Shown here: piece by piece, positions 1 through 64,000 of the stretch | Layout: each line of letters begins with the position of its first letter | How positions within the stretch are numbered: the stretch's first letter is position 1 | Assembly: GCA_032158295.1 (NCBI GenBank) | Contig: CM063257.1 | Location: 18,072,332-18,136,331, forward strand | DNA from: Pycnopodia helianthoides | Lineage: Eukaryota > Echinodermata > Asteroidea > Forcipulatida > Asteriidae | Direction of reading: 5' to 3' | DNA length: 64,000 nt | Position numbers and translations under genes: made by a program | The notes under the pieces: model-generated | Databases searched by the model: none | Told to the model about the DNA's origin: nothing | The model's input: only the letters and a program-made list of their open reading frames with translations

Positions 1-314
1 ACTGTGGGTGTATAATGATAATGTAACGAACATTGCAACCGTCGGATAACTGCCAGCGTGAGAACGCTCTCTCTCCAGACATTGGACCTGAAGTATAGAC
101 TGTTGTGTTCGCGCCAGCGGGAAAAACGTCGGCCAGGAGCCAAGATGACTCTCTCATTGCTTTGTGTTGATTTAAAGGAGTTGTGTTGTAAAGTTGAGGA
201 TAGAAGACCAGAGTTGTTACGAATAAAGTTGGTTTTTCTCCAGTCCAGTCTCGGCTCCCCTTTTCTTGGTGTTTAGCAGTATTAGAAACAAGGACCCTTA
301 GGCCGTTCGCTACA
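1..314 (+). mobile_element. Possible 3' part of a solo Gypsy-type LTR
   Basis: This stretch shows no coding exon. An AATAAA signal near position 221 is followed by a pyrimidine-rich segment, and the block ends in cgctaca at 308-314, after which the sequence becomes AT-rich. That order (poly(A) signal, R-U5-like segment, terminal ACA) is typical of LTR retrotransposon ends. No left end or target-site duplication can be checked because the window starts inside it. An ordinary intron of RFWD3 is the alternative. Confidence 0.3.
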
Positions 315-485
315 ATAATATTGATAATATTAAGGCATCTGTTACAAAGGTTCCAAAGCACTGTACAAAACGACCAATACAAAGCTGAAAATATGCCTAC
401 AGTTCTAAACGATGTGCCTGAGTTTTAGTGACGTTCCCTTTACTGAACATTTCAAAAGTTGTTAAATTGATAAAGTTGAGCAAAC

Positions 486-3068
486 CTTTTCTTTTCTGAG
501 ATCTTCAAGAGCTCTGTCTCTCTCTGTGGTGTCTAGCGTCTTAAGTGATTTTCCAGCAAATATGACTCGAATGTCCGATTTCTTGGCTTTGGTATTACAT
601 TGAGGACACTTTGGAGATGACTTCAGCCATTTCTCGATGCAGCTGGAAATATAAAACATCTTGAGGTTAGAAAGGATTTGAAATTTTGCATCATGAAGGT
701 TCAGCAGGATGCAGTTACCATGCAATGTACACCATGCACTGATGCTTCATGGAGGCAACAGAGGCAATTGTTTCCAATGCTCACTGTCTTGACACCCCAG
801 GCTACATTGTACATTCCTCTCGCAGAGGTGTCCTTTACTATGGAAAAAGGGACATTATGAGCATGATTTCCAGTACCTTCTGTCCCTCTTTGAATGGGTG
901 AAACAAAGCAGAGCATGGTACATGTAGGTGCATGCCTGTGCTCGCTAAACGATGGAATGTCCTGTTGAATATACACGTTAGCCGTCCAACTTGTTCAAAA
1001 ATGGCTCACATAAGCCAGTCCAGAAAAACTTGCATGCAAGGTTAAAGCAAAACCAGTTTACTAAATGTACATTACATCTAGTTCAGTTCTCAGTCCAACA
1101 GAATCAAACAGAGCGAAACAAGCAAGAAATGGTGTTAAATTTCACATAATTTCAACTACACTGTACATGTACCTCTTGCCAAAGAGATGTCCGCACTTTA
1201 GAGAAGCTAGACGATGCTCTCCCGAGTTTGTCCAAAGCTCATAACAAATTATACACATTTGCTGAAATAAAAACAACATTATAAGTAACAACATTAAAAA
1301 CACAGACAATTTCTATGTAGCACTATCAACTTTTCATTAAATGAAACGCAGGGTGGGGGTTCGAATCCCGGTTATGACACTTCTTTCCTTGAGCAAGACA
1401 GTTGATTCTTTTCACCAGGGAGTAATTGGTAACCTGTGAGGCAGAGATGGTGCTTGTGATTGATTTAGTTAGATACACCATGTACTTGGCAGGCTGTATC
1501 AGCGTTTTCCCTTAACAGTGTGTATGTACGTTGACCAAATGCCAGTTAAACCACCCAATGACCAGTCAGAATTCTGTCCCACTAGTCCAGCTAGCTAGTT
1601 GAATTGCTCACCACTGCTGCATGTAAATCACTGATTGCTCACCATTGCTCACTGCTGCATGTAAATCACTGACTGTTCAGATCAATTGCTTCAAATTACA
1701 AGTCCTTTACAGACTACTTTACTGGTCTATATTTTGGAGTTTCCTTTCAACAAGGAAACCCCAAAATATGGACCAGTAAAAAAGCTGGTGGACCAGCGAA
1801 ATAGCAAGCTGACTAGTCCTGCTGGCTGGTCGCTGAAAAAGTTAAGGGCAAATCTTGTGTATACTTCCCCAGAAGCTGAGATGGTTTAAAGAATGAAACA
1901 GAAATGGTCATGCACCACATTTGTTGAATTTGATGAATACAAAAATAATTCCAGGCACTATTATCAGACTTACCGCTTCTTCATCATCACTTTTATCATC
2001 TGCATCATTTTTAGAGCCGGATGCAATACTCTTTTGGTTTGTTGAAGTACTTGGTCCCGACAGAGCTGCTGTAGATATATAAGGTCCTCTTGAAGACATT
2101 GCCGTTTCTTCGACTTCCATCGGTTCCTCATCAGTTGCAAGATCAATGACGTCAGAGTCAGTTGCATCATCATGATCAATAACAATTTGCGCGATTCGAC
2201 GACGTGCTGGGCGTGGTGCTAGGACAACAACAGTATCTGATTGGTTGGATAGTAATTGCGATAGATCAATGGCTGCCGGGTGTGGTCTTTCATCATCGTC
2301 ATCAAGGGAATCTAAAACTATTCGGTTGCGATGATTGGGAGCATGTATCACCTCTGAGGCTTCTTCATATTCCTGTGGTTCTGATTGGTTAGTTTGATCA
2401 GCATTTCTTGAAATGGACAGTTGTGATTGGTTGCTTTGAGACAGAGGCAGATTTGATTGGACATCTGGCAAAGGAATTCGAAGAAGTGATTGGTTACTTG
2501 TTGATGGACCCTCTGTGGCTCTATGTGTTGATTGGCTGGTTGATGTTCTTCTTGGATGATCATTTAGAACTGATTCACTGTTTTCATCTCCTTGACTGCT
2601 ATTGATGACTGTATCTGGTCCATCTACAGTTCTTACTCTTAGTCTTAGTTCCTCTGACTGGTTGGATTCTAAACCTACATGTAGTTGACCGATTGTTTCA
2701 TTCTGCACGATCGGATGATGCGATGATGCTGCTCCACCACCATCATTTCTTGGTTCATTTGATCTCCGAAGAGGATTAAGAAAAAGCTGTGTTTCTTCCT
2801 CTGCAAGTGGCACGGATTGGTTAACTCTGGTTCCTGGTTGGTGGTTGAGTTCCACAGGTGACATTGGTCTTCTTATTTGTTCCGTTTGTGGATTATTTCC
2901 TCTGCCCTCATTCCTTGGGTGTAATTCTGTGTCTTCATCCTCTAGACCTGTGTCACTGATGTAAGTATCATAATCATCATTATTAACTGTAGTGGCATCC
3001 GAGTCATACTCTGTGATTTCATCATGTGTGCTGCCAGATGTTTGCTGCACCACACTGGCCATTGTCAT
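486..3068 (-). CDS. RFWD3: RFWD3, RING/WD40 E3 ubiquitin ligase, N-terminal exons (partial)
   Basis: Minus-strand exons: 1974-3068 (365 codons from ATG), 1173-1261 and 486-642, each with GT-AG borders and matching phase (447 codons). The first exon is acidic, low-complexity and rich in Ser and Gln, with repeated NQS triplets. Exons 2 and 3 form a RING: C368-x2-C371, then H381, C388, H390, C396, C407 and C410, with [16 protein letters not shown] and KCPQCN, followed by [20 protein letters not shown]. This matches vertebrate RFWD3 closely, where the RING is followed by a coiled coil and WD40 repeats; those lie off the left edge. RFWD3 is known to ubiquitinate RPA and RAD51 at stalled forks and interstrand crosslinks. 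An acceptor at about 3089 (tcttttag) puts a 5'-UTR exon further right; a donor near 6219 is a weak candidate. The open frame past 1974 is intron. Confidence 0.9.
701..1172. other. RFWD3 intron with dispersed-repeat fragment
   Basis: Intron between RFWD3 coding exons 2 and 3. At about 790-850 a segment reading ctcgcagaggtgtccttt resembles pieces at 21960-22000 and 55975-56010, so it is probably part of an interspersed repeat. No other function is visible. Confidence 0.4.
1351..1500 (+). mobile_element. Fragment of tRNA-derived SINE
   Basis: A B-box-like ggttcgaatcccggtt is followed by cttgagcaagacagtt, the same order as in the fuller SINE copies at 9965 and 53873. The A-box half is missing. 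It lies inside a RFWD3 intron. Confidence 0.45.
1500..1856. mobile_element. Short inverted-repeat element
   Basis: The left end (agcgttttcccttaacag) is mirrored by gttaagggcaaa near 1840-1855. The inside holds ctagctagctag-type and accagt motifs and a 20-nt hairpin around 1735-1765 (ttggagtttcctttc / ggaaaccccaaaat). Related fragments lie at 3895-4090 and 21375-21450. It looks like a non-autonomous DNA transposon in a RFWD3 intron. Confidence 0.45.
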
Positions 3069-3089
3069 CTAGGAAATCTGCATGCTAAA

Positions 3090-4600
3090 AGAGACATAAA
3101 TATATATATATCAGTATACACAGTAATGAAATTCTGCAAAGCTTTTTAGCTAAACTCCCCAAATAATAATGATTTACACAACCAGAGTTTGACCTTAATA
3201 GCAGTCACCTGCTTGCCAGTGGTGGGTGGGTCAAAACACTTCAATTGTTGTAGTCAGCGGGGCCAGTAAACAATGCTTATTCTAGATAGCTTCAATTGAA
3301 TTATAAGTCCGATCATAAGACGTGTCAAATACAATTCTAGACACAAAATTAAGCACAATTTTCACTCAAACTTGATCACCAATGTACAAAGTCACCCAGT
3401 GCTGCTGATCTAGTGATAAGAATGATGCGCTCATTAAGTTTTAACCAGGCTTTTTAGTCTTATTTTGGAGCCTGATAACGCAGGTGATTACAGGAGATAA
3501 AGATTGTTCAATATTGCAACTCATCACAGTGACGCCAGGCCATTTTGTGGATGGGTGTGTACTGTACTTGTGAATTTGGAACTTTGCCAAATTTGTGACT
3601 TTCTTTGTCTGGGGGCAGGATTGTAAAAACAGGAGGCGTGATTATTCAAACAGGGTGGCGTTGTAGTCAACAACTTTGCTGGCATTACACAGAGAGGCCA
3701 TGGCCTCTGTTGGCCTTGTCTTGGCCTTGGTGCCCCTTCAAAAAATTCCCATAGACTTTAAGATTTCCAATGGATTGGAAGTACCCTTTGCAAAATGAAA
3801 GACGCCTTGCCCTCTCTAAGATGGAAGTCCAGGCCTGATAACCAACATTCTATTCTATTTTATAGCTAAATGACCTACCCCTTATTAACAGGGTTTGCCC
3901 GTAACTTTTTCAGTGTCATTTCACTAGTCCGTCAACTTTTTCACTAGTCCATACTTTATAAAATTATTCACAATAGGGATACTATTCAACACTGAACTAG
4001 CCAGCCGGGCTACTTAGAGAGAAGTTTGACTGGTCTTCAGTTCAAGTGTTTTAACTGGCATTTGGCAAGTGAACCTCTGTTAAGGGAGAACGCTGTACTA
4101 GAAGCTACGTAACAAGAAATACGTTAAAAGCCGGTGGGAGCTACAATGTAAACTGTTTGAAATTAGTTGACTCATACATGTCACACTCATAACATACATG
4201 TACATGTACTCAAGTATGGTAATAAACCACAAGGGAAACTAACTGGGTAAGTTTTTAATAATTCGGGTTAATTTGGGGTTGAACAAAGAAACATTGACTA
4301 GAGCGGAATTTGAAGCAACAATCTCCTCAGGAGTGCCAACGTTGTACCAACTGAGCCAGCTAGCCCTTTATTGGCTTTATTTTCTTTGTTCAACCCAAAA
4401 TCATAGTCCTCAGATGAAAGGATGGTAGTGAATAAATTCTCCTGCATCGAAAATATTTTCAATCTAAAACTTTGCTAGATGCAAAATTGCTGGTTGAAAT
4501 TGTTCTCTGGAGGTTCATACGTGACAGCCATTTTTGTCCCCATCCCCACATAAGAATATTCTTTTTGAAGTTTCCTATCCTATTAATAGTCAGGTAGTAC
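3090..4600. other. Upstream intron/UTR region of RFWD3 with degraded repeats
   Basis: No coding exon was found. Recognisable pieces are 3700-3837 (minus copy of a repeat also at 8928-9095), 3895-4090 (relative of the 1500-1856 element) and 4255-4400 (tRNA-derived SINE with accaactgagc, reverse orientation, related to copies at 20430 and 22340). Confidence 0.45.
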
Positions 4601-4619
4601 GTAGGACGGATTATGGTCA

Positions 4620-5614
4620 ACCAAAGTCATCTCGGTCCAAAGCCATCTCGGTCCCAAGTCATCTCGGTCCCAAGTCAACACAGACTGAACAGGATGATGG
4701 GAAGTGGCGGGAAGTAATTGGCTGTATCACGAAATAAGTAACTGACAAATTGATGTAGGACAATTAAAGACCATGTTTTGGTTGAAAATAATATAAATGA
4801 AACTTTCAAGTGAAAATACACTAAAATAATAAAGAATAGCCACATTTTTAAGGAAAACTAAGCAGTACTTAACTGATTTAAGTATTTTAAAAAGTTAAGA
4901 ACTAAAAAGAACATGTTTGGTTGCCAATTTAGGTAAACTATGTATAGGCATAGATGCTGATCATTAAAACAAAACAAAAGTAATTGTATTAATTTCAAGT
5001 AAAATTCCAATAAATATTTGGTCCCAAGTAAATAATAATTTTAAAAAATTAAAGGAACATTACAGAATTGGTTTTTGCTAACAAAACAGTTGCTGGCAGT
5101 GTAAGCATTTTATGTAATCCACCATATACAAAAACTGACAAACCTGTAGAAGCTTGAGATCGATCGGCCATCTGGGTCACGAGAAAATATAGAAAAACCG
5201 AAAAAAAATTTGCATGAAATCATATACTGATATAGATTCAACAAATGAATAAAACGCTCACTGAGCGATAAACTCGTCAAATATGGCATTTCAAACAGAA
5301 ATATTTCAAGGGATGTTTTCTACTAATACTATCATCACCATTAGATGTATATTTTACAAGTATATTTTACAAGCTTTTTTCTTACTAATTCTGTAATGTT
5401 CTTTTAATGTATGAAAATTAAACCACAAGCTCAGTTAGTCAAAAGTCATGAAAGTAGGCTCACTTCATTTAACCGTTCAGTCTGAGTTGATTGGGATTGA
5501 CCCAGTTGACTTGGCCTTGGGACTGAGTTGACTTGGGACCGAGTTGACTTGGGACCGAGTTGACTTGGGACTGAGATGAATTGGGACCGAGATGACTTGG
5601 GACCAAGATGACCG
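4620..5614. mobile_element. TIR element with tandemly repeated 16-bp ends
   Basis: The left end (4621-4691) has 16-bp units of the type gtcccaagtcatctcg, ending in cagactgaac. The right end (5463-5614) has the reverse complement: gttcagtctg followed by about six units of tgacttgggaccgagt. The two ends therefore form an inverted repeat composed of tandem subrepeats around a ~800-bp AT-rich core. No transposase is seen, so it would be non-autonomous. The core contains the dispersed repeat at 5053-5300. Confidence 0.5.
5053..5300 (+). repeat. Dispersed repeat, copy 1 (second copy at 46359-46585)
   Basis: About 230 bp is nearly the same as 46359-46585 in the same orientation. Shared landmarks are aaaggaacattacagaat, gagatcgatcggccatctgg and aaaacgctcactgagcgata. 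The second copy lies 41 kb away, upstream of the ZIP transporter gene, so this is an interspersed family. Confidence 0.7.
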
Positions 5615-5619
5615 GTACC

Positions 5620-6300
5620 CCGGCCGTAGGACAATTTGACTAGAACTAGAATTAGAAAGGCAGGGACTAGGCCAGCAGGTGCAACAACATGTAGCTGGTA
5701 CGCGTAGTACACTACTACCGCATGCTAACTGACTAAAGAAGCACTTGCATGACTGGCACTGGCAGGACCTAAAATATGAATATGTATGACTATATTTAAA
5801 TATTGATAACCTTAGTTTTCTTTTTCTCATTGGTGGCTCCTGGGATTTTTTTTGATTTTTTTTAAGTTTCACCAATTTTCTATGAAATGCATAACCTGCA
5901 AAATTTGTGCACTATTACATACACTGTCAACAGTCACAAAAGAGTAATGTTACCGTAGAGTTAAAAAAAAAAACGTAATTCTATGCGTAAACACAATTAT
6001 TTAATTTTAAAAACTAAAAGTTTAACGTTATTTACTGTTGACTGTTGTTATCTAATGTTAGTCATTTTTGTCCAAATACCAAAAGTTTAACACTCACAGT
6101 TCGTGCAATTTTCACTTACAAAGAGAAACATCATAATGACAATTATTTACGGACAAGAAAAGTGAGATAAATATTAAAACTAAACTTAAAAACACAAGTA
6201 AAAACCAAATGACCAACCTGTCTAGAGCTAGACGTCCATTCTCGATCACACAAACTCCCGCCACACACTGGTACTTGAAAATGAGATCGTCTGGTTCCTT
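5620..6300. other. AT-rich region, possible RFWD3 5'-UTR exon near its right end
   Basis: No coding signal. On the minus strand a GC-richer segment at about 6220-6300 ends in a donor-like ctagacag|gttggt, which could be the non-coding first exon of RFWD3. This is inference. Confidence 0.3.
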
Positions 6301-7011
6301 TTTAATGATGCATTACACACTGTTGATTTGACGCATTAGTGAGTCTGGGGATGATATGTGAATAATGTTTACAAATAATTTTATTTATTAACCATCATTT
6401 CGTTTTAGTTTTCAATCATTAACATTTTAAACTGCATGCACATGTAATAATAATAAATAATAATAATAGAAAGAAAAACTTTTTTTTTACAAATCGTGTT
6501 TTTACTTTAATAGCCTTAACGTTGTGCACACATTTTCCTTATTTTTTCTTCTGACACAGTAAAGGCTAATGCAAATGTTGCTTAGCTGCTGTCTCTCGAC
6601 TCGGCTTCTTATGTCCCGCGTAATGAGCTAATTCAGAGCTGTTAGCAAGCAAAACTTTTCGGCAGGAGAAATTCAAGTCTCTGTAATTTTAAATTTAACA
6701 GTTATACTTAGTCCACATAGTTGTTAATGAATTAAAGGACTCAGGTATGACAAAAAATTGAGTGAATGTATTATTTAAGCATGATAGCGATACCAAAGGG
6801 CCTTTCATTCTGATGAGGGCGCTATACAACACTAACGGCAGTCTTTGCCCTTTTCGAAATGTTAACTTCAGCTCCGGCTTCGTCAACTGTTTGTATGCAA
6901 CGACTGGCCGAGCCTGAGCCGAAGGTAACTGCAGTTGTTTCGAAAAGGGCTCTTGGCTACCGGTTATGAGCTACAGCGCCCTCAGTCGACACAGTACAAG
7001 TAAGTGTCAAG
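6300..7011. promoter_or_regulatory. Shared upstream region of RFWD3 and METTL1 with a large inverted repeat
   Basis: RFWD3 is read leftward and METTL1 rightward from this region, a head-to-head pair. Inside it, 6815-6983 is an imperfect palindrome: gagggcgct at 6815 mirrors agcgccctc at 6975, and gcccttttcgaaa at 6847 mirrors tttcgaaaagggc at 6938. The palindrome ends 28 bp before the METTL1 ATG, so it probably overlaps its core promoter or 5' UTR. No TATA box was recognised. Confidence 0.45.
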
Positions 7012-12327
<5,316 letters not shown>

Positions 12328-12407
12328 CAAAGTGTTTGAAAAGAACTGAAAATAAGCTGACTTTAAATGGGTGTAAGGCTGTGACATGATACCAAATTGT
12401 CTATCGT

Positions 12408-12800
12408 TTAACCCTCCTACTCTTGGTACCATTTTCGAGTTGACCAACCATTTGAACTTTGCACACGTTGTGTAGATGCATTCACCTCATGATGTTATAT
12501 TGCAGGCTGGCATACAGTTTATCTATCATACAAAACCAAGGTGGATGATATTGAAAGTCCGCACAGTAGGAGGGTTGACAGTGTACATCCATTTACCACA
12601 TTAATCATAAGGCATTGTTTGTTATTGTTTATCAATTACTTGAAACCGCAGCAGACTACATTGAATGGTCAGACAGTAGGAGGGTCAACTGTGTACCGTG
12701 TGTGCACTCACCACATATGTATGTGCAGTTAATCTATCATTAAAAACCACATTGGCATATTACATGGTCAGACAGTAGGAGGGTTGACCTTGTGCTGTGT
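12408..12800. mobile_element. piggyBac-like MITE copy, internally reduplicated
   Basis: Begins ttaaccctcctactcttgg just after the METTL1 stop codon and contains three copies of cagtaggagggt within ~200 bp, separated by pieces of the same unit seen at 14214-14600. The right TTAA end is not clear here, so the copy is rearranged. Confidence 0.5.
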
Positions 12801-12809
12801 ACGCGACTA

Positions 12810-13678
12810 AATTCTGTTCACTTTTTTGAAGTAATTTTATATGCATTGTTTTGAACATAATGAAGGAAAATTGTTCATGTGGGTAAAAAATTCCATGCGA
12901 GCGCCGTTGAGAAACAAACAATCATTTTTTACTGGTCTTAGTCATCAATGTTAGTACAGGACCTAGTAGGAGGGGGGATCTTGCATAACTTAAAATCATA
13001 TTGTACACTCACCAAGTCAATTCTTTATCATAATTATACATTTTATTAATACTCATAATTTGCCGATTGACATAATGTGTATAGTGGCAAGTACTAAACT
13101 ATATTAAAGTTAAGCTCGTTGCTTCTTAAACCAGAAAATAATAAGAAAATGTTTGTTTTATTTAAGCAGAATTAATTGTGTCTGAGCAATACCTGTAAGT
13201 GTAATGTACAACCCTCTCATATCACACACAGATCCTTGTCAATTGATTGGTGGAACATGTGTCACATGTCGTCCTAATTTTGCCATGTATTCACAACTGC
13301 AACTCTCAAAAATTTGACTTTTGAAAGACTTCTGTCCAACAAGGATTATTATTGGATACTTCATTGATTCCAAATTAATCACTCCCAGTACAGAAAAGTG
13401 TCTCCCCTGGCGGTGAACTGAGCCAGGTGGTACAAAATGAAATTGCGGATTGAAGCAAAATTTATGCAGTTGCAAACTGACAAGAATGCAGAACATACAA
13501 CGTGCAATGATTCCATCTAAATCCAAAGTGTGAGTTCTTGACACATAGAGGTCATTCAGGTCAAGGAAAAGACTAACAATTTCACACATATAAAACCCCT
13601 CCCATTCACTTTCTTAACATTTAAGAATGAATGTACAAATGTACATGTACTAACAACCAAAACATGAACTTTGTCATC
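12810..13678. other. Downstream of METTL1, no gene seen
   Basis: AT-rich, with no exon-like open frame on either strand that I recognise. It probably includes the METTL1 3' UTR; the polyadenylation site was not identified. Confidence 0.35.
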
Positions 13679-14213
13679 ATTAACCCTCCTACTCTTGGTA
13701 TCATTTTCTAGCGAGGTGACCAATCCTATGAAACCATTCCAATGCATGGTTTGTGTATGGTGGGTTTGTGTGGTGGTAGGTATACATATTCAAGCCATGG
13801 ACCTGTAACACAAGAGGACAATAGGTTCACTGGTTGTGTGAAGGTCCTCAGTTGGACAGTGTGTACAAAACCAATGGGAGCTGTTGCCAAAAAGGTCAAG
13901 TACAAATAAAAGAGGGACGGTCCCCAATTGCAGGTGTTTACACATGAGTGAGTGTCTACCTATTGAAACCAAGGACTTAAACAAAAGGGATCCGGGTGTT
14001 TTGACAGCGAGGACGTCCTCCAATGGGGACGTCGCTAAAAAAAAAACTAAATCCAAACAATGGGAGGACAAAGAGAAGTTTTTGATTTACGGGGTTCACA
14101 AACGTGTGTGTGTGTGTGTGTGTGTGTTGTGCAAATGCATTCTCCATACATGTATGATATCTTGCTGGCTGTCACACATGTACATGTAGTTTATCTATCA
14201 TTCAAAACATTAA

Positions 14214-14600
14214 TGGATGATATTGAATGGTTTGACAGTAGGAAGGTTGACTGTGAACTGTGTAGTAAACATTCACCACATGATATTATATCATGGTTGG
14301 TTAGGTATCTATCACTCAAAACCACAGTGGATGATATTGAATGGTCTGAAAGTAGGAAGGTTGACTGTGAACTGTGTAGTAAACATTCACCACATGATAT
14401 TATATCATGGCTGGTTAGGTATCTATCACTCAAAACCACAGTGGATGATATTGAATGGTCTGAAAGTAGGAAGGTTGACTGTGAACTATGTAGTAAACAT
14501 TCACCACATGATATTATATCATGGCTGGTTAGGTATCTATCACTCAAAACCACAGTGGATGATATTGAATGGTCTGACAGTAGGAGGGTTTGACTGTGTA
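14214..14600 (+). repeat. 114-bp tandem repeat, about 3.5 copies
   Basis: Period 114 bp, measured between tattgaatgg occurrences at 14221, 14335, 14449 and 14563. Units contain gtaggaaggttgactgtg and are nearly identical. Because 114 is divisible by three the frames stay open, producing spurious long open frames on both strands. Confidence 0.9.
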
Positions 14601-14603
14601 TGT

Positions 14604-14841
14604 GTTGGGCGCGATCGGTCAATCTGCGCGATCAACCGATCGCGCTGCGCTATTGAAAGATCTATTGTTCGCGCAGCAATCGGTCGATCGCGCAACAATC
14701 GGTCGATCGCGCAACAATCGGTCGATCGTGCAATGAACATCTTTGCGCGATCGACCGATCGCGCTACAAGTGATTTTTGCGCGATCGGTCGATAGCGCAG
14801 CGCGATCTGTTGATCGCGCAGATTGACCGATCGCGCCCAAC
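14604..14841. mobile_element. CGATCG-rich foldback insertion
   Basis: The outer ~48 bp on each side (gttgggcgcgatcggtcaat ... attgaccgatcgcgcccaac) are inverted with a single mismatch (ccgatc against cagatc). The inside has repeats of caatcggtcgatcgcg. It is much richer in CpG than its surroundings and interrupts the piggyBac-like element. Confidence 0.8.
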
Positions 14842-14932
14842 ATCTGCATTCGCCACATAATATTGCAGGCTGGCATATCATTCAAAACCACAGTAGATAT
14901 ATTGAATGGTCAGAAAGTAGGAGGGTTAAAGT

Positions 14933-16050
14933 ATTCATTTGCAATTCAGAATGACAACAAATAAAAAAATGTATTTACATTCTTAATAACCGTCATCATT
15001 TATGACCAAGCATATGTCAAATAATCTAAAGAGAAGTTAAGATGTAATTTAAAAGTGATTCCAATTCCAATGGAACAAAGTGATATGTTGATAAGTTTGG
15101 GGGGGGGGATAAAAGTAAGATCAGAAGGGCGGGAATGAAAATAAAATCAGAAGGGGGAGTGTCTATTTCAACAAATAGCAAGATTACAGTCCTAAATCCT
15201 TCTATATCAAATTGCCAAAGTGCAGAATTCAGAGGGACTGGGGCAGGTAAGACCAAATAATTGCTTTTCACAGGGTCCGGCATTCTACTCTTATTTAAGT
15301 CCAAACAATTTAAGGGAGAAGAGGATATAGGTGGATTGAGGCCAAAATACCTCATCTGGATACTAACTTAGCTTTTATTTTGGAGTTTGTAAAAAGTAAT
15401 TGCATCGATTGCTCCTTTTGCAGTAATTGGTTATGATGGAATGCACTTTTTCAAGAAGGAAACTTGCTGTACCATAATTATGTACTCTACTCAAATAATA
15501 CAACTTTGTACAACGTAAACATTTTTTAAAAGTATGACATGATTGATTGTTAACAACCTAGCCAAGAGGGACTTACTTGTCAGTCTAATTAGAACATTGA
15601 TTCAAACTCAGGCGTGATTCTTCATTCTTGGGCAATGGAGGTTTTTTTTTCTTAGTAATGAGCACCTCTATGACAGAAACGTAAACTTCAACTAAAACAT
15701 TTCAAGGGGCATCAAGGCAATGACAAGGGACATGGCGCTAATTGTCTCTGTTGCCTCCATGCAGTATTAGGCCTGTAAACTTCAAAAATTTACTTAAACC
15801 ATGCAGTATTAGGCCTGTAAACTTCAAACATTTACTTAAACCCGGTGGAACAAGCATTTTTTTTTATCAAAACGAGATCTTCATCACACTGTATGTTATG
15901 ACAGCATTCGCTTACAAAGATAGCGCCTTATGCTGAAAGGCAGAAGCTCCACGGCAGGTAAATAATCAAGTTTACGACATTTGGGGGAACAAATTTGTGG
16001 GCTTTGTGGAAACATGGATGCAATTGCATCGATCCTATTGAAAGTTCCAC
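14933..16050. other. Intergenic, repeats only
   Basis: No exon recognised. Contains 15690-15780 (repeat related to 8928-9100) and a 38-bp direct duplication near 15765-15835 (gcagtattaggcctgtaaac twice). Confidence 0.4.
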
Positions 16051-16053
16051 AAC

Positions 16054-16380
16054 TCAAAATCACACCACCATTGGTTCAACTGCATTGTGCATTTTGCACT
16101 GGGCCCAATAAAATCACACCACCATTGGTTCAACTGCATTGTGCATTTTGCACTGGGCCCAATAAAATCACACCACCATTGGTTCAACTGCATTGTGCAT
16201 TTTGCACTGGGCCCAATAAAATCACACCACCATTGATTCAACTGCATTGTGCATTTAGCACTGGGCCCAATAAAATCACACCACCATTGGTTCAACTGCA
16301 TTGTGCATTTTGCACTGGGCCCAATAAAATCACACCACCATTGGTTCAACTGCATTGTGCATTTTGCACTGGGCCCAATT
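16054..16380 (+). repeat. 54-bp tandem repeat, six copies
   Basis: Unit aaaatcacaccaccattggt ... gcactgggcccaat, 54 bp, six near-identical copies; the fourth has two substitutions (gattcaac, atttagcac). As 54 is a multiple of three, both strands show open frames, which I do not take as genes. It lies in the METTL1-VPS26 intergenic space. Confidence 0.9.
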
Positions 16381-16835
16381 TCACAGAATTGGTTTAAAAA
16401 CATAAAATATTGCTTAAAAATTGTCTGCCAAGCAAAAATGAGCAGGATACCAGTCACGAATGGTACATGTGCCATGATATTTTAGCTGGAAACCTTATTC
16501 TGGTAAGTATAATCTTGTTGTGCTTAGCTACTTGTTTGTGCTCAGGCAGCTCTGTGTAATTGGGCCCTGGTTTGATGAGAAAAGCCTTTTTTACTATTTT
16601 TAATGAGCTATATGTCCACTGCTGATTGGAGTGTACATGTACACATGTATTATGACATCATCAATTTGTGAGCACATGTATCACACTGTATGTAATACAC
16701 ACTAATATTCTTGTGGCAGCCATCTTGGTTGAAGATGCACCAATTTTCTGTATTTTATAACTCATACAGTATGAATGCTTTGTAATTCACCTCTCTCTGG
16801 CCGATTTAAAAATAAAAGTTAAATCATTAGGATCC

Positions 16836-17801
16836 AATTTAATGGCTCTGCTTACCGCGCAATTCTTTGCTCTCATGTTTACATACGGGGTTCATTTTTT
16901 GTGTTAGCTGACACAGCTGTGTCAGCTAAGAATGCTTAGCGGGGATTTCCAGTAACTTTCTTTTCACACGCAAAGGGACTAGTGAAACCAACTTTTGAGT
17001 AGCCAGCAAGATTTTGTACACGTCCCCATGTCAAAGCTGCCTACATTTGCATCTTGCTATCAGGGAGATTCGGTACAACAATCATTTCAACATCACAGCA
17101 AACAAGTTTCCATAATCTGGGAAATTTTCAAATTTGCTCATCAGAACATGGAAAGGTTAATTTATTTTCAGAGAACTTTCTGCAGAACCAGGGAGAGCTT
17201 GTAGCTCTGCCATGTACTTGAAAGAAATGTTCAATCAATTTTTTTATTTTTTGTTTACCACGCTTGAGTTTTGCTCTTTCAACAAATACACTAGTCAGTC
17301 AGCTGAGTAGAAAACCACATGGTCAGACCATATCATGGACAACAATTATCATTGCTAAGCTCCACCATATTTTGGCAAACAAGTAATAATTTCCATTTGT
17401 ACCTCTTCTGGAACTCATGGTTTGCTGATTTATCAGCTTTTTAAAGTGAAATTCAACATTAGGCCGTTTCTGAATTGGTGGCAACAGCTACAACTTTGAC
17501 TGTTGCAAAGTGTGTTGCTAAAGATGCCCTATACATGTACCTTGTTGCATGATGATGAAGCAATCCAGTAACAATCCAGCCATAGCCATTAATTCAGATA
17601 CAGCTGACTGGCCTGACCACTGATATCACTCTCATTTGGTGAGTGGATGATCGCTAAGTTCAAACTCTGCCCTATAACATCATGAAGTGCTAACGAGCTA
17701 AAGATCCCCGTGAATTATGCTTAAGCTAAGCATGGACATTTCTGCCTCCATAAGCGCTGATTTTTCACTTAGAGTAAGCAGAGCCATGAAATTTGGCACA
17801 G
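16836..17801. mobile_element. Possible TIR-bounded element downstream of VPS26
   Basis: aatttaatggctctgctta at the left is mirrored by agcagagccatgaaattt at the right, about 960 bp apart. The same ends bound a 217-bp element at 20927-21143. No coding sequence inside. It could also be two independent fragments. The VPS26 3' UTR may overlap it. Confidence 0.35.
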
Positions 17802-18052
17802 ATCGTTGTTTTGTTATCATTTGATTGTATTGCACTTACCAAGGTGCCTGTTCAATGTCTACAGTGATTTAATGTAGAGTTAGAAATAATGGCTACTCAC
17901 ATGTCTACCAATGTACAAATTGGGAACCAGACCGTTACCTTCCTGCCTCACTTTGGGTTAAATGAATTTCAATGGAAGATGACCACATCATGGTAAATAC
18001 AGTAGACTGGTCCCCAGTCCAGTCTAGGTTTTGTCTTATAGAGAAAGGTTTT

Positions 18053-21000
18053 CTAAGATTTTACCGGTTCAAACTTTTGCGTCTGGAAATTTTGAGGTTT
18101 CTTTGCCTTGTCAGGTTTCCGCCACAGCGTGATTTCCTTTATAGAGAGAACAAAACAAACAAAAGTTAGCATGAAGATAAACAATTTCTAAAAGTTTTCA
18201 GTTTATAATGGCCCACTTCAATAAATGTTTTTGAAAGCTTTATGGTTAGAAAATATTTTAATTCATTTTCCAGTCTTCCATTTGAGGCGATGAAAAAACC
18301 TGGCAATGATCAACAATGTAGTTATTTAAAAGACACAAATGAGTTTTTGTGACGACCCAATTATATATATTATCAGCAGCCATAACAAAAAAAATTCAAT
18401 TTTCAATTTGCACTACAAGTGTTTATAATATATACACAGAGCATTTTATGGTTTTATTTTATTTAAAACAGCATAATCTGTCAACATTTGTTTTCAGGTA
18501 ATATGGGGATTCCAAGTGCGCCCTCAGTGTTCAAGTGTCTGATCCAACTTTGCAATTAGCATATTTACAATAAAAACTTAAGTTTGGGTCCGCGACCTTT
18601 GGACTCTATTTTCGTCTTTTAGCTTTGAGCAAGAGAGAGCACATTTATCTCATGGCCTCCTAGGCCTTTGTGTACTACAGATGTGGGAGTCATTGCCGAC
18701 AAAAAGGTCTGAAATTATTATCACAATTTTAAGAGGTATGCTGCAAAAATGGCATTTCAACCATTAAGTAACTCCCAGAGTTATAGATTTGAAGACGCTT
18801 CTTCAGTATTCTCAGCACTAGAGAAGAAGATCAAAGAGCAAGATTTCTTTATATCTGAACAAAAATAAAAGCTACTGTTTTTCTACTAGCAGACATGAGA
18901 AGCCTGAATTCAGAAAACAGTTTAAACTTTCTGATAGTAATTCCTAGTAATTCCTCACCTGCTGTTTGAAGTATCTCCTTTCCTCCTCATCCACCAGGAC
19001 TAAGTTAAGATAATATCTTGTAGAGAACTTCTTGTTGACGTCTCGCATTGTAGGTGTGAGTTCATAACCAGAGAGGAAGAGCCGGATTGGAATAGACTCA
19101 CCTTAATCAAGAACAAATAAATACAGGAATAACAACAAATCATTTAGACAAAGGCAGTGACTTCTTGTGAGTCAAGTCTGATGTCTTTGAGGTCAAGTCT
19201 CAAGTATTTCATGGCATGCATCATCTCCATTCCAAAGTACTTTAGGTCATGAGTCGAGTCCCAAATATTTGAGGTCAAGTCCCAAATCTTGGAGGTCAAG
19301 TACCAAATCTTGGAGGTCAAGTCCCAAATCTTGGAGGTCAAGTCTCAAGTATTTTTAGAAAATGACTCTAGTATTGAGTCTCAAGTCAATTTAGTCATGA
19401 CCACAAAAGGTGGGTATTGCCCTCACATCACAATCGGCACTATCATTAATATTACAATATTGTGATGAGACAGCAGCAAGCACATGCAGTAACTGGGTTT
19501 CAGTTCATAAATCCATGCACAGCCACAACCTGTTATGATCATGACAACAGTCTCACTGTAATTGAATTTGGGTTCAGTTGGCATTGCATTAACTTACCTC
19601 TAACTGGTGCCCCGTCCATGATTTCATACTTAGCTATGGTCTCGTTTTCATTAAAGGTGTTGGGACCTACCAATACAAATTTAAAAAACATGTTAGAGTA
19701 TACACTTTACAGTGCTTTACATACATCAGTGTTAGGGTAAAACACAAATAATATTCTTTATCCAAGATGCAAATTTATAATTTATTGAAGAAACAACAAT
19801 GCAAGAAGTATAGGCCTAGCCCAAGAGACATACAGAATAGCAAAGTACAAAAAAAATGATGACAGGAGGACAACTAGACAAGCATGGAGAACAGCCAAAT
19901 TATTGTCAAGGGGAAAATGAAAAATGAATGTATGAGGGGAGTGGATCAGGATGTTATCTCACACATAGTAAGACAGGAAAAAATATAGACATGAAAAATG
20001 CCTGGGAGTTTTTTTACAATTATTGTTATTAGTGTAATTATTACTATTAATAGTCCAGTATTAACATTGCAACTATATTCTGCATCCAATAACTATATTG
20101 ACCCATTTCACAAGGCGGAGCACACTTACACATGCCTATCCTGTCCGCCATTTTGGGAGTCAAAATGTACACAAAGGAATTGACTCCCAAATTGGCGAAA
20201 AAATGGAAGACAAGCATTTTGCAGATGTGCGTTCCGCATTATGCAAGAGATCAATATGTACCAACCTGATCCTGTTGTTTCTCTTTTGATGATAGCAAGC
20301 TCCATGTGTTTGATCTTGATTCGGACCAGTAAGAAATAGATCTTACCCACTATAACGTCCTTCAGATGGTACCTGTACAAATCAAACATTTTAAGGGATG
20401 GTAAAACATTAGAAATAAACTTCTACTGTTACAACTTGCTGGCGCTCTACCAACTGAGCTATCTTGCCCTAATATTTTGCCAACTTTATCTTTGTTCGGG
20501 GTGCCAGTTAAAAGCTATTCAACCTGTAGTTTCCATGTTACCAGGGATCACACCCAAGTTAACAATAACAACCTGGGAATTGGCAGGAGAGGGATCACCT
20601 TAAAGGATGCAACTTTTTCTTCTCTATTGGAATCTTAACATGTTTAAATACTAAGATCTGGTACCTGTACTTACTTTGATTTATTGTATTCAAACTCTAT
20701 GTGTAGGCAATCTTCAATACCGACCTCCATCTTAATAGAAGAGTTGACTTCAGGATAGTGGGAGAGCGTATGAACCAGAATGTCCATCTCTTTCACTGTG
20801 TCTGTTAATCGTTTTGTTATGGTCACTCGCAAGAAATAACTGCATAAAACAAAACCAAAGAAGAATCAAATTAATAATATATTTGCTCGAGCTGAGCAGT
20901 GTTTAGCCTTAAAAATGGTCTGCTGACCAAATTTCATGGCTCTGCTTACCATGAGCAATAATTGGCGCTTACGGAAGCAGGGAATTCCACGCTAACGTCA

Positions 21001-24000
21001 ACGTATTTCACAGGTTAGCAAGGAATTTTTGCATGTGCACTTTCTTCACTTACACGGCTACTGCAAAAATTCGGCGCTTGCCCCAAGCGAAGAGTGGTGG
21101 TCGCAAGTTCAGAATTAGGCGGCAAGCAGAGCAATGAAATTGGGCCCCAGTGTCATGGCCGATGTGATATATTTGCTTTGGCCCACTTGGTTACACCCGG
21201 CTCATAAATATTTAGTACTGTATAATTTGCGAAATACACCACAGCCGAGTGTGTCGTAGCCAAGAGGGTCTAGCACACCAGCTTCAGGTGCTGGCGGCTG
21301 AGTCATCACAATGTGGGCTGGCACTTGTGTCCTTGAGAAAGACACTTTACTATAATTGCTCCTCGGCTTTTATATCTTTTAAAAAGCTGGCAGATTAGTG
21401 AACTGATAAGCTTACTAGTCCTGCTGGCTAGTCACTGAAAAGGTTAAGGGCAACTCCTACAAGAATGATTAGAAATTGAATAATCATTGTTGAATAATAA
21501 TAATATACCTCTGAAAGTGCCTTACACTATCATTACCCCTGGTCATTGGGCCGGAAGAGTTCCTGAAACCCATCTCAACTCCACCAGCAGCCACACAGGT
21601 GCAAAGGTTGTTCATTATTCCATAAACAATCTTTACCCTCACAGGTACTCATCTACTCCTGGGTGATGAGAAGCAATTTATAATTAAGTGTCTTTCTCAA
21701 TGACACAAGTGTCACAACTACCTGAAAGAGTCCAACACTAAAACTCGAGTTCAACATGTTCAATAACACAAGAACAAGTTAGTACAACTTCTGTTTCTCC
21801 ACCCAATCATAGCTCCAATGTGGTGCTCACTGCTCACAATAAAATGCCAGCAGGAAAAAGTGTTCCCATAGTGCCAAGTTCTGGTTCAATACATGTCTTA
21901 GACAACTGTATTAATAGTGAGAAGTGCCTCCATGCCCTTTGTGGCCCTTGAAATGTTCCAGTAGAAATTTACAGTTCCCTCATAGAGGTGCCATTTTTTA
22001 AAGAAAAATACTGCCTTGCATGTACAAGAATGACATATCAGGGCACGGAAGAATTTAATTGGAATTCCCCCCCCCCCCATTCTACCTCTCCCCATCCCCT
22101 TCCCACCCTCCCATTGATACTTACCGTAACCGAACATTAGCTCCAGTGTAGGACTCGTAGGGTTTCTCCACATTCAAGAACTCAAATGAGTAGCTGGTGG
22201 ATTGGGTGAGTTCTCCTGGTCTAGCAAGCTCCTTGACCAATGAAGTAAACTCATGGTGGTTGCCTCTGTCGTAGTACAACTCTGCACACAGAGACAGTTA
22301 CAATAAGATTCACTTTTCAGATAAAGGTCTTAATTATGAGTTTGGGGTTGAACAAAGACAAATTTATTAGAGCGGATTTGAACCTGCGACCTCCAGATTA
22401 ACGAGCTCTACCAACTGAACTAAATAGCCCTGATGTTGGCGGTCTCCCTATTTAGTTAATATCTTTGTTCGGGATGCCAGTCAGAAGCCATACATGTACA
22501 ACCTTCTATTTTCCCTCGGCTTCACTTCAAGTAAACAGTATGCTCTGGGGATCACCTCAGCAGTCTTAGTTTTAACCTAGCATGAGTAAAAGCAGTCAAT
22601 AGGCCATATTTGTTTTGTAGCACCTCATGATATACATGTATACATTCTGTCGAGACTGCCTAAGAACCAAGAATCTGCCTTTGCTATGGGTATAGTTCAC
22701 TGGTTGCTACAGATATAGTACATTAGTTGCTATTGGTATAGTGCTTTGGGCTAGCATGGCTTTTTAAAAATAAGACATATCATGTGATGCACTCCAAACC
22801 AATCACAAAGCAAATTCTAAGTGTTTTAAAACCAAAATGATGTTTAAAGATGAAGTACTACATGTATTGGGTTGTGTATGTTGGCCATGTCAGATGTAAC
22901 TTACTGCACATGCTGGAGTGATTTACTACATGAAGAAATCTTCCTCACTAGGTATAACAAAATCCAACACCCACAGTGTTGGATTTTGATTTAGGTGGTA
23001 AAGTTTGACTGATCTAAAGTACACAACCAGTGCAGTCTTCAGTCAAACAAAATCCAACAAAACATTCAAATGGACTTTGAAGGTGAAAAATGAAGACATA
23101 GTTATGTACCACCAATCAGAAAGGTCCAGTTACAGCTGTATTGGCCCAGAGACAATACTCACCTATTTGTCCGACAAACTCAATACGAATCCCTTGGTGC
23201 TCTAATTTACGCCCTTTCAAGTTCACATTCACTTTCCCGGTGATGGATTCTCCATCATAAAACAAGAAGAGTCTCTCTTTCTTGCCATCTTCTGTTTTGA
23301 TTTCTGCTTGTTTGCGAGTTGCTGCATCGTCCAATACTATGTCGATATCGGCGCCTTGACCAAACCCCAAGAAACTCTATTGGAACAAAACAACAAATCA
23401 AAATAAACATGTTTTAATCCTCTTGCTGTCTGACCATTCAATACCATTCATTGTGGTTTTGAATGATAGATAAACTATGTCAGCCTGAAATATGATACCA
23501 TGAGGGAATGCATGTACACAGTACACAGTTAGTTCTGTGCACAGTTGTGCCACCGTACACAACCTTGGCAGTTGAATGGTTTCAAATGGTTGGTCAACTC
23601 ACTGGAAAATGTTGCCAAGAGTCACTGACAGTAGGAGGGTTAATAATGATTGTAATATAGAAAACTTAAAGTGCCAATATCCACCATGCGAATGGAGGCT
23701 CCTGGCACAGATATTATGCCCTGGACATAATAAACAATTTTTGTAGTAGACATACTGCTGGGTACCTAACTAATCCCTTTAGCACTAGCACACAAGTAAA
23801 CATTGCCTTATCTACTCTTTGAATGCAGCACGGAAAATTATAATATTTTCTACTGTACCTGGAAATCCTTTGATAACTTTCGATATTTTTATGCAAAAAA
23901 AGTTTGTGGCCTGACGTATCAAACCTAGCAGAGTTTTTCTCAAAGGATATTTTTATAGACGATAGAACTACTTTTCAAATGATTTGCACAGTTGTTTTGT

Positions 24001-27000
24001 TTCCTTTACCATGATGAAGCTATGACGTTGAAAACATATGACAAATCAACTAAAATTATAAAACATTGTTTGTGTTTGACGCAAATATTTGTTACATGGA
24101 AAGTTGTGCACAGAAGTTTGCTAAAGTGTACTGTCGTCTCAAAGAAACAAATTGTTAAAAGAGTGATTGAACATCATGTTCACAACATACATGTACCTTT
24201 GGAAATGAATGCCTCTATTACCTACATACTTCTAAATACCTAAAAGTCTCAGAAACTCAAATCATGGTATTCCATGTGTAAAAAAGCAAATACATGTACA
24301 TGTACTCGTGTGTTGCAATATTGCATGATGGGGGATGCGTACAATGTTACTACCTTATCTATGTACAGGCCTTGTTTGATGATGGGACTTCTGACCTTTA
24401 AATCTTTGGAGAATGTACAAAGTGACTTGGGTACAAAGTGACTTGGGTACGAAGTGACTTGGGTATGAAGTGACTTGGGTACGAAGTGACTTGGGTACGA
24501 AGGGACTTGGGTACGAAGTGACTTGGGTATGAAGGGACTTGGGTATGAAGAGACTTGGGTATGAAGTGACTTGGGTATGAAGTGACTTGGGTATGAAGGG
24601 ACTTGGGTATGAAGGGACTTGGGTATGAAGGGACTTGGGTATGAAGTGACTTGGGTATGAAGGGACTTGGGTATGAAGTGACTTGGGTATGAAGGGACTT
24701 GGGTATGAAGGGACTTGGGTATGAAGTGACTTGGGTATGAAGGGACTTGGGTATGAAGGGACTTGGGTATGAAGGGACTTGGGTATGAAGTGACTTGGGT
24801 ATGAAGGGACTTGGGTATGAAGTGACTTGGGTATGAAGGGACTTGGGTATGAAGTGACTTGGGTATGAAGTGACTTGGGTATGAAGTGACTTGGGTACGA
24901 AGTGACTTGGGTACGAAGTGACTTGGGTATGAAGGGACTTGGGTATGAAGTGACTTGGGTATGAAGCGACTTGGGTATGAAGTGACTTGGGTATGAAGTG
25001 ACTTGGGTACGAAGTGACTTGGGTATGAAGTGACTTGGGTACGAAGTGACTTGGGTACGAAGTGACTTGGGTATGAAGGGACTTGGGTATGAAGTGACTT
25101 GGGTATGAAGGGACTTGGGTATGAAGTGACTTGGGTATCAAGCGACTTGGGTATTTAAGCGACTTGGGTATGAAGGGACTTGGGTATGAAGTGACTTGGG
25201 TATGAAGGGACTTGGGTATGAAGTGACTTGGGTATGAAGTGACTTGGGTATGAAGGGACTTGGGTATGAAGTGACTTGGGTATGAAGTGACTTGGGTACG
25301 AAGGGACTTGGGTATGAAGTGACTTGGGTATGAAGGGACTTGGGTATGAAGGGACTTGGGTATGAAGGGACTTGGGTATGAAGGGACTTGGGTATGAAGT
25401 GACTTGGGTATGAAGTGACTTGGGTATGAAGGGACTTGGGTATGAAGTGACTTGGGTATGAAGGGACTTGGGTATGAAGTGACTTGGGTATGAAGTGACT
25501 TGGGTATGAAGGGACTTGGGTATGAAGTGACTTGGGTATGAAGGGACTTGGGTATGAAGTGACTTGGGTATGAAGGGACTTGGGTATGAAGGGACTTGGG
25601 TATGAAGGGACTTGGGTATGAAGTGACTTGGGTATGAAGGGACTTGGGTATGAAGGGACTTGGGTATGAAGGGACTTGGGTATGAAGTGACTTGGGTATG
25701 AAGTGACTTGGGTATGAAGTGACTTGGGTATGAAGTGACTTGGGTACAATGTGACCGACATTCCTGCCACACTGTACTGGACAAGTTCTACTCTGCACTG
25801 CCACTTCCACTTGAGTGGTATGGCATGAAATCAAAAATAGTGCTCCACCATCCGTCCATGCAAATTGTAGGTTCGTGGCACTGAGTGATATATGCGCTGG
25901 ACGTAATGTACATTTCTCTAAAACCATAGAATGGCATTTGACACATTGCTTCAACCTGCTTCAAATAATAGAGGCATATATGCGTCACGACGTATGAAGC
26001 CCAATTCCTCGCCTTTTTAGATGGCACAACCATGCACGTTTATTACTTGGTTGGGTTCCTCCATGGTGAAAGGAGGGGAGTGTTCATTACCCCAACCTAG
26101 ACCAAGTTACTGGGGCGCTGTACTCCTTCTTTGAAAATGTTGACATTTATCGGTCGTACTAGCGCCCCAGGAACTTATTTTACGCAACTACATCAATGCG
26201 ATCACGCTCTCAGCAGGATCCCGGGTGCCCTGCTTCAACCGTGAAACCACGCGGTTGAGGCAGGGCACCTGTCAAATTTTAGACGGGCACCCTGCCTCAA
26301 CTGTGACAACAACGCGGTTGAGGGAGATAGGGCATCCGTCTAATTTGATGGGTACCCTACCTCCCTCAACTTTGTTGTCGTCACATTTGAGGCAGGGCAC
26401 CTGTCTAAAATTTGACAGGTGCCCTGCCTCAACCACGTGGTTTCACGGTTGAGGCAGGGCACCCAGTAAAATGAAGATTGATGCAGTTACGTACAATAAG
26501 CAGGGCTTGAATTTGGGGGAACAATCCACAAGACCACAGGACTTGTATCTCAAAATGTTAACTGGACCGGAAATAGTTTTACAAGACCAGATTCAAACTA
26601 AGAAAAGACTTTCTTGAACAGTTTAACTTGCATTTAATTGAACAAGCACTAAGACATATAAGAAAAGATTTACCTCATTTGTCTTTAAGGGAATTAAGTA
26701 TATTTCAAATCAGTACTCAAAGTCAACATTTGAACATAATTTGTTTCTGTTCACAAGATATTATAGAGTGAGGTGCATGAATTGTTATTGAATTGAAAAC
26801 ACAAGACCGCCGGACTTGTCTGGTAATGAGTTTACTGGCCCAATACTAAAATCACTGGCCTCGGGCCTGCGGTCCAGTGTCAAATTCGAGCCCTGATAAG
26901 TTCCTGGGGCGCTAGTCCGACCGATAAATGTCAAAATTTTCGAAAAAGGAGTACAGCGCCCCAGTAACTGGGTCTAACCCTAGCCCTGGTAGGACGTCAG

Positions 27001-28115
27001 TCAGTGCCACTGCACTGACGTCCTGGGTATAAAGCTCCTCTACAATGCGAACATATTTTGAGCTCATGTTTCAAAATATTTTTACCTGATTTGAGAAGCT
27101 GAAACTCCATTCATACATTATTGGTGTCCTAACTACACTTTTGATGAGTTCACAATAACAAATACATCCATGGATGACATTATTTCCAAAAATAAGTCCG
27201 AGTTGTGTACTGGCGTTGTGACCATCGTGTACCAAGTGACGGTTAAAGCTCATGTGCGCATGCGCAGCATGCAAAGCAACCCGACCGACCTCCGCGTTAG
27301 ATTTGTGGGCGTGTCTGAGGACGCACATGCGCTGAAGGATTCACGTCTTGTCAGTTTAGGCTGTCGCCGAGAATGCGTAAGTTTTTCATTTTCTTTCACA
27401 ATAATGTCATCCAAGAATATAATTTGCAATTCTGAATAGAGCAGGCGTAAGGTTTAGGACACAAGGAATATGTGAGTCAAGTCTCAGCTTCCTCAAAAAG
27501 GTAAAAATATGAACAAATGTTGTTATAAATTTTTTCGCAATGGTACGGGACCTTTATATCCTGGACTCCGTCGCGTTGTATGCAACGGAGTCCAACCTGG
27601 GCTAGGTCTACCCCAACCCTGCTAACCCTACCCCTACCTAACCCTACACCTAACCCTACCCCTCACCCCCTCCTATCCACTCCAGTCACCCTCACCATCT
27701 CGTGGTTCACACATTACACACAAACTTGCGTGGTTGTGACTTGTCTTGTGGCTTCATACGATAATGAAGCCAAACAACCACTGCATTGTAATGTGCATGG
27801 TTGTGGCAGGGATTTGGGCTTCATATGTCTGTTCGTATATATATCTCAAATAATAACAATTTAGTCAACGGAATGTCCGGATACTGGGCGAAGATTAGCA
27901 TAGTCAATATACATGTACATGTACAAAACATGTACATCATGTACAATACATTACAACCGTACACAGTATACTGTATAGACCAAGTCGCTGCTGTACGACG
28001 ACATATTTTGCAAACAAATAATTCGCACCAACATGACCAACGTCCGAATGCTCACAAAATTCCTTCACTAGCTAAGCCAAATAAAAGGCATAATTCAACA
28101 AGGTTTACTCACCAT
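18053..28115 (-). CDS. VPS26: VPS26, retromer cargo-recognition subunit (complete, eight coding exons)
   Basis: Minus-strand coding exons: 28113-28115 (ATG only), 23163-23376, 22125-22281, 20675-20839, 20266-20372, 19598-19666, 18959-19101 and 18053-18136. Borders are GT-AG and phases fit throughout, giving 313 residues (human VPS26A 327, VPS26B 336). Landmarks in order are [143 protein letters not shown] and QQEITLWRK. VPS26 is an arrestin-fold subunit of the VPS35-VPS29-VPS26 retromer, which recycles endosomal cargo to the trans-Golgi or plasma membrane. Intron 1 is 4.7 kb and packed with repeats. The short tail after TLWRK diverges from human, as usual for the family; a further 3' exon is not excluded. 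Confidence 0.95.
19140..19395. repeat. AAGTC-rich 21-bp minisatellite in VPS26 intron 6
   Basis: Units such as ggaggtcaagtcccaaatct repeat about four times cleanly at 19258-19345, with degenerate copies around them. Similar caagtc-rich text occurs at 60355-60420 and in the arrays at 4620-5614 and 24410-25756. Confidence 0.7.
20420..20600 (-). mobile_element. tRNA-derived SINE, second family (reverse orientation)
   Basis: Contains gcgctctaccaactgagc, the reverse complement of a tRNA A-box region, followed by tatctttgttcggggtgcc. A fuller copy is at 22335-22560, and another lies at 4255-4400. In a VPS26 intron. Confidence 0.5.
20927..21143. mobile_element. 217-bp MITE in VPS26 intron 3
   Basis: Ends ccaaatttcatggctctgct and agcagagcaatgaaattggg are inverted. 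The inside carries smaller mirrored segments (ggcgcttacgg, cggcgcttgcc). No coding capacity. Confidence 0.55.
21252..21480 (+). mobile_element. tRNA-derived SINE copy in VPS26 intron
   Basis: cgtagccaagagggtctagc and ccttgagaaagacactt match the head of the 9963 family. The region after 21375 is a fragment of the 1500-1856 type element. Antisense to VPS26. Confidence 0.5.
22335..22560 (-). mobile_element. tRNA-derived SINE, second family
   Basis: On the minus strand gttcagttggtagagctcg and gtcgcaggttcaaatccg are A- and B-box-like segments correctly spaced for a tRNA. The rest lacks a tRNA acceptor stem, so it is a SINE head and not a tRNA gene. Confidence 0.6.
23415..23643. mobile_element. 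Compact piggyBac-like MITE in VPS26 intron 1
   Basis: Bounded by ttaatcctcttgctgtctga on the left and gacagtaggagggttaa on the right: inverted ends abutting TTAA. About 225 bp, no coding sequence. Shares gaatgatagataaact with the 12408-14932 elements. Confidence 0.6.
24407..25756. repeat. 16-bp minisatellite in VPS26 intron 1, about 83 copies
   Basis: Unit tgacttgggtatgaag, with alternation mainly of t/g at the first base (tgactt or ggactt) and of tat/tac in gggtatgaag. Three units make 48 bp, so the minus strand stays open in all frames and yields a 518-codon frame of YPSHF/IPKSL/HTQV-like repeats. That frame has no independent support, and the array lies in the sense-strand intron of VPS26. 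Confidence 0.95.
26098..26976. mobile_element. Long palindromic DNA element in VPS26 intron 1
   Basis: Outer arms: 26098-26178 (agttactggggcgctgtact ... agcgccccaggaactta) and 26897-26976 (taagttcctggggcgctagt ... ccagtaactgggtcta) are ~80-bp inverted repeats. The inner hairpin 26221-26465 has ~117-bp arms (gggtgccctgc-tcaaccgtg on both sides). The right arm is interrupted by a separate insertion at 26501-26895. Non-autonomous; no coding sequence. Confidence 0.8.
26501..26895. mobile_element. CAGGG-ended insertion with 5-bp target duplication
   Basis: Ends cagggcttgaattt and aaattcgagccctg are inverted. Direct repeats ataag flank it exactly (26496-26500 and 26896-26900). It splits the right arm of the 26098-26976 palindrome, so it arrived later. 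CAGGG ends recall hAT elements, but a 5-bp duplication is not typical of hAT, so the superfamily is open. Confidence 0.7.
27601..27668 (-). repeat. Degenerate telomere-like (CCCTAA) stretch
   Basis: Several ctaaccctac/ctaaccctacc motifs in a row resemble TTAGGG repeats on the minus strand, with many variants. A short hairpin (ggactccgt ... acggagtcc) precedes it. Within VPS26 intron 1. Confidence 0.4.
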
Positions 28116-28306
28116 TTTATCTGCTTTTCTGCTGACCAGTGAAACTCACTTCCTATGCTTTGATTTTTTCACGCAGAAAAGTGGGAGGATTTTTGCATCG
28201 TCGAGATGTTAAAAAATAATGACGCCCTCTAGAGCTCCACTGCAGCCATCGACCCCCACTTCGCAATGGCACCGCCCCTTTGGGAGATTTTATGTAAAAC
28301 GTTTTC
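28116..28306 (-). promoter_or_regulatory. VPS26 5' UTR and promoter region
   Basis: Immediately upstream of the VPS26 ATG. No TATA box recognised. Only about 190 bp separate the ATG from the end of the 9.8-kb inverted-repeat composite, so the promoter either lies in this short space or uses the terminal arm of the repeat. Confidence 0.45.
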
Positions 28307-28654
28307 ACCGAGCTGAAGCTAGCACAGTATTGGGCCCAAAAATAGCAAGCCGCATATTCGCGGAACAGCCAGCCGCGTATTCACGAAAATAAAACACATG
28401 CAGTACAGGGAGGTGACAAAATGGCTCATTTTCTGTCGGCGAAACCGTGATTTTATCCGAACGAATACTGAAACATTAGCCATAACTAACATATTTTCAT
28501 TAAATAATATTGAAAAGTTATAGCTATAAAGTATTGGAAAGTAATAAACAAAGAAAAAAGTCACTAAATAACAAAAAAGCGGCAAACACGGAGACAATGT
28601 GCGTGTATTATGTCATAATATTTTTACGCTGTTTAAATACTGAAACATATTTTG

Positions 28655-29260
28655 TACAAGAGTTTGTACCCTTCGTTATGAGTAAAAGTGGAAGTTTTCG
28701 TCCAGAATCTTGAAGACTGATCAATGGGTATATCAAATTTTTGAGCTGGCTAATTTGGTCCACTAATTAGTAGTCAATTAACCACAGTTATACAGACGCC
28801 TATTCCATCGAAAACACGCACAATTGCATTTGCGGTAAAGTCAACTACCTATTGTAAAACATTTGTACCCTTCATTATAAATAAAAGTGGAATTTTTAGT
28901 CCAGAATCTTGAAGACTGATACACTGGGCATACCAAATTTTTGAGCTGGCTAATTTGGTCCACTAATTAGTGGTTAATTAACCACAGTTATACAAACGCC
29001 ATTTTCCATAAAACACGCACAGTTGCATACGCGGTTGAGTCAACTACCTTGTAGTTGTAAAGAATTTGTACCCTTCATTATTAATCTTTTTGTGATTTTT
29101 AGCCCGGAATCCTGAAGACTATTATACTGGGCATACCAAATTTTTGAGCTAGTTAATTTGGTCCACTAATTAGTGGTTAATTTATCCAAATTATATATAG
29201 ACGCCATTTTCTCCTATAATACTCACAATTGCCTATGCGGCTGAGTAAACTAGTTATTTA
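28655..29260 (+). repeat. Left arm, ~200-bp units (three copies)
   Basis: Units start at about 28660, 28863 and 29063 with tttgtacccttc and contain caaatttttgagctggctaa, ggtccactaattagtggtta and a cgcacaattgc region. Similarity decays toward the core. Confidence 0.8.
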
Positions 29261-29960
29261 AATTACAATTACAATTTGCCGTGAATAAAAATGTTATTAC
29301 TCCCTTTTATTCCCCCCAATCAAAATTACGAAAAGGTTAGTGTTCAACTTAGAACAACGCATACAAATAAGATTAACTTTTAAATCTCATGAATTTTATT
29401 TAATTTCTGGACAGTTTAATAAGCATCAAAATAAATAGTTGTATATTTATTTCAAATTTTGTCTTAATGTAACAGTTAAAAGAAAACACATCCGGGTTCT
29501 TTATAAATTATTCACTTAATTCACCCACTATACCGGTTAGCGTCGGAGGGTCACTCTCACCTCTGACGTCGAAAGACTGACAACATAACTTTCCCCGTCT
29601 TTGATAGAGGAATGATCTTCCTATTTTCGTTTATTTCCCCCTGGATTTCACCTTAATAACATTTTGTATAAACTATTTCTTGTAAACACTAGACTATCAT
29701 AGCAGGTGTTGTTAATAAGCCCCAAAATGCCCATTTTAATGATTTTATTACTTGCTTCCACAAAATAATCCATTGTATAATCAACGAAAACAAGTCTTGC
29801 TTAATTTCTGGTGATTTTAAAAACAACCTTATCTACTGTAATCATCACAGCCAGCAACAGGATGTTTTGGATCAGAAATATAATCCTCGTCTTGCAAACT
29901 CATTAATAAACCTACCAGGATCATGCAATCATCTTCCACTCTCATTGACACATTTTCCCC
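29261..29960. other. AT-rich spacer between left arm and GC array
   Basis: No coding signal and no clear repeat. The right-hand counterpart between 36420 and 36480 is far shorter, so the two halves are not symmetrical here. Confidence 0.4.
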
Positions 29961-29964
29961 ACCT

Positions 29965-32900
29965 GGGGAAAACCTTTACCCGGGCCCCAGGGCCCGGAGA
30001 AAGTTTTTACCCGGCCCGAGGCACCGGGGAAAACCTTTACCCGGGCCCCAGGGCCCGGAGAAAGTTTTTACCCGGCCCGAGGCACCGGGGAAAACCTTTA
30101 CCCGGGCCCCAGGGCCCGGAGAAAGTTTTTACCCGGCCCGAGGCACCGGGGAAAACCTTTACCCGGGCCCCAGGGCCCGGAGAAAGTTTTTACCCGGCCC
30201 GAGGCACCGGGGAAAACCTTTACCCGGGCCCCAGGGCCCGGAGAAAGTTTTTACCCGGCCCGAGGCACCGGGGAAAACCTTTAGTACACCCCGGGCCCCA
30301 GGGCCCGGAGAAAGTTTTTACCCGGCCCGAGGCACCGGGGAAAACCTTTACCCGGGCCCCAGGGCCCGGAGAAAGTTTTTACCCGGCCCGAGGCACCGGG
30401 GAAAACCTTTACCCGGGCCCCAGGGCCCGGAGAAAGTTTTTACCCGGCCCGAGGCACCGGGGAAAACCTTTACCCGGGCCCCAGGGCCCGGAGAAAGTTT
30501 TTACCCGGCCCGAGGCACCGGGGAAAACCTTTACCCGGGCCCCAGGGCCCGGAGAAAGTTTTTACCCGGCCCGAGGCACCGGGGAAAACCTTTACCCGGG
30601 CCCCAGGGCCCGGAGAAAGTTTTTACCCGCCCGAGGCACCGGGGAAAACCTTTACCCGGGCCCCAGGGCCCGGAGAAAGTTTTTACCCGGCCCGAGGCAC
30701 CGGGAAAACCTTTACCCGGGCCCCAGGCCCGGAGAAAGTTTTTACCCGCCCGAGGCACCGGGAAACCTTTACCCGGCCCCAGGCCCGAGAAAGTTTTTAC
30801 CCGGCCCGAGGCACCGGGAAAACCTTTACCCGGGCCCCAGGCCCGAAAAGTTTTTACCCGGCCCGAGCACCGGGAAAACCTTTACCCGGGCCCCAGGCCC
30901 GAGAAAGTTTTTACCCGGCCCGAGGCACCGGGAAAACCTTTACCCGGGCCCCAGGCCCGAGAAAGTTTTTACCCGCCCGAGGCACCGGGAAAACCTTTAC
31001 CCGGCCCCAGGGCCCGGAGAAAGTTTTTACCCGGCCCGAGCACCGGGAAAACCTTTACCCGGCCCCAGGGCCCGGAAAAGTTTTTACCCGGCCCGAGGCA
31101 CCGGGAAAACCTTTACCCGGCCCCAGGCCCGGAGAAAGTTTTTACCCGCCCGAGGCACCGGGAAAACCTTTACCCGGGCCCCAGGCCCGAGAAAGTTTTT
31201 ACCCGGCCCGAGGCACCGGGAAAACCTTACCCGGCCCCAGGGCCCGAGAAAGTTTTTACCCGGCCCGAGCACCGGGAAAACCTTTACCCGGCCCCAGGGC
31301 CCGGAGAAAGTTTTTACCCGCCCGAGGCACCGGGAAAACCTTTACCCGGGCCCCAGGGCCCGGAGAAAGTTTTTACCCGGCCCGAGGCACCGGGGAAAAC
31401 CTTTACCCGGGCCCCAGGGCCCGAGAGAAAGTTTTTACCCGGCCCGAGGCACCGGGGAAAACCTTTACCCGGCCCCAGGGCCCGGAGAAAGTTTTTACCC
31501 GGCCCGAGGCACCGGGGAAAACCTTTACCCGGGCCCCAGGCCCGGAAAGTTTTTACCCGCCCGAGCACCGGGGAAAACCTTTACCCGGGCCCCAGGCCCG
31601 AGAAAGTTTTTACCCGCCCGAGGCACCGGGGAAAACCTTTACCCGGCCCCAGGGCCCGGAGAAAGTTTTTACCCGGCCCGAGGCACCGGGGAAAACCTTT
31701 ACCCGGGCCCCAGGCCCGAGAAAGTTTTTACCCGGCCCAGGCACCGGGAAAACCTTTACCCGGCCCCAGGCCCGGAGAAAGTTTTTACCCGGCCCGAGGC
31801 ACCGGGGAAAACCTTTACCCGGGCCCCAGGCCCGGAGAAAGTTTTTACCCGGCCCGAGGCACCGGGAAAACCTTTACCCGGCCCCAGGGCCCGGAAAGTT
31901 TTACCCGCCCGAGCACCGGGGAAAACCTTTACCCGGGCCCCAGGCCCGAGAAAGTTTTTACCCGGCCCGAGGCACCGGGAAAACCTTTACCCGGGCCCCA
32001 GGGCCCGGAGAAAGTTTTTACCCGGCCCGAGGCACCGGGAAAACCTTTACCCGGCCCCAGGCCCGGAAAGTTTTTACCCGGCCCGAGGCACCGGGGAAAA
32101 CCTTTACCCGGCCCCAGGCCCGGAAAAGTTTTTACCCGGCCCGAGGCACCGGGAAAACCTTTACCCGGCCCCAGGCCCGAGAAAGTTTTACCCGCCCGAC
32201 ACCGGGAAAACCTTACCCGGCCCAGCCCGGAGAAAGTTTTTACCCGGCCCGAGGCACCGGGAAAACCTTACCCGGCCCCAGGGCCCGAGAAAGTTTTACC
32301 CGCCCAGGCACCGGGAAAACCTTACCCGCCCAGGCCCGGAGAAATTTTTACCCGCCCGAGCACCCCGGGCCCGGAGAAAGTTTTTACCGCCGAGGCACGG
32401 GAAAACCTTTACCGGGCCCCAGGGCCCGGAGAAAGTTTTTACCCGCCCGAGGCACGGGGAAAACCTTTACCCGGGCCCCAGGGCCGGAGAAAGTTTTTAC
32501 CCGGCCCGAGGCACCGGGAAACCTTTACCCGGGCCCAGGGCCGGAGAAAGTTTTTACCCGGCCCGAGGCACGGGAAAACCTTTACCCGGGCCCCAGGGCC
32601 GGAGAAAGTTTTTACCCGGCCCGAGGCACCGGGGAAAACCTTTACCCGGGCCCAGGGCCGGAGAAGTTTTTACCCGGCCGAGACCGGGGAAAACCTTTAC
32701 CGGGCCCAGGCCGGAGAAAGTTTTTACCCGGCCCGAGGCACCGGGGAAAACTTTACCGGCCCCAGGGCCGGAGAAAGTTTTTACCCGGCCCGAGGCACCG
32801 GGGAAAACCTTTACCGGGCCCAGGGCCCGGAGAAAGTTTTTACCGGCCCGAGGCACCGGGGAAAACCTTTACCCGGGCCCCAGGGCCCGGAGAAAGTTTT

Positions 32901-34640
32901 TACCGGCCCGAGGCACCGGGAAAACCTTTACCCGGCCCCAGGGCCCGGAGAAAGTTTTTACCCGGCCGAGGCACCGGGGAAACCTTACGGCCCCAGGCCC
33001 GAGAAAGTTTTACCCGCCGAGGCACCGGAAACTTACCGGGCCCCAGGGCCGAGAAAGTTTTACCGGCCAGCACGGAAAACCTTACCGGCCCCAGGCGAGA
33101 AGTTTTTACGGCCGAGACGGAACTTTACCGGCCAGGCCGAAAGTTTACGCAGCACGGAACTTACCGGCCAGGGCCGGAGAAAGTTTTTACCCGGCCGAGG
33201 CACCGGAAACCTTACCGGCCCCAGGCGAGAAAGTTTACCGCCGAGCCGGAAAACTTTACCGCCAGGCCCGAAGTTTTACCGCCGGCACCGGAAACCTTAC
33301 CGGCCAGGCCGGAGAAAGTTTACCGCCCGGGCCGGAAAACCTACGCCAGGCGAGAAAGTTTTTACCGCCAGACGGGGAAACTTTACCGGGCCAGGCCCGA
33401 GAAAGTTTTTACCCGGCCCGAGGCACCGGGAAAACCTTTACCGGGCCCAGGGCCCGGAGAAAGTTTTTACCCGCCCGAGGCACCGGGGAAAACCTTTACC
33501 CGGGCCCCAGGGCCCGAGAAAGTTTTTACCCGGCCCGAGGCACCGGGGAAAACCTTTACCCGGGCCCAGGCCGGAGAAAGTTTTTACCCGGCCCAGGCAC
33601 CGGGGAAAACCTTTACCCGGGCCCCAGGGCCCGGAGAAAGTTTTTACCCGGCCCGAGGCACCGGGGAAAACCTTTACCCGGCCCAGGGCCCGGAGAGAAG
33701 TTTTTACCCGGCCCGAGGCACCGGGGAAAACCTTTACCCGGCCCCAGGCCGGAGAAAGTTTTTACCCGGCCCGAGGCACCGGGGAAAACCTTTACCCGGG
33801 CCCCAGGGCCCGGAGAAAGTTTTTACCCGGCCCGAGGCACCGGGGAAAACCTTTACCCGGGCCCCAGGGCCCGGAGAAAGTTTTTACCCGGCCCGAGGCA
33901 CCGGGGAAAACCTTTACCCGGGCCCCAGGGCCCGGAGAAAGTTTTTACCCGGCCCGAGGCACCGGGGAAAACCTTTACCCGGGCCCCAGGGCCCGGAGAA
34001 AGTTTTTACCCGGCCCGAGGCACCGGGGAAAACCTTTACCCGGGCCCCAGGGCCCGGAGAAAGTTTTTACCCGGCCCGAGGCACCGGGAAAACCTTTACC
34101 CGGGCCCCAGGGCCCGGAGAAAGTTTTTACCCGGCCCGAGGCACCGGGGAAAACCTTTACCCGGGCCCCAGGGCCCGGAGAAAAGTTTTTACCCGGCCCG
34201 AGGCACCGGGGAAAACCTTTACCCGGGCCCCAGGGCCCGGAGAAAGTTTTTACCCGGCCCGAGGCACCGGGGAAAACCTTTACCCGGGCCCCAGGGCCCG
34301 GAGAAAGTTTTTACCCGGCCCGAGGCACCGGGGAAAACCTTTACCCGGGCCCCAGGGCCCGGAGAAAGTTTTTACCCGGCCCGAGGCACCGGGGAAAACC
34401 TTTACCCGGGCCCCAGGGCCCGGAGAAAGTTTTTACCCGGCCCGAGGCACCGGGGAAAACCTTTACCCGGGCCCCAGGGCCCGGAGAAAGTTTTTACCCG
34501 GCCCGAGGCACCGGGGAAAACCTTTACCCGGGCCCCAGGGCCCGGAGAAAGTTTTTACCCGGCCCGAGGCACCGGGGAAAACCTTTACCCGGGCCCCAGG
34601 GCCCGGAGAAAGTTTTTACCCGGCCCGAGGCACCGGGGAG
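29965..34640 (+). repeat. GC-rich 61-bp minisatellite, about 80 copies
   Basis: Unit of 61 bp (period measured 29969 to 30030): aaaacctttacccgggcccc, agggcccggagaaagttttt, acccggcccgaggcaccgggg. Copies at both edges are almost identical, whereas those between ~30600 and ~33700 carry mostly single-base losses in G or C runs, worst at 33000-33400. Units are rich in self-complementary ccgggccc/gggcccgg. The plus strand has no stop codon in the unit, so two overlapping frames of about 1,600 codons arise; I do not consider them genes. Confidence 0.95.
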
Positions 34641-34866
34641 CTGGGGGATTCGAACTACTAACCTTTGCTCTTCTAGTCGGTGACTCTACCGTTTGCCCTA
34701 AATTACTGCCCACCACCACCCTATTTTTTGTTCAATATATAGTAACAATTTGTTTTCTAATAAGAAAAAAGAAAGTTTGTTGCTTCTAGGTGATTCGAAC
34801 CAAGGACCCCGCTATTAGAGTTACCATGAACTATCTAACTGCGCTAACTTGTCCACTCGTAAAAGA
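34641..34866 (-). other. Two tRNA-like segments (degenerate) at the edge of the GC array
   Basis: On the minus strand, 34641-34700 reads acggtagagtcaccgact then agtagttcgaatcccccagc, and 34785-34855 reads gttagcgcagttagatagtt then ccttggttcgaatcacctag. Both have A-box-like and B-box-like parts at tRNA spacing, but stems do not pair well, so they are tRNA-derived relics and not working tRNA genes. Confidence 0.45.
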
Positions 34867-34889
34867 CGCTTCTCTTTTCTTAATATACA

Positions 34890-35175
34890 TTGGTAAAAGC
34901 GTAGACTTGTCGACAGGTCATTTAATGTTTGTCTCGGAGATAACATTGCAGGGTGTTTCGTGTGGATGCGTGCGCATTGTTAGTCTTGTTTACGTTGTCA
35001 GTACGCACCTTTATTGGTAAAAGCGTAGACTTGTGGACAAGTCGTTTAATGTTTGTCTCGGAGATAACATTGCGTGGTGTTTCGTGTGGATGCGTGCGCA
35101 TTGTTAGTCTTGTTTACGTTGTCAGTACGCACCTTTATTGGCAAAAGCGTAGACTTGTGGACAAGTCGGTTAAAA
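34890..35175 (+). repeat. 124-bp tandem repeat, two and a third copies
   Basis: tggtaaaagcgtagacttgt recurs at 34891, 35015 and 35139 (period 124). Units include tgtctcggagataacattgc and gtgtggatgcgtgcgcattg. It joins directly to the GC array at 35175. Confidence 0.85.
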
Positions 35176-36420
35176 CTTTCCCGGCTACTCGGGACGGGTA
35201 AAAACTTTCCCCGGCTACTCGGGCCGGGTAAGAAATTTCCCGGGTGCCGTGGGCCGGGTAAAACTTTCCCCTGCTACTCGGGCCCGATAAGAAATTTCCC
35301 GGGGGTGCCGTGGGCCAGGTAAAAACTCTCCCCTGCTACTCGGGCCCGATAAGAAATTTCCCGGGTGCCGTGGGCCAGGTAAAAACTTTCCCCGGCTACT
35401 CGTGCCAGGTAAGAAATTTCCCGGGTGCCGTGGGCCGGCTAAAAACTTTCCCCTGCTACTCGGGCCCGATAAGAAATTTCCCGGGGGTGCCGTGGGCCAG
35501 GTAAAAACTCTCCCCTGCTACTCGGGCCCGATAAGAAATTTCCCGGGTGCCGTGGGCCAGGTAAAAACTTTCCCCGGCTACTCGTGCCAGGTAAGAAATT
35601 TCCCGGGTGCCGTGGGCCGGCTAAAAACTTTCCCCTGCTACTCGGGCCCGATAAGAAATTTCCCGGGTGCCGTGGGCCAGGTAAAAACTTTCCCCTACTA
35701 CTCGGGCCCGATAAGAAATTTCCCGGGGGTGCCGTGGGCCAGGTAAAAACTCTCCCCTGCTACTCGGGCCCGATAAGAAATTTCCCGGGTGCCGTTGGCC
35801 AGGTAAAAACTTTCCCCGGCTACTCGTGCCAGGTAAGAAATTTCCCGGGTGCCGTGGGCCGGCTAAAAACTTTCCCCTGCTACTCGGGCCCGATAAGAAA
35901 TTTCCCGGGGGTGCCGTGGGCCAGGTAAAAACTTTCCCCGGCTACTCGTGCCAGGTAAGAAATTTCCCGGGTGCCGTGGGCCGGCTAAAAACTTTCCCCT
36001 GCTACTCGGGCCCGATAAGAAATTTCCCGGGTGCCGTGGGCTAGTTAAAACTTTCCCCGGCTTCTCGGGCCGGTAAAACATTTCCCCTGTGCCGTGGGCC
36101 GGGTAAAAACTTTCCCCGGCTACTCGTGCCAGGTAAGAAATTTCCCGGGTGCCGTGGGCCGGCTAAAAACTTTCCCCTGCTACTCGGGCCCGATAAGAAA
36201 TTTCCCGGGTGCCGTGGGCCAGGTAAAAACTTTCCCCTACTACTCGGGCCCGATATGAAATTTCCCGGGTGCCGTGGGCTAGTTAAAACTTTCCCCGGCT
36301 TCTCGGGCCGGTAAAACATTTCCCCTGTGCCGTGGGCCGGGTAAAAACTTTCCCCGGCTCCTCGGGTCGGGTAAACAGTTTCCCCGGTGCCATGCATGGG
36401 CCGGCTAAAAACTTTCCGGC
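35175..36420 (-). repeat. Second GC-rich array, ~61-bp units with 182-bp higher-order period
   Basis: Units of the form aggtaaaaactttccccggc, tactcgtgccaggtaagaaa, tttcccgggtgccgtgggcc. Variants recur in groups of three about 182 bp apart (for example 35402 and 35584). Read on the minus strand the unit resembles that of 29965-34640 (gcacccggga, gggaaagtttttacc), so the two arrays are inverted relatives. Confidence 0.85.
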
Positions 36421-36479
36421 CGCACATAATGGCCCAGATATTTCCCAGATGTTTCCCATTATGGGTTCAATATGGGCTT

Positions 36480-37735
36480 GCTACCTGGGGTCGTTAACTA
36501 TTGACCACTAATTAGTGGACAAAATATTAGCGAGCTGAAAAATTTGAAATGCCCAAAGTGTATCAGTCTACAAGATTCTGGACTAAAAATTCCACCTTTA
36601 TTTTAAATGAAGGGTACAAATTCTTTACAATAGGTAGTTGACTTTACCGCGTATGCAATTGTACGTGTTTTAGATGGAAAATTGCGTCTGTATAACTGTG
36701 ATAAGTGACCACTAATTAGTGGCCCAAATTAGCCAGCTCAAAAATTTGATATGCCCAGTGTATGTATCAGGCTTATAAATTCTGGACTAAATATTCCACT
36801 TTTACTCATAGTGAAGGGTACAAATTTCTTACAAGAGGTAGTTGACTTTACCGCATATGCAATTGTACGTGTTTTAGATGGAAATGGTGTCTGTTTAACT
36901 GTGGTTAATTTACCACTAATTAGTAGACCGAATTAGCCAGCTCAAAAATTTGATATGCCCAGTGTATCAGTCTTTAGGATTCTGGACTAAAAATTCAACT
37001 TTTATTCATAATGAAGGGTACAAATTCATTACAAAAGGTAGTTGACTCAACCGCATATGCAATTCTGCGTGTTTTATATGGAAAAAGGCGTACGTATAAC
37101 TGTGGTTAATTAACCAGTAATTAGTGGACCAAATTAGCCAGCTCAAAAATTGGATATAGTGTATCAGTTTTCAAGATTCTGGACTAAAACTGCCACTTTT
37201 ATTTATAACGAAGGCTCAAATTCTTTACAAGAGGTAGTTGACTTTACCGCATATGCAATTGTACGTGTTTTAGATGGAAATGGCGTCTGTTTAACTGTGG
37301 TTAATTTACCACTAATTAGTGGACCGAGTTAGCCAGCTCAAAAATTTGATATGTCTTCAAGATTCTAGACTAAATATTCCACTTTTAGTCATCTGTGGTT
37401 AATTAACCACTAATTAGTGGACCAAATTAGCCAGCTCAAAAATTTGGTATGCCCAGTGTATCAGTCTTTAGGATTCTGGACTAAAAATTCTACTTTTATT
37501 CATATTGAAGGGTACAAATACATTACAAGAGGTAGTTGACTCAACCGCTATGCAATTGTGCGTGTTTTATATGGAAAAGGCGTACGTAAACTGTGGTTAA
37601 TTAACCACTAATTAGTGGACCAAATTAGCCAGCTCAAAAATTTGATATGCCCAGTGTATTAGTTTTTCAAGATTCTGGACTAAAACTGCCATTTTTACTC
37701 ATAACGAAGGGTACAAACTCTTTTCAAAATATTAA
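36480..37735 (-). repeat. Right arm, ~200-bp units (about six copies)
   Basis: gaagggtacaaa occurs near 36608, 36822, 37013, 37508 and 37704, with a variant near 37208 and a truncated unit near 37385. Units are inverted relative to those at 28655-29260 and share ccactaattagtggacc and gccagctcaaaaatttg. Confidence 0.85.
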
Positions 37736-38080
37736 AATAGTATTTAAACAGCGTAAAAATGACATAACACACGGACATTGTCTCCGTGTTTGCGGCTTAT
37801 TTTTTGTTATTTAGTTACTTTTATTTTCTTTGTGTTTTGCTTTTCAATGAGATTTAGCTATAACATTTCAATACTATCTAATGAAAATCTGCAAGTTATG
37901 GCTAATATTTCAGTATTCGTTCGGATAAAATAACGAACTCGCAGACAGAAATGGGCCATTTTGTCACCTCCCTGTACTGCATGTGTTCTATTTCCGCAAA
38001 TACGCGGCTGGCTGTTCCTCGAATACGCGGCTGGCTATCTTGGGCCCAATACTGTGCTAGCTTCATTCAGCTCGGTATGT

Positions 38081-39420
38081 GTTCACCAGACTGAAGCTAG
38101 CCGCGTATTGGGCCAGATTTCCATCCGCGTATTCAAGGACCGGCCAGCCGCGTATTCAGGAAAATTAGAATCCATGCAGTTAAAGGCGGTAACACTTTTG
38201 GCTCCCCCTTCTTTCTTATTTTAACGAATTAAAAAAATTGTAATAACTATTCGTATAATTTGTCCAATATTCTTTGAGAACATATCACTGACAATACTTC
38301 AAGGTAAAATTTGATTACTTTGTTGTCTAATTGAACAGTAATTGACCGACACAATTAAGACCTCATCATCTTCAACATTTTACACAACTGATTAAAAAAC
38401 TTGCACTCACCCCAAAGTAAATGTACCCTTCATGTTGCTTAAAATATGAAATTTTATTTCATAATCTGATAGACCATACCACTGGGCAGACTTAATTTTG
38501 GAGGTGGTTAATTCGGCTCACTAATTAGTACCTAATTAGCCGCTTGAATACGCGCCGTTTTCTATCATGCGTTACTTGTACCTACTACTAACTATTATAA
38601 GAGCGCTCGCCGTAAAGTAAATGTACCCTTCATGTTGCATAATAGATGAAATATTATTCCATAATCTGATAAACCAAACCACTGGGCACACTTAATTTTG
38701 GAGGTGGTTAATTCTGATTATTAATTAGTACCTAATTAGCCGATTGAATACGCGCCATTTTCTATCATGCGTTAGCGGTATAGCACTTGTACATACTACT
38801 TACTATTAGGACAACCCTCGCCGTAAAGTAAATGTACCCTTCATGTTGCATAGAAGATGAAATTTTATTCCATAATCTGATAGTCCATACCACTGGGCAC
38901 ACTTAATTTTGGAGGTGGTTAATTCAGCTCACTAATTAGTACCTAATTAACCTCGAGAACACAGGCCATTTTTGTCATACGTTTGCGGTATCTAGCACTT
39001 GTACACAATACTTACTATTAGGACAGCACTCGCCGTAAAGTAAATGTACCCTTCATGTTGCATAAAAGATGAAATTTTATTCCATAATCTGATAGTTCAT
39101 ACTACTGGGCACACTTAATTTTGGAGGTGATTAATTCGGCTGACTAATTAATACCTAATTAGCCGATGGAATACGCGCCATTTTCTATCATGCGTTAGCG
39201 GTATAGCACTTGTACATACTACTTACTATTATGACAACACTCGCCGTAAAGTAAATGTACCCTTCATGTTGCATAAAAGATGAAATTTTATTCCATAATC
39301 TGATAGTCCATACCATTGGGCACACTTAATTAACCTCGAGAACACAGGCCATTTCTTATCATGCGTTAGCGGTATAGCACTTGTGCATATACTACTTACT
39401 AATTAGCCTCAAGAACAAAG
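38081..39420 (+). mobile_element. Diverged partial second copy of the 9.8-kb element's left end
   Basis: Starts gttcaccagactgaagctag, matching the left terminus context at 28302, then ccagccgcgtattcaggaaa as at 28370. It continues into five ~210-bp units (aaatgtacccttcatgttgc, ggaggtggttaattc, gaatacgcgccattttctat) that correspond to the 200-bp units of the first element in the same order but are clearly diverged. No core array or right end follows. Confidence 0.7.
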
Positions 39421-40280
39421 GCTGGAAACCTTGTTTTAGGTCCTTGTATTTTACATTTGGTTTTGTTTTAACTGATCCTATTTAAACCCATGAATATACA
39501 ATTAATCTTGCGGATAAACATTTTTTGATAAAAAATAAAAACATATACATGTACATGTATACAATGTAATAAATATACATATATTTATCGTCGTCTAGTA
39601 TAGGGCCTAAGGTCGTTAATTTAAACTTCAAATCCGTAATCATCAAAAAGTTCGTTAAGTGAAAAATGCAAATAAGTTCGAAAAAACAGAAACTGAATGT
39701 TTCGTTTTGTCAAAGACTACTCTTGATCAATAAACTCAATTTACCAGGAGTTCCAAAATATGCCAAACCAATTTTATGAAATCCATACAAATTGCACTAA
39801 CGACCTTTTAGTCCTGAGCCGACAATATATAACACAGGCCTTACGCATTTATAAAACAGTGACACATTTTTTTCTTCTTCTCAGTGTTCATTGTTAAAAT
39901 CAAATCATGAGGTACTCCGTTGTTGAACAAACGCATTGGCCACTCTCACTCATCACCCACGAGTCCATCAGCTGCTGCTGCGTGCTCGTAACGGGAGTCT
40001 TTATCAGTCGTTTTTATCAAATTTTGTCTTGATATCGACCATGCCGATTCAATTAAATCAATCTAATGTGTTCATGACGAAGGACTTATAATGTCCACTT
40101 TCAATTGAATTACCTTCGTGGACAACTACTGAACGCAAACGGTAAACTGCAGGTGTGTTATTGACACAGAAATTTGACAAATTGATTACAATATTTGGAT
40201 CGATGTTTGCTGTAATTTTTCCTCCGTTTCCCTGATTACCATTGAATCTTAATAACTGAACTACTAATAGTGAGGGACAG
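39421..40280. other. No gene recognised
   Basis: AT-rich. It holds a tacatgtacatgta microsatellite-like run at 39545-39560 and a short gctgctgctgcg stretch near 39971. No repeat family or exon identified. Confidence 0.4.
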
Positions 40281-40664
40281 TTAATTATACGAGAAACTTT
40301 CGTAAATTATTTTCGTGCTCTTCTTTTGACCACAAAGGCTGCAATCGACATCCCTAACAACTTCATCGCTGAAGCAATGTTGCAAACACTCATACAGACA
40401 CTCTTTTGGGGCTGCAACAGGTAATACACCTGATGTCGAATTTTCAACGACGGAGGTTTCATTGCAGGTTAGACACATAACACTTTTACTTATTTCTATT
40501 TCAGCTGTTAAACATGATTCATTAAGAAATGGCACAATAAGCTGTGAATAAAATTCAGCAGCATCATTTTGTTGGTTGCAACTAATTTTCATTTGAACTG
40601 CAGATTCCTTAATCAACGGGCGCACTGTGTGAAAAGAAATTGATGTGGATATGTCTAATGCCAA
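40281..40664 (-). pseudogene. USP-like deubiquitinase fragment
   Basis: A 127-codon open frame carries CNQQNDAAEFYSQLIVPFL, like the QQDAHEFL box of ubiquitin-specific proteases, followed by the zinc-ribbon pattern CLTC ... CSLC with LYECLQHCFSDE between, as in the USP fingers region. The catalytic Cys box upstream and His box downstream are not seen, so this is a fragment or one exon of a larger gene. It lies near a THAP/transposase locus, whose relation to it is unknown. It may be mobile-element cargo or a decayed host paralogue. Confidence 0.5.
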
Positions 40665-40904
40665 GGATTCAAATGTAAAAAATAACAGATTAAGAAACGA
40701 GAATACAATTTGGGCTTACAAATAAACTTTTCCATTCGGGGTTTACAAAGTTCATTTAGAACAGTTACATTAGTATTTATGGCTGCCCTGATATATTATG
40801 AGCAACAACTCGAAAGAAATAGAAGCGTTTATGCTTTAATTACAGATTGTATCTTGACCATCGCCACAGAAAGCAACAGATGAAACTCTTTAAGCCAGAC
40901 ACAC

Positions 40905-41440
40905 CTACTGGTTCTTAAAAAGAATATTCTTCGTGAGTTTGCGTCTAACATTCTCCCCTTTCACTGCCTCAATGTACCTCTTTGCTGCAAAGAAACGCCT
41001 GATCTTAAGAAACTCCTTAACTACTTTCCTCAACAAAGACAACCAGTGGTTTTCCATTCCTTCGTCACTATCAAACATGTGATCTAACAACTCTGGGAAA
41101 ACATCCTGTCGGTCAATGAACCTCTCCATGATGGCAACTTCAAGCTTTAGCCCCCAGTTTTCCTTTCGCATCTTCAAGTTAGATAAATTGACGGAACACC
41201 TGAGCATTGTCTCACAAGTACTTACAACTATGCGTAGACTTTCTGATGGACATATGAGACCACCTCGGGATTTAATGTTCAGTAGCAGAGTGAACAAAGT
41301 ATCATCTTGTGCATGAGAAATGAGTGCCACTTTACATTTGTCGCAGACTATACCACTTACCTGTGAAAGGAAATCCGGTTTCCTCCTCCGTACATAGCCC
41401 CTGAAGAAGAACAACCTACCGCAACACAACCCTTTACCAT
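40905..41440 (-). pseudogene. P-element/THAP9-type transposase remnant
   Basis: Two parts. (1) 41361-41440: ATG then MVKGCVAVGCSSSGAMYGGG with ISFH at the end and a donor cacag|gtaagt. C5-x4-C10 and the SFH end match the first exon of a THAP zinc finger. (2) In another frame, reaching down to 40905: VCDKCKVALISH, then LNIKSRGGLICPSESLRIVV and a basic C-terminus, which match the C-terminal domain of P-element/THAP9-like transposases. The RNase H-like catalytic middle is absent, so the element has lost its core by internal deletion or is a domesticated relic. Confidence 0.55.
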
Positions 41441-41700
41441 TTTTTAAGCGTAAAACTTGTGTCGGACTACAGTGACATCCCTTGTTTTACATAACGAAAC
41501 CTTTAAATATGGCAAAAAACGGAGCAATATTTTTCCACGACCCTGAAAATCATTTATTTGCGTTGCGTGCAGATTGTGCGCCGCCTCCCCGTTTAAATTC
41601 AAAAGCCCCACTTGCAAACGCGCGCGTTCGCTACATTTACGCGCAGTCGTCCTATCCAGTCACTATAATGTAGATCAATGTCTCTGGGTGCACCACACTA

Positions 41701-43047
41701 TTAACTCCATAGAGCTATATATATTGACTAGAGCGCTAACACCCCGTTATACACGCACTAAGGTTTTGAAGCCGTGTGGGCGCATCCATGTTTATGTACA
41801 AACCAATACAAAAGCTTGAAATTTTGTACTGCAATTGTACGGCTATTTACATGATAAAGCGTTTGTTCTTTTCTATGCGTCATCGAACCAAATATGCAGC
41901 AAATGTGAACGCACAATCTGCTAATGAGGTAGCCTTGATATCAAGGCTGTGTAGACAAGTCTAGCTAAAACCATAGAGCAAGGATACTAAAACCTCAGCC
42001 GCCCGAATGCCATACAACCCCAGTCCCCCGACTGACTCTAAAAAAAAATAGGACACCGCAATCTCACCATGCACACACACAGCGCCTGTACACAGCCCCA
42101 CACACACACCGCTATTGTCCACACACCGCTATCGCCCACAATCCTAGCCCGTGAGCCGTCAGGCTCACAGCCTTGACGATCTTGTACACTTCAGGGTCTT
42201 ATGTGTTTCATTGTTTTTCTTCGCAAATCCGTGGAAAATGGGGGGGGGGGGGTGAGTGGATATGCAAAGAGCGCACTTATTACCATAACCGCAAGACCCG
42301 GAAGTGTACAAGATCGTCAAGGCTGTGAGCCTAACGGCTCACGCGCTAGGATTGTGGGCGATAGCGGTGTGTGGACAATTGCGGTGTGTGCGGGGGACTG
42401 TGCATGGAAACGAGCGTTTGTGCGCTTCCTTGGGTGAGAGCGTGGTGTGCTGTTTAAAGACAGTCGGGGGGACCTGAACAGGAGTTGCATTGCATTCGGG
42501 CATCGCATTCGTGCGGCTGTGGTTATGCACATTTTTAGCTTTATAGTAAGCAAACACAGCCTTGCAATCAAGGCTGCTAATGAGCGTACAAACTGCGAGC
42601 GTCATGTGCGTCATGTTTAACATGTGCGTTTGCGCGTATACTTTTTTTTTTTGAGTTCGTCATTCTTGCCGGCATATTGTGTATCCTTGAAGCAGATTTC
42701 GTTTTTTTCCCCTTGACATCTTGAAGCATTGAATCCTCCCAAACAAGGCTTTAGTTCGACTCAGCATTTTTCCTAAGACGTAAGTAACAACATCAGAGAA
42801 TCACCTACTACATGTTTTTTTAAGACATCACTAAAATCACCTGTTTACAAGAGCAATGATCGTTAGATTAAATATTGCGCGTACGTAAGCGCGCACGCCG
42901 AATGCAAAATTTTCGCGGCCATGTGTGCTCTCTTAAAATTAAAATCGTTCCGTAGTCACGCAACACATCAAACATGTCTGCGCCCAGGGTGGCTTCTAAA
43001 CTCAGAGCAAGTTAGCGCTCTAGTCAATATATATAGCTCTATGATTA
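41701..43047. mobile_element. 1.35-kb long foldback element
   Basis: The outer ends catagagctatatatattga (left, 41708) and tcaatatatatagctctatg (right, to 43043) are inverted, each next to ttaa. Inner arms 42068-42192 and 42300-42424 are nearly perfect (acaatcctagcccgtgagcc against ggctcacgcgctaggattgt; gaagtgtacaagatcgtcaa) around a ~108-bp loop. Intermediate mirrored parts include the agccttgatatcaaggctg region at 41931 and its partner at 42560. No coding sequence. Confidence 0.75.
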
Positions 43048-45257
43048 ACTCACACAGCAACCAATCATTGCTAAATGCTAAAATAATATTCAAAAATACT
43101 CAAAAAATATTTCAAAGTCTCTCAGCCTCTTGAAAACCAATCATTAACTTGTGGCAGTCAGCCGTTTGGAATTTTTGCTAATTACCCCAGAAAAAACCCC
43201 CCCGAAGGTGTGCTTTTTCCCAAACCGACTTGCTGCCAGTTTTCATGAGGCAGTCTTCCACAGAAACACAGAACCCCAGGTTGTGATAGATTCTTATAAT
43301 TACACAATCTATTAATTACATGACCCAAAAACTTTACAATTCAAAAGTAACTGTGGGTTTACAAATTATGATAATCAGCTAGAGCATGAATTGTTGCCTA
43401 TTTAGTGTGGTGCACCCCTCTGAACTATGGGGCTTCATCTTTCGTCACCACTGCAGTATGGGCTACTGCAGATATTATATCACAGATACTTATACATGTA
43501 ATTTGTTTTAATATTTTTTTAAGAAGACAACAATAATAACAAGAAACAAATACTGCTAACAAAAACACGACATATTCAGCAATTATTAATCTTTTGGTCC
43601 GCTCTGGCCACGCCCTTCTATGCTCATTGTTTGATATATTTTTTGCTTGAACCCGAGCAAGTTCAAAATGGGAAAATACTTTTTATACCGAACCTACTTT
43701 TTAGATGTTGGGGCTTCGAAGAGAGGGAGAGGACATAAAATCATAGTTAGACTTATATATCTCAGAATTATGAGTTAGCATAAATCATTACTATGAAATA
43801 CCGGTATATCTCATATTATGATCTACAACAGTGATTGTTACTTGTGCCAATTAACTCATATTTATATGCAAGATAATAAGTCGTAACATACTGTGATACT
43901 ATGTCATAATTGTGAGATATCGGTCATAATGATTATTACGTTCAATTAAATTTTCTTTCTCTCTCAATGTCCATTTGGCGCATCCGGTAGAAACAACAGA
44001 CAAACAAAGCAAAACAAATCGAAAACACAGTTTTCGCTCAATGCACTAAGTCATTATTTTGTTAAAATGAAACAATATTTGCAGGCCTACAGTTTAGCTC
44101 TAGTAAATAATATATAATGTCATGTCCAGGCAACAACTCAACTGCGACTTTTGCAGGACTGCCACTTCAGTGTGACCATCTTTGACGATTTGTCTCGTAG
44201 TATCTCAAATGGTAGTTGACTGAAGAAATAGGCCTGTCTACAAAATTATTTAAATCAACTTTCGATACTATCACAATGACGAAAAGATTATGCATTTTCA
44301 CGTTGATGAGTTTTATTGTTTTAAGAGTCTTATAATTTGTAGGTTAATGTATACAAAATCGATTAAAAAGAAAAGAATGTTTTGGATTGTTTTAGAATTA
44401 TTTTTTTTACTGTAGTGTCATAATACCAATGAAGATAGGGCCTACATTTGGCTAGTTTAAATCCATTTACTATTGTTTTGAATGTTTGTGACTGAAAACT
44501 TGTTACAAGTTGTTTGTGAAGCAATTTAATTGAAATCACGCAACTATTTACCGCCATCGCACCCGTCAGTTTTTTCTTTTTACAATAATTCTTACCGATC
44601 CATGGCTTTATATGGATGATAACTTGTATACTTTTTAAAATTTAAAGTAGTCAACAAATGCAGAAAAGCTTAATAAGTTATATATCACGGCTTTCCTCTT
44701 TTTTATGTCTTTGCAGAAGTTGCATTTTCCATCCCCAACCTGGCAAACGGAACAAAAATCTAATATTAAACATCAAAATATATACGGGCACAAAATAATA
44801 CGCGTGGAAGCACGTTCTCCAATGGTTTTCATCAAAGTTTGTATCACAACTTAGACGTGATTATGACCAATTAATGTCCATGGCCAAATTAATTCAAAAT
44901 TATAAAACATAGGGTGTCATTATGCTCCACACTCTTCCCGATCTCATGCAGACTACATATATTGAGAACGGATGCCCAATAATTATTTACAATAAATCCC
45001 GTCCGACGTACGGTTAATTCTAGAACCAATTTGAAATTGGAAAACACCTTTTTAATTAAAAACCAAAAGGTGCATCTTACAAATGTATTGAGGCGAACAG
45101 AATGAACCACATCTCCATATTCACAAATTGCCAACAGTAACTGTTGTTGAGTAAATTATATTGAAGCAGAATGAATGTACAATACAACATGATTTGCAAC
45201 CAGTTTGTGGCTTGTATTTTGAAGAACACATAATAAACAAACCCAATTTTGTTTAAA
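43048..45257. other. AT-rich intergenic DNA
   Basis: No exon recognised. 43740-43930 contains repeated tatctca/tcataat words with mirrored placement and may be a degraded MITE. Otherwise nothing assignable. Confidence 0.35.
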
Positions 45258-45718
45258 ACCCTCGGAGCAGCGGGCCCTTCTGTAAAACGCGGTGGATCCA
45301 GTTGGAGAATTTTTTCACCACCCAGTTTTTTAGGTCAATGACCCCCTCCTGCAAGCCCAAAGCAATTTTAAACTCCACAGGGCTTTTGTCTGGGCCAGCA
45401 GTGTGTGTTATTTACGACCTGTTTTAGCTCTGGGCGGCACAGGGTTGACACAAAGAGATAATGGCACAAGGAGTTGGCTCACTAAGATATCAAGTTAAAA
45501 TTCCCAAGGGCATAGCTGTCCATTGGGACTGCTGTCATTAAATAATTCTTACTCGGCAGTGGTTATAGGCTGGCCAATGGGAGTCTACAGGCTTGTGGTG
45601 TATACAAGGGGTGTCGAATACAAAAAATCGTGGCTTTTTTGGCCCATTGAAAAAAAATTATGACCATATTTGGAAAATGTGGAGAATTTTTTCACCACGT
45701 TGCTTCTCCGAGGGTTAA
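45256..45718. mobile_element. 460-bp MITE with CCCTCGGAG ends
   Basis: tttaaaaccctcggagcagc on the left and gcttctccgagggttaaaag on the right are inverted and both adjoin a TTAA-like stretch. The words ggagaattttttcaccac occur near both ends. No coding sequence; could belong with TTAA-targeting elements. Confidence 0.6.
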
Positions 45719-46358
45719 AAGGCTTTGAGAATTGAAACTAACAAAATTAAAAACGCACGATCCGTTTTTGTCTTGATCTTGTATGTTTTTCACCAGGACC
45801 ATCGCAATAGCATGTAAAAACGACTGCATCGGATGCCATCTTGAATGTCGCACTAATTTGATCAAGTTGTTATTAATTTCCCCCCCCCCCCCATAGCCTA
45901 ACCTATCAATCATCAAAAATAATTGAAAACTCGATGTACCGGGTATACAAAAACGGCTACCATAGAAAGATTATTGCCCATTTTCATGAAAACCACAACA
46001 AGTGTTCTGTGTGCTAGGCGTTTATGCGGAGGTCCCTCACCCTTCCAACAACCAGTTGACTTTATTCGAGGTCTAAATAAAACAAACAACAATACACTGT
46101 ACATGGAGATCAATTAGGCGAAAATTTGTATTGGAAAATGTCATTCATAACTTTTATTGCAAGTTATCTCCTTCCTCCACCGTTGACAATAATCTTTGCC
46201 AGAGAAACTTAACTCTAGAATGTAAATATGAAATGAAGATAAACACATAAAGCAGTTGAAACTATTACTGCATTCGGTGCATCTTTTTGCACAATCTTTA
46301 TTTCTTTAATGATAGGCAAGTACTGTCTTATTGCATTATTGTTTCAACAAACATTGTT

Positions 46359-46590
46359 AAAGGAACATTACAGAATTTGTTTTTGCTAACAAAACAGTTG
46401 CTGACAATGTAAGCACTTTATGTAATCCACCATATACATAAACTGACAAACCTGTAGAAGTTTGAGATCGATCGGCCATCTGGGTCACGAGAAAATAGTG
46501 AAAAACAGATTACACATTTGCATGAAATCATATAGATTCAACAAATGAATAAAACGCTCACTGAGCGATAAACTCCAAACGGAAATTCAG
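46359..46590 (+). repeat. Dispersed repeat, copy 2 (see 5053-5300)
   Basis: Nearly identical to 5053-5300 over ~225 bp, including gagatcgatcggccatctgg and cgctcactgagcgataaact. It lies about 500 bp upstream of the ZIP transporter start codon. Confidence 0.7.
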
Positions 46591-46599
46591 TTTATCTCT

Positions 46600-47092
46600 C
46601 TACAGCCCTGCCATTTTTAATTATGCACAGTCTAGACTGGTTACATTTTCCAATGGCACGTTTTCACGCGCGTACTACGTTGTGGGGTCAGAATTATAAT
46701 AATAACATTAATATTCATGATTCTCATCATCACTAAAGAGAAAACGACACGTGTAAGAGACTAACCAAAACACTGGCTCCAACAGCACACACGTCGTTAG
46801 TACATCTGCTGAGAAACAGGGAACCAGTGGCAGCTACCATAGAACGTGCATGGTTGTGGTTCGTGGTTAGCTTCATAATGTCTGTTTGGTTATATAATCT
46901 CCAGGGGTTACTACCATCCGAAGCGCGAAAACGAACGAGGTTGTGAGACGACGAACACATGCGATTTAGATGCAGAAAACAACCAAACGAACCCGAAAGT
47001 TTAAGATTGAAGATTTAGCTGTGTTATTCATCATCTAGTAAATAATAAGTCATTAGTATTGCACCAAACCACACTTATCCAAGGCCAAAAAG
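46600..47092. promoter_or_regulatory. Upstream region of the ZIP transporter gene
   Basis: Sequence between the dispersed repeat and the SLC39A start codon. It is richer in CpG around 46930-47000 than the flanks. A minus-strand open frame at 46733-46960 ending near a donor-like gttagt could be the first exon of a divergent gene, but I recognise no protein family in it. Confidence 0.35.
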
Positions 47093-50000
47093 ATGGCACG
47101 GGTTTCGTTTTTATTCAGGAAATGTGTGCTGGTTGTGTGTTCGTTCGTTTTTACGGAGATGATTTTCTCAGTTGTAACCGATGGTGCCACGTCGACGGGT
47201 CCACGCAACGCGTTTGACGGCCAAAGAAAACGACGCAATGCCGACGAGAACAGCGCTGCACTACTTCCACGTTCGGAGGTTTTCATTGAGGAAATAGTCA
47301 ACAGTTTTGGTGCCAATGGGCAAATGAATCGGGAGCAATTGCAGTTTTTGCTTCAACGAGTCAGTGCTGAGGTATTGATTGATTGATTAATGATTGGTCA
47401 TGTTTGTTTCCTTTTTAAAATGACTTGTTTAGTTATTTATTGTTTTACTACTTATTTACTTATTTAATTACTAAGTTAAACTTAAAAGGAGGCTTTGTTT
47501 GATTTAATTGTGATAAATTAATGACCATTGTCGGCACTCTGGACTTGTTGTCGGCGTTGTCGGCGTGTTGTCGGCTTTTAGTAGGACCGATAGCGCATGT
47601 AATTTCTGTTAGGCGCCATCTTTGAAAATGGAAAATTTTAAAATTACGCGATGTGGGTCATTCCATGTCCGTGTCCTTACTCTATGGTCAGACCAACGCA
47701 CTTTTTTACCTCATGTCTTCTGATTTTGATAAAAATTGCTGTGCTTGTAGGTCCTAATGAGCAATGAATGCACACCAATTTTTAGCCCGATCCGACCTAC
47801 CATGTGGTCAGGGCAGAAACCACAAAAAAATGAAAAATGTTTGTAACAGTAATTTTGAGTAAAACACCACCCTTTTGGTACAAATATGTCAAAACCATGT
47901 AAATTTTCATCGAATATATGCAAATTTGGTATTAAAATAATTAGAATTGCATGCTCAATTCAATTCTTTTGTAAAAAATAATTTTTTGTGAAAAGTAGGT
48001 CACCGTGACCATCATACTTTAGGTTATCAGCTGTGGAATACCCAGGATTTGGCTATTTTTGGGGGGGGGGGTGGGCTCATTTTTTTCCTTCAATTTTTTT
48101 TAGAAGATTGTTAAAAATAACTGACCCAAAAAATCAAACAAACAAATTGACAAGCTGTATCCGTAGGCTAAGGTGAATACAGTTTGATTTTGTGGACAAG
48201 AGTGAAGTGCAACAGTGCTGAGAATTCCTTAAGAGTCGTTTTTCATCAGCAGTGACTGTTCAGGGTACGCAACAGTTTCATGTTTTCTACCCGCACCCAG
48301 TTCAGTGGACTCACATCCAGGTGAAATTCGTTTAAAAGGAACAAAATGCCAAGTCTGTGAGAGTCGTTAAATTTTAAGAAGCGCAGTGAAGAATGTGTAA
48401 GGTAACTTTGTTTGCGATTTTGAGTGTTATCTTCAAGCAAACTTGAATCCCACATGTAGATTCTGATTAGTCTATCCATAGCAACAACAGTGTGATATTT
48501 ATATAACAGGCCCGTAGGAAGCTCAAATACATTGGTCAGGCCCATTTGAGAAGCAGTCTTAGGAGTCAATGCAAGCGCGAAGCCATTACGGCGTGGGGTT
48601 CGGGGCCTGTTTAAGGGCCCCGGGAAATGTTTCATTCTAGATGCTCTTTGGTGCAATGTGACGTAACTCCTGGTCACTTTTCCCTCACTTTTTGAGCCAG
48701 TTATAAAATTCATTTTTATTGGTTTACTCTCTAATAATATTTCTTAAGTACTCATAGCGCGAAGCCATTACGGCTTGGAATCCGGGCCCCGCTTAAGGGC
48801 CCCGGGAAAATTTTCATTCTACACATGTAGATGCTCTGTGGTGCAATATGATGTAATTCCTGGCCCAATTTTCCCTCACTTTTTGAGCTAACTATACGAT
48901 TCATTTTTTATTGGGTTACTCTCTAGATTTCTTAAGTACTCATATTTCCATCTTCAATTGCCTATAGCTAGCTAAGGTATACAATCGCCAGCGCAGAACG
49001 GAAAATGAACTTGTTAAATGAACTTGTTACTGAATAAGTTTGATTTCCAAGATTTTTTTTTTTCGTTTTTTTTTTTTCACTTGATTCGCTTCCAACGGCC
49101 CTGTATAATATTGCACAGCTGTATTGCACAGCTGTATTGTGTGCTTTTATTTCCTGCTGCATGCACACTATGCACGTACATCCTCACCACAAACGCATTC
49201 GCTGTCAAGTTTTCTTGAAGATAAATTCGCTATCCCACTTGCGCTCGTGGAAAACAGAACAATGTAGTGCGTCGGTGGCATACGGGTCACAGCAGCATTG
49301 CACTATTTCGTATTCCAAACGTGCTCGTTGGAAAACTAAATATCAGTGGCGTAGGGGGTCAGGGGGCTGGAGCACACCCCCTCTAAGGTTGTCAATTTGT
49401 TTGTTTGATTTTTGGGTCATTTTTTGGTCATTTATTTTTAACAATCTTCTAAAAAAATTGAAGGTAAAAAAAATGAGCCGAACCCCCCCCCCCCAAAAAA
49501 AAAAAAAATAAATAAATAAAAAAAATAAAAAATAGCCAAATCCTGGGTTCACCACTGCTGATAACCTAAAGTATGATTCTAGTTAGACCACATCAGCCCC
49601 CAACATGAGAAATTCCCCAACCAAGATTAATTTTAGTAACAATTGAAACAGAACAGTAAGTTGTGTTAGTGGATTTATAATGTAAAATCTATAAATTGAC
49701 TAATAACCTACCAACTGTACAAAAATAGTCATAAAGCTGTAAATTTTAAAGAGCCCAAGTATTTCTTAGTGGATTCTGATAGAGGAAGACATGCTCTATC
49801 AAGTCATTTTAATTTCGTTGATTTTTGGAATGATACATTATTACAAAAATTGGGTCAAAGGTCATGATGACATATTAACGGTCACGGTGACCTACTTTTC
49901 ACAAAATTTATTTTTGTCAAAAGAATTGAATTGAGCATGCAATTCTCATTATTTCAATACCAAATTTGCATATATTCTATGAAATTTGACATGGTTTTGA

Positions 50001-53000
50001 CATAATTGTACCAAAAGGGTGGTGTTTTACTCAAAAAATGTCAATTTTTTTGTGGTTTCTGCCCTGACCACATGGTAAGTCGGATTGGGCTAAAAATTGG
50101 TGTGCATTCATTGCTCATTAGGACCTACAAGCACAGCAATTTTTATCGAAATCAGAAGACATGAGGTAAAAAAGGGCGTTGATCTGACATGGAATGACCC
50201 ATGTGCCTTTTTTAAAAGGCGCAAACTTTGTTTCCTTGCAATATTTTGCATGATTATAAAATTTGCACAAGGTCGCTCAGGCGCCGCTGGATCTTTGTCA
50301 TTCAACAATAACTCTCACCACTTGTTGTAAAATATATGCTGCATGAAGAGAGTTTACCTCCAGAGGTTAAAAGGAGAAGTTTAAAATAGCGTTTTGGTGG
50401 ATCTTAGCTGCTGTCTCGCAACATTTTTCTTCCAAAACTTGGGTTTGAAAAAACAGGGTTGCTTCTGAAGTTTAACTTCAGACAAGCAGGCAAGCAATCA
50501 CCGTGCACTACAACTTTTCGTTTCCCCCCGTACAAAGAACTACAAACGGTACTGGAATTCATGCTGAAAATCTCCTTTTTTCTTGGGTTTGTTGTGTAAT
50601 CCCTGATTTGAGACCTTTGGCCTTTCTAATGAGGATTTTTGATGAGTTACAGTAGATCATGTTGATAGGCTGCCACTATTGATTATTATTGTGTTTGGAA
50701 TGGAAGGTTAGTCAGAGATTCTAACAATGCTGATTATCTCGCTGATTATCTCCCGTAGCTTGCGGCCAAACTTTTACAGATTTACGTTGAAAACATTTCA
50801 CATTTTTCTTGAAGGAGAACAAAAAACTTGGAGCATTGAATTAACTGAGTATCTCAGTTATTCCATGTATTCAAGAGATTGGTAAATACTCAACAAATTG
50901 TTGACCATAAAAACTTACATGGGAAAAGAACTGCAGCTGTTGATATTTTGAGAAAGGATTCCCTTCGAAGTGATATGGTTTGGATAACTTTTCACTCGTA
51001 ATATTTGAATTTGGAAAACAATTCATGCATGAATCATTTCTCAGATTTTTAATTTTTTTTTAAATTATATTTTATTACCTTTATTGCAAAAACATCAAAA
51101 TACAACGTAGTGCAAAGGGAACCCCGCACAGGCACGCAGGCCAACTACATGTAAATGATGAGGACCCTTGATCACACAAAGCAAAAGCTTTTCTACGAAT
51201 GCTATGTCCAGAGATGCAGTTGGTACCTGCTGTCACCTTGCTAAACATGGATGAATTTGATGTTCTTATGATACACCATAATGTACATTGAACAGTCAGT
51301 TACAATTTTTTGCTGTTTTCTCAGCAAGAGGAACCCTGTTTTCAGCTGACACTTTTACATATTATATGTGACTTTCATTCTTTCTTTATAATTTTGCCTG
51401 TAAATTTACAGCATTAAATAAATTGACAAAACCAATCTACATGTTTCACCCTACTTTTAATAGTTTTCTTGCAATCCTACAGTGCTATACCTCATCAGAA
51501 CTGCTGAACATTCATTCTTTTAGTGAGGAGCAGTTACTGAATGACACAGTGGGTGTTATCAAGGCTGTTTGTCCCACTGTACTGTACCAGGCTTCAACAG
51601 ACGATTGTGTAGCACTGGATAAGACAGGATCATCTAAAGATAGAAGACCTCCAACTACTGCACAAGGTACATGTACGTCACTCAAATGTGTAGTATACCA
51701 TCATGTGGCATGTAGTGGCCAAGCTGTCAAGCTCTTTGGACTCAAGCTACATTTGTACATGTATGGTGTCTGTGATCAGCAGGCCCGGTCTTGACACTTG
51801 TGTTCTTAAACAAGACACTTAAAATCCTTAATGTCCTTTGGATACATGTAGGAGGTAAAACCATACTACGCCCCATGTGTTGTTTAGTGCACGTAAAAGA
51901 ACCCATTACCCTTATTATTAAGACAAGGGATTTGCTCTTGTGTTTTAATGGTCGGCTGCTGAACAGAACCTTGTATTAAACCGTTACATGGCGCTATGTA
52001 AATAAATGGGTTCTATAACTTCAACTCTTGTGTTTTAATGGTCGGCTGCTGAACAGAACCTTGTATTAAACCGTTACATGGCGCTATGTAAATAAATGGG
52101 TTCTATAACTTCAACTCTTGTGTTTTAATGGTCGGCTGCTGAACAGAACCTTGTATTAAACCGTTACATGGCGCTATGTAAATAAATGGGTTCTATAACT
52201 TCAACTCTTGTGTTTTAATGGTCGGCTGCTGAACAGAACCTTGTATTAAACCGTTACATGGCGCTATGTAAATAAATGGGTTCTATAACTTCAACTCTTG
52301 TGTTTTAATGGTCGGCTGCTGAACAGAACCTTGTATTAAACCGTTACATGGCGCTATGTAAATAAATGGGTTCTATAACTTCAACTCTTGTGTTTTAATG
52401 GTCGGCTGCTGAACAGAACCTTGTATTAAACCGTTACATGGCGCTATGTAAATAAATGGGTTCTATAACTTCAACTCTTGTGTTTTAATGGTCGGCTGCC
52501 GAACAGAACCTTGTATTAAACCGTTACATGGCGCTATGTAAATAAATGGGTTCTATAACTTCAACTCTTGTGTTTTAATGGTCGGCTGCTGAACAGAACC
52601 TTGTATTAAACCGTTACATGGCGCTATGTAAATAAATGGGTTCTATAACTTCAACTCTTGTGTTTTAATGGTCGGCTGCTGAACAGAACCTTGTATTAAA
52701 CCGTTACATGGCGCTATGTAAATAAATGGGTTCTATAACTTCAACTCTTGTGTTTTAATGGTCGGCTGCTGAACAGAACCTTGTATTAAACCGTTACATG
52801 GCGCTATGTAAATAAATGGGTTCTATAACTTCAACTCTTGTGTTTTAATGGTCGGCTGCTGAACAGAACCTTGTATTAAACCGTTACATGGCGCTATGTA
52901 AATAAATGGGTTCTATAACTTCAACTCTTGTGTTTTAATGGTCGGCTGCTGAACAGAACCTTGTATTAAACCGTTACATGGCGCTATGTAAATAAATGGG

Positions 53001-56000
53001 TTCTATAACTTCAACTCTTGTGTTTTAATGGTCGGCTGCTGAACAGAACCTTGTATTAAACCGTTACATGGCGCTATGTAAATAAATGGGTTCTATAACT
53101 TCAACTCTTGTGTTTTAATGGTCGGCTGCTGAACAGAACCTTGTATTAAACCGTTACATGGCGCTATGTAAATAAATGGGTTCTATAACTTCAACTCTTG
53201 TGTTTTAATGGTCGGCTGCTGAACAGAACCTTGTATTAAACCGTTACATGGCGCTATGTAAATAAATGGGTTCTATAACTTCAACTCTTGTGTTTTAATG
53301 GTCGGCTGCTGAACAGAACCTTGTATTAAACCGTTACATGGCGCTATGTAAATAAATGGGTTCTATAACTTCAACTCTTGTGTTTTAATGGTCGGCTGCT
53401 GAACAGAACCTTGTATTAAACCGTTACATGGCACTATGTAAATAAATGGGTTCTATAACTTCAACTCTTGTGTTTTAATGGTCGGCTGCTGAACAGAACC
53501 TTGTATTAAACCGTTACATGGCGCTATGTAAATAAATGGGTTCTATAACTTCAACTCTTGTGTTTTAATGGTCGGCTGCCGAACAGAACCTTGTATTAAA
53601 CCGTTACATGGCGCTATGTAAATAAATGGGTTCTATAACTTCAACTCTTGTGTTTTAATGGTCGGCTGCTGAACAGAACCTTGTATTAAACCGTTACATG
53701 GCGCTATGTAAATAAATGGGTTCTATAACTTCAAACAGCTCCGCAAACCTTGAAGTAAAAAAAACAAAAACTTTGAGGCGCCCTTGCGTGTGATAAAGTG
53801 GAACTAGGTATTATGTGGACAAATCTTGGTTTTACTTGTGCAGGAGGTGAGTGAAAGATAAGTAATGTGGCGTGTTGTTGTGGCCGAGTGGTCTAGTTCA
53901 CCGGACCCAAGCTCTGGTGTTGTCAGCAGCACAGTGTGGGTTTGAATCCCGGTCAGGACACTTGGTGCCCTTGAGCAAGGCACTTAACCATAATTGCTTG
54001 GTAAAAAGTTGGGAAGGTTGTGCATTCTGCTCTACCAGCCAGGCTCCCAGTGGATGATACCCATGCCTACATGTACATCCTTACGGACTGTGAAGGGGGT
54101 AACCCTGTTTCAGCCTCAGGAGTAGGTGGCAACGTACCTCTGGTGTCAGCCCAAATCAGTTAAGTGTAGCCCTCACCTTGAGTGGCCGTTCGGCCTTGTG
54201 AGTTAGGCGATATCTCATTTAGAAAATTAAAAAAAAAACCTAGTCTTAGGTCTAATCTTAAGTCTAATCTTATCAAACACATCCTGAGTAAGGCATTATT
54301 TACATACACAGTTTGATACCAAGGGCTTGTCAAATCCATGGAGGGATCCCTTCTCTTGGATGGATCAGTCACTTTGCTTTTTTGCCCTACACTGTACATG
54401 TACATGTAGGTCAAACTTGTATTGAATTGACAAACCATACAACTGGGCAGGGCTGTATGACCAGGGGTTGTAGAGAGTGTGACTTTCCAAACATAATTTC
54501 TCAGTTGGCATTTTGAGCGCCAGTTGGCAAGTAAATCACCAAATTAGATCCCAGCCTATACGTTTAAAACACATGGACTGTGTTGGTAATTGTCAAAGAC
54601 TGGTGATAAAACCAACGTAACAAACCTGTGAAAATTTAAGCTCAATCAATCATCAAAGTCAAGTGGAAAAACCTATTGTTTTCACTGTTCAATCATTGAG
54701 TTTTGGTCTCTCGAGATCAAAGTGAAATGTTTTTCTCATTTTTCAAAACCTAGCATTTCAGCCATACTTATTTTACGGAAAGTTGTTCACCTTGATGATC
54801 TTTATATCATGTACGTATACATATGTAAGTTGTTTGTAAAATCTGTGAACATTTATTTTTCAACCATACCAATGTTGTGCAGACCCTTTTGAAACATGGT
54901 TAATGTTTTTATACAATATTGGATATGGAGTCCTCAAATCATCAAAGCTAGCTTACTCCTTTAACATTTATTATTTGTCTACAGTATGGGGTTACGGTGT
55001 TCTGTTTGTGACAATCATAAATGCTAGTTCGTTAATGGGAGCTTGCATCATTCCCTGCATGAATAAGAAGATCTACAAAATGGTTCTTAACTACCTCGTC
55101 GGATTGGCTGTCGGAACATTGAGTGGAAATGCACTGCTTGGTCTAATACCAGAGGTACGTACACTGTATGTGGGGTAGGCACTAACTCCTGTATCCACAT
55201 GATACACACATTTGTGAAGTCTCCTGGTTGCAGACATGCTTAAAAAGTCTGTTGAGTGACTGAGAGTGAGGTATTATCATATTTGTGTATATAAATGGCC
55301 AGTGCTAATGTTGGTGTACAAGTAAACCAGTTAACTTCAGAATCCTCTATTTCATTTAGCAGGGTAGGTACAGTTAAATCACTGTCAGCAAACTTTAATG
55401 CATATATTGGTGTGTTCAACCCAGAACAGACTTGACAACGGCCTTAAAACCGACATGATGATGTTCAGCATGGTAAATGCCCAGTGCCAAGGCTGGCATG
55501 GACCATGAACCATTCACTTCAGAACCCTCCTTTGTATTGTGTTGCATTTAGATGTAGCAGGGTTTTCATTTCTTTTCGACTGTGTTGCATTTTGCTGCAT
55601 TTATATGTAGCAGGGTGTCTGGTATTAAACCCCTGTTTAAGTTGTGGCTACAGTAAAGGCCTTTGAGAAAGACTCTGCATGAGTCTAAAGTTTGAAAAGC
55701 CAGACCATTAAAACATTTTACTTTTTGATTGATAGACACATGGAATGCTAGTCAGTACACATGGACTTGACTTCGTATGGAGGAATACAACAATCCTTGG
55801 TGGCATTTATCTATTTTTCTTCGTTGAGCGTATACTCAAAATAATTTCACTGAGAAAGGAGTCCAAATACAAGGTGAGTACAAAATGGCACTACAGTCTT
55901 GATATTTAAAGGAGGCAATAGAGTCAAATTGGTGATTGCTTTGGTGTTCCTTGCAATGTTGTAGTAGAAACTATGTATCCCTCATAGAGGTGCCCTTCAT

Positions 56001-59000
56001 TGAGGAAGAAATACCTTCCCCTGAAGTGCAGTGTGATTCAAAAACTAGGCTACAGTTTTATGAGTTTAGTACCTACTGTCAACTACATGACTCTAAGTTG
56101 CCTGTTGTCACTGTGGGAATGCTGAATGATCTGGCCATTAACCACTTGGTGCCAGGATTTCTGAAATTTGTCCATAGTCAGGGATAGGATTAATTTTTCT
56201 GAACTTGTGGAATAAATGTTTTTTAAGAATATCATTGTCACAATGAAACTTTGACTGAATAAAGTAAAGACAACAATGTTTTCATAAAACACACCTGGAT
56301 TTTTACTCTCTTTCGAGAACTGCGAAACCCTCGGCTGTGGGCCACTAGTACCAATAATCCGATTTGCTGGAATCTCGGACCACTAGGACTTTCCTCCCAT
56401 TAAGCTATACAGGGAAACAATGGTGGCAACCTATCAATCTCTCATTATTCTTGTTTGTATAACAAAAGGTTGAAGGTCTGGAATTTGTGTTTACCCAATG
56501 ACCTCTAGAAAAAAGAGAGATTTCAAGCATGATTTCCAGTACCTTTTTCCCTCTTTGTACAGAAAAACAAAGCATTGCACGGTGAGTGCATTCAATGTGC
56601 ACATTATACAATGGAATATCCATACTTGCTTACATGTACGTTACAGGATCTGTACAAATACGGGATTATTCGTCATCCAATTTGTGCCACTCACACTGAA
56701 AATATTGTTGTGTACATGTATACACTTCTTCCTGCGTTTGTTAACACACTGCTCTAGAATGCGGAGATTATGGATTCAAATCCTACCCAAAGTTCACTTC
56801 CATTAGAAAATCTTAAAGTCTATTAGAAACTTTTGAAGGGGGCACCTAGGTCAAGACCAGAGCCCAAAATTCTGTGACTGGCTTACTGCTCATTTTTGCT
56901 TAGCAGAAAAGTATTAAGCACAATTTTCTGCTTTAAAAGCAGAGCCCTGAATTGGTGCCCACAGCAACAAAAGCCATTACCTGGGCCAAATTTCATAGAG
57001 CTGCTTAAGCAGAAACTTGTGCTTAATAATATTCTGCTAAGAGTAAAACCAAACTAACTAAAGTAGAAGTGATCATGAATTTCAGTGATTTTCTTTTTCC
57101 CCCCTAAACTACAGCAGAAGTCTTTGCAAGCTGAAGACACAATGCATGTGACTGCCATGCATGATTTAAAACCACGTCATGATATGTACAAGATCACATC
57201 CGGAGACAGTGCACTGGGTATAAATAATGTTGTCATAACGTCCGATAATAGCTTAGTGGATGCTGATACAAATGAGGTAAATAATAACATTCATTGGATG
57301 GGATAAGACCTAGTGTCACAGACCATCAGCATGTTTGTCATGTTTCATGTCTGTAAATGATTAGTAATCTTTGCTCTCATACATGTATGGTTATCGGTGC
57401 TGAGTACTCCTAAGGAGTTGAGATGGATGGTTTTAGGAATGCATAAGGCCTAATGAACAAGGTAGTAATAGTGTAATGTGCTTTGAGTGGCCTACTGTAC
57501 TTGGTTTGAAGAAAAACTCTGTAATGTCTATCCTAAAGCCTACTTACAAAGATGGTAATGGTGAGTAAGCATCCCGGGAAATAATGTGGTCTGAAGTTCC
57601 CCCTTGATAATATAAATAGAGAAGTACATGTACAGATGTACAAGTATGTATGTCGACAAACTTTAATGTCCAAAACTCGTCTCAAAGAGAGTTTTGGAGA
57701 TTCAGATTCGCTTGGTGTCTGTTTTTGAATGCTGGGACAGTGATCTGCGGTTGGTATCTGCTGTCACAAGGCTAAACGTGGATTGATTCAACGTTCTTGA
57801 TGAAATATTGAAATACAGTGACTTTTAGTGTACATCTTTATAATAATAATGTTGTCATTAAATTCAGCATTACGTTAACAAAAAACAAACAATCACCCAA
57901 CCTTTTAAAAGAGCACAACTTAAATGCATATATTTTTATTACTATCATTTCTTAATCCCAGTGAGTTAAGATAAACTTTTTCTTATTTTATATTTACTTT
58001 GCAAGAAGTAATATTTATTAATTTTATTTATATATTTTTATAACATTTTTTAATGATACTTCATCCATAAAAGGAGGTGCTTTTAAACAGTGTCAAACAA
58101 GGGTACCAACGTATGAACAAAACGCAGAATGATGACCAACAAAACACACAGGTAAAAGTGTGTACTTAGTTGACTGTTCTTTACTGTCTCCTCTGTAGCT
58201 GGCATAAAATCTGTTTAGCATTCTCTTGAAAGGTTAACACTCAGATTACAAATTGCTTGACTTCCATAACAACTGTACTCTAGATACACTGGCATCTTTG
58301 ATTTTCTTATTTACCATGTTAAACCTAACTCTCTGGATTAATTTACTAGGATCCTTCCTCACTCTAACAAAGTCCAACACCCAAACTATTGAACTCCAAT
58401 ATTCAAATACCTTGTGTATGTTATGAAGTCTTGTTCCTTTCTTCCTTTCTTCCTCACTCTAACAAAGTCCGACACCCAAACTGTTTGACTCTTATTATGG
58501 TGGTACGTCAGATGCCACATAAAGTTTACTAGTGCACTAGTGCAGTCCCCAGTCAAACAGAAACAAAAAAAAACATTTTGAAAGGTTTGGGATGATAATA
58601 CATTTACAGGAAGATGTGTCATTTTGAATCTGAAAATAAAAATCAATTTTAAAACTAAATACATAGTGCTTGACTCGAGAGAGTCAATTAACTTTAATGT
58701 GTGATATCAAACCTAAAGAATTATAACCGGTAACCAATGAACAAAGTTTTTTCAAGCCCTGACTTTCATGTTGGTGACTGGCTGTACACAATATGTATAA
58801 TGTCATCAATAATTTTCGCTTGGCATGGGGGTTGAACAAGTTCATGCCCATTGGCATGACTAAACATTTTCATTTGGGGGGAAGGTGGAAGAAAGAAAGA
58901 AATAATTTGAAGGGGGAGGGGGGCTTTATACATGTTTTTTACCAAGAGAAACCATTTGCAAGAAGTGCAAGACGTACTGCAGGCCTACGCTTAGAATTGT

Positions 59001-61743
59001 CTCTAAACCATGCACATACATGTGTGTAGCTTATGTCTTTTTTAAACGGTTTCAAATTTCAGGTTATGCACAATAGAGGTTTTATTTGCGAAAAAAACAA
59101 ACAAATCCTACTTGTGCAGTACATGTATGTACAAGGAGTTGATTCATTTTTTTGTTCTCTACCTTATTTTGGTTCTGAGCTCTGGTAACTAAAAATAACT
59201 TCAAAATATTGACTTTTTTCCCTTGCTACAAATGTGTACTGTGAAAATGGCCTCTCTTAGGCATACTGTGGCGAGTGCAAAGTGTTGCGACATGAAGATA
59301 TGTGCAAGCAAACAATCGTACAGATAGGGCTAGTGGGGTCATGCTAATATTGTTTTTCTATTATTCCCTTTTCTGAAGAATTCCTCTGTAGGGTCAAAGT
59401 TGGGTAAAAGACCCCACAAGGGCCCATGCATAAGCCCATATACCATGTACATGTACATGTATATGCATTACCTGAAAGGAAATGCCGGTCAGCAAATTCA
59501 AATACATAAATGGACATCAAAAAGAAATATGCCTTTCCATGCCTTTTAACTTGAGTGATACTAACAAAATCAAGATGTGTCTTTGTACGGTTTGTTGACT
59601 TCAGTTTTTGTATTTCTATTGCTGTGAGCATGACTAACATAGAGGTGTGATTTTCTTACTAACAAAATATGTATACTGTACAAATGAATATTAATTTTAA
59701 CCATATGGGTTTGAGCATTGCATGGTGAGTACCAATGTATTTCAGTTCGCGGTTTACTTTTCTGTGTGATTTGTTCTTTGAGAACCTTTCTTGCTATTTA
59801 TTTTCAGAATTTGGGAGACTAAGTAGTTCTGAAAAGAACTGTCCTGGTAATTTGAGTCATCTTTAAACAACATTTTAGCATGTTTAATGGTTTGCAAAAC
59901 CACAGTGGATGATATTTAATGGTGAGACAGTATAGTGTCATGACTGTATTTACATTGACCACAATATATCAGATGAGGCCTACAGGCTGCATCTACCATT
60001 CAGTCTTGATTAATGAAATATCAACCTTTTCTTTCCAATCTTAAGGTACAGAATGGAACACGTGAGCTACAAAATGGAGACTTAAAATCTCATTCACATC
60101 TACCCCTCCCAATCGCATAGCATCAGTGGCTTACATGATAATATTCGGTGATGGTCTTCATAATTTTGTTGATGGACTAGCGATGGGAGTCTCATTTTCT
60201 AATTCAGTCTTCCAGGGAATCTCTACATCCATTGCGGTGATTTGTGAAGAATTTCCACATGAATTAGGTGTGTTTCGCAGAACAGTCCTAGTGATTAGAT
60301 TTATAATGAATAATTAAACTTATTCATGATAAAAGTGAAGTTGTCATATTTATAATGAATCCAAGTCATGAGTCACTTTGGTCAAGTGTGAGTCCAAGTC
60401 TAAGTCAGGAGTCATTTGAAATGGTATTTAACTTACTAACAATTGATCAGAAATAAGACCCAAATTTATTTCTCCTTTTCATTTTAAACCTTGGCAGATA
60501 TCTTTCAGGTTTATTTATTTTTACTTTTGTTTCCACGAACTCAAAGTCGAACTCAATCTTTCGTGACTTTGACTCAACCCAGATGATTTTGAACTTAGAC
60601 TAGGTCTTTAGGACTTGAGTACAAGCATTGACAAGACTGTTTTAAGTATGGCCCTTATATGGCTTATTATTTTGATTTAACTTGATACTTGTAATTCCTA
60701 CAGGGGACTTTGCAATTCTGATCAAGTCAGGCATGACTGTGAAGCAAGCCTTGATGTGTAACTTCTTATCAGCGTTGACATGTTATGTAGGGCTGGTTGT
60801 AGGCATTTTAGTTGGACAGTTAACATCTGCAGAGCCTTATATATTTGCTCTGGCTGCTGGAATGTTTTTATACATCTCTCTTGTTGATATGGTAAGTTAA
60901 TACCTTGAGTGTAAATCACAGGTTGGGATTTGGTACCTGACCCTCTTCCCCTCCATGCTCCTCACCCTCCCCCAACCCCCCCCCCCCACAAAAAAAAGCA
61001 AACAACCAACAACAATTATTTCTTGTCAGTAAAATTAACTTGGAGACATGGGTAACCACATAAGATGTTAACTTGTATAAAGCATAGGCTGCCCTTAGCA
61101 ACACTCTAATAGCAATAGCTGCAGCCACTTGTTTGAATGACCTTTTTAGGCAGTTTCTAAGTTAGCAGCATCGGCGGGGTCACCATGTTAACTGTTAACT
61201 TGCATAAAAGCATAGGCTGCCCAATTTAGTGGCCCTATTCAAAAGGCACCACAAATAATGAATGGATCCACTCTTTGCATGGATGGGTTTGTGCCTAATG
61301 CCTGGGAGCTGCTCAGCCAAGAACCCTTACCCCCAGCCCAAAAAATTAAAATTGAAAATTTTCGCAAATAAATGGGTTTGATACATTAAATAGTTGATCC
61401 AACCCCCACCCCCTCCCGCCCCCCCCCAAAAAAAAAAATTAAAATGTTCGGATAGGCCATTGATAATGTGCATGTGCCATGAGCGTCAACAATGGCAGAT
61501 ACTGGTGATATAATGTTCACTGTTTTGATTGATATTATGAAATTCTAAACTTCTGTAACTCTGTTCTGTTTGATTCTGTTTTGATTCTGTAGTTACCAGA
61601 GCTCAATGCTACCACAGATCAAAAAGACTTCAATTTACAAAACTCCCTGAAAACATTTGCAATCCAGAATGCTGGTCTCTGACTGGGTATGGGATCATGG
61701 TTCTACTTACTGTATATGGAGAACATATACAAATTTGATAATG
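47093..61743 (+). CDS. SLC39A14: SLC39A8/SLC39A14-type ZIP metal transporter (reading frame disrupted as sequenced)
   Basis: Exons 47093-47371, 51483-51666, 54985-55154, 55736-55873, 57115-57276, 58074-58151, 60046-60267, 60704-60891 and 61593-61743, all with GT-AG borders. An N-terminal signal peptide is followed by an extracellular domain ending in CPTVLY. TM1-TM2 ([11 protein letters not shown] ... [10 protein letters not shown]) and TM3 ([15 protein letters not shown]) follow, then a hydrophilic loop with HSH, TM4 with DGLHNFVDG and TM5 with [10 protein letters not shown], then TM6-TM8. Glu replacing the usual first His of HExPHExGD is the hallmark of ZIP8/ZIP14, plasma-membrane importers of Zn, Fe and Mn. 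Vertebrate ZIP8 and ZIP14 are paralogues and I cannot separate them here; the symbol is provisional. Two faults: exon 7 is 5 nt out of frame, and exon 9 has TGA at 61680-61682. The last splice donor suggests at least one more exon to the right. Confidence 0.88.
47653..50199. mobile_element. 2.5-kb TIR element in ZIP-gene intron 1
   Basis: Left arm 47653-48160 (gggtcattccatgtc, then ggtcctaatgagcaatgaat, then ggtcaccgtgacc) is mirrored by 49385-50199. Arms are ~370 bp for the outer part plus ~150 bp inner (ttgtttgtttgatttttggg against its complement). The core (48200-49380) contains a 155-codon minus-strand frame (48246-48713) without recognisable family and the duplication below. No transposase recognised. 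Confidence 0.7.
48574..48945. repeat. ~185-bp tandem duplication inside the TIR element
   Basis: gcgcgaagccattacggc appears at 48575 and 48759, each followed by gggcc-cgggaaa, cattcta-atgctct and ccctcactttttgagc. Two diverged copies (roughly 85 percent by eye). Confidence 0.75.
50200..51482. other. ZIP-gene intron 1, no feature recognised
   Basis: Intron sequence before exon 2. No repeats or exons identified apart from simple AT-rich runs near 51050-51075. Confidence 0.35.
51765..53820 (+). mobile_element. tRNA-derived SINE interrupted by a 90-bp array
   Basis: 51765-51930 matches the middle of the SINE (cttgacacttgtgttcttaa, caagacacttaaaatcctta). 53731-53820 matches its 3' end (agctccgcaaac, gcgtgtgataaagtggaact). 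The tandem array occupies the interval between, in ZIP-gene intron 2. Confidence 0.7.
51931..53730 (+). repeat. 90-bp tandem array, 20 copies
   Basis: Exact 90-bp period: tcaactcttgtgttttaatg, gtcggctgctgaacagaacc, ttgtattaaaccgttacatg, gcgctatgtaaataaatggg, ttctataact. Nineteen copies from 52021 plus a first copy at 51931 that begins tttgctcttg. Only three substitutions seen in later copies: t to c at 52500 and 53580, g to a at 53433. The unit corresponds to the SINE segment at 10130-10240, so the array arose from SINE sequence. Confidence 0.95.
53873..54210 (+). mobile_element. tRNA-derived SINE copy
   Basis: Starts ttgttgtggccgagtggtct (A-box), then gggtttgaatcccggtcagg (B-box), then gagcaaggcacttaacca. 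The 3' half differs from the 9963 copy. It lies 143 bp after the previous SINE, in ZIP-gene intron 2. Confidence 0.65.
56790..57060. repeat. Dispersed-repeat fragments in ZIP-gene intron 4
   Basis: 56790-56850 matches the 8928-9100 family (cttccattagaaaatcttaa). 56880-57010 has ctgcttagcag/ctgcttaagcag words like the ends of the 20927 element. No coding signal. Confidence 0.45.
57300..60045. other. ZIP-gene introns 5 and 6, mostly featureless
   Basis: Only exon 6 (58074-58151) is recognised here. A fragment of the piggyBac-like MITE (accacagtggatgatattta) lies at 59886-59940. The cattgcatggtgag word at 59717 recurs at 61775 and in the 74-bp array. Confidence 0.4.
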
Positions 61744-61879
61744 GTAAGTTGGATTAAGTTATATGGTTTTTGAGGCATTGCATGGTGAGGTATCAATGTA
61801 TATTTGGTTTGTGGTAACACCATGTGTATAATTATCTACTTTGCTGTGTAGTTCTACTACCGCGGAGTAGAATTTGGAT

Positions 61880-63830
61880 TAAGTTGAAGTTAAAACTTTG
61901 CATGGTGGAGATACATCAGAGGTTTTAGTAAGACCAGTACATGTAACGGTAATTTGAACTTCAGTGAGATACATCTAAGTTGTGTAAGACCATGTATGTA
62001 CGTGAGTAGAATTTGAAACTTTGCATGGTGGAGATACAATCTAGTAAGGTTTGTAGTAAGACCATGTACATGTACTGAGTAGAATTTGAAACTTTGCATG
62101 GTGGAGATACAGTCTAGTAAGGTTTGTAGTAAGACCATGTACATGTACGTGAGTAGAATTTGAAAACTTTGCATGGTGGAGATACAGTCTAGTAAGGTTT
62201 GTAGTAAGACCATGTACATGTACGTGAGTAGAATTTGAAACTTTGCATGGTGGAGATACAGTCTAGTAAGGTTTGTAGTAAGACCATGTACATGTACGTG
62301 AGTAGAATTTGAAACTTTGCATGGTGGAGATACAGTCTAGTAAGGTTTGTAGTAAGACCATGTACATGTACGTGAGTAGAATTTAAACTTTGCATGGTGG
62401 AGATACAGTCTAGTAAGGTTTGTAGTAAGACCATGTACATGTACGTGAGTAGAATTTAAAACTTTGCATGGTGGAGATACAGTCTAGTAAGGTTTGTAGT
62501 AAGACCATGTACATGTACGTGAGTAGAATTTGAAACTTTGCATGGTGGAGATACAGTCTAGTAAGGTTTGTAGTAAGACCATGTACATGTACGTGAGTAG
62601 AATTTGAAACTTTGCATGGTGGAGATACAGTCTAGTAAGGTTTGTAGTAAGACCATGTACATGTACGTGAGTAGAATTTAAAACTTTGCATGGTGGAGAT
62701 ACAGTCTAGTAAGGTTTGTAGTAAGACCATGTACATGTACGTGAGTAGAATTTGAAACTTTGCATGGTGGAGATACAGTCTAGTAAGGTTTGTAGTAAGA
62801 CCATGTACATGTACGTGAGTAGAATTTGAAACTTTGCATGGTGGAGATACAGTCTAGTAAGGTTTGTAGTAAGACCATGTACATGTACGTGAGTAGAATT
62901 TGAAACTTTGCATGGTGGAGATACAGTCTAGTAAGGTTTGTAGTAAGACCATGTACATGTACGTGAGTAGAATTTGAAACTTTGCATGGTGGAGATACAG
63001 TCTAGTAAGGTTTGTAGTAAGACCATGTACATGTACGTGAGTAGAATTTGAAACTTTGCATGGTGGAGATACAATCTAGTAAGGTTTGTAGTAAGACCAT
63101 GTACATGTACGTAGTAGAATTTGAAACTTTGCATGGTGGAGATACAGTCTAGTAAGGTTTGTAGTAAGACCATGTACATGTATGTGAGTAGAATTTGAAA
63201 CTTTGCATGGTGGAGATACAATCTAGTAAGGTTTGTAGTAAGACCATGTACATGTACGTGAGTAGAATTTGAAACTTTGCATGGTGGAGATACAATCTAG
63301 TAAGGTTTGTAGTAAGACCATGTACATGTACGTGAGTAGAATTTGAAACTTTGCATGGTGGAGATACAATCTAGTAAGGTTTGTAGTAAGACCATGTACA
63401 TGTACGTGAGTAGAATTTGAAACTTTGCATGGTGGAGATACAGTCTAGTAAGGTTTGTAGTAAGACCATGTACATGTACGTGAGTAGAATTTGAAACTTT
63501 GCATGGTGGAGATACAATCTAGTAAGGTTTGTAGTAAGACCATGTACATGTACGTGAGTAGAATTTGAAACTTTGCATGGTGGAGATACAGTCTAGTAAG
63601 GTTTGTAGTAAGACCATGTACATGTACGTGAGTAGAATTTGAAACTTTGCATGGGGGAGATACAATCTAGTAAGGTTGTGGTAACACCATGTAATGTACA
63701 TGAGTAGGATTTGAAATTTTACAAGGTGGAGATACAATCTAGTAAGGCTTGCAGTAAATCATGTACATAAGCAGAATTTGAAACTTTACATGGTGGGAAT
63801 ACATTCTAGTAAGGTATGCTTCAAAACTTA
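61880..63830 (+). repeat. 74-bp tandem array, about 26 copies
   Basis: Unit gtagaatttgaaactttgca, tggtggagatacagtctagt, aaggtttgtagtaagaccat, gtacatgtacgtga. The period is 74 bp (gtag at 62523 and 62597). Copies at both ends are more diverged than those in the middle. A close single-copy relative (gcattgcatggtgaggtatc, ggtttgtggtaacaccatgt) at 61772-61850 is a likely founder. Downstream of ZIP exon 9. Confidence 0.9.
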
Positions 63831-64000
63831 CTAGATTGTATTCTCACTATGCATAGTTTCAACCATTTGCCCCAATGTTTTTCTCTGGGCCCTCCTGTTT
63901 TCCTCCCTCCAAAAAAATCAAACACTTTCGATCCCTGATCTCTGACCAGGTTCCTGTTCGTATATGGGTTGATGTGGCTGGCTGCCAAAGGCGCCCCTGC
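63831..64000. other. Window end, no feature recognised
   Basis: Short unique sequence after the 74-bp array. The remaining 3' exon of the ZIP gene, if any, was not identified here. Confidence 0.35.

Follow-up and report, generated by a model that had tools for sequence, protein, structure and literature searches.

What is the mirror-image block at positions 28307-38076 of this DNA, and does it move? The stretch analysed, which we call the window, is 64,000 nt of Pycnopodia helianthoides DNA (GCA_032158295.1, CM063257.1, 18,072,332-18,136,331, forward strand), and all positions given without a contig refer to it. The short answer is that the block, here E1, is a dispersed, non-autonomous DNA transposon of the foldback type, and that it forms one mobile unit with a second element, S, that lies 8 bp away. 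The fuller reading, which we hold with good confidence, is that E1, the 8 bp and S have moved as a unit, that the protein of S is the likely transposase, acting in trans, and that the window copy is truncated. The parts at this locus are as follows.

28299-28306, no strand: left flanking 8-mer ACGTTTTC, the expected E1+S target duplication, its right partner gone with the far end of S
28307-28660, forward: E1 left terminal arm (L arm), starting ACCGAGCTGAAGC
28663-29252, forward: three left-arm tandem units of ~203 bp
29253-29959, no strand: left spacer (spL), ~0.7 kb, without a right-side counterpart in the window
29960-34639, forward: GC-rich minisatellite msL, 61-bp unit, the sequence of its middle part suspect
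34640 to about 35173-35196, no strand: core, a single 249-bp stretch plus 2.3 copies of a 124-bp tandem unit, without inversion
35197-36417, reverse: GC-rich minisatellite msR, 60-bp unit, an inverted relative of msL
36418-36499, no strand: short right spacer (spR)
36500-37717, reverse: inverted right-arm units of ~203 bp, about six including truncated pieces
37739-38076, reverse: E1 right terminal arm (R arm), finishing with CAGCTCGGT
38077-38084, no strand: joining 8 bp ATGTGTTC between E1 and S, identical at two further loci
38085-38413, forward: first terminal arm of S (S1), starting ACCAGACTGAAGC
38414-39406, forward: S tandem units of ~211 bp
39407-40062, no strand: S interior (SintC), followed by an internal deletion relative to copy L021
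40062-40673, reverse: S gene fragment, the ubiquitin-protease (USP) part, with S truncated at 40673
40671-41681, reverse: truncated P-superfamily element with a THAP9_C frame at 40908-41408 and its own terminus at 41681, outside E1 and S

Much of what the initial annotation had read from the letters stands. The terminal arms (28307-28641 against 38076-37739) are inverted and 85.2% identical over 345 columns, with an alignment score of 437 against a maximum of 32 among 200 single-base shuffles; the ~200-bp units, claimed as three against six, are present in about those numbers if truncated pieces are included on the right; and the two GC-rich minisatellites are indeed in mirror orientation: in samples of 122 and 244 bases they score 79 when inverted, as against 27 on the same strand and at most 23 in 200 shuffles. 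In line with the statement that no protein is encoded, all frames of at least 110 codons inside the block pass through the minisatellites. The mirror symmetry, said to embrace everything, does take in the arms, units and minisatellites, but neither the core nor the spacer found on the left only, and the core, described as both tandem and inverted, is tandem, its best inverted self-match over 34640-35196 being 16 bp (E 0.13). As for the limits of the block, the R arm does end at 38076, but the mobile unit at this locus runs on to 40673. A tRNA search found none, and Rfam over 27000-45000 gave 70 matches up to E 1, none reaching the gathering score; all except two of these sub-threshold matches lie within the GC-rich arrays.

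The count of ~80 units proposed for the left minisatellite is another matter. We checked this array as 19 blocks of 240 bases against their consensus, with scoring that somewhat prefers gaps to mismatches: deviations in the blocks from ~30680 to ~33700 are nearly all missing bases, up to 97 per block, there is one substitution across all 19 blocks, and the loss mostly disappears once single-base runs are collapsed, so that the count is unsafe. The middle of the array looks like a long-read consensus error rather than ageing. Since the assembly has such doubtful arrays, array lengths may be wrong; repeated junctions are not affected in this way.

Dispersed copies of E1

Searching with the E1 left arm gave 42 matches, 40 of 219 candidates having been scored, and at least 23 are full-length left arms of 96-100% identity on 11 contigs, every one matching from the first base, as the suggestion of dispersed copies with shared ends had anticipated. 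The order of parts is the same in the 17 loci read, barring gaps and rearrangements. Some copies are clustered, for example at C2:3.13-3.28 Mb. Counted as BLAST pieces, units number 2 to 12 on the right side and 2 to 4 on the left, and the idea that the arrays expanded independently after the inversion formed is thus half right: unit numbers do vary among copies, but the asymmetry between the arms was inherited and not made at this locus, because each arm type is conserved from copy to copy, left arms being 93-100% and right arms 90-100% identical to the window's own.

Foldback is a structural class, to which E1 is assigned by its layout; it has long inverted ends, tandem units of variable number and dispersed copies with target duplications. 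The proposal of an undescribed element class does not survive, because tandem units inside long inverted ends mark foldback elements, such as Tetris and Galileo F. A MITE was considered and rejected, since MITEs are short (under ~0.6 kb) and the copies here span 4.3 to 24.5 kb.

Element S and its protein

A complete S is found at C4:8474003-8491313, where it measures 17,311 bp, has ~20 units opposite ~27, carries a perfect 8-bp duplication, CGTTTGTG, on both sides, and holds a single intact frame of 1571 codons, the end of which matches deubiquitinase (USP) and Ulp1-type protease domains in Pfam. In the stretch before the two proteases Pfam gave only a weak PHD finger, which at E 0.042 falls below cut-off, and the front part of P0121, a 991-residue relative, is without a Pfam match. 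We think that the front half of the S protein is probably a transposase, making it the candidate for the enzyme in a product that would comprise a transposase-like part followed by the two proteases. Since the E1 and S arms are 75-79% alike over their terminal ~105 bp, this protein would also act on E1 in trans.

The competing possibility that deserves most attention, although we judge it unlikely, is that the USP-Ulp1 gene is captured cargo in S and that the enzyme moving both families is encoded elsewhere. A frame without a recognised transposase family is what this would predict, and P0121 is the only relative found for the protease part among 4945 database candidates; the frame is nevertheless single and intact, P0121 and several partial copies in the genome retain its front part, at 59% over residues 10-989 in P0121, and its motifs YLDATGS, MIDGSS and HCCASHF look DDE-like by eye. 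The structure model of P0121, with a mean pLDDT of 35, is too poor to be of use, and the best result of a PDB sequence search is a USP18 match (E 0.008). Mutator/MULE elements have target duplications of ~8-11 bp, a range that is not diagnostic; the 8-bp duplications and long inverted ends seen here fit such elements, and in the S front part Pfam gave the weak PHD finger and no MULE domain, so that a MULE-type reading would draw on motifs. Literature searches found no foldback element together with Ulp1 and nothing relevant on a USP-Ulp1 fusion.

Joint movement of E1 and S

Returning to S as the likely source of the enzyme, how do we know that E1 travels with it? The 17 loci read and the window supply the count of joint units. 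Wherever the L end and the far S end (S2) were both read, an 8-bp duplication lies at the outer ends of the two elements, as in a composite (macro)transposon: this holds at all five loci, with 8/8 matching bases at C7, C3 (TAAAACGG), C10b and C14 (GCGCGCTA) and 7/8 at C10a. For C7, reading of the left flank, GAAATATT, came first, and the far end then turned out to carry the same 8 bp. As a control, the same flanks were paired wrongly 240 times, which produced 8/8 once, 7/8 never and 6/8 twice. Furthermore, C7 and C3 have exactly the R-ATGTGTTC-S1 junction of the window, and the left flanks differ among the three. E1+S is therefore one mobile unit, 24.5 kb when complete.

Copies running from L to R have a duplication at the strict border in 4/10 cases (8/8 twice, 7/8 twice), and 9/16 of all loci with both ends read do so. 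Four of the ten (L010, L013, L017/18 and L027) have none, L013 and L017/18 having worn R ends that make their borders guesses, and at L012 and L022 the border must be shifted to give one. L027, where R-ATGTGTTC is followed by foreign DNA, is not explained by the joint-unit model. We also rejected ACGTTTTC and ATGTGTTC in the window (6/8) as E1's own target duplication, since the match sits at the far end of S in C7 and C3; the 6/8 likeness is judged to be chance because the left flanks of these two loci do not match ATGTGTTC.

The mechanism we favour begins with E1 coming to lie at a distance of 8 bp from the end of S, a foldback relative whose end sequence is similar. In this scheme the two have since moved together, the transposase taking the left end of E1 and the far end of S; matching 8-bp duplications at the outer ends show that the two inner ends were passed over. 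In some units the inner ends would later have been lost by internal deletion, fusing E1 to S. Could E1 and S instead be ordinary elements that inserted next to each other through the enzyme's preference for ends of its own family, with no joint movement? The C3 unit does lie 8 bp from an old L-type arm, 16 bases at the L022 site match the arm interior (reading by eye), and L028 adjoins old units, but we regard this as improbable given that three loci have the same 8 bp between R and S1 and that the matching duplications surround the pair, not E1.

In the window, the S half of the joint unit appears to have been removed by a deletion into the neighbouring P-type element. This neighbour raises the idea, which we rate as very improbable, that E1 belongs to the P superfamily, as the foldback-like Galileo does, and that the adjoining transposase fragment is its gene. 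The THAP9_C match (41408-40908, E 1.3e-11; 68% like a THAP9-type transposase) invites it, and 8-bp target duplications fit P elements. The candidacy was rejected, however, since the frame is part of a different element, 2.6 kb long, which has a terminus of its own, CATTGATCTACATTATAG, and which at two further loci shows duplications of its own, CCCGAGAC and GATCCCTA. Nor was a P/THAP9-type transposase found inside fetched copies with E1 or S ends: 120 P-type proteins against the complete C7 unit and L021 gave a best E of 0.007, in a repeat array, and a profile of the S-protein front, built from two sequences and therefore limited in power, scored a probability of 0.2% against 40 THAP9-type proteins.

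A satellite or segmental duplication lacking an insertion site, as large tandem arrays and clustered copies might suggest, is an explanation of the block that we consider next to negligible, and for copies with duplications it is refuted by the same first base on 11 contigs and the 8-bp duplications. The initial annotation had named occurrence only once, or only in pericentromeric satellite with no insertion site, as evidence against a transposon; neither applies, because dispersed copies with the same ends and target duplications were found.

Taking the joint-unit reading further, we would give an even chance to a lineage of autonomous foldback elements with a single protein that combines an unrecognised type of transposase, a deubiquitinase and an Ulp1-type (SUMO-like) protease, and with an enzyme able to skip inner ends, whereby neighbouring elements are welded into units of ~24 kb; these would spread and later be simplified through internal deletions. 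If true, welding and internal deletion would offer a route to large mirror-image, multi-array elements. It is also tempting to speculate that a ubiquitin protease and an Ulp1-type protease in one transposon protein might shield the enzyme from host control by these modifiers.

Comparison with known foldback systems

The comparisons here draw on portions of the published accounts. Tetris of Drosophila virilis, with ~220-bp units and 8-9 bp duplications, resembles E1 in having an outer arm and then tandem units in long inverted ends, a variable middle and no conserved frame; unlike E1, it is described there without paired middle minisatellites or a joint unit with a second element (PMC4079207). 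According to the same account its autonomous partner and its enzyme were not found, whereas a candidate partner, S, is found here (PMC4079207). Drosophila FB/FB4, likened to E1 by layout, is also non-autonomous, its mobilising enzyme is called unknown, and its duplications are 9-10 bp as against 8 bp for E1 (PMC8277862). Here a single genome, that of P. helianthoides, combines E1 as a family that is not autonomous, S as its relative whose frame is intact, and naturally joined units flanked by exact target duplications, so the enzyme's choice of ends and its skipping of inner ends become directly testable.

Galileo shares with E1 long inverted ends with ~210-bp units (subfamily F; PMC3573991), deletion derivatives and chimeric copies, but has a P-superfamily transposase and 7-bp (or 7-8 bp) duplications, and its chimeric copies have non-matching flanks where those of the E1/S units match (PMC4168063; PMC3573991). 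Tm1 of root-knot nematodes is like E1 and S in its composite inverted ends, with unequal unit numbers at the two ends, and in its groups with and without a transposase gene; it differs in its ~14-bp units, mostly 9-bp duplications and Phantom/Mutator-type transposase, protease domains not being mentioned in the part of that report drawn on here (PMC3169594). The closest parallel to joint movement is the Ising TE of D. melanogaster, in which DNA between foldback transposons moved as a composite unit; there the segments between are hundreds of kb long and cytologically visible, whereas E1 and S lie 8 bp apart, with their inner ends kept or deleted (PMC6431247).

Dispersal and architecture of E1

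The foldback-type element E1 (window 28307-38076) is a dispersed transposon. In the host assembly (479 Mb, 742 contigs) its left arm has at least 42 matches, with 40 of 219 candidates scored, and among these are 23 full-length arms, that of the window included, which lie on 11 contigs at 96-100% identity and all begin their match at the first base of the arm; these are the dispersed copies with common ends that the initial annotation had thought an arm search might bring out. The two arms in the window (28307-28641 and 38076-37739) are 85.2% identical over 345 columns, with an alignment score of 437 against 32 in shuffles, and the complete element runs from L arm, units, left spacer, 61-bp array, core and 124-bp units through 60-bp array, right spacer and inverted units to R arm.

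Repeat features of the window
E1 arms: ~203-bp tandem units (left arm three, right arm about six)
E1 minisatellites: two, GC-rich, 61 bp and 60 bp, mutually related, in inverted orientation
34640-35196: E1 core, 124-bp direct units
24420-25746: tandem array, 16-bp x 83
40671-41681: truncated P-superfamily element
41708-43043: inverted-repeat structure; its 33-bp ends, 41708-41740 and 43011-43043, are exact inverted copies around a self-complementary middle (42001-42501)
47687-48010 and 49880-50188: inverted pair of ~320 bp, 90%, about 2 kb apart
51935-53734: tandem array, 90-bp x 20 (99%)
61980-63815: tandem array, 74-bp x 25 (96%)

The initial annotation described a mirror-image layout, with three units on the left and six on the right. 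The unit counts agree with ours, and the mirror image holds for the arms, the ~203-bp units and the minisatellites; it fails for the core, whose units are direct and in which self-comparison found no inversion worth the name, and for the left spacer, which has no counterpart on the right side of E1 in the window. In a tree of 14 units, ten from E1 are set apart from four from S, the second foldback element, with support of 100/100, while left and right E1 units are not resolved into separate groups and 6 of the 11 inner branches are poorly supported. Across 19 blocks of 240 bases, the 61-bp array carries one substitution in total and many missing bases mid-array, mostly in single-base runs; we take this loss as consensus error, so the unit count of the array is unsafe. 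By eye, two minus-strand stretches of the core (34640-34860) resemble worn tRNA pieces, which neither ARAGORN nor Rfam supports.

Target duplications and joint units

Seventeen loci were examined through 20 stretches, with extra pieces taken for some, and several copies are internally rearranged (for example, L012, L014, L015/16, L022, L023 and L028).

Classes of E1 copies at 17 loci
L arm to R arm, ten: L009, L010, L012, L013, L015/16, L017/18, L019/20, L022, L027, L028
L arm to S2 (far end of S), five: L011, L021, L023, L024, L025
Two L-type arms, one: L014
R arm cut at its outer end, one: L026, joined to an apparent P-type terminus piece (by eye)

With strict borders, the flanks share at least 7 of their 8 bases in all five L-to-S2 units and in four of the ten L-to-R copies, and in these nine matching loci agreement is best at 8 bases; 240 mismatched flank pairings gave one 8/8 (from the listing, L022 on the left against L027 on the right), no 7/8 and two 6/8. 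Shifting the border reveals a repeat of CTTGAGGG behind a damaged R end in L012, and of ATGTGTTC, with one extra base, in L022. Flank matches are absent in L010, L013, L017/18 and L027, those of L013 and L017/18 having worn R ends, and in L014 (C7:8646665-8653408), where L-type arms at 97% and 98% stand between unmatched flanks, perhaps through exchange between copies.

In the window, C7 (L011) and C3 (L025), the R arm, the 8 bp ATGTGTTC and the near arm of S follow one another identically, and the left flanks differ.

Outer flanks of joint units, and breaks where the E1-S junction is missing
C7:1132457-1156943: complete, 24,487 bp; GAAATATT at both outer ends, the left flank known before the far end was obtained
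C3: duplication TAAAACGG
C14: duplication GCGCGCTA; break from 60-bp array to S units
C10b: duplication CGATCGTC; break from R arm to S interior
C10a: flanks CCAAATCA/CCAAACCA; break from 61-bp array to S units

Given these outer duplications and three differing junction breaks, the outer ends were therefore used, and the inner ends passed over or already deleted. Judged by the ATGTGTTC that the three loci share, the joint units probably arose once, through an insertion at a distance of 8 bp from S. In the window the unit extends from 28307 to 40673, where it breaks off within the S gene and the truncated P-type element begins; a search of the window with the near S arm brought up no further S-type arm. 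At L027 and L033 (C7:11262309-11272808) ATGTGTTC comes after the R arm just as it does in the joint units, foreign DNA comes next, and the left flank of L027, AAATGTCA, does not match its right side. The C3 unit (L025 and L034, C3:17557949-17571948) sits exactly 8 bp from an older L-type arm end (83%), and is another insertion at its own family's end.

The S protein and the P-type neighbour

The terminal ~105 bp of the S arms are 75-79% like those of E1, and the ~211-bp S units match E1 units along parts of their length, mostly at 67-77%. Pfam identifies frames with ubiquitin-specific protease (USP) and Ulp1-type protease domains at C7 and C10a, and C14 carries 99% identical DNA. A protein search with 636 residues yielded one relative among 4945 candidates, P0121 (991 residues), which is 57% identical over the protease part and carries about 640 more residues ahead of it. 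With 46 of 59 genome candidates scored, P0121 in turn has at least 49 matches; the top one, at C4, reaches 59% over residues 10-989 in a single intact frame of 1571 codons. This locus is a complete S (C4:8474003-8491313, 17,311 bp) with ends ACCAGACTGAAGC and GCTTCAGTCTGGT, CGTTTGTG on both flanks, and about 20 units opposite about 27.

In the 1571-codon frame Pfam finds the two proteases; ahead of them it returns nothing beyond a weak PHD finger (E 0.042). From its motifs YLDATGS (499), MIDGSS (578) and HCCASHF (624), whose likeness to Mutator enzymes is our unproven assumption, we read the front part as a putative DDE-type, perhaps Mutator/NOF-like, transposase. Profile comparison with P-type transposases, in which one side comprised just two sequences, was negative, at a probability of 0.2%. 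Most likely the frame encodes the transposase, which would also serve E1.

The P-type (P-superfamily, THAP9-like) neighbour is a bystander. It has a THAP9_C match at 41408-40908. For P0001, a relative of this frame, 7996 candidates were scored and 437 matches obtained; those that bear a name are for the most part THAP9 transposases of animals. A Galileo-like reading by way of this frame was dropped, the frame recurring at C11 and C15 in a separate 2.6-kb element whose ends differ from those of E1 and S and which has its own duplications. These two relatives share 99.4% identity and each has a perfect 8-bp duplication, and the P-type family has therefore also moved recently. At L043 and L032 (C11:19157814-19159013) a cut E1 R arm is joined, by eye, to an apparent P-type terminus piece, a second encounter of the two besides that in the window.

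E1 and S among foldback transposons

A limited literature search found neither a foldback element in which USP and Ulp1 domains are fused nor a natural foldback pair 8 bp apart and mobile as one; the E1 and S families may already be catalogued. The initial annotation's suggestion of an undescribed element class has to be given up: by layout and duplications, E1 and S belong with the foldback transposons (PMC4079207, PMC3573991, PMC3169594, PMC4168063). For Galileo, tandem units are proposed as additional binding sites (PMC3573991), and by analogy those of E1 and S may act likewise; in the Ising TE, DNA between foldback elements is known to move (PMC6431247).
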